Shown here one piece after another: positions 1 through 35,824 of a DNA stretch of 35,824 nt (position 1 is the stretch's first letter; each line of letters begins with the position of its first letter). Made by a program: the position numbers and the translations under genes. The DNA is from Armatimonadota bacterium. Its GTDB lineage: Bacteria > Armatimonadota > JAAZEB01. The stretch covers positions 1 to 35,824 of the forward strand of contig JAAZEB010000295.1 in NCBI GenBank assembly GCA_012512505.1, in the 5' to 3' direction. The notes below the pieces were generated by a model. That model ran no database searches. It worked only from the letters and a program-made list of their open reading frames with translations, and had not been told where the DNA came from.

Positions 1-145
1 CAAAGAGGAACGAGATCCGTAACGAGCAAGAAGCACCCCCAACAAGAAGATAAGACGAGATACTCTCAGGGATGCTCGTCCCTACCGGCACGTTCCTTCG
101 CTCGAAAATTAAATGCTCTCGCCCTGCCGGCCCTGGCGTGGTGGG

Positions 146-175
146 TTGACGCCAATCCCTGGGGCCTGCTATAAT
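146..175 (+). promoter_or_regulatory. sigma70-type promoter of the CRISPR-Cas operon
   Basis: TTGACG at 146-151 and a perfect TATAAT at 170-175 are separated by 18 bp. Transcription would start near 182 and give a leader of about 140 nt before the cas6 start at 325. Positions 1-145 hold no convincing gene; small open frames there lack a ribosome binding site and any protein-like composition. Confidence 0.75.
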
Positions 176-324
176 GAGGCTGCTCGGTTGGCGCCCTGGA
201 CACTACCCTTTCGCCCCCCCACCCCGAGGCGGCTCCGCGAGCACATCCCAGTCAGCCTTCTCTCGTGGCTTGCATCGCCGCTGCACTACGGTCCGTTGCT
301 TAGCGGCAGGCAGGAGTCACCGAC

Positions 325-1323
325 GTGAAGGGAAGTCCCAACACCGAGGAGACCAGCGGCTGCCAGGTGCTGCCGCCGGCTTTCCGTGTGGCTCGCTACC
401 GCTTCCGGCTGGCGTTCGAGCGCCCCTGGACGGCGGACGGGTGGGCCGGCAACGCCTTGCGCGGCGCCTTCGGCTGGGCCCTCAAGCGTGGCTGCTGCAT
501 TGTGGCGCAGACCGACTGTCGGCAGTGTCTCCTGCGCCGCCAGTGCGCCTACGCCTACCTCTTTGAGACCGCGCCCCCGACCGGTTCCGACCGCCTGCGC
601 AAGCTGACGGACATCCCCAGACCCTTCGTATTCGAGCCGATCGAGGCCCAGGCAGACGACGAGACGACGCTGGAGTTCGGCCTGGTGCTCGTCGGTCGGG
701 CGATAGACTACCTGCCCCACTTCGTCTTCACCTTCCAGGAACTGGGCCGGCGTGGCCTGGGGAGGGAGCACGTGCCGTTCGTGGTGGAGTCCCTTGTGGC
801 CGAGGCCCGGAATGGCGCGGAACGGTGCGTCTACACGGCAGCGGATGGGGAGCTGAGTGACGTGGCGGCCGGCGTGACGGGCACGGATCTGTCGTGCCCG
901 GACCACTGGGGCACCAAAGCGCCGCGGCACCTGACTGTTCGCTTCCTCACGCCCACGCGCCTGAGGTTTGAGGGCGAGGCGCTGCCGGAGGTGGAGTTCC
1001 ACCACCTGATCCGTGCCCTCCTCCGGCGGCTCTCGGCACTCTGCTACTTCCACTGCGACACCGAGTTGGACGTGGACTTCCGGGGGCTGATCGAGCGAGC
1101 GGAGTCGGTGCGGACCACGGCGGCCCGTCTTGAGTGGTGCCCGCAGGTCCGCTACTCGCGGCGGCAAGAGCGCGAGGTGAAGATCAGCGGCTTCGTAGGC
1201 GAGACGCACTTCGAGGGTGAGCTTGCCCCCTTCGTTCCCTTGCTCGCCGCGGGGGAATGGACGCACGTCGGCAAAGGATGCGTGATGGGGCTTGGGCGCT
1301 TCCGCGTGCAAGCGCTTGCCTGA
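325..1323 (+). CDS. cas6: CRISPR pre-crRNA processing endoribonuclease Cas6
   Basis: A 332-residue protein, GTG start with AGGAG at 312-316. Cas6 cuts the repeat RNA to give crRNAs with an 8-nt 5' tag. Seen: a cysteine cluster near residues 53-73 (CC, then DCRQC, then QCAYAY), typical of the larger Cas6 proteins linked to type III systems, two RAMP-like halves, and a C-terminal glycine-rich loop (THVGKGCVMGLGRF) near residues 312-325. It is the first gene of the operon, separated from cas10 by 132 bp. I cannot assign the catalytic residue by eye. The family call is firm; which array it serves (the short one at 11 kb, or others outside the window) is not shown. Confidence 0.9.
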   Translation: MKGSPNTEETSGCQVLPPAFRVARYRFRLAFERPWTADGWAGNALRGAFGWALKRGCCIVAQTDCRQCLLRRQCAYAYLFETAPPTGSDRLRKLTDIPRPFVFEPIEAQADDETTLEFGLVLVGRAIDYLPHFVFTFQELGRRGLGREHVPFVVESLVAEARNGAERCVYTAADGELSDVAAGVTGTDLSCPDHWGTKAPRHLTVRFLTPTRLRFEGEALPEVEFHHLIRALLRRLSALCYFHCDTELDVDFRGLIERAESVRTTAARLEWCPQVRYSRRQEREVKISGFVGETHFEGELAPFVPLLAAGEWTHVGKGCVMGLGRFRVQALA

Positions 1324-1455
1324 CGGCGCCACAGCCGGGGGCGCGGTCTGCTTGACGCGGCGAGCGTCTGCCTAAGCGCGCGGGGGGTGGCGAGCCGTCC
1401 GCGCGCACCGGCCCCCTGGCCAGAAGCGATCGCCTCGTTCCGAAGGGAGCAGTCC

Positions 1456-2964
1456 GTGCCACAAGCACTGCTTGCTTTCGACACCGACCAGATCAAGCGT
1501 TACGTCTTCGCCACATCGGCGCTGAGAGAGATCCGGGGCGCCAGCGCGTTGTTGGATCACCTAAACCGCGAGGTGATGCCTCGGCAGGTGCTCCAGGCAG
1601 ATCCCACGGCGGAGACTATTTTCGCGCACGGGGGCGCGGGTCTGTTCCTGGTGGATGCAACGCGCGCGGAGACCGCACGACGGGCGGTCGCATCGGCCTA
1701 TCGTGAGCTCACGGGGGGCGCCGCCTCGGTAACGGGCGTGGTACTCGCCCTGCCTGACGGATTCGACCCGGAACGCAGTGATCTGCGTCCACTCCAGAGG
1801 CTGCTGCAGCTTCGCCTGCGGATGGCCAAGGACTGGCCAGCGGAGACCGCCGCCACGCTGGGGCTGTCCCATCTGCGGCCGTGCGAAGCCTGCGGTGAGT
1901 TCCCCGCCGCCGACCCAGAACGCCACCCGCGGGGTAGAGCCCAATCCCGCCTTCTTTGTCGTGCCTGCCAGCGGCGGCTGGCAGGCCATAGCGGCTTGCG
2001 TGGCCGGGTGGCCTCCGAACTGCCCGACGCCGCTACCTGGCCGGAATCTTTCGCTGACCTGGGCAAACTCTCTCGACCCTCCAGCTACATCGGACTGGTC
2101 TACGCCGATGGCAATGGCATGGGCCGGGAGATCGAGGCCCTCCCTACCCTGCAGGCGGTCCGTGACTTCGCTTGGGCAGTGGACGCGGCAATACTGGAGG
2201 CTACTCGTGCCGCCATCCGCGCCCACCTGAAACCGCGTAATGGCTGCCGGCCGTTTGATGTGCTCCTTCTTGGTGGCGATGACCTGGTGCTGGTCACCAG
2301 CGCTGACGCCGCCATTGAAGTAGCGCTTGTGGTAGTGGAGGAGTTCGGACGCCAGACTGAAGAGCGGCTCCGGCGCCGCCTGTCGCTCTCCACCGCCGTC
2401 GTGCTAGCGCACGATCACTTCCCGTTCCGGGTCCTGCTCGACCTGGCGGAGAGCGCACTGCGCTTTGCCAAGCGCGAGGGGGCTCGTCGCAATCTTGAAG
2501 ACCCAACCCTGATCAACTTCCTTACAGTGACGAGCAGCAACCATCTGGACTTCGAGACCTACTACAAGGAGGCTCTACACGAGACGCACCCGGGTCAGCT
2601 TGACGAGCACCTGCGGACGCTGCGTCCCTACGCACCCGCGGATCTACGGCACCTGGTGAAGACGGCACGGAAGCTCAAGAACGCCCCGCGCACCAAGCTG
2701 CATGCCCTTGGTGAGTGCGTGTTCCAGAGTCACACCAAGTCTGTCATGGATGGCCTGACCATCCTCCATCGCTGGTGTGCGGGCCACGACCGCGGGCCAC
2801 GCGTCGAGGAGGTCCGCACGCTGCAGGAACTGGTAAGTGCCTCGGCCCACGGAAGCATGCTCTTCCCCTGGTGCGCCGAGGCTCTGCCACCGCCGGGCGG
2901 GTGCCAGTGGTGCACCCCACTGCTCGACCTGGTGGATCTCTTCGAGTTCGTAAGGGAGGCCTAG
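1456..2964 (+). CDS. cas10: Cas10 large subunit of a type III-D complex, HD-less, with intact GGDD cyclase motif
   Basis: A 502-residue protein. I chose the GTG at 1456 because AAGGGAG (1443-1449) sits 6 nt upstream and the protein then starts with the usual palm strand (ALLAFDTDQIKRYVFATS); the frame is open further up to 1387. Order: first palm domain with the (I)RGASALLD segment, a zinc-finger-like insert with CEAC and CRAC pairs near residues 138-175, the second palm with YADGNGMG, then GGDD at residues 273-276, and a helical C-terminal domain. No N-terminal HD nuclease domain is present, so this subunit should not cleave ssDNA by that route. The intact GGDD predicts cyclic oligoadenylate synthesis, which fits the CARF effector at 9382. 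It is followed after 1 nt by the next gene. Confidence 0.92.
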   Translation: MPQALLAFDTDQIKRYVFATSALREIRGASALLDHLNREVMPRQVLQADPTAETIFAHGGAGLFLVDATRAETARRAVASAYRELTGGAASVTGVVLALPDGFDPERSDLRPLQRLLQLRLRMAKDWPAETAATLGLSHLRPCEACGEFPAADPERHPRGRAQSRLLCRACQRRLAGHSGLRGRVASELPDAATWPESFADLGKLSRPSSYIGLVYADGNGMGREIEALPTLQAVRDFAWAVDAAILEATRAAIRAHLKPRNGCRPFDVLLLGGDDLVLVTSADAAIEVALVVVEEFGRQTEERLRRRLSLSTAVVLAHDHFPFRVLLDLAESALRFAKREGARRNLEDPTLINFLTVTSSNHLDFETYYKEALHETHPGQLDEHLRTLRPYAPADLRHLVKTARKLKNAPRTKLHALGECVFQSHTKSVMDGLTILHRWCAGHDRGPRVEEVRTLQELVSASAHGSMLFPWCAEALPPPGGCQWCTPLLDLVDLFEFVREA

Positions 2965-2965
2965 T

Positions 2966-3718
2966 ATGCCACTACGCACTGACCGCGTGGTCGTGCGCTA
3001 CGAGATTACGTTCGAGGCGCCTTTCCATTGCGGTACCGGGCTTCCCCGCCGTCTCGTCGACCGCTCGGTGCAGCGCGACGCCACGGGGTATCTCTTCGTG
3101 CCCGGGTCGACAATCAAGGGGCTGGTGCGCGAGGCCTGCGAGCAGATCGTAAGGCTATTCGGAGTTGAGTCCGCGTCACCCCATGATGAGCAAGCGGCAA
3201 TACGCGAGTTTGAGGGCACTCATTGGCTTTCCTGTCTCTTCGGCTCCCGCCTACACCCGGGCACGCTTTGCTTCGATGATGCACTCCTCGTGGCGGAGGA
3301 CCGGGCGTTCTTCGGAGGCGCTGGCGGCGGAACCTACCTATCACAGCAGGTCTCTGAGCGAACGCAGGTTAGCCTCTCCCGCCTGACACGAACAGCGAAG
3401 CCCGGGTTGCTGTTCAGCAGCGAGTTCGGCGTGCCCGGCCTGCGGTTCGCCGGTGAGATCGCCGGTACCATCACCGACTTCGCCATGGAGGATGCTCCGG
3501 ATACCACCTACGCCCTCGTTCTCCTAGTGGCTGGGCTGCTGTCGGTTGACCACGTAGGGGGCAGCCGCTCCCGTGGCGCCGGCCGATGCCAGATCCGCAC
3601 GACCGCCATCCAGGTGAACGGCCGGGATGTGGAGGCAAAAGACTGCCTGCAGTGGTTGGAGCAGCTTGAGTACCTTACCTATGCCTGTGAGGGAGGAGGG
3701 GTGTGGTGTACCTCTTGA
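2966..3718 (+). CDS. csm3: Csm3-like (Cas7) RAMP backbone subunit
   Basis: A 250-residue RAMP protein. Cas7-type subunits line the crRNA in type III complexes and carry the aspartate that cuts target RNA every 6 nt. Seen: the N-terminal strand FEAPFHCGTG, a downstream Asp (D32 in LVDRSVQRD) in the position of the catalytic Asp of Csm3, the VPGSTIKGLVRE signature near 47-58, LFGS, and a C-terminal glycine-rich VGGSRSRGAGRC. The ATG at 2966 lies just past the cas10 stop and the 3' end overlaps csx10 by 16 nt. Assignment of D32 as catalytic is by motif analogy only. Confidence 0.88.
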   Translation: MPLRTDRVVVRYEITFEAPFHCGTGLPRRLVDRSVQRDATGYLFVPGSTIKGLVREACEQIVRLFGVESASPHDEQAAIREFEGTHWLSCLFGSRLHPGTLCFDDALLVAEDRAFFGGAGGGTYLSQQVSERTQVSLSRLTRTAKPGLLFSSEFGVPGLRFAGEIAGTITDFAMEDAPDTTYALVLLVAGLLSVDHVGGSRSRGAGRCQIRTTAIQVNGRDVEAKDCLQWLEQLEYLTYACEGGGVWCTS

Positions 3719-4908
3719 TCCAGGCGCGGGCTGAGACGCCCCTCGGGTTCCGGGCCGGGCGCGATGAGGCACGAGAGGAGACACTCTCCTACGTGCCGGG
3801 GAGTGCCTTGCTCGGAGCGCTCGCCACGGCGCATCTGCAGCTCTGCCCTGACAGGCGCGACGAGTTCGCCGACTTCTTCCTGAGAGGGGGAGCCTACCTC
3901 GGCAACCTCTACCCGGCGCTGCCTGAGGAAACGGCCGGTGCCGAGGCAGACGAGCTCAGAGCAGCCCGGCCGATACCGCGGACCGCTCGGTCTTGCAAGC
4001 GCTTCCCGGGGTTCCGAAGCGCGGCCCGTGCTTCCGAGCAGCGGCACGGTGTCACAGATGCCCTCCTCGCCTGGTCGGCCTTTGCTCTCAGTGGCGCCCA
4101 GGACCCGACGCCGCTGGCGAAGCTGCGCGACTGCCCTGAGTGCGGCCAGCCGCTCGACAGCTACCGGGGCTTCTGCGGACGAAGCGAAGGGGCGGAGTGG
4201 GCAGCCGGCAAGGCCGAGCAGGGCTTCACCACGCGAGTAGGCATCAGCCGTGAGCGCGGCGCATCGTCCCACGGCATCCTCTACACGCGCGACTTCCTCC
4301 GCGCAGGCAGCCAGTTCTCGGGGCGGTGGTGGGTCCACGACGATCTCGCGGACAGCTTTCTGAGGTTTTTGGGATCTGTTCACCGGGAGATGCCCTTGCG
4401 CGTGGGGCATAACCGCACGCGTGGCATGGGAAAGCTGGTGCTGGGAGAGCCCGCCCCCGTGGAGGCCGATACCGCCGACGCAGTGCAAGCGCGGGTTGCG
4501 CGCTTCACCGAGACGCTCCGCGCGGTGGCGGGGAGCCACGCCCGGCATGCCTGGTATCTGCCACTCACAACCATCGCCGACTGCATCCTGCCGGACGGTG
4601 CGGGTGGCTTCCGCCAGCTCCTCACGCCACCGGTGCTGCTGGAGGAGTGGGGAGTTGCGACCACCGAGCTAGTCTACTGCAGTGTCGACATCAGGCGCGT
4701 GAGTGGCTGGAACGGCGTAGCGCGCCTGCCCAAACCGGATGCACTGGCGGTGGCGATGGGCTCCGTTTTCGTGCTGGCCGCGGAGGCACCACCAGACTGG
4801 AAAGCCCTGGCCACGGACCAGGCGTGCGGTCTCGGCGCCCGGCGCCCCGAGGGGTTCGGTGCCGTCGTCGTGGCCGACCCCTTCCACTGGGAGGTGAAGA
4901 ACGCATGA
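3703..4908 (+). CDS. csx10: Csx10 (Cas5-group RAMP), marker of subtype III-D
   Basis: A 401-residue RAMP protein starting at GTG 3703, preceded by a GGGAGGAGGGG stretch (3691-3701); GTG 3706 is an equal choice. Csx10 is the Cas5-like subunit that caps the 5' tag of crRNA in III-D complexes. Seen: YVPGSALLGALATAHLQ near 27-43, a zinc-type CPECGQPL and FCG pair in the middle, the Csx10-like TRVGISRERGASSHGILYTR segment, and a glycine-rich VGHNRTRGMGKLVLG. Its stop overlaps the start of the next gene in ATGA. Together with csx19 (7755) it fixes the subtype. Confidence 0.88.
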   Translation: MVYLLIQARAETPLGFRAGRDEAREETLSYVPGSALLGALATAHLQLCPDRRDEFADFFLRGGAYLGNLYPALPEETAGAEADELRAARPIPRTARSCKRFPGFRSAARASEQRHGVTDALLAWSAFALSGAQDPTPLAKLRDCPECGQPLDSYRGFCGRSEGAEWAAGKAEQGFTTRVGISRERGASSHGILYTRDFLRAGSQFSGRWWVHDDLADSFLRFLGSVHREMPLRVGHNRTRGMGKLVLGEPAPVEADTADAVQARVARFTETLRAVAGSHARHAWYLPLTTIADCILPDGAGGFRQLLTPPVLLEEWGVATTELVYCSVDIRRVSGWNGVARLPKPDALAVAMGSVFVLAAEAPPDWKALATDQACGLGARRPEGFGAVVVADPFHWEVKNA

Positions 4909-5399
4909 CTCCCGAGACGCTCCTGGCGCACGAGATCTCGCGCCAGGCGGACGAGTTCTACCCCGAGGCAGAGCGGTTCGGCGCCTGGATGGCCGCCGCG
5001 GACGGAATGCGGCGCGCTCAGGTGAGCCAGCTCGAGGCGATTGTCAACTCGGCGCTGAAGGTAGCCGACGTGCTGGATTTCCTGAAGCGGCAGACGGGCC
5101 GTGCCAAGCCCCGCACGACGTGGCGCTCCTCCTCCCCCGAACCTGTTGGTGGGACGGGTGCGGCCGCAGAGAGGCCGGCTGAGGCGCAGATCCTCGGCGC
5201 CGCGCTGATCGAGTACATCCAGAAACGACTGGTGACCAGTCGCGACAAGGTGCTGCAGGCCATCAAGGAGCAGGGCCACGAGGTGCGCCCAGAGCGAGCA
5301 CAGGAAGTGTACCTGGCGCTCATTCGAGCCTTCGTGGCACAGGCCGCCGCACACTACACGTTCAAGGCCGGAGGGAACAGCGGTGCTGACGCCCAATGA
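4905..5399 (+). CDS. Small helical type III-D protein, candidate small subunit (Cas11-like)
   Basis: A 164-residue protein starting at the ATG of an ATGA overlap with csx10. It has no catalytic motif that I recognise. It is rich in Ala, Glu, Leu and Arg and looks all-helical. The stretch QLEAIVNSALKVADVLDFL (from about residue 42) and the C-terminal ALIRAFVAQAAAHYTFKA are the notable parts. They line up with parts of the following gene, so the two look like divergent paralogs. In type III complexes the helical small subunit (Csm2/Cmr5/Cas11) lies along the target RNA, and I infer that role from size, fold type and position, not from a recognised family signature. Confidence 0.7.
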   Translation: MTPETLLAHEISRQADEFYPEAERFGAWMAAADGMRRAQVSQLEAIVNSALKVADVLDFLKRQTGRAKPRTTWRSSSPEPVGGTGAAAERPAEAQILGAALIEYIQKRLVTSRDKVLQAIKEQGHEVRPERAQEVYLALIRAFVAQAAAHYTFKAGGNSGADAQ

Positions 5400-5895
5400 G
5401 CAGGAGCAGGAGCGTCTTGAGCAGGAGCGGGTGCGTCTACTGAGCGACGGCCTCCTCTTGGACAACGCCGTCGCCTTTGTGGAGTGCTTCGAAGACTGGG
5501 CGCGCATCTCGGACGCGCAGTTGAATGGGTTGCTTAACTTCTCACGCGCCGGCCTTGATGAGCTCCAGAAGTTCGTCAAGCATCAAGCCGATCGCGACTG
5601 GGAGAAGTCCGAAGAGGGCGGTTCGGCGGAAGGGGGCACCGGCGACCGGCACCGAAGCAAAGCGCAGGTACACCAAGAGTTCTACAAGAAGCTGACCACC
5701 CAACTCACGCAGATACGAAGCCTGGCCAAGGATGAGGCTATCATCCCGCCGGGCGCAACCTCCGCTCAGGAAAAGAAGCACCTGAGCGAAATGGGAGCGG
5801 CTCTCGCGGCCGAATTCGTTCAACACCTGGTGGCGGAGATGCTCTATCGGAAAGCACTTGAACGGCGCCCGCGACCGGGTGTCACGGAGGGGTAA
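5383..5895 (+). CDS. Second small helical type III-D protein, candidate small subunit paralog
   Basis: A 170-residue protein with GTG start at 5383, GGAGGG at 5370-5375, overlapping the previous gene by 17 nt. It is highly charged and helical, starting with a Glu/Gln-rich coiled-coil-like segment. AQLNGLLNFSRAGLDELQKF (from about residue 46) matches the QL, N and D-L positions of the upstream protein, and ALAAEFVQHLVAEMLYRKA near the end matches its C-terminal helix. A charged, Gly-rich linker (about residues 71-90) separates the two conserved parts. The function is unknown; a small subunit or small-subunit-like partner is the best guess. Confidence 0.7.
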   Translation: MLTPNEQEQERLEQERVRLLSDGLLLDNAVAFVECFEDWARISDAQLNGLLNFSRAGLDELQKFVKHQADRDWEKSEEGGSAEGGTGDRHRSKAQVHQEFYKKLTTQLTQIRSLAKDEAIIPPGATSAQEKKHLSEMGAALAAEFVQHLVAEMLYRKALERRPRPGVTEG

Positions 5896-5896
5896 C

Positions 5897-6712
5897 GTGG
5901 TTCACCTGGAGCGGCGCTATGTCTTCACCGGCCGCCTGGCCTTCACCACCGCGCTTCACATTGGAGGAGGAACAGGCACCCTCTCGCCATCGGACAGCCC
6001 GGTGGTGCGCGGACCCGACGGGCTCCCCTTCATCCCGGGCAGCAGCTTCAAGGGATCCTTCCGCAGTACTGTGGAGAAGCTGGCCCTCGCTGCCGGCCTC
6101 CGGAGCTGCGGCCTGCTGCCCCAGGAGGGGTGTCCGGGCGCCGAGGGAGACGCGCAAAGAGACCTCCGGCACCAGGCAGAAGAGGAGCGCTGGACCGAGG
6201 CAAAGCTGGTCACGGAACTGGAGCAGAGGCTGTGTGACACCTGCAAGCTGTTCGGGTCAGTCTTCCGGAGCAGCCGGATCTTCTTCGACGACCTCCCTCT
6301 GGTAGAATGGGCCGGCGCGACCCAGATTCGCGATGGCGTGGGTATCGACCGTGATACGGAGAAGGCCCGCGACCGGCTGAAATACGATTTCGAGGTGGTG
6401 CCGCCCGACGCCGCGTTTTCCATGCGCGTCTCGCTCGAAAACCCGTCGACCACCGACCTGGCCCTTGCCTGCATCGGCTTCAGTGAGTTCGTCGGGGGCT
6501 TCGGCAGCCTCGGGGGCAAGCGCTCCCGCGGCTTGGGACGCTGCGAACTCCGCGACCTGCGCGTCTTTGAGCTGGACCTCACGGTTACAGGCTCCGAACG
6601 GGCGGAACGCCTGAAAAACTACCTGTTGGGCCGGACGCTGGAGGAGAAGATGCTTGAGAGGAATGCGGCTGACTTCCTTGACGAGCAGATACGCTCGTTG
6701 ATCGGAGGATGA
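5897..6712 (+). CDS. Csm3-like (Cas7) RAMP subunit
   Basis: A 271-residue protein. I chose the GTG at 5897 because GGAGGGG (5886-5892) lies 4 nt upstream; the frame opens at an ATG at 5858 inside the previous gene. Motifs in order: LHIGGGTGTLSPSDSPVVR with Asp33 in the position of the Csm3 catalytic Asp, FIPGSSFKGSFRS, CDTCKLFGS, the IRDGVGIDRDT segment shared with the next RAMP gene, and a glycine-rich GGFGSLGGKRSRGLGRC. It is one of three RAMPs here that keep an Asp at this site, so a multi-site RNA-cleaving backbone is likely. Confidence 0.88.
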   Translation: MVHLERRYVFTGRLAFTTALHIGGGTGTLSPSDSPVVRGPDGLPFIPGSSFKGSFRSTVEKLALAAGLRSCGLLPQEGCPGAEGDAQRDLRHQAEEERWTEAKLVTELEQRLCDTCKLFGSVFRSSRIFFDDLPLVEWAGATQIRDGVGIDRDTEKARDRLKYDFEVVPPDAAFSMRVSLENPSTTDLALACIGFSEFVGGFGSLGGKRSRGLGRCELRDLRVFELDLTVTGSERAERLKNYLLGRTLEEKMLERNAADFLDEQIRSLIGG

Positions 6713-6715
6713 GCG

Positions 6716-7750
6716 ATGTTGAAGCGTCTCGTGAACGAGCTGCGCTGTACCCTGCTGATCCGTACCGAAGGCCCCGTGCTCGTTAAGTCCGGACACAGCA
6801 GCGTGGCCGGCCCGGACATGACTCCGGTGCGGACCTACCGTGGCGGGCGCTTGGAGGTGTATCTCCCGGGCAGCTCACTGAAGGGTGTCATCCGCAGCCA
6901 CTTGGAGAAGGTGGGGCGCACTCTGAACCCTGGCGCTGTCTGCAACCCCTTCCTGAAGCCAGAGAGTATCGACCCGACAGCGGGCGGCAGCCCTGGCTTC
7001 AGCGAAGTGGCCTGCAGCGAGAAGTTCCAGGCGCGGAAGAATGGCAAGATGAGGACGCAGGGTGGTCGCTGGTGCCGCTCCCAAGAGGATCTGGAAGATA
7101 CTCCTGATACCGTCTACGCAGACTCGTGCCCCGTCTGCCGCCTCTTCGGCTCGAACTCGCACATCGGACGGCTGAGTATCGGCGACGCCTACCTCACCAA
7201 GAGCTACTCCCCGAATGTGGAGCCTGTTGAGTTCCGCGATGGCGTAGGCATCGACCGCATCAGCGGCGGGGCCGCGCCACAGGTGAAGTTCGACCTGCAG
7301 GCGATCTCCCCGGGAGTGGAGTTCGCCGCCGAGGTGCTGGTGCGCAACTTCGAGTGCTGGCAGCTCGGGATGCTCCTGGCCGCCTTCGCCGACCTGCGTG
7401 ACGGGCTCCTCCGTGTCGGCATGGGCCGATCCCGCGGGCTCGGGGCCGTGACCGGCAGCACTGAGAGCCTCTCCATCTCGTTTCTGGGGGCGCTTCCAGG
7501 TCGCCGCTCTGGGGAGGTGTGGGGCCTGGGCAAGTTCCTCGGCGACGGGAGCTACGGAACCGTTGCCGAGGACGTGCTCGTCGTTACCCCAAGCAGCGAG
7601 CGGCAGCACGGCCTGCGCTCGACACTCACCTATGAGGGCGACGCCCTGCAGAAGCTCCAGAATGCCGCGATCGCGCTGTTCGTCGAGCGCCTCCAGACCT
7701 GGGAGGTGCCGGCCGCCATGTGTTGGCCGGGCGACTGGCGGAGGGCATGA
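6716..7750 (+). CDS. Csm3-like (Cas7) RAMP subunit, larger paralog
   Basis: A 344-residue RAMP protein, ATG at 6716 with GGAGGA at 6704-6709. Motifs: VKSGHSSVAGPDMTPVRTY with Asp34 in the likely catalytic position, YLPGSSLKGVIRSHLE, CPVCRLFGS, FRDGVGIDRISGGA, and the glycine-rich VGMGRSRGLGAV. A C-terminal extension of about 95 residues follows the last motif and has no feature I recognise. The FRDGVGIDR block is nearly the same as in the upstream RAMP, which suggests an internal duplication of the operon. Confidence 0.88.
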   Translation: MLKRLVNELRCTLLIRTEGPVLVKSGHSSVAGPDMTPVRTYRGGRLEVYLPGSSLKGVIRSHLEKVGRTLNPGAVCNPFLKPESIDPTAGGSPGFSEVACSEKFQARKNGKMRTQGGRWCRSQEDLEDTPDTVYADSCPVCRLFGSNSHIGRLSIGDAYLTKSYSPNVEPVEFRDGVGIDRISGGAAPQVKFDLQAISPGVEFAAEVLVRNFECWQLGMLLAAFADLRDGLLRVGMGRSRGLGAVTGSTESLSISFLGALPGRRSGEVWGLGKFLGDGSYGTVAEDVLVVTPSSERQHGLRSTLTYEGDALQKLQNAAIALFVERLQTWEVPAAMCWPGDWRRA

Positions 7751-7754
7751 AACC

Positions 7755-8258
7755 ATGAGTGAAGTGCTGCTTGTGGGTCGACAGTCTGCCGTTGGCCGAG
7801 CGCTAGCGTCGCTCCAGGGCGCCGAGGGAGTGGTCATGCTGCTGGAGCGTGTGCCCGAAACCGTACTCAGCGATGCCGAAGCAGCCGCAAGTGTCCTCTG
7901 CGCAACCTACGATCCGAACACCGACTGGCAAGCCTGGGCACGGGGCCGCGTCTTCTGCAGCACCTGGGAGCTACGGTGGGAGGAGGGCCGGGCGAGCTAT
8001 CTGGGCGCCCCGACGCCCCTGCCGGGCTTCGAAGAAGGGCCGTCGTTGGACGGGTGCTCGCGCCGTGAACACAGCTACTACCTGTGGGGCTCGCGCGACC
8101 GCAAGGACCCTCGGCGGTTCACGGCCCTGCAGATCCCACGGGTGCTCTCCTACCCCGTGGACACCGGACGCCAGGTGAAGCTGCACGTCGCCGAGTGGGT
8201 GGACCACGACGGGCTGCTGGTGGCCTGGCGCTGCCTGCGCCTGGAGGGAGTGGCATGA
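7755..8258 (+). CDS. csx19: Csx19, type III-D CRISPR-associated protein (TIGR03984-like)
   Basis: A 167-residue protein starting at ATG 7755, 4 nt after the previous stop. The C-terminal half carries the family pattern: HSYYLWGSR near residue 105, then a segment of the type RFTALQIPRVLSYPV, then a closing strand (LLVAWRCLRLEG). Csx19 is found with csx10 in III-D loci; its biochemical role is not well defined and it is probably a structural part of the effector complex. Its stop overlaps the next start (ATGA at 8255-8258), which points to coupled translation. Confidence 0.8.
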   Translation: MSEVLLVGRQSAVGRALASLQGAEGVVMLLERVPETVLSDAEAAASVLCATYDPNTDWQAWARGRVFCSTWELRWEEGRASYLGAPTPLPGFEEGPSLDGCSRREHSYYLWGSRDRKDPRRFTALQIPRVLSYPVDTGRQVKLHVAEWVDHDGLLVAWRCLRLEGVA

Positions 8259-9349
8259 ACGTCTACAACTTCGTGCCGATCGACAAGGACCACCCGCCCC
8301 AGCGCGCGGCCATCCCACGGCACGACCGCTACGAGGGCCTGGCGGGGCAGATCCAATGCCAGCTCAAGGCCGAGCGGCCGCTCTTCCTGCCCGGCATTGA
8401 CGGCTACGGCCGGCCGCTTGTCGGACGGGGCGAGCTTCGGCTCTTCTCGCGCAGTGAAGCTCGCCGGTCTAAGGACAACCCGGATGGGCTCTTCATCGCC
8501 GGCAGTTCCCTCAAGGGGCTCCTCCGCAGCATCGTTGAGGCGACTGCTCCGGGGTGCTTCCAGCACCTCCAGCACAACCGAGAGCGTGGTGGGACGGTGC
8601 CCGAGGCCTTCCACGCCTGCCCGCCCCGCGGGCGAGACCCGGTAGCCTGCCCTGCCTGCCGTCTCTTCGGGTTCATCGGCCAGGGCACCGATGCTCCCCT
8701 CCGGCGCGGCTGCGTGGAGTGCCAGGACGCAGTCTGCGTGGAATGCACCGGCTACGAGGCAATTTACACCGCGATCCTCGGCAACCCCAAGCAGCGCCAC
8801 TCGGCCTTCTATGCTCCAGACGGCCGGCTGGCCGGCCGGAAGTTCTACTACCACCACCGGGAGGACCAACTTCTGACCGAGAGCGGTTGGCGCATCAGCA
8901 ATCGGGGCGAGCGGCAAAATGCTCACATCGAGCCGGTTCGCGCCGGGACACGTTTCGCCTTCACTGTCGACTTCGCCAACGTGTCTGAGGAGGACCTGGA
9001 GGCGCTTCTCTTCGCGCTGGTCCTGGAAGAGAACCTGCGGCACAAGTTCGGCTACGCCAAGCCGTGCGGCCTGGGCAGCGTGCAGATCACCGTCGAGCGC
9101 CTGGTGGTGCTGCGGAACCCGGTACGGCGCTACGTCGGGAGCGGCGCCGAGGAAGAGTGGGCCGGAGCGGCTGCGGCCGAGGAAGCGCGCCGGCGTGCGG
9201 CTGCCTTTCAAGAGCGTATCTTGCCGTGCGTGCTGGAAAAGCTGCAGGAGATCTGGCGGTGGCCGCCAGCCGCCGGGGTGGACTACCGATACCCCTCGCA
9301 GGCGTGGTTTGCGGAGAACCCCCGCGCGCCGCTCTCCGCCACGCCATAA
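8255..9349 (+). CDS. TIGR03986-type RAMP protein (Cas7 group)
   Basis: A 364-residue protein starting in the ATGA overlap with csx19. The opening NVYNFVPIDKDHPP and the GQIQCQLKAERPLFLPG strand are typical of the TIGR03986 RAMP family. Further motifs: FIAGSSLKGLLRSIVE, a Cys-rich insert with CPACRLFGF followed by CVECQDAVCVEC (probable zinc sites), GNPKQRHSAFYAPDGR, RKFYYHHRE, and a glycine-containing KFGYAKPCGLGSVQ near the C-terminus. I see no Asp in the usual Csm3 catalytic place, so it is more likely structural. A 32-nt gap separates it from the CARF gene. Confidence 0.85.
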   Translation: MNVYNFVPIDKDHPPQRAAIPRHDRYEGLAGQIQCQLKAERPLFLPGIDGYGRPLVGRGELRLFSRSEARRSKDNPDGLFIAGSSLKGLLRSIVEATAPGCFQHLQHNRERGGTVPEAFHACPPRGRDPVACPACRLFGFIGQGTDAPLRRGCVECQDAVCVECTGYEAIYTAILGNPKQRHSAFYAPDGRLAGRKFYYHHREDQLLTESGWRISNRGERQNAHIEPVRAGTRFAFTVDFANVSEEDLEALLFALVLEENLRHKFGYAKPCGLGSVQITVERLVVLRNPVRRYVGSGAEEEWAGAAAAEEARRRAAAFQERILPCVLEKLQEIWRWPPAAGVDYRYPSQAWFAENPRAPLSATP

Positions 9350-9381
9350 ACCAGCCCGATCCTACGGAAGGAGAGTGGGCG

Positions 9382-10634
9382 ATGAGTAGCTCACTCAAGG
9401 TAATCTCGTTTCTTGGTGCTGGGGCCTACGAGCGTGCCACGTACCGGCACCCGGCAGAGCCCGGGACGTGCGAGACGGAGTTCGTCCAGGAGGCGGTGGC
9501 ATGCTTCTACCAACCCGATACCTTTTACGTTCTGCTGACTGAGAAGGCAGCCTCGACCAACTGGCCCCGCCTGAACGACCGGCTGGCGGGTCTAACCCAG
9601 GTGGTTCCGGTGTCGGTGCCGGACGGGCGGACGCCTGAGGAGATATGGACCATCTTCGAGCGGCTCACCGACTGCCTGACCGACGAGGACGAGGTGATCT
9701 TCGACATCACCCACGCGTTTCGCTCGCTGCCTGTGCTCTCGCTCATCGCGGTGATGTACCTGCGCGTGGTCCACCACGTGCGCATCCTCGGCCTGGTATA
9801 TGGCGCCTGGGAGGCGCGCGATGAGGCCACCGGTGAGGCGCCAATCTTCGACTTGCTGCCGCTCGTCAGCCTGCTCGATTGGACCACGGCCACGGACAAG
9901 TTCCTGAAGTCGGGCGACTCGCGGGAGATGGCCGCGCTTCTCACCGACATCCACACCTCGCGCTACCGAGACGGCGGGGAAGATGACGACCGGCCCCAAC
10001 AGCTTCGCCCGCTGGCGGAGAGCTTGTCCCGCCTCTCGGAAGCCCTGGCTCTGGCCCGCCCCGTGGAGGTAGGCGACACTGCCGCCCGGGCAGCAAACCT
10101 CCTGCACGCCGCCGAACCCGAAGCCCGCCGTTGGGCGCAGCCCTTCGCCGTGCTTCTGGATAAGATTCGCTGCGCCTACAGTGCACTGGCACCCCTGGAC
10201 GCCAAAGACGCGCGACAGGCCCTGGCAGCACAGTGGCGGTTGATCGAATGGTACCTGGACCGGGGGCAGGTGGTGCAGGCGGCAATGCTCGCGCGCGAGT
10301 GGGTGGTCTCGGTGGTTGGGTGGCGGCTGCGCCACCGGTGGCAGGAGCGCGATGCCCGCGACGCGATCGAGCGATCGCTGGGAGCCTGGGCACAGGAGTG
10401 CATGCGCCGCCCTTACAACCCCCAGGAGCCCCCCCCGACGAGTTGCGGGCCGAGATCCCCTTTGCCGGCGATCTGTGGAACCGCCTCGGCGAGGTGCGAA
10501 ACCAGATCGCCCACTGCGGCATGGGAGCCGAGAACATGCCCTCCCGCAGCATCTTCCGGTGCGTCCAGAATCTGCGCGAGCTGCTGCGAGACCTGGCCCA
10601 TGCGTTCGGCCTCGATACCGAGGGCGCAGCATGA
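9382..10634 (+). CDS. CARF-HEPN ribonuclease, TM1812/Csx1-type, with a frame break at a C8 tract
   Basis: ATG 9382 has GGAAGGAGAG upstream. The N-terminus is a CARF domain that would bind cyclic oligoadenylate: VISFLGAGAYERATY at residues 7-21 and FDITHAFRSLPVLSL at 107-121, the TM1812-family signature. After about 349 residues the frame meets C8 (10429-10436) and runs on to an unrelated tail and a stop at 10710. In the -1 frame the protein continues sensibly (PPDELRAEIPFAGDLWNRL) and contains RNQIAH (R codon 10497, H codon 10512), the R-x4-H active site of a HEPN RNase, ending at 10634 in an ATGA overlap with the next start. One extra C would give a 417-residue intact enzyme. Causes to consider are sequencing error, slipped-strand variation, or -1 slippage on C CCC CCC. 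Confidence 0.85.
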
Positions 10635-11032
10635 TCCTGGTGAACTTCGCCCACCCGCTGACCAGCGCACAGATCGCCCGGTTGGAGGAGTGGACCGGAC
10701 AACCCGTTGAGCGCGTGGTGGGCACCCAGCCGCAGTTCGACCAGGAGCGCTCCTTCGCCGACCGTCTCGCGCTCTCACCGGTGAACCTGAGCGTTCTGGA
10801 CGCCGGCGACTGCGAGCCGGGCCCGGAACACCCTCGTGGTGGTCGTGGCGGTGCGCTGCGATATCCCCCACCGCCGCACGGAGGCCGCGAAGGCGATGGA
10901 GGACTTCGGGCAGCGGGCGCCGAAGGGCGTATTCAAACGCCGCCTGGACGCGCGCCCGCCCAGCCGGAGGGGGGAAGGGTGCGCTCGCTCCTCGAAAAGA
11001 GGCAACGACCGTCCCTATGTAGAGGGGATTGA
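10631..11032 (+). pseudogene. csx15 remnant: true N-terminus joined to out-of-register sequence
   Basis: The ATG overlaps the CARF-HEPN stop. The first 47 or so residues (VNFAHPLTSAQIARLEEWTG, then VERVVGTQPQFDQERSFADRL) resemble the start of Csx15, a small type III accessory protein of about 120 residues. From about 10770 the frame yields a Pro/Gly/Arg-rich tail with no family character, passes over a cas2-like sequence in another frame and ends inside the first CRISPR repeat. I read this as a deletion or rearrangement that removed the rest of csx15. Whether the short product is functional is unknown. Confidence 0.55.
10827..10961 (+). pseudogene. cas2 remnant (N-terminal half only)
   Basis: In the frame starting NTLVVVVAVRCDIPHRRTEA, and continuing KAMEDFGQRAPKGVFKRRLD, the sequence follows the Cas2 pattern of a hydrophobic first strand, a D-I-P turn with R-rich helix, an L/M-E-D-F/Y-G helix end and a V-F-x-x-x-L-D strand. 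The residues after LDA are not Cas2-like and the frame runs into the array, so about half of the normal ~90 residues is missing. In-frame stops lie upstream and there is no ATG; a GTG at 10836 is the only start. No cas1 was found anywhere in the window. Confidence 0.6.
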
Positions 11033-11260
11033 AACGTGTCCGGAATCACCACGTCCGTGCGGTAGCGGTCCGTTGGTCGCAACGACCGTCCCTATGTAGA
11101 GGGGATTGAAACGTTCTCAGGAAGGGTTCCGCTTGCCCATATGCGCGAGTCGCAACGACCGCCCCTATGTAGAGGGGTTTGAAACGCGGCATCCTCGGTA
11201 TCGCGGTAGTCGATGATCTCGAAGTTGAAACGACCGTCCCTATGAAGAGGGGTTTGCGAG
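10999..11260 (+). CRISPR. Short, decaying CRISPR array: 4 repeats of 37 nt, 3 spacers
   Basis: Repeats at 10999-11035, 11076-11112, 11149-11185 and 11224-11260. The second is taken as consensus: GTCGCAACGACCGTCCC, TATGTAGAGGGG, ATTGAAAC in order. Spacers are 40 nt (11036-11075), 36 nt (11113-11148) and 38 nt (11186-11223). The conserved ATTGAAAC 3' end gives the 8-nt crRNA tag and sets transcription to the + strand, the same as the cas genes. Repeat 1 differs at bases 2-3; repeat 3 has T to C and A to T changes, the first of which extends the CCCT/AGGG stem; repeat 4 has lost the GAAAC end, as expected of the leader-distal terminus. No separate leader is visible because the cas2 remnant abuts repeat 1. 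Confidence 0.93.
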
Positions 11261-11461
11261 GCTGATCTCGCCCTCGGCAGCCACGAGCCTGCCCCTGCCA
11301 CCCGGCGCGCTTTCCTCCAAGCGCGCATCCCGCCTCTCTTTCTCCCCCCATAAGCGCGTTTTCACGACTGGTTGCCCTGGAACGTTCTGTAAGTATGAGT
11401 GTAAGGAACGTCCCGGGCGCCAGAGGGCGCTTTCGACCGCGAGCAGGAGGAGAGAGAGGCG
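11261..11461. other. Intergenic region between the array and the acylation operon
   Basis: About 200 bp without a gene. It ends in AGGAGG (11445-11450) and GAGAGAGG, which serve the downstream fkbH-like gene. I see no strong promoter hexamers or terminator with a T-tract, so the exact start of the next operon is unresolved. Confidence 0.4.
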
Positions 11462-13402
11462 GTGGCGGCTCACGCATCCGTGCTGCTGATGGCTTTGGAG
11501 GATTTCCTGAGCGCGCCCGAGGCGCAGCGGCCAGACGCGCGCGCCAGGCTGTTGGCCGCGCTGCGCGCTGCCCTCGCCGACGGCTGCTGGGAAGAAGCCG
11601 CGCTCACCCTGCGACGCGCCCTGGTGCCCACGCTCGACTACACCACCGCGCAGTCGCTTTACCGCGTCTACCGCCAGCTTCGGCCTCAGCTTCCCGATCC
11701 TGGCGTGCCCCTGAAGCTGGCGCTTCTGAGCAACGTCACCAGCGACCCGCTCGCCCAGTTCCTCGAGCTGTTCCTTTTCGCCAACGGTGTGGCGGTCGAG
11801 CTGTACCGGTCTGACTACGGTCTCCTCCGGCAGGAGATCCTCGACCCGGACTCCGGCCTCTACGCGTTCCGGCCGCGTATCCTCTTCCTGGCCACGACCT
11901 GGCGCGACCTTAGCGAGGCGCCACCGGTCTCCGCCGACGCGGCGACGGTCCAGGCGCGGGTGGAGGCGGAAGTGGCCGGCTGGGCGCAGTTGTGGCGGCT
12001 GGCTCACGAGCGGCTTGGCTGCCAGGTAGTGCAGAACAACTTCGATGCCCCACCCTGGCGCGCGCTCGCCAACCACGAGACGCGCCATCCCGCCGGGTTC
12101 GGGCGCTTCGTCGCGGCGGTGAACGCCTCCCTTGCCGATGCCGCCCCACCCTACGTCACCCTCCACGACCTGGACCACCTGGCGTCCACCGCCGGACGAT
12201 GGGCCTGGCATGAGGCACGCTTCTTCTACCACGCCAAGCTGCCGTGCGCGCCGGAGTGCCTGGTGGATTACGCGCACAGCGCCGCCTCGGTGATCGCCGC
12301 CCACCTGGGGCTGGCGCGCAAGTGCCTGGTGCTGGATCTGGACAACACCCTCTGGGGAGGCGTGATTGGCGACGACGGCCTGGGCGGGATTCGTTTGGGG
12401 CAGGGAGAGGCGGAGGCGGAGGCATTCGTGGCCTTCCAGCACTACGTGAAGGCGCTGCGCCAGCGCGGCGTCCTCCTGGCCGTGTGCAGCAAGAACGAGG
12501 AGGCCACCGCGCGCGCGGTGTTCGAGCAACACCCGGCGATGGTGCTGCGCCTGGACGACATCGCTTGCTTCGTTGCCAACTGGCAGGACAAGGCCACCAA
12601 CCTGCGCCAGATCGCCCGGCAGCTCAACATCGGGCTCAACTCGCTGGTCTTCGTCGACGACAACCCGGCCGAGCGCGCGCTCGTCCGCCAGCTCGCGCCG
12701 GAGGTGGCGGTGCCCGAGCTGCCGGCCGACCCGAGCGGCTACATCCGCGCCCTGGAGTGTCACCGCTTCTTCCAGACCACCTCGCTGGCCGGCGAGGACC
12801 TGCGGCGCACTGAGTTCTACCGCGCCAACGCCGCCCGCGAGCAGGCCGAGGCCAGCGCCACCAACGTGGCGGAGTTTCTCCAGTCGCTGCGGATGGTGGC
12901 CCGCGTGGAGCCGGTTCACGAGGCCACCCTGGAGCGAACGGCACAGCTCATCGCCCGCTCGAACCAGTTCAACCTGACCACCCGCCGCTACTCGGCCGCC
13001 GAGGTGCTGGCGATGGCGCGGAGCCCGCACTGGATTACCCGCACCATCTCCCTAACCGACCGCTTCGGCGACAACGGCTTGATCAGCGTGCTGCTGGCCT
13101 GCATCGAGGGCGACACCCTGCGGCTAGACACCTGGCTGATGAGCTGCCGGGTGCTCAAACGCGGCGTCGAGGAGCTGCTGCTCAACCACATTCAGGCCCT
13201 GGCGCGGGCGCGGGGGCTGCGGCGAATCGTTGGGGAGTACATTCCGACAGCCAAGAACGCCATGGTCCGGGAGCATTACGCCCGGCTCGGTTTCTGCCTC
13301 ATCGAGACGAATGGCGCGGGCCATGCCTGGTGGGAACTGGCGGTGACGCCAGACTGGACACCGCGCACGACTTACATCCGGGAGGTCCACGGGGATGGAT
13401 GA
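11462..13402 (+). CDS. FkbH-type HAD-superfamily glyceryl-ACP loading enzyme
   Basis: A 646-residue protein; GTG 11462 is chosen, with in-frame ATG 11489 possible. Order: an N-terminal FkbH-associated domain (KLALLSNVTSDPL...), a HAD-IIIC phosphatase core with DLDNTLWGG at residues 292-300 (D292 the nucleophile, D294 the acid/base), AVCSKNEE and FVDDNPAERA, then a GNAT-like C-terminal domain with TWLMSCRVLKRGVEELLL (Cys562) and AKNAMVREHYARLGF. FkbH relatives dephosphorylate 1,3-bisphosphoglycerate and place a D-glyceryl group on an ACP. The ACP gene overlaps its end by 8 nt, as expected for that partner. None of the oxidases that turn glyceryl-ACP into methoxymalonyl-ACP is nearby, so the glyceryl thioester may be the end product. 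It takes the place of DltA in a Dlt-like operon. Confidence 0.88.
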   Translation: MAAHASVLLMALEDFLSAPEAQRPDARARLLAALRAALADGCWEEAALTLRRALVPTLDYTTAQSLYRVYRQLRPQLPDPGVPLKLALLSNVTSDPLAQFLELFLFANGVAVELYRSDYGLLRQEILDPDSGLYAFRPRILFLATTWRDLSEAPPVSADAATVQARVEAEVAGWAQLWRLAHERLGCQVVQNNFDAPPWRALANHETRHPAGFGRFVAAVNASLADAAPPYVTLHDLDHLASTAGRWAWHEARFFYHAKLPCAPECLVDYAHSAASVIAAHLGLARKCLVLDLDNTLWGGVIGDDGLGGIRLGQGEAEAEAFVAFQHYVKALRQRGVLLAVCSKNEEATARAVFEQHPAMVLRLDDIACFVANWQDKATNLRQIARQLNIGLNSLVFVDDNPAERALVRQLAPEVAVPELPADPSGYIRALECHRFFQTTSLAGEDLRRTEFYRANAAREQAEASATNVAEFLQSLRMVARVEPVHEATLERTAQLIARSNQFNLTTRRYSAAEVLAMARSPHWITRTISLTDRFGDNGLISVLLACIEGDTLRLDTWLMSCRVLKRGVEELLLNHIQALARARGLRRIVGEYIPTAKNAMVREHYARLGFCLIETNGAGHAWWELAVTPDWTPRTTYIREVHGDG

Positions 13403-13649
13403 GCTTCGCACGCAGGTGCAGGAGGTCTTCCGCGAGGTGTTTGCCGATCCGGAGATCCGCCTACACGACCAGATGACGGCCGACGACATTGACGGCTGGG
13501 ATTCGCTGATGCACATCAACCTGATTGTCGCCTTGGAAAAGCACTTCGGCATCCGCATGGCGACCGCCGAGATCGCCCGCCTCAAGGAGGACGGCCAGAA
13601 CATCGGCACGCTGCTCCAGCTCGTCGCCGGCAAGCTGCCGCGCGCTTAG
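13395..13649 (+). CDS. Acyl carrier protein
   Basis: An 84-residue ACP, ATG at 13395 with GGAGG at 13381-13385. The GWDSLMHINL segment contains Ser37, the 4'-phosphopantetheine site, ahead of a typical helix II and the ALEKHFGIRM strand-helix turn. It is acidic and overlaps fkbH, so it is very likely the substrate carrier for that enzyme. Downstream genes are membrane acyl-transfer proteins, so it probably works as DltC does, handing the acyl group to the MBOAT protein from the cytoplasmic side. No polyketide or fatty-acid genes are near, which argues against a role in those pathways. Confidence 0.93.
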   Translation: MDELRTQVQEVFREVFADPEIRLHDQMTADDIDGWDSLMHINLIVALEKHFGIRMATAEIARLKEDGQNIGTLLQLVAGKLPRA

Positions 13650-13663
13650 GCGGGAGGCCCCTG

Positions 13664-14920
13664 ATGACGGTCGCCAGTCTGCAGTTCGTTGCCGCGCTGC
13701 TTCTGGCGTCGGTGCTGTTCCCGCTGCTACCGACCCCAAGAGCGCGGCAGGGGGCGCTGTTCCTGGGCAACTGCGTGTTCCTCGGCAGCCTGGTGCCGAA
13801 CGCGGCCACCTGGGCCGCGCTGGCCGCGTTCCTCGCCTCTGGCTATGCCGCCGCCCGGATCCTGGAGCGCCGCCCGGTTCGCGCCTTGCTTGCCGCTTAC
13901 GTGGCGGGGATCGTCGCCGTCTTCGTCCTGCTGAAGCGGTACGCCTTCCTGGAGCAGGTGGTGCCGCCGGCGATGCTGGACCACCCGATCACAATCGTCG
14001 GCCTGAGCTACATGCTGTTCCGACAGATCCATTACGTCGTCGACTCGATGCAGGGCCAGATCCCTACGCCGTCGCTCTGGGGCTACCTCAACTACCAGAT
14101 GAACCTGTTTGGGCTGCTGGCGGGGCCAATCCAGCGCTATCAGGAGTTCCAGGCCTCCTGGGACAAACTGGTGACCGTCGCGACCGACCAGCACGACCTA
14201 CTGAAGCGCTATCTGCGCGTCTTCTGGGGCGTGGTGAAGATCGTCGGCATCGCCGCGGCCTTCTCCTTTGCCTACCAGAAGCTGTTCGCCCGGCTGGAGT
14301 CGCTGCACGCGGCGTCCGATACGCCTGGCCTGCTCACCGCGCTGGTGCTCTTCCTCGGGGTGTTCTACCTTTACCCGCTATACATGTACTTCAACTTCTC
14401 CGGCTACTGCGACATCGTCATCGGCGGCGCCGCCCTGGTGGGGCTGCGGCTGCCTGAGAACTTCGACCGCCCCTACCTGTCGCGCAGCGTGATCGACTTC
14501 TGGACGCGCTGGCACCGCACGCTCGGCTTCTGGATTCGCGACTACCTCTTCATGCCGATGTACAAGGCGGTTGCCGAGCGCAATCCCCGGGTGGCGCCTT
14601 CGGTGGCGTTCGGCTGCTACTTCGTCGCCTTCGCACTGGCCGGGATCTGGCACGGCACCACCTCGAACTTCCTCGTCTTCGGCGCCATCAACGGCCTGGG
14701 CGCCTCGGCAGCCAAGCTGGGCGAGCAGTATCTGATCCGGAAGCGCGGACGCGCCGGCCTGCGGCAGTACCTGCAGTCGGGCCGGATCCGCCTGGTCTCG
14801 ATCTGGGCCACCGCCAACTTCTTCTGCGTCTCCATGCTCTTCTTCCCTCACGAGCTGGAGCGCTGCCTGATCCCGCTGCGGGTCCTTTACGCGGCGCTGG
14901 AGGCCGCCATTCGCGGCTGA
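13664..14920 (+). CDS. MBOAT-family membrane O-acyltransferase (DltB/AlgI-like)
   Basis: A 418-residue polytopic membrane protein, ATG at 13664 with GGGAGG at 13652-13657. It has about ten hydrophobic segments. MBOAT features: NLFGLLAGPIQRYQEF in the middle, MYFNFSGYCDIVIGGAALVG, SVIDFWTRWHRTLGFWIRDY, and AGIWHGTT with the catalytic His330. DltB and AlgI relatives move an acyl group from a cytoplasmic donor (ACP-bound in DltB) across the membrane for transfer to a surface polymer. The ACP next door and the DltX-like and DltD-like genes downstream make the DltB-type route more likely than acetylation from acetyl-CoA. Confidence 0.92.
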   Translation: MTVASLQFVAALLLASVLFPLLPTPRARQGALFLGNCVFLGSLVPNAATWAALAAFLASGYAAARILERRPVRALLAAYVAGIVAVFVLLKRYAFLEQVVPPAMLDHPITIVGLSYMLFRQIHYVVDSMQGQIPTPSLWGYLNYQMNLFGLLAGPIQRYQEFQASWDKLVTVATDQHDLLKRYLRVFWGVVKIVGIAAAFSFAYQKLFARLESLHAASDTPGLLTALVLFLGVFYLYPLYMYFNFSGYCDIVIGGAALVGLRLPENFDRPYLSRSVIDFWTRWHRTLGFWIRDYLFMPMYKAVAERNPRVAPSVAFGCYFVAFALAGIWHGTTSNFLVFGAINGLGASAAKLGEQYLIRKRGRAGLRQYLQSGRIRLVSIWATANFFCVSMLFFPHELERCLIPLRVLYAALEAAIRG

Positions 14921-14933
14921 GGGGAGTGAACCG

Positions 14934-15080
14934 ATGACTAAACTCGCGAAGTGGGCCGATGCGCTGGGGCGGCGTCACCCCCGGCTGATGCTTCTGGCCG
15001 TTGCCGCCATGGCGGGCGTGGCGACCCTGCTGCTGCTGGCAAGCGGCCACGGCACGATCGTTCTCTACCAGGCATTCTAA
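14934..15080 (+). CDS. 48-residue single-span membrane protein, DltX-like candidate acyl relay
   Basis: ATG 14934 with GGGGAG at 14921-14926 and TAA at 15078-15080, lying exactly in the gap between the MBOAT and SGNH genes. The protein has a basic N-terminus (K3, K6, R13, R14, R17), one hydrophobic span at about residues 18-37, and a short outside tail ending TIVLYQAF with Tyr45 three residues from the end. DltX, the small protein of Dlt operons, has the same size, topology and C-terminal aromatic motif (of the FIYNEF type), and its Tyr is reported to carry D-Ala between DltB and DltD. The match in position, length and tail is what I see; the relay role is inferred. It is short enough to be missed by routine annotation. 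Confidence 0.75.
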   Translation: MTKLAKWADALGRRHPRLMLLAVAAMAGVATLLLLASGHGTIVLYQAF

Positions 15081-15081
15081 G

Positions 15082-16182
15082 ATGATGAACTCAGCAACAC
15101 CCACCGCGGAGCTTGGGCTGCGGCGCGCGCAGGTGCGCCTCTCCTTGATCCTGCTGACCGTGATGGCCGCCACCATGCTGGCGGTGGGCGTGCTATCGCG
15201 CAGCCGGTGGCTGGAGGCGCGCCTGGTCGCCCTGGAGGTGGACCGCTTCCGCCGCAACATCGAGCACTGCATGAACCGCGGCCTCTACCTAGAGTTTGAG
15301 GACCGGCTGCTGCTGCGGGAGATCCCCCGGGCAGACTACTCCCAGGGCGGGGTGTTCTTCCTGGGCACCTCGGCACTGAAATGGGCGCTGCAGACCTGGG
15401 AGATCACGCCGGATCAGCGCCCCTACGTGGCCGACTACGGCATCGGCGCCTCCGACCACCGGCAGCAACTGCAGTTCATCCGCTTCCTGGCCGAGCAGCG
15501 CGGCTTCCTGCAGGCCGGCGCGCGGACGCACCTGGTGCTGGGTGCCTATTGGACGATGGGGATGCGGGCCGACCCGGAGAGCTTCTTCGGCCCGCTGTGG
15601 GAGCGCTACGGCCTCTACTCCTACGACCCGGACCGGGGGATCCAGAGTGCCGGGGGGCCGCGCTGGCTCGCGTGGCTTCGCGAGGAGCGGGCCCGCACCG
15701 CGTCGTTCCTGGCCGGCCTGGCGAACCGTACCGCCCGGCTGGCCGCCACCAGCGCCGGGCTGCGGCTGACACCCACCGAACGGATCGACGCCGCCAAGGC
15801 CCGGGAACGCGCCCGGCGCCAACGGATTGAGGGGTGGCAGGAGCCGCTGGCAGAGCAGATGGCCGCCCTGGAAAGCCAGATCCGCTACGTTCGCCGCCAC
15901 CAGGCACAGGTGACCGTGGTGCTCGTACCTACCCGTGCCGCCTACCGTGACCAACCCCTCCCCCGAGTCTACCGGCAGGAAGTGACCCGGCTGTGCCAGC
16001 GGCTGGCCGTGCCGCTGGTGGATCTGTCGGAGCTGCTGCGTGAGGACGAGTTCTGGGACATGAACCACTCCAACTACGCCGGGATACGCAAGACGCACAC
16101 CGTGCTGATGGCCATGGCCAGCGAGCACCTGCGCCAGGTTGGCCTGTGGCCCAAGCGGTGGTCACGCTACGCCGCGCGCTGA
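15082..16182 (+). CDS. Membrane-anchored SGNH-like acyltransferase/esterase (DltD/AlgX-like)
   Basis: A 366-residue protein; ATG 15082 or 15085, directly after the small gene's stop with no strong RBS of its own, so translation is probably coupled. One N-terminal membrane span (about residues 18-38) would place the body outside the membrane. SGNH motifs: VFFLGTSALKWAL with Ser97 in the block I position, an ADYGIGASDHRQQLQF segment, VTVVLVPTRAAYR, and WDMNHSNYAGIRKT with Asp326 and His329 as the D-x-x-H block. An Arg/Ala-rich helical insert lies at about 210-260. DltD and AlgX-type proteins of this fold finish transfer of acyl groups to surface polymers, the role I infer here. A fold-only hydrolase is the alternative. 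Confidence 0.8.
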   Translation: MMNSATPTAELGLRRAQVRLSLILLTVMAATMLAVGVLSRSRWLEARLVALEVDRFRRNIEHCMNRGLYLEFEDRLLLREIPRADYSQGGVFFLGTSALKWALQTWEITPDQRPYVADYGIGASDHRQQLQFIRFLAEQRGFLQAGARTHLVLGAYWTMGMRADPESFFGPLWERYGLYSYDPDRGIQSAGGPRWLAWLREERARTASFLAGLANRTARLAATSAGLRLTPTERIDAAKARERARRQRIEGWQEPLAEQMAALESQIRYVRRHQAQVTVVLVPTRAAYRDQPLPRVYRQEVTRLCQRLAVPLVDLSELLREDEFWDMNHSNYAGIRKTHTVLMAMASEHLRQVGLWPKRWSRYAAR

Positions 16183-16194
16183 GGAAACGTCAAC

Positions 16195-16207
16195 GCCCCA
16201 ACGGGGC
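16195..16207 (+). terminator. Weak hairpin after the acylation operon
   Basis: GCCCC (16195-16199) and GGGGC (16203-16207) flank a 3-nt loop, followed by CTTTGCC. It begins 12 nt after the SGNH stop. The stem is short and the T-run poor, so this is only a possible terminator. The remaining non-coding DNA up to 16397 shows nothing else I can name. Confidence 0.3.
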
Positions 16208-16397
16208 CTTTGCCTGCTCCTCGCCGCGTCGCCTCGGCCTGCCTAGCACGGTGGCGCCAGGCGTGCGGCTGCCGAGCCTGCGCCTGCCGGTAGCCCCCGG
16301 GGCAGGAACGGCGGCGGGCGCCGCCGAAACCAGCAGCACACCGGCCCCATGCGACAACGCGCGGGAGACCGCGCTACTGTGGAGGCAGGAGGTAGCG

Positions 16398-16679
16398 ATG
16401 GCACTGCTCACGCCTGAGGAGATTCGCGCGCGCTTGACGGCGCTCCCCGACTGGCACCTGGCGGCCGATGGCATCCGCAAGACCTACTCCTTCCCCGACT
16501 TCCGGAAGGCGATCAACTTCGTCAACGCCGTCGCCGACATCGCGGAGGCCCGCCAGCACCACCCGGAGATCGCTATTCGCTACAACAAGGTGACGCTGAC
16601 ATCCCTCTCTCACGACGTCGGCCAGGTCACCGAGCGCGACCTGGAGTTGGCCGAGCAGCTCGAGCAGATTCCGCTCTGA
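16398..16679 (+). CDS. Pterin-4a-carbinolamine dehydratase (PhhB/DCoH)
   Basis: A 93-residue protein, ATG at 16398 with AGGAGG at 16387-16392. It holds the full family signature: ARQHHPEIAIRYNKVTLTSL with the paired His residues, then the SHDVGQVTERD segment with the third His and the Asp. The enzyme dehydrates 4a-hydroxytetrahydrobiopterin so that the pterin cofactor of aromatic amino acid hydroxylases can be recycled; some bacterial copies act in pterin metabolism more widely. No hydroxylase gene lies in the window. The length is normal for the family. It precedes a sugar isomerase-like gene by 12 nt. Confidence 0.92.
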   Translation: MALLTPEEIRARLTALPDWHLAADGIRKTYSFPDFRKAINFVNAVADIAEARQHHPEIAIRYNKVTLTSLSHDVGQVTERDLELAEQLEQIPL

Positions 16680-16691
16680 GGAAGGTACACC

Positions 16692-17456
16692 ATGACAAAC
16701 ATTGTCGCGTGTAACGTGTACAGCTACGGGCGTTACGGCGCCGCGGCCTACGAGCACCTGCGCTCGATCGGCCTCACCAACATCGAGATCTCCGTGCCCC
16801 CGGCAGAGCGGCTGCCCGTGCTGCAGGATGAACTCGACCGCTATGGCCTGAAGGTGACGACCGTGATGGGGTCGTGCGACCTGGCGAACCCGGAGTGCGC
16901 CGAGGCGCTGAAGCCCCAGGCGGCCACCGCCGGCGCGCTGGGCGCGAAGATCATCTTCCTTAGCGTGCGGGCTGGCGACCAGCCGAAGGAAGTCGCCTAC
17001 GACCGCCTGCGCGCCGTGGGGGACGTCATGGCCGCCGCCGGCCTGACCGCCGCCCTGGAGACGCACCCGGATCTGATCCACAACGGCGACCAGGCGCTGG
17101 AGACGATGCGCGGCGTGGACCACCCGAACGTGCGCGTCAACTTCGACACGGGGAACATCTACTACTACAACGAGGGCACCACCGCCGTCGCTGAGCTGCG
17201 CAAGATCGCCCCCTACGTGGCGAGCGTTCACCTGAAGGACACCTACGGCGGCTTCAAGACGCACCACTTCCCCACCCTTGGCCAGGGCGTCGTGGACTAC
17301 CCGGAGATCTTCCGCATCTTGAACGAGCACGGCATGTACGGCCCCTTCACCATGGAGCTGGAAGGGATCGCCGGCGAGGAACTGACCGAAGAGCAGCAGA
17401 AGGCCCGGGTAGCAGACTCCCTGGCTTACCTGAAGCGCATTGGCGTCGTGGGCTGA
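16692..17456 (+). CDS. Sugar phosphate isomerase/epimerase-like TIM-barrel protein
   Basis: A 254-residue cytoplasmic protein of the AP-endonuclease-2 / xylose-isomerase-like TIM barrel family, ATG at 16692 with GAGGAAGG upstream. Likely metal ligands sit at the usual strand ends: Glu123 (ALETHPD), Asp152 (NFDTGN), His180 (ASVHLKD) and Glu222 (TMELEG). These proteins isomerise or epimerise sugars or inositols, but the substrate cannot be read from the sequence. The neighbouring secreted glycosidase-like genes on the same strand suggest a place in sugar catabolism. Confidence 0.85.
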   Translation: MTNIVACNVYSYGRYGAAAYEHLRSIGLTNIEISVPPAERLPVLQDELDRYGLKVTTVMGSCDLANPECAEALKPQAATAGALGAKIIFLSVRAGDQPKEVAYDRLRAVGDVMAAAGLTAALETHPDLIHNGDQALETMRGVDHPNVRVNFDTGNIYYYNEGTTAVAELRKIAPYVASVHLKDTYGGFKTHHFPTLGQGVVDYPEIFRILNEHGMYGPFTMELEGIAGEELTEEQQKARVADSLAYLKRIGVVG

Positions 17457-17499
17457 GCCAGCCAACGACCCCGGGCAACCCAGTGAGAATGAAAGACTG

Positions 17500-20178
17500 A
17501 TGAGGAATCCGAAACCAATGACTCGATGGACCGCGCACGCGCTGGTGGCCGTGTGCTGCTGCCTGGTGCTCGCGGCCGGGGCGCCGGCGAGCACGGCCGC
17601 GGAAACGGGGCCCCAGATGCTGGATCTGATCACCGATGGCAGCGCCTGGTCCGGCGCGCCCGACCACCCCACCACGCAGCAGACGGTGACGGTGCGCGAC
17701 GGAACCCTGGTCACCGACATCACCGGCAACGGCGACAAGGAAGATTACCCCAAGCTCACCCGCATCTACGACGCACCCCAAGACTGGCGGCGCTTCGCCC
17801 GCATCCGCACCCGGGTGCGCGTCACCTGCGACGACCCGGAGGTGCGCCAGAAGAACCTGACGATTGTGCTGCTGGACGAGCACAACCGTCGCGCCGACTT
17901 GCCTGACCACCCGATGACGCAGCAGTGCTTCGGGCACACCGTGCCCGTCGGGCGCTGGGTGGAGCTGAAGAACTGGCTCGATGGCATCGACCGCTCCGCC
18001 ATCCGGCAGGTCGACCTCTACCTCTACGAGGTGCCCCCGGAGAAGGCACACCACTACCGCTGGGAGATCGCCTCGCTGCAGCTTGAAAGCCTGGAGGGTG
18101 CCTTCGATAGCGAGATCTGGCCGGGCGAGGCGCTGAAGGGGGTCCAGAGCGCGCCGGCGGCGCGGCTGGCCACCCGTGACGGCCTCCGCCTCGCCCTGGG
18201 CCAGCAGGGCGACATCTCTCTCCTCACCGTCGGCGGCAAGCGTGTGGGAGCCTCGGACCCAGCGGCGCCTTCCGGCCTGCTGGTGCGAGACGTGGCCGCC
18301 AATGGCGCGCCGGTGGTGGTGGGCGGCAAGATCCGTCGCCAGGGCTCCGCCGTCCGGCAGACGGCCCGCCTCGACGCGCTGGACCTGGCCGTCGATGCCA
18401 CCTATCGCGTCGTGGGAAACGCTTTGGAGATCCGCGGCACCGTGGCCGATCTGCGCGGGGCCGACCGCGCGGTGACCGTCTACTTCGCCGTGCCGGTGGC
18501 CGAAGCACCATGGGAGTGGTGGGACAGCGCCGCCGTGGCGCGCACGGCGCCGGGGCAAGGGGGCGAACTCGCCTACTACGAGTCGGGCATGGAGTACGGC
18601 CACGGCGGCCGGCACTCGAAGTACCCGCTCGGCGCGATCACCTGGCCCGGGCAGGCTGGCCTCAGCCTGGCGATCCGCATGGACGAGCCGGTGGTCCACC
18701 GCATCTTCTACAACCCGCGCCTGCGCCTCTTCACGGTGGCGCTCGACTTCGGCCTGGTGCCCATGCCGCGCCTGCGCGGCCGGCCCCTCTCGGAGGCGCC
18801 CTTCCGGGTGCTGCTCTACCGGCACGACCCCGCCTGGGGTTTCCGCTCGGCCCTGCAGCGTTACTACGACTTGTTCCCCCAGTTCTTCACCCGGCGCGTT
18901 CAGCGCGAGGGCGGCTGGTATGTCTGGGGTAACGTGAAGGATACCCCCGGCGCCGTGGAGGCCGGCTTCGGCTTCCACTGGGGGCCGGCCAACGAGGAGG
19001 CGGTGCGCTGGGATAACGAGAACGGCCTCCTGGCGGTCTACTACATCGAGGCGGAGTTCCATCAGCAGACGATGGGCGACTACGACCGCGCGCCCACCGT
19101 CGACGAAGTGATGGATCGCCTGCGCAAGCTGGCGGATGCCGACCCGGAAACCACGGCGGCGGTGGAGAAGCTGAGCTACGGCTACGCGCGCTCCGGGCGG
19201 GAGTTCCTCCAGGCCGTCTCGCAGGCCACCTTTGCCTCGGCCTTCCACGACAGCAACGGCCAGGCGCCCTGCATGATCGCCCAAATGCCCTGGATTGGGG
19301 AGAGCAACTGGGGCGCCATCCTGCCCTGCAACCTCGACCCGGACATCCCCCAGGGCAAGGGATGGTTCAACTTCCAGTTCATGCTGCGCCAGATGCTCGC
19401 CAACTGGGGCAGCAAGAACGCCCGCTACGACGGCATCGCCCTCGACTCGTTTGGCGGCTACGGCCAACTCGGCCGTGCCAGCTATCGCCGGGAGCATTTC
19501 CCTTACGCCGACTTCCCGCTTAGCTTCTCAGCGGTGGACCAAAAGCCGGTGCAGGTGGCCGCTTTCGCCTCTCTGGAGTGGCTGCGGGCGCTGGCCCGCG
19601 AAGTTCACGGGCGCCGGAAGGTGCTGATGGCCAACTGCTCCTGGAATATCACCCCGGGCTGGCTTACCTTTGCCGCGCCCTACCTCGACATCTTCGGCGC
19701 CGAGGCCGCCCGCTTCGTGGACCCGGACTTCATCCGCGCCATCGCCTACCGCAAGCCCTGCACCGACCTGCCCTACGAGCCGCAGCCGGAGTGGGATGCC
19801 TGCTCGCGCTTGCTGCACGGCATCTATCAGGGGCATGGCCACGACATGGCGGTGATGCGCCGCTGCATCGGCCCGCTGCGCCAACTCTCCGCGGCCGGCT
19901 GGCAGCCGGTCAGCGGTGCCCGCGTGCTGCCGGCTACCTTGCGCCTGGAGCGCTACGGCAGCGGCAAGCAGGTGCTGCTGGCGCTGCACAATCCCGATGA
20001 CGCCGACCGGCAGGCGGAGGTGAACCTGGTGCCAAGCACGCTCGGCTGGCCGGCCAACGCCTCGGTGAAGGCTACCCTGATCTTCCCCACCGACGGGCGC
20101 ACCGTGCAAGTGAGTGGCCGCAACCTCTCTCTTCCACTCGCCGGCCGCGAGACGGTGGTGCTCTCGGTGACCCGCTAG
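17500..20178 (+). CDS. Large secreted glycoside-hydrolase-like protein of unknown specificity
   Basis: About 892 residues from ATG 17500; ATG 17518 is as likely and gives a cleaner signal peptide (MTRWTAHALVAVCCCLVLAA, cleavage near AASTAA-like sites). The N-terminal part (about 40-230) looks like a beta-sandwich. A middle beta-rich part follows, then a barrel-like region with WWDSAA, HRIFYNPRL, GGWYVWGNVKD, VRWDNENGLLAVYYIEAEFH, and RYDGIALDSFGGYG, the last resembling the nucleophile strand of retaining alpha-glycosidases. The C-terminus has QVLLALHNPDDADR and a small beta domain, as in many clan GH-D/GH-A-like enzymes. I do not recognise a numbered GH family. It lies 43 nt after the isomerase gene. 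Confidence 0.7.
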   Translation: MRNPKPMTRWTAHALVAVCCCLVLAAGAPASTAAETGPQMLDLITDGSAWSGAPDHPTTQQTVTVRDGTLVTDITGNGDKEDYPKLTRIYDAPQDWRRFARIRTRVRVTCDDPEVRQKNLTIVLLDEHNRRADLPDHPMTQQCFGHTVPVGRWVELKNWLDGIDRSAIRQVDLYLYEVPPEKAHHYRWEIASLQLESLEGAFDSEIWPGEALKGVQSAPAARLATRDGLRLALGQQGDISLLTVGGKRVGASDPAAPSGLLVRDVAANGAPVVVGGKIRRQGSAVRQTARLDALDLAVDATYRVVGNALEIRGTVADLRGADRAVTVYFAVPVAEAPWEWWDSAAVARTAPGQGGELAYYESGMEYGHGGRHSKYPLGAITWPGQAGLSLAIRMDEPVVHRIFYNPRLRLFTVALDFGLVPMPRLRGRPLSEAPFRVLLYRHDPAWGFRSALQRYYDLFPQFFTRRVQREGGWYVWGNVKDTPGAVEAGFGFHWGPANEEAVRWDNENGLLAVYYIEAEFHQQTMGDYDRAPTVDEVMDRLRKLADADPETTAAVEKLSYGYARSGREFLQAVSQATFASAFHDSNGQAPCMIAQMPWIGESNWGAILPCNLDPDIPQGKGWFNFQFMLRQMLANWGSKNARYDGIALDSFGGYGQLGRASYRREHFPYADFPLSFSAVDQKPVQVAAFASLEWLRALAREVHGRRKVLMANCSWNITPGWLTFAAPYLDIFGAEAARFVDPDFIRAIAYRKPCTDLPYEPQPEWDACSRLLHGIYQGHGHDMAVMRRCIGPLRQLSAAGWQPVSGARVLPATLRLERYGSGKQVLLALHNPDDADRQAEVNLVPSTLGWPANASVKATLIFPTDGRTVQVSGRNLSLPLAGRETVVLSVTR

Positions 20179-20222
20179 GCCGCTGCCGGCGCCCGGCCGG
20201 CCCGGCACGGAGGATGAGGACC

Positions 20223-22691
20223 ATGGGCCGCCGTTTGCTGGCTGCCGGACTGCTGATCCCGGGAATCCTGGTCGGCCGGGTGTCTGGGAGTGCCGCGGAG
20301 GCACCCCTCCCGGACACCCGGCCGGCGTTCGACAAAACGGCCTATCGGGGCACGGTATGGAGCGCCGCCAACCCCTGGTGGCCGCCGAACAAGTCGCGCA
20401 CCTACGCCGGGGGCGGGCCGGACTTCGCCTGGCACCGCTACCCCGACGATCCCGTCGCCATGTGGAAGGAGGTGGCCCTCCGCTGTCAGCCGTACGGCCT
20501 GACCGGGCTGCAGGGCGAGGTGCTCTTGCCAGACGGCTACATCTCCACCTGGAAGGCGATGGCCGAGGGTTTCCGGCAGGCCGGCAACGGTTTCTTCCTG
20601 CAGGCGTTCCTCACTGGTGCGGAGCCCACCGACAAGCTGCTGACGATGTTCGCCGCCCTGATGCCGGAGCTGAAGGAGCATCCGAACGTCTATCGGCTCG
20701 ATGGGCATCCGGTGGTGGTGCTCTACTCTCCCAGCGGCACCCCCAGCGAGTGGCGCGAGGCGATCGCCCGCGTTGAGGCGCGGTACGGGCGGATGATCTG
20801 GCTGATCGACGGGGCGTTCGCGACCCCGGAGTGGCTGCGGCAGTACCTGCCGGTGGTGGACGGCATCAGCATGTACGCCAACTGGTCGGATCAGTCGCAG
20901 CGCGAGCTCTACGCGCGGATCACCGACGTGATGCACCGCGAGTTTCCCACCAAGGTGTTTGAAGGCGCGGTGCATACCACCTACTTCGTCCACTTCCACT
21001 ACGGCGGGGTGCAGCCGGCGTTGACGGAGAAGTACCGCCGCTCCTGGGAGATCACCCTCGCGGCCCGGCCTGATTCGCTCACGCTGACCAACTTTTTCGA
21101 CTGCTACGAGAACTCGCGCGTTCTGCCCAGCTACGAGCTGGACGACGTTCTGCTGCGCATCGCCCGCCATCAGATCGATCTCTGGAAGGGCCGGCAGCCC
21201 GGGGAGAGCGACACCCCCGAGCTGTATGTCTCCAATCACACCAACGTGCTGCTCGGGCAGCCGCTGCGCTTCGAGGTGCTCGGCTTTCCCCTGAAAGGCC
21301 CGAACAAGGAAGTGACGGTTCGCCTGGAGGTGTGTGACGAGGAGGAAAAGGTACTCCATGCCTTCCCGGAGCGGCAGATGCTCCTGGATGGGCTGAAGGT
21401 GGAGACGTTCACGCTTCCCTCGGACCGATTCCTCGACCGCAGGGCGGTTCACCCGCGCGTCACTTACCGCTGGCACGGAGGCCAGTTTCAGTCGTACCCG
21501 CTGCCGCAGACAAACCTGGTGACCAGCCTGCGCCCGCACGTTCTGTTCTGGTGCCGCGCGCTAGACCACCAGATCCGCATCGACACGAGCCGGCGGTGGA
21601 CGCTGAACGGGGTCGGGCCGGGCGGCACCGTAACCTACCCGCCGGACGGCGTAGGCGTGATCGCGGCCGAAGCGTTCTCGCAGGGGATGCCGGGGGTGGC
21701 CAACCGCGGCGGTGGTTGGGTGCGCATCTTGCGCAACGGCCGCGAGCTGCAGAGCCTGGAGAACTGGGACCTACGCTTCGTGTGGCCGATCCGTCTCCCC
21801 CACCCCGGCGGCGCCCTGGACTGGTACCAACTGGAACTGGAGAACGGCAGCGGCGCTCGCTACCTCTCCACGCCGAGCTGGGGGAAGAGCGACCGCCGTC
21901 CCGGCACGGTCTCGCTGCCGATCTGGCCCGCCGAGGGGCCAATCCGCGAGGTGACGGTGGAAGCGGCGCGCGTGCCGTTCTTTTACTATCCGTGCGACCG
22001 ATCCACTGGCCGGCTGCTGCTGGACACCTCCGGCTACGATCACCACGGCTACCTGGGTGGCAGCGGCTATGGCGGCGGCCACCTGGCCTATACCGCTTGC
22101 CGACACGAGCACGTCGGGCTGGTGGCGCCGACCGAAGATGCCGAGCCGCGCTGGGTGCGCGACAGCGATGGCCGCGGCTGCCTGCGCTTCGACGGCAATA
22201 GCTACGTGATGATCCAGGGCGGCACCGCCTTCCCCTACGCCTCCACCTACGAGCTATCGCTGAAGCCGGAGCGCACCGGCAAGCGGATGGGGGTGCTGGG
22301 CGCGGCCGGCGGGCAGGTGAACCTCTACCTCACCGAGAACGGCCGGATGGAGGCCTCGCGGGGAGGCACCGACACCCAGGGCGCGCCGACAACGGCCCGC
22401 GTTCTCTCGCGCGCGCCGCTGCCCGCGGGGCGTTGGAGCCACGTCGCCGTCGTCTATGACCTCAAGGAGCTGTCGCTCTACGTGAACGGCGTGCTCCAGG
22501 GGCGCGCGCCGCTGGGGCCAACGCGCACCACGGAGGAGATCAACGCCGTGGTGGTAGGCGGCACTTGTGGCTTCCCGTTCAACCCGCGCGACTACTTCAC
22601 CGGGAGCATTCGGCAGGTGCGCATCTACGGACGCAACCTGGCGCCGCGGGAGTTCCTCGGCGACGATGCGCCAGGTGAAAGGGCGAGGTGA
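20223..22691 (+). CDS. Secreted GH71/GH99-like protein with C-terminal LamG domain
   Basis: About 822 residues. ATG 20223 is preferred since GGAGG (20209-20213) then has normal spacing; an ATG at 20214 is in frame. A short signal peptide (GRRLLAAGLLIPGILVG) precedes a catalytic-looking barrel at about 30-330 with FLQAFLTGAEPTDKLL, HPNVYRLDGHPVVVLYSPSG and VVDGISMYANW, a pattern like GH71/GH99 enzymes that act on alpha-glucans or mannans. A beta-rich middle part follows, then a LamG/concanavalin-like domain at about 600-815 (GCLRFDGNSYVMIQGG, GRWSHVAVVYDLKELSLYVN, SIRQVRIYGR). The stop overlaps the nitrilase-family start in GTGA. The family assignment is tentative. Confidence 0.7.
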   Translation: MGRRLLAAGLLIPGILVGRVSGSAAEAPLPDTRPAFDKTAYRGTVWSAANPWWPPNKSRTYAGGGPDFAWHRYPDDPVAMWKEVALRCQPYGLTGLQGEVLLPDGYISTWKAMAEGFRQAGNGFFLQAFLTGAEPTDKLLTMFAALMPELKEHPNVYRLDGHPVVVLYSPSGTPSEWREAIARVEARYGRMIWLIDGAFATPEWLRQYLPVVDGISMYANWSDQSQRELYARITDVMHREFPTKVFEGAVHTTYFVHFHYGGVQPALTEKYRRSWEITLAARPDSLTLTNFFDCYENSRVLPSYELDDVLLRIARHQIDLWKGRQPGESDTPELYVSNHTNVLLGQPLRFEVLGFPLKGPNKEVTVRLEVCDEEEKVLHAFPERQMLLDGLKVETFTLPSDRFLDRRAVHPRVTYRWHGGQFQSYPLPQTNLVTSLRPHVLFWCRALDHQIRIDTSRRWTLNGVGPGGTVTYPPDGVGVIAAEAFSQGMPGVANRGGGWVRILRNGRELQSLENWDLRFVWPIRLPHPGGALDWYQLELENGSGARYLSTPSWGKSDRRPGTVSLPIWPAEGPIREVTVEAARVPFFYYPCDRSTGRLLLDTSGYDHHGYLGGSGYGGGHLAYTACRHEHVGLVAPTEDAEPRWVRDSDGRGCLRFDGNSYVMIQGGTAFPYASTYELSLKPERTGKRMGVLGAAGGQVNLYLTENGRMEASRGGTDTQGAPTTARVLSRAPLPAGRWSHVAVVYDLKELSLYVNGVLQGRAPLGPTRTTEEINAVVVGGTCGFPFNPRDYFTGSIRQVRIYGRNLAPREFLGDDAPGERAR

Positions 22692-23713
22692 GAAGGATGA
22701 GGTGCCGGATCGGCGCGATCCAGCCACGACGCGTTGATGCCGTGGTCGCGACGCTGGCGGAGAAGGAGCCGGAGGCCTTCCGTGACTGGCAGAAGCGGCT
22801 GGATGTGCGGGTCGAGGAGTACGATGCCCGGCTGCAGCGGCGGGTGTTGGCCGCCTACGTCGATCACCTGTGCGGCTTGCTGCACCAGGCCGGGCAGACG
22901 GGCTGCGACCTGGTGCTGCTTCCGGAGGCGATGCTGCCCGTCGGTGACCTCTATCCGGCAGGCCGGGAGCGCCTCGCGGAGGCGTGTCGGGCCGCCGAGC
23001 CGCTGTGGCTGGAGCGCACCGCCCCCATCGCCCGCCAGTACCAGATGCTGATCGCGAGCTGCTACTATCGGGCGGTGGGCGATCAGCTCTACAACGACGG
23101 CGTGCTGATGGACGAGACGGGCGCGGTGGTCGGCATCTACCACAAGGTACATCTCCCCTGCCCCCTCGACTGGGAAGCGCGCGAGGCTGGCTTGCTGGCG
23201 GCAGGCGATGCCCACCCGGTCTTCGAGACCCGGGTGGGCCGCGTCGGCTTCCAGATCTGCTACGACATCGACTTCCCGGAGGGGTGCCGCTGCCTGGCCC
23301 TGAACGGCGCCGAGATCATCCTCCATCCAACGGTGGGCTATGCCTTCCCGGATGAGGAGGAGGTGGTGGGCGAGGCGCGCCTGCGCACCCGCGCCACCGA
23401 CAACAGCGTGGTGCTGGTCTACAGCAACTTCGGGCCGGCGCCGGGCCGCAGCGCGATCTACGCCCCGAACGGCAACCAGGTGGCCTGCTGCGGTCGCGGG
23501 GCGGATCTCCTGGTCTTTGCCGACCTCGATCCCAGCCAGCCCTGGCAGCAAGACTGGGGCGTGTGCGTGCATGACCACCGCGACCAGCTCGCCCGCAAGC
23601 GTCGGCCAGATACCTATGGCGTCCTCACCGCCTTGCACCCTCCCTGCCTGGCGGATGCCGTCGGTCCGCAGGGGCGCCTCTACGAATACCCGGCGGAGGT
23701 GGGGCTGCCCTGA
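22688..23713 (+). CDS. Carbon-nitrogen hydrolase (nitrilase superfamily)
   Basis: A 341-residue cytoplasmic protein; the GTG at 22688 overlaps the previous stop, and ATG 22697 is an alternative. The nitrilase triad is clear: Glu80 (LVLLPEAML), Lys153 (IYHKVHLPCP) and Cys191 (GFQICYDIDFPEG). Members hydrolyse nitriles, amides or N-carbamoyl groups, and the exact substrate cannot be told. An N-terminal stretch of about 35 residues between the first strand and the next helix is longer than in minimal amidases. Its translational overlap with a secreted glycosidase-like gene suggests that the pathway handles a nitrogen-bearing sugar or a linked amide, which is only inference. Confidence 0.88.
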   Translation: MRRMRCRIGAIQPRRVDAVVATLAEKEPEAFRDWQKRLDVRVEEYDARLQRRVLAAYVDHLCGLLHQAGQTGCDLVLLPEAMLPVGDLYPAGRERLAEACRAAEPLWLERTAPIARQYQMLIASCYYRAVGDQLYNDGVLMDETGAVVGIYHKVHLPCPLDWEAREAGLLAAGDAHPVFETRVGRVGFQICYDIDFPEGCRCLALNGAEIILHPTVGYAFPDEEEVVGEARLRTRATDNSVVLVYSNFGPAPGRSAIYAPNGNQVACCGRGADLLVFADLDPSQPWQQDWGVCVHDHRDQLARKRRPDTYGVLTALHPPCLADAVGPQGRLYEYPAEVGLP

Positions 23714-23737
23714 GGCATTCGCCGGCCGCGCCGGGCA

Positions 23738-23819
23738 CCCATCGGCGTCAGGAGACGCCTACGGCGGGGCGCGTCTCCTGCGGTGGGGCCGGCGGGACGC
23801 CGGCGATCCGACCTGTCGG
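23738..23819. repeat. Interspersed GC-rich repeat, copy A
   Basis: Starts CCCATCGGCGTC and ends GACGCCGGCGATCCGACC followed by TGTCGG. It closely matches copy B at 35684-35765 over its whole 82 nt with scattered changes. GCCGGC-GGGAC-GCCGGC forms a 6-bp hairpin inside. It lies in the gap between the nitrilase and GH51 genes. A second partial stretch (GTGGAGACGCCTCC) follows it. Confidence 0.7.
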
Positions 23820-23918
23820 CGGTGGAGACGCCTCCGATGGTGGGGGTAGGCCAGGCGAACGGCGACGCCCCTGGGCTTGCGCGCCGATTGGGGCGGCGCG
23901 CTTGCTGGAGTTCATGGT

Positions 23919-25394
23919 ATGGCACAAGCAACGATCACCCTTTATCCGTCGCGGCGTATCGCGACGATCCAGCCGAACCTGTACGGGCACTTTATCGAGC
24001 ATCTAGGCGAGTGCGTCTACGGCGGCATCTGGGTAGGCGAGGGCTCCCCCATCGCCAACACCGACGGCATCCGCAACGACGTGGTGCAGCTCCTGCGGCG
24101 GATGCGGCCGCCGGTGGTACGCTGGCCGGGCGGCTGCTTCGCCGACGACTATCACTGGGAGCACGGCATCGGGCCGCGGGCGCAGCGGCGGCGCACCGTC
24201 AACCTCCACTGGGGCGAGACGGTGGAGACGAACGCCTTCGGCACCCACGAGTTCCTGCGCTTCTGCGAGTTGCTCGGGGCGGCGCCCTACATCTGCGGCA
24301 ACGTCGGCTCTGGCAGCCCGCGTGAACTGCGCGACTGGGTGGAATACTGCAACTTCGCCGGCGACAGCACCCTGGCCCAACAGCGGGCCGCCAACGGACA
24401 CCCGGAGCCGTTCCGGGTGCGCTTCTGGGGGGTGGGAAACGAGAACTGGGGTTGCGGCGGCAACCTCACCCCCGAGGAGTACGCCACCGAGTACCGCCGC
24501 TTCGCCACCTACCTGCGCTCCTTTAGCGGCACCCCGCTCACGCTGATCGCCTGCGGGCCGTCTGGCAACGACCCCCACTGGACGCGCCGCTTCTTCACCA
24601 AGCTGGGTGGCTTCCCGAACCTGCAGTGCTTTGCCGCCCACTACTACTGTGGCACGGCCGGCACCGCCACCAACTACACGGTGGACCAGTGGTACCAGCT
24701 CCTGGAGCAGGCCGCGCGGATGGAGCCCCTGATCGTGCAGCAGCGCGCCATCCTGGATGGCTTCGACCCGCAGCGGCGCATCGGCCTCATCGTGGACGAA
24801 TGGGGCACCTGGCATCCACCGGCAGAAGAGCGCAACCGCCCCCTCCACTGGCAGCAGAACACGATCCGCGACGCCCTGGTGGCCGCCCTCACCCTCGACA
24901 CCTTCAACCGCCACGCCGACAAGGTGGTGATGGGCAACATCGCGCAGATGCTCAATGTGCTGCAGGCCGTGGTGCTCACCGAGGAAGACCGGGCGCTGGT
25001 GACCCCTACCGGGCATGTCTATACGATCTACGCCCCGCACCAGGGCGCCGAGGCCATCCTGGCCGACTTCGCGGCCGAGCCGATTTCTTACGCTGGCGGC
25101 GGGCAGCTCTTCGGCCTGGCCGGCTCCGCCTCGCTGCGAGACGACCGCCTCTTCCTGACCGCCGTGAACCCCCACGCGTCGGAGCCGGTGGAGGCGCGCC
25201 TGCGCCTGGTGGACGGCGCCGAGGCCCGGGGCGGAGAGATGACTACCCTGGCAGCCGACGACATCCACGCCCACAACACCTTCGAGGCGCCGGAGACAGT
25301 GAAGCCGGCCACCCGGCCCCTCAATGTCTCGGGTCGCGAGCTGACGGTGACGCTCCCGCCGGCGTCGGTCAACGCCCTCTCGCTGGTGCTGTAG
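23919..25394 (+). CDS. GH51 alpha-L-arabinofuranosidase
   Basis: A 491-residue protein from ATG 23919, no signal peptide, so cytoplasmic. GH51 features: NLYGHFIEHLGECVYGGIWV near 20-39, RWPGGCFADDYHWEHGIGP near 68-86, the acid/base Glu175 in WGVGNENWGCGGN, and the nucleophile Glu294 in LIVDEWGTWHP, followed by a C-terminal beta domain ending PPASVNALSLVL. The enzyme releases terminal L-arabinofuranose from arabino-oligosaccharides taken into the cell. A gap of 205 bp with the repeat separates it from the nitrilase gene, so it may have its own transcript. Confidence 0.95.
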   Translation: MAQATITLYPSRRIATIQPNLYGHFIEHLGECVYGGIWVGEGSPIANTDGIRNDVVQLLRRMRPPVVRWPGGCFADDYHWEHGIGPRAQRRRTVNLHWGETVETNAFGTHEFLRFCELLGAAPYICGNVGSGSPRELRDWVEYCNFAGDSTLAQQRAANGHPEPFRVRFWGVGNENWGCGGNLTPEEYATEYRRFATYLRSFSGTPLTLIACGPSGNDPHWTRRFFTKLGGFPNLQCFAAHYYCGTAGTATNYTVDQWYQLLEQAARMEPLIVQQRAILDGFDPQRRIGLIVDEWGTWHPPAEERNRPLHWQQNTIRDALVAALTLDTFNRHADKVVMGNIAQMLNVLQAVVLTEEDRALVTPTGHVYTIYAPHQGAEAILADFAAEPISYAGGGQLFGLAGSASLRDDRLFLTAVNPHASEPVEARLRLVDGAEARGGEMTTLAADDIHAHNTFEAPETVKPATRPLNVSGRELTVTLPPASVNALSLVL

Positions 25395-25410
25395 GTACCC
25401 AACCGATGGG

Positions 25411-25444
25411 CGGGTCGGGGCGCCTGGCGGTGCGCCCCGACCCG
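25411..25444. terminator. Strong 13-bp hairpin between convergent genes
   Basis: CGGGTCGGGGCGC (25411-25423) and its exact reverse complement (25432-25444) flank an 8-nt loop. It sits between the GH51 stop and the end of the convergent methyltransferase gene. There is no T-tract, so it may act as a bidirectional barrier or RNA 3'-end stabiliser. Confidence 0.5.
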
Positions 25445-25521
25445 GCCGCGAATCGTCGCGGCGTGGCGGCGCGACGGCGTCGTACGCGCGCTGGGGGTAC
25501 GGTTGCTGGCGTGTGCCGGCC

Positions 25522-26280
25522 CTAACCCGCCGGCTTCGTGGCGGTGGCGAGGAGCATGTCGGCGGTGGCGGGGTCGAAGGGGGTGCGGTCGAAGCCGCCG
25601 AGGAGGCGCACGTCGGTGAAGCCGGCATCCTGGAGCTGCCGCTGCAGGTCGGCACCGAAGACGGGAAGGTGGGGCGCTTCGCTGTGCTCGAACTGCCACC
25701 CGCTGTCGGTGCGGGTAAAGCGGAGGATGTTGAACTGCCAGGTGTCCGGGCCGAAATCGAACATGCGCAGGAGCAGTTGCTCGCGGCCATCCACGGTGCC
25801 GTGGGCCAGGGGCTGGAAGCGCTCGCGCGTGGCGGCGAACTGGTCGTAGTTGAGCGTTTGGATGACGCAGACGCCCCCCGGCCGTAGCCGGCCCAGGAAG
25901 CCACGCAGCGCCTGCATCCGCGCCTCAACCGTGACGGCGTGCGGCAGCGTGTTCCCGATGCAGACGACGGCCTCAAACGCCTCCGCGTCCATGCCCGCCA
26001 GGTCCTCAAAGCCGGCCTGGCGCAACTCGACCGGCAGGCCCTGTGTCACCTCACGAGCCGTCTCGAGCATGGCGGCGCTCGGGTCGATGCCCACGACGTG
26101 GATGCCCCAACTGGCAAAGAGGCGGGCGTGCCAGCCGGTGCCACACCCCACATCCAGCAGGCGGTGGACGTGGTGACGCGCGAACACCTCCTGGTAGAAC
26201 GGCGTCTCCCGGGCGAGCCGCCGCTCCCAGTGAATGATCACGTCGTAACCGGCGCCTAGTTGGTCGTAGAGATCCATCAT
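25522..26280 (-). CDS. Class I SAM-dependent methyltransferase
   Basis: About 252 residues from the ATG at 26280 (a second ATG is the next codon). The open frame reaches 26319, but that part lies in an inverted repeat arm and is not protein-like. MDLYDQLGAGYD leads into motif I (RLLDVGCGTGWHARLF), then GIDPSAAML, an acidic motif II region (FEAVVCIGNTLPHA), and a post-motif strand GGVCVIQTLNYDQF. The fold is that of small-molecule methyltransferases; the substrate is unknown. No clear Shine-Dalgarno is visible, but a structured leader (26308-26409) and an OmpR-style promoter (26473-26521) precede it, so it may be under the adjacent two-component system. Confidence 0.85.
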   Translation of the reverse strand: MMDLYDQLGAGYDVIIHWERRLARETPFYQEVFARHHVHRLLDVGCGTGWHARLFASWGIHVVGIDPSAAMLETAREVTQGLPVELRQAGFEDLAGMDAEAFEAVVCIGNTLPHAVTVEARMQALRGFLGRLRPGGVCVIQTLNYDQFAATRERFQPLAHGTVDGREQLLLRMFDFGPDTWQFNILRFTRTDSGWQFEHSEAPHLPVFGADLQRQLQDAGFTDVRLLGGFDRTPFDPATADMLLATATKPAG

Positions 26281-26307
26281 GTGACAGGCCGCGGGGTAGC
26301 CCGGCAG

Positions 26308-26409
26308 CCGCAGCGCCAATCCGGAGCGTGGTGGGAGGAACGATCCCAGGCCACAGGGGTCGATCAGCGTAGTACCTCTGTGCCGCCAAAGGCCGGATTG
26401 GCGCTGCGG
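26308..26409 (-). repeat. Nested inverted repeats in the methyltransferase leader
   Basis: CCGCAGCGCCAATCCGG (26308-26324) is the exact reverse complement of 26393-26409, giving a 17-bp outer stem. Inside, CACAGGGGT (26352-26360) pairs with ACCTCTGTG (26374-26382) with one G-U. The element lies between the promoter and start codon of the methyltransferase. It could be a folded leader RNA or a miniature mobile element; no target-site duplication is evident. Confidence 0.65.
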
Positions 26410-26472
26410 GCCTGGCTAGGGCACCGGGCAGAACCCCCGCAGCCGGGAAACGATCTCGCTTCCACTCCCCAT

Positions 26473-26521
26473 AGTATAACGCAGCTACATTAAGAATGGA
26501 TTAGAAAAGGATTAGAATTCT
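26473..26521 (-). promoter_or_regulatory. Predicted response-regulator-dependent promoter of the methyltransferase
   Basis: On the minus strand, TATACT (26478-26473) is preceded, after exactly 10 nt, by three tandem 11-bp units (26489-26521). On the + strand they read ATTAAGAATGG, ATTAGAAAAGG and ATTAGAATTCT. There is no ordinary -35 hexamer; the repeats stand in its place, as at PhoB-type promoters. The last unit overlaps the end of the histidine kinase gene. Confidence 0.5.
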
Positions 26522-28518
26522 CTAATCCTGCTTCCCACCGGCGTGCCGAGCACGCGCCCTCCGGCCGGCAGCGCCTCCTCGCGGGCAGGTTCAGCGCCGG
26601 ATGCCGGCGCGTCTGGCGTCTCGGGGGCGAGGCAAGGCAGGTGAACGGTGAAAGTGGACCCCTTGCCCAGCGCGCTTTGGACATCGATCCAGCCATGGTG
26701 CGCGTCGATGATCCACTGGCAGATGGCCAGCCCGAGGCCGGTGCCGCCCATCTCGCGGCTGCGCGCCCGGTCTACCCGGTAGAAGCGGTCGAAGATGTGG
26801 GGGATATCCTCTTGCGCGATGCCGATGCCGGTGTCGGTGATCGCCACGGTGGCGAAGCTGTTGACCGCGGCAACGCGCACGGTGATGCTGCCCCCTTCGG
26901 GGGTGTACTTGATGGCGTTGTCAATCAGGTTCAGGAAGAGCTGACGCAGCTTCCCGGCGTCGCCCATCACCGACACCCGCCCCGCCTCGTCGAGGTCCAC
27001 CGTGATATGCTTGGGCGCGGCGAGGAGCACCACCTGGGGATGCAGCTCCTCCAGGATCTCGTTCACCTCAATGGGGCGGCGCTGGATCTGGATCTGGCCG
27101 GAGTCGGCGCGGGCCAGCAGCAGCAGGTGCTCGACGATGGAGGCGACGCGGTTCATCTCCTCCAGGATGCTCACCAGCACCCGCTGGTACTCCTCCGGCG
27201 TGCGCGGCGTGCGCAGGGCAACCTCCACCTCCCCACGCATGATCGTCAGCGGGGTGCGCAGTTCGTGAGAGGCATCGGTGTGGAACTGGCGCATCTGGTG
27301 CAGGTTCGAGTCGAGGCGTGCCAGCGCCTGGTTCAGCTCCTCGGTGCGAAGGGCCACCTCGGCGCGCAGTTCGGCATCCCAGCCCTGCAGCCGGGCCGCC
27401 ATGTGGTTGAACGCCTCCGCCAGGATGCGGATGTCCATCGGCCCCTCTTCGGGAACGCGGAGCGACCAGTCGCCCCGGCTGAGCCCCTCGGCCGCGCGCA
27501 CCACGCGCAGGATCCGCCGGGCAACCGGGTTGGCCACCAGGTAGCTGATCCCCACCGACGCCAGCACGGCGAACAGCCCTACCCACAGCAGCATCCGCTG
27601 CGCCCGCGACACGATGAGGATATCCTCCTCGCCCAGGGGGCGCTGGATGATGTAGGCACCGATCACCTCCCCTCCCATGCCCTTGATCGGCGCTGGAACC
27701 GCCAGGTAGCGCCCCTCGTCGCCCAGATCCACTTCGTAGGACTGCGCCAGGCCCGTGGCCGGCACCTTACGCGGGTCCTTGTGCGGGTCATGGAACAGCG
27801 CCGCCGTCAGCTCGCGCCGGGCTTCCAGGGTGAGGGTTGAGGCGACGATGGCGGGCGGCAGGGCGGAGCGGGCGGCGCTGGCATCCTGTTGTGCCGGGAA
27901 GAAGGTGATGTCGGCGCCGGACATGTCTTTGAGGTTGCGAGCGAGCCGGTCATCAATCGGGGTGCCCAGGATCAGCATCGCGATAGGGCGTTTGACCCAC
28001 GGCTGGGGATGCTGCACCGGCGCCCACGCCGTCTGGTAGATCCCGTCCTTGCTCACATCGATGCCGGGCGGTTGCTGGCCGGAGAACGCCCACTTGATGC
28101 TGCTGGCGAACGGCACCCGCGGCCGCTGCAGATCGGGGTGCCACCAGCCGGCCAGTGGCTTGCCATCGAGACCAACGACGAGGATCGCCCGGGCGCCGAC
28201 GGCTGTCTTGGCGTACCCCTCGATCACCTCCCGCACCTCCCGGTGGGCCCGGGCGACGATCGCCTCCCGCAGCTCGGCATCGCCGGCAAGGAGGGAGCAC
28301 TGGGTGGTAAGGTCTTCGCCCCGGATGCGGTGGAGGCGCTCGAAGAGCATCCGGGTGCGGGTCAGGTCGAGCTGGACGAGGCTGCGCATGTCGCCAACGA
28401 TGCGCAGGTTCAGGAAGAACAGGATGCAGGCGAACACCGCCAGGATCAGCGAGGCTGACCACAGCATCAGGCGCTGCAGCAGGTTCATGCGCCCCAGAAG
28501 TGGCCAGCCGATACCCAC
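26512..28518 (-). CDS. Sensor histidine kinase with periplasmic sensor, HAMP, HisKA and HATPase domains
   Basis: A 668-residue protein. The GTG start at 28518 overlaps the response regulator stop (TAGTG); ATG 28488 (residue 11) is an alternative. Membrane spans at about 17-37 and 308-329 enclose a large outside sensor of about 270 residues that looks Cache-like. HAMP follows (about 330-380), then the H box FHTDASHELRTPL with phospho-His418, N box LFLNLIDNAIKYTP (Asn534), G1 ITDTGIGI, F box IFDRFYRVD and G2 GGTGLGLAI. About 38 Pro/Ala-rich residues form the C-terminal tail, and their codons overlap the 11-bp repeats at 26489-26521. Partner: the regulator encoded just upstream. The signal is unknown. 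Confidence 0.95.
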   Translation of the reverse strand: MGIGWPLLGRMNLLQRLMLWSASLILAVFACILFFLNLRIVGDMRSLVQLDLTRTRMLFERLHRIRGEDLTTQCSLLAGDAELREAIVARAHREVREVIEGYAKTAVGARAILVVGLDGKPLAGWWHPDLQRPRVPFASSIKWAFSGQQPPGIDVSKDGIYQTAWAPVQHPQPWVKRPIAMLILGTPIDDRLARNLKDMSGADITFFPAQQDASAARSALPPAIVASTLTLEARRELTAALFHDPHKDPRKVPATGLAQSYEVDLGDEGRYLAVPAPIKGMGGEVIGAYIIQRPLGEEDILIVSRAQRMLLWVGLFAVLASVGISYLVANPVARRILRVVRAAEGLSRGDWSLRVPEEGPMDIRILAEAFNHMAARLQGWDAELRAEVALRTEELNQALARLDSNLHQMRQFHTDASHELRTPLTIMRGEVEVALRTPRTPEEYQRVLVSILEEMNRVASIVEHLLLLARADSGQIQIQRRPIEVNEILEELHPQVVLLAAPKHITVDLDEAGRVSVMGDAGKLRQLFLNLIDNAIKYTPEGGSITVRVAAVNSFATVAITDTGIGIAQEDIPHIFDRFYRVDRARSREMGGTGLGLAICQWIIDAHHGWIDVQSALGKGSTFTVHLPCLAPETPDAPASGAEPAREEALPAGGRVLGTPVGSRIREF

Positions 28519-29207
28519 TACTGTCCTGAGTCCTCCTCACGGCGGAGCACGTAGCCGACGCCGCGCACGGTGTGGATCAACTTCGGCCCCTGAGTCTGAT
28601 CGAGCTTCTTGCGCAGGTAGTTGACGTAGACATCGATCACGTTGGTGAAGCTATCGAAGTTGTAGCCCCAGATCTGCTCGGCGATCATGGTGCGGGTCAG
28701 CACCTTTCCCGGGTGGCGCAGGAAGAGTTCGAGGAGGGCATACTCCTTGCCGGTGAGGTCCAGCGTGCGGCCGTTGCGGGTCACCTGGTGGGTGTGCAGG
28801 TCCACGGTGACGCCAAACGCTTCGAGGCGGTTTTCACCGTTGCGCTGCTGGCCGCGCCGCATGAGGGCGCGCAGGCGTGCCAGCAGCTCAGCGAAGGCGA
28901 ATGGCTTGGTGAGGTAATCGTCGCCGCCGCTATCGAGGGCGGTGACTTTGTCTTCCACCGAATCGCGCACGGTCAGCATCAGCACCGGGGCGGTGACGCC
29001 GTGCCCGCGGATGTAGCGCAAGACATCCAGGCCGTCCATTCCCGGAAGCTGGATATCGAGGATGATGGCGTCGTACGACTCGGAGACGGCCATGGTGGCG
29101 CCGGTGCGTCCATCGAAGGCCAGGTCTACCTGGTAGCGCTCTTCTTCGAGGCCGCGCTGAATAAAGCTGGCAACCTTCTTCTCATCCTCGACGAGTAGTA
29201 TCTTCAT
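28518..29207 (-). CDS. OmpR/PhoB-family response regulator
   Basis: A 229-residue protein. The receiver domain has the acidic pair (VEDE, residues 6-9), phospho-Asp51 (IILDIQLPGMDG), Thr in LMLTVRD and Lys in YLTKPF. The C-terminal winged helix shows LTGKEYALLELFLRHPGKVLTR and the DVYVNYLRKKLD recognition region, ending TVRGVGYVLR. It is the first gene of the kinase operon. Regulators of this type bind tandem direct repeats with 11-bp spacing, which matches the repeats in front of the methyltransferase gene. Confidence 0.96.
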   Translation of the reverse strand: MKILLVEDEKKVASFIQRGLEEERYQVDLAFDGRTGATMAVSESYDAIILDIQLPGMDGLDVLRYIRGHGVTAPVLMLTVRDSVEDKVTALDSGGDDYLTKPFAFAELLARLRALMRRGQQRNGENRLEAFGVTVDLHTHQVTRNGRTLDLTGKEYALLELFLRHPGKVLTRTMIAEQIWGYNFDSFTNVIDVYVNYLRKKLDQTQGPKLIHTVRGVGYVLRREEDSGQ

Positions 29208-29295
29208 GGTGAGGTACTACCTGCTCTCCTCACCGGTCAGACCCGGATGAGGAACGGATGACGGGCCGAGCCACGACACACTCACGCTGGCGCAA

Positions 29296-29345
29296 TGGGG
29301 GTAAGGGCACAGCGCGTTCAGAACGCGTGGCTGCCCATTACCCCA
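29296..29345. repeat. Imperfect inverted repeat at the start of the two-component transcript
   Basis: TGGGGGTAAGGGCA (29296-29309) pairs imperfectly with TGCCCATTACCCCA (29332-29345), and CGCGTT (29313-29318) pairs with AACGCG (29322-29327) inside. It starts at the -10 element and covers the predicted transcription start, so it could be an operator or a 5' hairpin of the mRNA. Confidence 0.45.
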
Positions 29346-29373
29346 TTATAGCATGCTGCCCCCTCCCTTTCAA
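29345..29373 (-). promoter_or_regulatory. sigma70-type promoter of the response regulator/kinase operon
   Basis: On the minus strand TTGAAA (29373-29368) and a perfect TATAAT (29350-29345) are 17 bp apart. It points to the regulator start at 29207 with a leader of about 130 nt and slightly overlaps the 3' end of the ATPase gene. Confidence 0.75.
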
Positions 29374-30782
29374 GCACCACCACTGCGGCGCTCGGCCGCT
29401 TCCTCCCCAAGCGCGAACTCCAGGAACTGCCGCGCCGTCCGCCCGGACCACCCGTTCTGGCGGCCCGCCCACTGCAGGGCGCGCTGCCGCAGCACCTCGC
29501 GCGGCCATTGCAGCCCCAGGCGGTCGGCCAGGCCGGCCACGATGGAGAGGTAGCCCTCCTGGTCGGGCGACAGGAACGTCACGGTAATGCCAAAGCGGTC
29601 GCTAAGCGAGAGCTTCTCCTGGGCGGCATCGCGCGCGTGGATTTCGCCGTTGGAGCCGTCGCGGTCGGCAAAACGCTCGGTGATCAGGTGGCGCCGGTTG
29701 GAGGTAGCGTAGAGGACCACGTTCTCCGGCCGGGCTTCCAGGCCGCCTTCGAGGACTGCCTTGAGCTCCTTGTAGTAGGTCTCGTTCTGCTCGAAGGAGA
29801 GGTCGTCCACATAGAGGATGAACCGCTCGCGGCGGCCCCGCAGCAGCGCCAGGAGGCGCGGGAAAGCGTCGAACTGGTGCTTCTGGACCTCCACCAGGCG
29901 CAGGCCGCGGTCGGCGTAGGCGTTCAGCAGCGCCTTGACCGTGGACGACTTGCCGGTGCCCCGGTCGCCATACAGCAGCACGTTGTTGGCTGGGAAGCCG
30001 GCCAGGAAGTGCTCGGTGTTGCGCAGCAGGATCCGCCGCTCCGCCTCGTAGCCGATCAGGTCGTCCAGCGAGACCGGGTCGGGGTGGGCGACGCCCTCGA
30101 GGTGGCCGCCGTCCGGGTCGGACACCCAACGGAAGGCGCGATAGCGGTGGAAGAGGCCGCAGCCGGCCTGCGCGTAGTGGCGGGCCAGCTCGTCCACCAG
30201 CTCGCCCCAGTCGGCCGCGGCGGCGAAAGCGGCCATCAGACGTGCCTCCGCCGGGGTGTGGCAGGAGGGCGCGTCCGCCAGGGGGCGCAGATCCTCCCAG
30301 GCCACCAGGCAGGCCTCCTCTTTCCCCGGCACCGCCCGGCGGGTGCGGCGCGCCAGGGCCACCACGAACAGCGACGACTCCAGCGCGAAGAGCACCTGCA
30401 GGTGGCGCAGGTCTTGGATGGCGGCCGCGCGCAGGGCGGGGCTGACGCTCCCATCCTGGCTGAGGGCGGCCTTGCGCGCGAAGGTGTTCTCATCGGCCAG
30501 CAGGCGCTCCAGGAGGTAATCGCGCCAGGCATCCCCCACGAACTCACCCGCGTGGAACTCGGCCGCGTCGGCCAGCAGGCGCAGGAACTGCCGGTAGGCC
30601 GCAACGGCCTGCTCGGGATCGGCGGCCGCCTCAGAGGCGAAGGCGGCAAGCAGGCGCCCCAGGGCGGCCAGAACCGGGTCGGTCTCCTCGGTGAAAAAGA
30701 ACGTGAGCGAGCGGAGGGACCGGTGCGCCTCGCTCAGGCGCTCCGGCACGCTCCCTTGATGGGTCGGTTCGGACAACAGCAC
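29370..30782 (-). CDS. DUF815-type AAA+ ATPase
   Basis: About 470 residues from GTG 30782; TTG 30776 has better spacing to AAGGGAAG, and the frame is open to 30869 with a low-complexity Arg/Gly-rich start that I reject. The N-terminal 230 residues are helical and of unknown role. The ATPase part has LDDLIGYEAERRILLRNTEH, Walker A GDRGTGKSS (residues 272-280), Walker B FILYVDDLSFE (about 321-331) and a sensor-like NVVLYATSNRRHL, all typical of DUF815 ATPases. Their cellular role is poorly known. A small C-terminal lid (QWAGRQNGWSGRTARQFLEF) follows. It seems monocistronic. Confidence 0.9.
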   Translation of the reverse strand: MLLSEPTHQGSVPERLSEAHRSLRSLTFFFTEETDPVLAALGRLLAAFASEAAADPEQAVAAYRQFLRLLADAAEFHAGEFVGDAWRDYLLERLLADENTFARKAALSQDGSVSPALRAAAIQDLRHLQVLFALESSLFVVALARRTRRAVPGKEEACLVAWEDLRPLADAPSCHTPAEARLMAAFAAAADWGELVDELARHYAQAGCGLFHRYRAFRWVSDPDGGHLEGVAHPDPVSLDDLIGYEAERRILLRNTEHFLAGFPANNVLLYGDRGTGKSSTVKALLNAYADRGLRLVEVQKHQFDAFPRLLALLRGRRERFILYVDDLSFEQNETYYKELKAVLEGGLEARPENVVLYATSNRRHLITERFADRDGSNGEIHARDAAQEKLSLSDRFGITVTFLSPDQEGYLSIVAGLADRLGLQWPREVLRQRALQWAGRQNGWSGRTARQFLEFALGEEAAERRSGGA

Positions 30783-30957
30783 TTCCCTTCCGCGGTGGTA
30801 TTCGGCGTGGCCGGGCGCGATCCTGCCGGCTGCTCCCCCCGGTTTGCCCCGCCGCCGCGCCGCTGACAAGCGCCCCGGTTCGCGGGCGTCCGCCGCCTAC
30901 CACGCCCCCCTTCGTCCCCAGGCAACCGGCATGGCAGAAACCTTCGCGCTCGCAGTG

Positions 30958-30985
30958 TTTACGCCCTTACCTTCACGGGTATACC
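30958..30985 (+). promoter_or_regulatory. Possible promoter for the secreted paralog pair
   Basis: TTTACG (30958-30963) and TATACC (30980-30985) are 16 bp apart, upstream of the gene at 31042. Both hexamers depart from consensus. The rest of the divergent gap (30783-31041) shows nothing firm. Confidence 0.35.
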
Positions 30986-31041
30986 CCGGCAGGGCGGCCA
31001 TGCTCGTCCGGCAGCGTGCCGGAGCAGATGGAGGTGGAGGG

Positions 31042-31482
31042 ATGGTGAAACGCAAACTGCTGCTGCTCGTGCTGTGCGCCGGTCTGGTGTTCTGGTCGGC
31101 GGGCAGGGCAAGCGCGCTTCTGGGAGGCACCCTGGGCACCGCGATCCGGATCTTCGGCATCGGCTACGCGGTGCGGGTGTTTGGCCCCCAGATGAACTCG
31201 TTCATCAACGGGGTGATGGGCCAGCGCGGCATCGAGCGGGAGGGAGGCACGCGGGTGGTGCCGATCCTCTCGGTTGGCCAGGGTCTTTACGTCGGCGCGG
31301 CCCAGGTGATGGGGCCGACGTCGCTAGTGGATGACGTGCGCTCGGTGGTCCAGGGCGAGATCACGGTGGGTGACATCCGCCTGAACGGCCTCTTCCCATC
31401 CAGCGCGACGGTGCCGGTGATCACCGGCACTCAGATCATCAACGGGGTCGGTATCTCCGCCATTATCGACTTCAACGTGTAG
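31042..31482 (+). CDS. Secreted protein of unknown function, short paralog
   Basis: A 146-residue protein, ATG at 31042 with GGTGGAGG upstream. A signal peptide is clear (KRKLLLLVLCAGLVFWSAG, cleavage near ASA). The mature N-terminal part is glycine-rich and could touch the membrane (LGTAIRIFGIGYAVRVFG). Residues 71-146 form a beta-type domain starting RVVPILSVGQGLYVGAAQVM that recurs at the C-terminus of the next protein. I do not recognise a family. The two genes are 21 nt apart and probably co-transcribed. Confidence 0.75.
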   Translation: MVKRKLLLLVLCAGLVFWSAGRASALLGGTLGTAIRIFGIGYAVRVFGPQMNSFINGVMGQRGIEREGGTRVVPILSVGQGLYVGAAQVMGPTSLVDDVRSVVQGEITVGDIRLNGLFPSSATVPVITGTQIINGVGISAIIDFNV

Positions 31483-31503
31483 GCAAGCGAGAGGAGAGGA
31501 GCG

Positions 31504-32211
31504 ATGAGGAACCGGGCGATCGCGGTTTCCCTGGCCATCTTCGGCGTCTTTGGCCTGGCTCTCGCCGGCAGCATCAGCCAGGTGCGCGTGGCGCTGGCAG
31601 CGGCGGAGGGCGTGAGCGTCGTCGCGCGCGAGCGGATAGTGGCCGGCCGGCCCGAAGGGGAAGTGGTGGTGGGCGACCGGGTGATCCTCCGCATCCGTTC
31701 GGCGGCCGGCGGGCTCACCGCCACCCAGCGCGCCGACTCCATCGCCCAGCGGCTGCAGATGCTGCTGGGGGGCGGACAACTGACCGGCAACGACTTCCGC
31801 GTGGCGCAGGTGAACGGCCAGTGGGCGGTGGTGGTGGGTGACACGGTGGTGGTCACCGCGGATCCGTACCAGGCCGCGCTGAACGGCACCACGCCGCAGC
31901 GGCTGGCGACGACGTGGCGCGACAACCTGGCGGCGGCGGTGAGCACCCAGGTAGCCGGCTTCCGTGGCGAGCAGGAGCGTGGCTCCAGCAAGGTAGTGCC
32001 GATCGTCAGTCTGGGAAGCGGCATCCGGGTGGGCGCGGCGCAGATCAGCGGACCAGCGAGCAACGTGTCGCAGGCCAGCGTGGTCGGCCAGGTGGAGGCG
32101 TCCTTCCAGGACGTGGCGCGGATCCGCATCTTCGTGCCGCTGCGGTCGGTGACCAATATCCAGCGGGTGCCACAGGTGAACGTCCGCGCCTACGGCGACA
32201 TTCAGCTCTAG
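31504..32211 (+). CDS. Secreted protein of unknown function, long paralog
   Basis: A 235-residue protein, ATG at 31504 preceded by GAGAGGAGAGGAG. A signal peptide or anchor lies at about 5-32. Residues 40-125 form one domain (GDRVILRIRSAAGGLTATQR, then ADSIAQRLQMLLGGG, then VVVGDTVVVTAD), a pattern that also occurs at the start of some bacterial envelope proteins. Residues 163-235 (KVVPIVSLGSGIRVGAAQIS) match the C-terminal domain of the upstream protein. No catalytic residues are evident. The pair may form a surface or periplasmic assembly. Confidence 0.75.
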   Translation: MRNRAIAVSLAIFGVFGLALAGSISQVRVALAAAEGVSVVARERIVAGRPEGEVVVGDRVILRIRSAAGGLTATQRADSIAQRLQMLLGGGQLTGNDFRVAQVNGQWAVVVGDTVVVTADPYQAALNGTTPQRLATTWRDNLAAAVSTQVAGFRGEQERGSSKVVPIVSLGSGIRVGAAQISGPASNVSQASVVGQVEASFQDVARIRIFVPLRSVTNIQRVPQVNVRAYGDIQL

Positions 32212-32302
32212 CGCGGAGCCGATACAGCTTGCCAACGGGGCAGCGGGCGGGACGTTGGGCACGGGTGTGCCCGGTCATCGGGGTCGGGGGGCGATCCGGG
32301 AA

Positions 32303-32365
32303 GGGCGAAGCATTCGGCCGTGCAAGGGGGCCGGTTCGAGGGGGCCCCTGCCGAGTGCTTCGCCC
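32303..32365. repeat. Long inverted repeat between convergent genes
   Basis: GGGCGAAGCATTCGGC (32303-32318) pairs with 32350-32365 over 16 bp with one G-U. Inner GC-rich arms extend it. It ends directly at the stop of the convergent MidA-like gene and can serve as a terminator for both strands, or it may be an interspersed repeat of the genome. Confidence 0.6.
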
Positions 32366-33490
32366 CTACGGCCCGCGCTGCTGCAAGAGCACCTTCAGCC
32401 GGCCGAGACGCTCGGGGTCAACGAGCGCCAGCAGGTCGTCGCGAGTTTCGGGCGGGGCGCCGGCCAGGTAGTCGGCAATGCCGAGCGAGCGCAGCCACTC
32501 TTGCTGCGTGGTGTAGCAGCGGGTGCGCAGGCCCTCCGCCTCCCCTGCCCGCTCCAGCGCGGTGAAGTCGACGTGGGCGGTGATGTCCTGGGTACCGAGG
32601 CGCCGGTAAGGCTCCTCGTTCGCCGTGTGGCGATAGTAGCAGAGGAGGGTGCCGCACGGCCGCTGGGGGCTGTACAGCTCCGGAGCGCGGTGGCCATAGT
32701 CGATGGTGAGCAGCGCGCCCTCTGCCAGGCAGCGCGCGGCACGCCGGTACCAGGCCACGGCTTCCAGACCGATCTCCCCCTGCGCACCCACGGGCAGGGC
32801 GGCACCCACCCAGGCGAGGTGAGCCGCCAGCGCCGGCGTTGAGGGCACATCCAGCACGTCCACCAGCTCTCCATCACGACAGCCGACGTACACCTCCCGC
32901 AGGCCTTGTGGAGTCATCTGCACCCGGTGTACCGGCAAGGCATCCAGCAGCTCGTTGGAGAGGATGCAGCCGCGCACCGGGCCGAGGACCTCCAGGTCGT
33001 GAACCCAGCGCAGGCGGGGGGCGTGGGTCTGCTCCGCGGGCGGCCGGGAGTGATGCTCCACCAGCGTGTAGCGCAAGGAGGTGTGCAGCCCCGGAAAGCG
33101 CTCCGCCGCGGTCGCGAGGATCTGGCTGGCGAGCGTTCCCCGACCCGCGCCAACCTCGACCAGGTCGAAGCGACGCGGGCATCCCTGTTCCTCCCAGAGG
33201 CCGGCCAGCCAACGGCACACCAGGGCACCAAAGGCGGGGTGCGTCTCGGGGCTGGTGAGGAAATCGCCTTCACGGGAGAACGGGGCGGGCGCCGTGGCAT
33301 AGTAGCCATGCGTGGGATGGTAGAGCGCCAGGCGCATGAACTCGGCGAACGGGATCGGCCCCTCCCGGGCGATGCGCTCACAGAGGAGGCGGGCCAGGTG
33401 CGGGTTGCCCACCGTCGCCCGCTCACGGCGGCGATACAGCTCGCGCGCGGAGGCGGGCCAGGTGCGGGGATCGTCAGGATCGATCGCCAT
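32366..33490 (-). CDS. MidA/NDUFAF7-like SAM-dependent methyltransferase
   Basis: About 374 residues from ATG 33490; the frame is open to 33526. Family features: IAREGPIPFAEFMRLALYHP, then HGYYATAPAPFSREGDFLTS near the N-terminus, the SAM-binding FDLVEVGAGRGTLASQIL, CILSNELLDALPVHRVQM, LLTIDYGHRAPELYSPQRPC and DITAHVDFTALERAGE. Mitochondrial NDUFAF7 methylates an Arg of a complex I subunit; bacterial targets are less clear. It is a single gene facing the secreted pair. Confidence 0.92.
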   Translation of the reverse strand: MAIDPDDPRTWPASARELYRRRERATVGNPHLARLLCERIAREGPIPFAEFMRLALYHPTHGYYATAPAPFSREGDFLTSPETHPAFGALVCRWLAGLWEEQGCPRRFDLVEVGAGRGTLASQILATAAERFPGLHTSLRYTLVEHHSRPPAEQTHAPRLRWVHDLEVLGPVRGCILSNELLDALPVHRVQMTPQGLREVYVGCRDGELVDVLDVPSTPALAAHLAWVGAALPVGAQGEIGLEAVAWYRRAARCLAEGALLTIDYGHRAPELYSPQRPCGTLLCYYRHTANEEPYRRLGTQDITAHVDFTALERAGEAEGLRTRCYTTQQEWLRSLGIADYLAGAPPETRDDLLALVDPERLGRLKVLLQQRGP

Positions 33491-33794
33491 GGGCACAGGG
33501 TAACATGCCACCCGGGGCGTCGTCAACCAGCGTGCGCGGCGAGGCGGGGTGAGAGAAGCATAGGGGCACAGACTCAGGGCAGCAAGTCAACGTCTTCCGT
33601 TGCCCAAGGCTGGTCGCCGGGGCCGCGAGGCATCCCGCCCCGCGAACCTACCTGGGATCTGGTCAGCCGCCCGCGGCTGCCAAGCCCTCGAACCGGATCC
33701 CTGAGCCAGGCATTCGGGGCTTCGCCCCCCGTCGTAGCTTGCGTAGCCTGCGCCCGGCCCCTATGCCTCTCCTCCCGAAAGGGTCTGTAAGATC

Positions 33795-33823
33795 ATTATA
33801 CCCCCACCATTCGCCAGTGTCAT
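33795..33823 (-). promoter_or_regulatory. sigma70-type promoter toward the MidA-like gene
   Basis: On the minus strand ATGACA (33823-33818) and a perfect TATAAT (33800-33795) are 17 bp apart. The leader to the MidA-like start would be about 300 nt, which is long, and 33527-33790 holds no gene I can support. Confidence 0.5.
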
Positions 33824-33896
33824 CCGGGAGTTTCCTGGTTCTGGCCTCAGTTGATCCCCTGATCGCTCGACCGGGAGGTTCTCGCCAACCACACGC

Positions 33897-33925
33897 TTGA
33901 CAGGAGGTCCAGGGGGGCGTATAAT
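33897..33925 (+). promoter_or_regulatory. Consensus sigma70 promoter of thiC
   Basis: Perfect TTGACA (33897-33902) and perfect TATAAT (33920-33925) with the ideal 17-bp spacing. Transcription would start near 33932, just ahead of the TPP aptamer. Confidence 0.88.
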
Positions 33926-33940
33926 CGGCTCGTTTAGCAC

Positions 33941-34035
33941 TCGCTTGGGGGTGGGCTTGGCCCTGAGAACCGCGGTGGCGTGCCGTGGTAACCCCTGGAA
34001 CCTGATCCGGGTAGTACCGGCGTAGGGAAAAGCGA
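33941..34035 (+). ncRNA. TPP (THI-box) riboswitch aptamer
   Basis: Helix P1 is TCGCTT (33941-33946) with AAGCGA (34030-34035). The conserved CTGAGAA lies in the pyrimidine-sensing arm and ACCTGATCCGGGTAGTACCG, followed by GCGTAGGGAAA, forms the pyrophosphate-sensing arm. The element sits between a consensus promoter and thiC, so binding of thiamine pyrophosphate should reduce ThiC production. Confidence 0.95.
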
Positions 34036-34073
34036 CCACAGAAGCGCAGGCTCTCCACCTCTCTGTGCCGCCG

Positions 34074-34117
34074 CCTCCCGCAACGCCGGGAGAGCGGCGG
34101 TGCCGCTCTGGGAGGGG
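34074..34117 (+). promoter_or_regulatory. Predicted translational expression platform of the TPP riboswitch
   Basis: CCTCCC (34074-34079) can pair with the Shine-Dalgarno GGGAGG (34110-34115), closing over the perfect hairpin AGAGCGGC/GCCGCTCT (34091-34109). Alternatively CTCCCG (34075-34080) pairs with CGGGAG (34087-34092), which breaks the second hairpin and frees the Shine-Dalgarno. The two states exclude each other. Confidence 0.55.
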
Positions 34118-34122
34118 ATGTC

Positions 34123-35466
34123 ATGCGTGAGGAGTGGGTGAAGGGGCGCACTGGCGCCAACGTAACGCAGCGGCACTATGCCCGCGCCGGCACGATCACC
34201 GAGGAGATGCGCTACGCGGCAGCGCAGGAGGGGGTCTGCCCCGAGTTTGTGCGCGCCGAGATCGCGCGCGGGCGGGCGATCCTGCCGGCCAACATCCGGC
34301 ACACCAACCTTCGGCCGATGCTGATCGGCACCAACTTTCGCTGCAAGGTGAACGCCAACCTCGGCAACTCCACCACCACCTCCGATATCGCGGCGGAGCA
34401 GGAGAAGCTGGCGGTAGCCCTCCGCTACGGGGCCGACACGGTGATGGACCTGAGCACCGGCGGCGATGTGCGGGCCATCCGCGAGGCCATCCTCGCCCAC
34501 TGCCCGGTGCCGTTGGGCACGGTGCCGCTCTACGAGGCGATGGCCCGGGTGGAAAGCCCGGAAGAGCTGACGCCGGCGCTCCTGCTGGAGGTGATCGAGG
34601 CGCAAGCGCGGCAGGGCGTTGACTACATGACGATTCACGCCGGCCTGCTGCGGGAGTACGTTCCCCTGGCCTGCCGCCGGCTCACCGGCATCGTCAGCCG
34701 TGGTGGGGCGATCCTCGCCCGCTGGATGGCCGCGCACCAACAGCAGAACCCGTTCTACACCCACTTCGACGCGATCTGTGAGATCTTCCAGGCTTACGAC
34801 GTCAGCTTTAGCCTGGGCGACGGCCTGCGCCCAGGCTGCCTGGCCGACGCCAACGACGAGGCCCAGTTCGCCGAACTGCGCACCCTGGGCGAGTTGACCG
34901 CGCGCGCCTGGGAGCACGACGTTCAGGTAATGGTCGAGGGGCCGGGGCACGTGCCGTTCCACCTGATCGCGGAGAACCTGCGCCAGGAGAAGGAGCTCTG
35001 CTTCGAGGCGCCCTTCTACGTCCTCGGGCCGGTGGTCACCGACATTGCCCCCGGCTATGACCACATCACCAGCGCCATTGGCGGCACCATGGCGGCCTAC
35101 CACGGCGCGGCGATGCTCTGCTACGTGACCCCCAAGGAGCACCTCGGCCTGCCGGACGCCGACGACGTGCGCGAGGGGATCATCGCCCACAAGATCGCCG
35201 CCCACGCCGCCGACGTGGCGCGCGGACGCCCCGGCGCCCGCGACCGCGACGACCAGATGGCCCGGGCCCGCTTCCACTTCGACTGGCGCCAGCAGTTCGC
35301 CCTCGCCCTCGACCCGGAAACCGCCCAGGCGAGGCGCGACGCGTCGCTCCCCGAAGCGGACCCCCACGACGCCCGCTTCTGCTCGATGTGCGGCCCCCAG
35401 TTCTGCGCCATGCGCCTCTCGCACGAGGTACGCGCGCTCACCGAGCCGGAGGTCAGTAACCCGTGA
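34123..35466 (+). CDS. thiC: Phosphomethylpyrimidine synthase ThiC
   Basis: A 447-residue radical-SAM enzyme that converts aminoimidazole ribotide to the HMP-phosphate pyrimidine of thiamine. ATG 34123 with GGAGGGG at 34111-34117. Seen: [14 protein letters not shown] near 67-80, [59 protein letters not shown], and the C-terminal 4Fe-4S motif CSMCGPQFC (Cys420, Cys423, Cys428). It is of the short type that lacks the N-terminal domain of the about 630-residue enterobacterial enzyme. Control is by the TPP riboswitch upstream; no other thi gene is in the window. Confidence 0.97.
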
Positions 35467-35535
35467 CCCGGGGGGCCGGCGCTCCGACCGCGGTCTTACC
35501 CCACCCCGAGGGAGTGTGACTCCTCCAGGAGAGAT

Positions 35536-35640
35536 GGCCGGAGTGCCCGAGCAATCGGGCTTCGGCGGTTGGGAAGCCGCATTGCTGCGGCGCTCCGCTA
35601 CTCTCCCAGGCAACAGGCCGGAGTGCCCGAGCCATCGGGC
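35536..35640. repeat. Pair of 25-nt direct repeats, each holding a hairpin
   Basis: GGCCGGAGTGCCCGAG with (C)ATCGGGC or (C)AATCGGGC variants occurs at 35536-35560 and 35616-35640, 80 bp apart. Each contains GCCCGA-N4-TCGGGC; the loop is GCAA in the first and GCCA in the second. They fill much of the non-coding DNA after thiC. Confidence 0.6.
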
Positions 35641-35674
35641 CTCTGCCGGGCGGCCACGTCGCCACGGCAGAGGC
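35639..35674. repeat. 10-bp hairpin downstream of thiC
   Basis: GCCTCTGCCG (35639-35648) and its exact reverse complement (35665-35674) flank a GC-rich loop and are followed by TCTTAT. It could end transcription but lies about 170 bp past the thiC stop. Confidence 0.45.
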
Positions 35675-35683
35675 TCTTATCGG

Positions 35684-35765
35684 CCCATCGGCGTCGGAAA
35701 CGCCTCCTGTGGCGGGGGATGCCTCCTACGGCGGCCGGTGGGACGCCGGCGATCCGACCCATCGG
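35684..35765. repeat. Interspersed GC-rich repeat, copy B
   Basis: Starts CCCATCGGCGTC and ends GACGCCGGCGATCCGACC followed by CATCGG. It matches copy A at 23738-23819 in order and length. Sequence from 35766 to the window end shows no gene that I can support. Confidence 0.7.
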
Positions 35766-35824
35766 GGTAGGAATCACGCGCCGCTTAGAGGAACCTTCCA
35801 ACGGAGGGCGGTGCCGGGCCAAGC

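Follow-up and report, generated by a model that had tools for sequence, protein, structure and literature searches.

An operon at positions 11462-16182 of the 35,824-nucleotide Armatimonadota stretch analysed here (the window) assembles the parts of a Dlt-like acyl relay around an FkbH-family protein, which occupies the place of DltA. The five-gene architecture of this relay is well supported, while the glyceryl cargo and the acceptor are what we infer. On balance, we favour the interpretation that the operon encodes a carrier-fed, Dlt-type relay attaching a three-carbon hydroxyacid, likeliest D-glycerate, to an extracytoplasmic glycan.

Layout and parts of the operon

An earlier note on this DNA had proposed five adjacent genes matching the Dlt components, and inspection of open reading frames and residues located all five on the + strand (Table 1), with the expected catalytic residues complete in the encoded proteins. 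The operon is tight: the FkbH and ACP genes overlap by 8 nt, and the remaining intergenic gaps are 14, 13 and 1 nt, the last two flanking the microprotein gene (13 nt past MBOAT, 1 nt ahead of the SGNH ATG). An AGGAGG lies upstream of the FkbH GTG start, and the microprotein gene has GAGGGGAGTGAACCG upstream and a TAA stop. A TTG at 15001 was rejected as the SGNH start, because that frame reads through the microprotein gene.

Table 1. Genes of the operon and their diagnostic features (window coordinates).
Product	Position	Strand	Features
FkbH-family putative glyceryl loader, 646 aa	11462..13402	+	GTG start; SGNH-like FkbH_N, HAD-IIIC phosphatase, C-terminal acyltransferase region
Acyl carrier protein (ACP), 84 aa	13395..13649	+	phosphopantetheine site GWD-Ser37-L; PF00550
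MBOAT, DltB-like, 418 aa	13664..14920	+	PF03062; H284 and H330; C-terminal Tyr motif absent
Single-span microprotein, DltX-like, 48 aa	14934..15080	+	C-terminal shuttle-like VLYQAF, Tyr45
SGNH transferase, 366 aa	15082..16182	+	ATG start; N-terminal membrane anchor; Ser97/Asp314/His317

Profile searches place the first protein in the FkbH family (TIGR01686, 297.1 bits; curated cut-off 146.65), and it matched PDB entry 3slr at 1.4e-65. Its HAD-IIIC site (D292, D294, T296, K344, D399 and D400) and C-terminal Cys562 are invariant across the seven relatives compared. FkbH family members transfer glyceryl from 1,3-bisphosphoglycerate to ACP (PMC7489565); this chemistry is so far known from members other than the window protein, which is predicted to make glyceryl-ACP as well. 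No AMP-ligase ORF of the DltA kind was found inside the operon. The carrier scored 23.8 bits against PF00550 (cut-off 20.8) and a weak 22.9 bits against the DltC profile (cut-off 68), which leaves it outside DltC; it resembles FkbH-partner ACPs better (5e-34; 54% identity to that of locus L045) and classifies with them. FkbH and MBOAT each occur once in the host genome, in this operon.

The MBOAT protein matched PF03062 (56.5 bits, cut-off 27) and reached 174.6 bits against the DltB profile TIGR04091, far under the cut-off of 375. The solved DltB structures (6bug/8jem) were its sole PDB sequence matches (1e-32), the catalytic H284 and H330 are shared invariantly with DltB in the alignment, and on the tree it clusters with DltB and other FkbH-linked MBOATs (99/97; 13 rows), with PatA/AlgI-like MBOATs apart. 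We assign it as a relative of DltB rather than a DltB. In DltB, the DltC-docking positions are V305/I306 (PMC11035591), and the docking helix segment reads Pro-Leu-Gly-Gly in acetyl-CoA-type MBOATs, a segment missing from the window protein. Gly-Gly occupies these positions in 17 of 18 MBOATs without an FkbH link, against 4 of 47 FkbH-linked ones and none of three DltB, a correlation that reflects few independent events (three pairs) and is not significant on the tree. The DltB residues contacting DltC are mostly not kept in the window MBOAT, although Met302 is.

The microprotein found no family match in profile searches. Its 48 residues, single span and C-terminal tyrosine, all anticipated by the earlier note, make it DltX-like, the DltX relay and its motif FXYXXF having been described in PMC12148441. 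The shuttle motif that characterizes the MBOAT-SGNH class thus resides on this small protein, where VLYQAF carries Val instead of Phe at the first position of FxYxxF. The last protein scored below threshold against PF13472 (E 0.002) and had no phmmer match in the PDB. Its AlphaFold model, of modest confidence (pLDDT 63), displays an SGNH fold in Foldseek comparisons and matches GDSL/SGNH enzymes including PatB and DltD, the latter only at rank 37 among many matches. By sequence it is not a recognised DltD; alignment with DltD blocks nonetheless located Ser97, Asp314 and His317, and fold and triad together are those of the SGNH partner in MBOAT-SGNH polymer acylation.

With Dlt, the Gram-positive pathway that D-alanylates teichoic acids of the cell wall, the operon shares a carrier-protein donor, a DltB-like MBOAT with both histidines, a single-span YxxF microprotein, an SGNH protein and the single-operon arrangement, so that the Dlt-like make-up put forward earlier, with FkbH in the DltA position, is well supported. 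However, FkbH stands where Dlt has its adenylating D-alanine ligase, DltA; the carrier belongs with the FkbH-partner ACPs rather than with DltC; sequence comparison does not identify the SGNH protein as DltD; the MBOAT falls far short of the DltB profile; and the host outer membrane is LPS-type. Filing the operon as a Dlt system was rejected on the DltA, DltC and DltB comparisons. PatA-PatB, AlgI/AlgJ/AlgX and WssH-type acetylation likewise rely on an MBOAT-SGNH relay with a C-terminal acyl-Tyr motif, and the fused FxYxxF arrangement of the PatA-PatB/AlgI type is also that of most FkbH-linked MBOATs. Nevertheless, these acetylation systems take acetyl-CoA as donor, and MBOAT-SGNH pathways other than Dlt are described as having neither carrier protein nor DltX-like microprotein (PMC12148441), whereas the window operon has both and its MBOAT lacks Pro-Leu-Gly-Gly. 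Plain PatAB/AlgI acetylation is accordingly disfavoured by the carrier protein, the absent Gly-Gly segment and the tree.

Split and fused relatives across phyla

The window operon is not unique. An MBOAT lies within 6 kb of FkbH in 45 of the 80 nearest FkbH loci, the other roughly 35 having FkbH-ACP without it, and FkbH-ACP-MBOAT-SGNH sets are widespread, the MBOAT itself usually bearing the Tyr motif. In the commoner, fused architecture, MBOATs of 460-590 aa end in their own FxYxxF; the motif is fused in 39 FkbH-linked relatives, with exact FxYxxF in 37. The split architecture, to which the window belongs, pairs a short, motif-free MBOAT with a DltX-like microprotein. The earlier note had called for a search for FkbH-ACP-MBOAT-microprotein-SGNH neighbourhoods, and such sets were indeed recovered, complete and with the small protein never missing, in all 11 short-MBOAT FkbH loci. 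Three of the micro-ORFs (L082, L179 and L182) were found by inspection, since they lie outside the residue or length filters of the scan. A C-terminal YxxF is rare among small ORFs of 30-65 aa in the fetched loci (46 of 11,820), and yet a YxxF small ORF adjoins the short MBOAT in 11 of 11 FkbH-linked cases. Split and fused shuttles are mixed within one clade, which shows evolutionary movement of the Tyr motif between the small protein and the MBOAT.

Besides the window's own phylum, the split type occurs in Planctomycetota, Myxococcota, Elusimicrobiota, Nitrospirota and Verrucomicrobiota; recurrence of the five-gene set in at least five further named phyla points to an undescribed, widespread surface decoration. 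The Nitrospirota locus L053 has the same gene order as the window operon and is set among glycan genes, and no polysaccharide genes flank the operon in the window. On Sinorhizobium meliloti pSymB, an FkbH-ACP-MBOAT-SGNH set of the fused type adjoins genes for capsule export. The triad is changed in two of the 11 SGNH partners: L053 has Cys at the Ser position, and L049 lacks the His. The closest relative, L045 (Planctomycetota HyVt-455), is 53% identical in FkbH, 54% in ACP and 43% in MBOAT, and its contig stops inside the MBOAT gene; L198 was rejected as the continuation of this contig, as it carries an ordinary acetyl-CoA-type MBOAT. The viral contigs searched yielded no MBOAT relative. A literature search retrieved no description of FkbH-fed MBOAT-SGNH surface acylation, in keeping with the earlier note, to which no described envelope system of this make-up was known.

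Proposed relay and competing explanations

As family precedent suggests, FkbH would take 3-phosphoglyceryl from 1,3-bisphosphoglycerate, its HAD domain stripping the phosphate, and load glyceryl onto the Ser37-phosphopantetheine of the ACP. The carrier is then predicted to dock at the MBOAT's horizontal helix on the cytoplasmic side, like DltC on DltB, and the MBOAT would pass the acyl group through the membrane onto Tyr45 of the microprotein, by analogy with DltX. From the microprotein the group may then pass to Ser97 on the SGNH transferase, and this enzyme would esterify the final glycan acceptor. We lean slightly towards extending this scheme to a widespread class, in which FkbH draws 1,3-bisphosphoglycerate from glycolysis and glyceryl-ACP, MBOAT, Tyr shuttle and SGNH protein would esterify surface glycans in many phyla, carrier donors and DltX-like microproteins then being no Gram-positive speciality.

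The same relay might carry a cargo other than glyceryl, whether altered on the ACP, for example by a MaoC-like dehydratase and an SDR that together convert it to pyruvyl and on to lactyl by dehydration and reduction, or another phosphoryl-activated acid loaded by the FkbH of this clade. Since a MaoC-like protein, often with an SDR, lies at most 4 kb from FkbH in 19 of 48 FkbH-MBOAT loci, including the split-class L049, L052 and L053, the acyl group may be altered in some relatives. For the window this is unlikely: most split-class loci lack MaoC (e.g., L178, L185 and L191), and a scan of the window ORFs placed no MaoC, SDR, oxidase or methyltransferase beside the operon, which agrees with the absence of oxidising and methylating enzymes claimed earlier. 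The operon could load a polyketide or tetronate-like metabolite that MBOAT and SGNH then tailor: polyketide clusters are the best-known setting of FkbH, and one relative on a Methylosinus plasmid (L029) adjoins a type I PKS. However, a search with one KS query detected a ketosynthase near none of the 80 nearest FkbH genes, so that homologous operons proved free of polyketide genes and this context was rejected, and the window ORFs scanned contain neither ketosynthase nor other PKS domains. In contrast to polyketide and tetronate pathways with FkbH/glyceryl-ACP units, such as those of FK520 and tetromadurin, the window operon has no ketosynthase, dehydrogenases or O-methyltransferase and continues with a membrane acyl-export machine, leaving a metabolite loader a very slim chance.

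It is also improbable that the genes serve two separate jobs, FkbH-ACP glycerylating a cytoplasmic acceptor (a sugar nucleotide or metabolite) and MBOAT-SGNH acetylating a polymer from acetyl-CoA in a PatAB-like manner. Such a division would accommodate the FkbH-ACP loci devoid of MBOAT, some of which pair with cytoplasmic-looking acyltransferases (e.g., WcbI-like in L027), and the known glyceric acid derivatives on flagellin sugars (PMC3068675). Against it stand the frequent proximity of MBOAT to FkbH, the tight spacing of the five genes for translation, the clustering with DltB of FkbH-linked MBOATs lacking the acetyl-CoA-type Pro-Leu-Gly-Gly, and the combination of carrier and microprotein, otherwise a hallmark of Dlt (PMC12148441). 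Finally, the operon has no counterpart in two genomes from the same family and is thus patchily distributed, as a chance or non-functional cluster, such as a decaying horizontally acquired island, would be. We give this scarcely any credence, because no reading frame is broken and every active-site residue is in place, the same gene set is found in other phyla, and Planctomycetota counterpart microproteins change less at amino-acid than at silent sites (pN 0.30-0.36, pS 0.74-0.88; pN/pS about 0.4).

Acceptor and implications

LpxC and five Omp85 matches in the host genome denote an LPS-type outer membrane, and no lipoteichoic or teichoic acid acceptor is therefore expected; the glycan served by the putative glyceryl relay is probably an exopolysaccharide, an O-antigen or the like. 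Glycerate is known on gellan and welan gums and di-O-methyl-glyceric acid on the Campylobacter flagellin glycan, which are precedents for such a substituent on secreted or surface glycans of bacteria, and the passages on these polymers in the respective papers (PMC9104527, PMC3068675) name no glyceryl-transferring enzyme. Gellan bears L-glycerate, whereas 1,3-bisphosphoglycerate would yield the D form. The MBOAT region of a Sphingomonas plasmid contains no FkbH and so provided no connection between gellan glycerylation and this operon type.

The FkbH loci constitute a broad exception to the 2025 account in PMC12148441, on carrier and microprotein alike and in outer-membrane bacteria. If the proposed chemistry is true, glycerate ester would be a third relay cargo beside acetate and D-alanine, candidate genes would be suggested for glycerate-bearing polysaccharides, and acylation of surface glycans could be coupled directly to glycolytic flux.

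Operon layout and gene surroundings

The earlier note had described five adjacent genes, and checking of ORF coordinates indeed resolved them into a single tight plus-strand unit. An SGNH TTG start at 15001, given by a mechanical ORF list, was rejected because this position falls within the microprotein. A single MBOAT and a single FkbH exist in the source genome (5.66 Mb, 396 contigs), both of them in this operon; two same-family genomes lack matches to either, so distribution of the operon is patchy. Upstream, window positions 325-11262 contain a type III CRISPR-Cas locus with Cas6, Cas10/Cmr2 and several RAMP proteins. It closes with a short repeat array, four units of 36 nt of which the final one is degenerate, about 200 bp from the operon. 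Genes downstream (16374-25394) have no obvious tie to the relay: a pterin-4a-carbinolamine dehydratase, a xylose-isomerase-like TIM barrel, a large unassigned protein, a laminin-G protein, a nitrilase-type hydrolase and an alpha-L-arabinofuranosidase.

Genes of the FkbH operon in the window
Gene	Position	Strand	Remarks
FkbH	11462-13402	+	GTG start
ACP	13395-13649	+	8-nt overlap with FkbH
MBOAT	13664-14920	+	ORF
Microprotein	14934-15080	+	ORF; plausible ribosome site GAGGGGAGTGAACCG-ATG
SGNH	15082-16182	+	ATG start

Window FkbH, at 297 bits, clears the cut-off (147). It retains the HAD motif DLDNT, the Lys, the DD pair and, C-terminally, the cysteine of SCR, all invariant across seven relatives; a Bacteroides relative has a solved structure (3slr). 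The ACP carries GWD-Ser-L, and alignment revealed in the MBOAT both His residues common to DltB, its only match in a PDB sequence search. As the published acyl-shuttle motif is FXYXXF (PMC12148441), Val is the first-position residue in the microprotein (MTKLAKWADALGRRHPRLMLLAVAAMAGVATLLLLASGHGTIVLYQAF); DltX of two Gram-positives ends in FIYNEF. In the SGNH protein, Gly-Thr-Ser97 and Asp314-x-x-His317 align with DltD blocks, and an AlphaFold model (six sequences, pLDDT 63) matched SGNH/GDSL folds, including PatB and DltD. This model supports an SGNH fold and does not support a specific DltD origin. Elsewhere, the triad is altered in two SGNH partners: one reads GDCS, which puts Cys where the nucleophile should be (L053:13268-14206), and the other lacks the His of Asp-x-x-His (L049:5206-6279).

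Fused and split FkbH-linked relatives

FkbH-ACP-MBOAT-SGNH sets were first met on alphaproteobacterial plasmids of Tistrella, a Rhodobacteraceae and S. meliloti, the last adjoining rkpR and capsule genes, and their long MBOATs bear the Tyr motif C-terminally (FIYAGF, FIYFNF, FLYQGF). In cultivable S. meliloti RCAM1750 (plasmid p_2, L028), the FkbH-ACP-MBOAT(FLYQGF) set has rkpR and genes for capsule export in its vicinity; the gene after MBOAT, annotated as a TonB-dependent receptor, is here read as SGNH-like. We scanned an FkbH alignment against 84,980 species genomes and took the best 80 loci, which are the nearest, not all. MBOAT lies ≤6 kb from FkbH in 45/80. Polyketide genes in homologous operons, a concern of the earlier note, did not appear: a single KS query placed a ketosynthase near FkbH in 0/80, a lower-bound count. 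Exact FxYxxF termini close 37 of 39 full-length long FkbH-linked MBOATs, the three plasmid ones included, and a Tyr variant the other two. FkbH homologues also occur on IMG/VR viral contigs (L030-L036), some with ACP, and in the record of a phage from human faeces (H81, MT835480.1).

The split form is a minority, with an MBOAT of 390-418 aa devoid of the motif plus a one-span microprotein ending in xxYxxF. Besides the window, it was found in Myxococcaceae (L048), Elusimicrobia (L049), Planctomycetota (L052), Ca. Magnetobacteriaceae (L053) and Verrucomicrobia (L082), and a split-class MBOAT profile searched in three phyla yielded further Planctomycetota loci (L178, L179, L182, L185) and one from the window's own phylum (L191). 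L053 shares the window's gene order and is surrounded by glycan genes. FkbH, FkbH-type ACP, short MBOAT and Tyr microprotein co-occur in 11/11 loci, so these short-MBOAT operons do not lack the small protein, the other concern raised; an adjacent SGNH ORF completes each set, in several as judged by eye. Since YxxF ends only 46 of 11,820 small ORFs across all fetched loci, this co-occurrence is not chance. Among Planctomycetota microproteins (L052, L178, L181), pN was 0.30-0.36 versus a near-saturated pS of 0.74-0.88, amino-acid sites being far less diverged than silent ones. At L181, an MBOAT broken by a stop or frameshift precedes an intact microprotein (DFVYTGF), with no FkbH within 17 kb. 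L186, L192, L193, L194 and L196, from outer-membrane-type phyla, combine short MBOAT and Tyr microprotein (FIYIDF, NVYARF, FFYQRF, FIYVDF and FVYARF, respectively) without FkbH; DltX-like microproteins are therefore wider than FkbH systems. An AMP-ligase lies near the L196 pair.

MBOAT phylogeny and possible donor docking

In a 68-row tree, the window MBOAT clusters with those of L049, L052, L053 and five fused FkbH-linked MBOATs (support 98/98), neighboured by DltB plus L082; the combined 13 rows (99/97) stand apart from 55 mostly PatA/AlgI-like rows. With L082 beside DltB and L048 elsewhere, the split form is not one clade. DltC docks on DltB helix HC via Met302, Val305, Ile306 and Met309 (PMC11035591). 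Gly-Gly (PLGGNR) occupies the Val305-Ile306 positions in 17/18 MBOATs not linked to FkbH, 4/47 FkbH-linked ones and 0/3 DltB, a trait that tracks the tree, offers only three independent pairs and is statistically not established. The pattern fits a carrier-protein donor for FkbH-linked MBOATs. Met302 has a Met counterpart in the window MBOAT, with PMYK directly after it.

Proposed relay and acceptor

The window operon resembles Dlt in its way of working but falls outside it at DltA, DltC and DltB. It is an FkbH-loader variant within the MBOAT-SGNH relay class. According to the 2025 PatAB paper (PMC12148441), other MBOAT-SGNH pathways have neither carrier nor microprotein. The open-licence literature searched contains no description of FkbH-fed MBOAT systems, earlier mention elsewhere being possible.

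In the simplest chain, FkbH would draw on 1,3-BPG to form glyceryl-ACP, from which MBOAT would pass the group to microprotein Tyr45, then SGNH Ser97 and finally a glycan. A MaoC-like dehydratase and an SDR could convert glyceryl into either pyruvyl or lactyl, which keeps a rival reading alive for the class: such a dehydratase, often with an SDR, adjoins FkbH-ACP at L049, L052, L053, L026, L098, L101, L104 and L111, which suggests on-carrier conversion in part of it. This rival is weaker for the window. Scanning of neighbouring ORFs bore out the claimed absence of enzymes oxidising or methylating glyceryl beside the window operon. Glycan genes are missing from its flanks. LpxC and Omp85 homologues in the source genome reveal an LPS-type outer membrane, which makes an exopolysaccharide, O-antigen or other glycan a more likely acceptor than teichoic acid.
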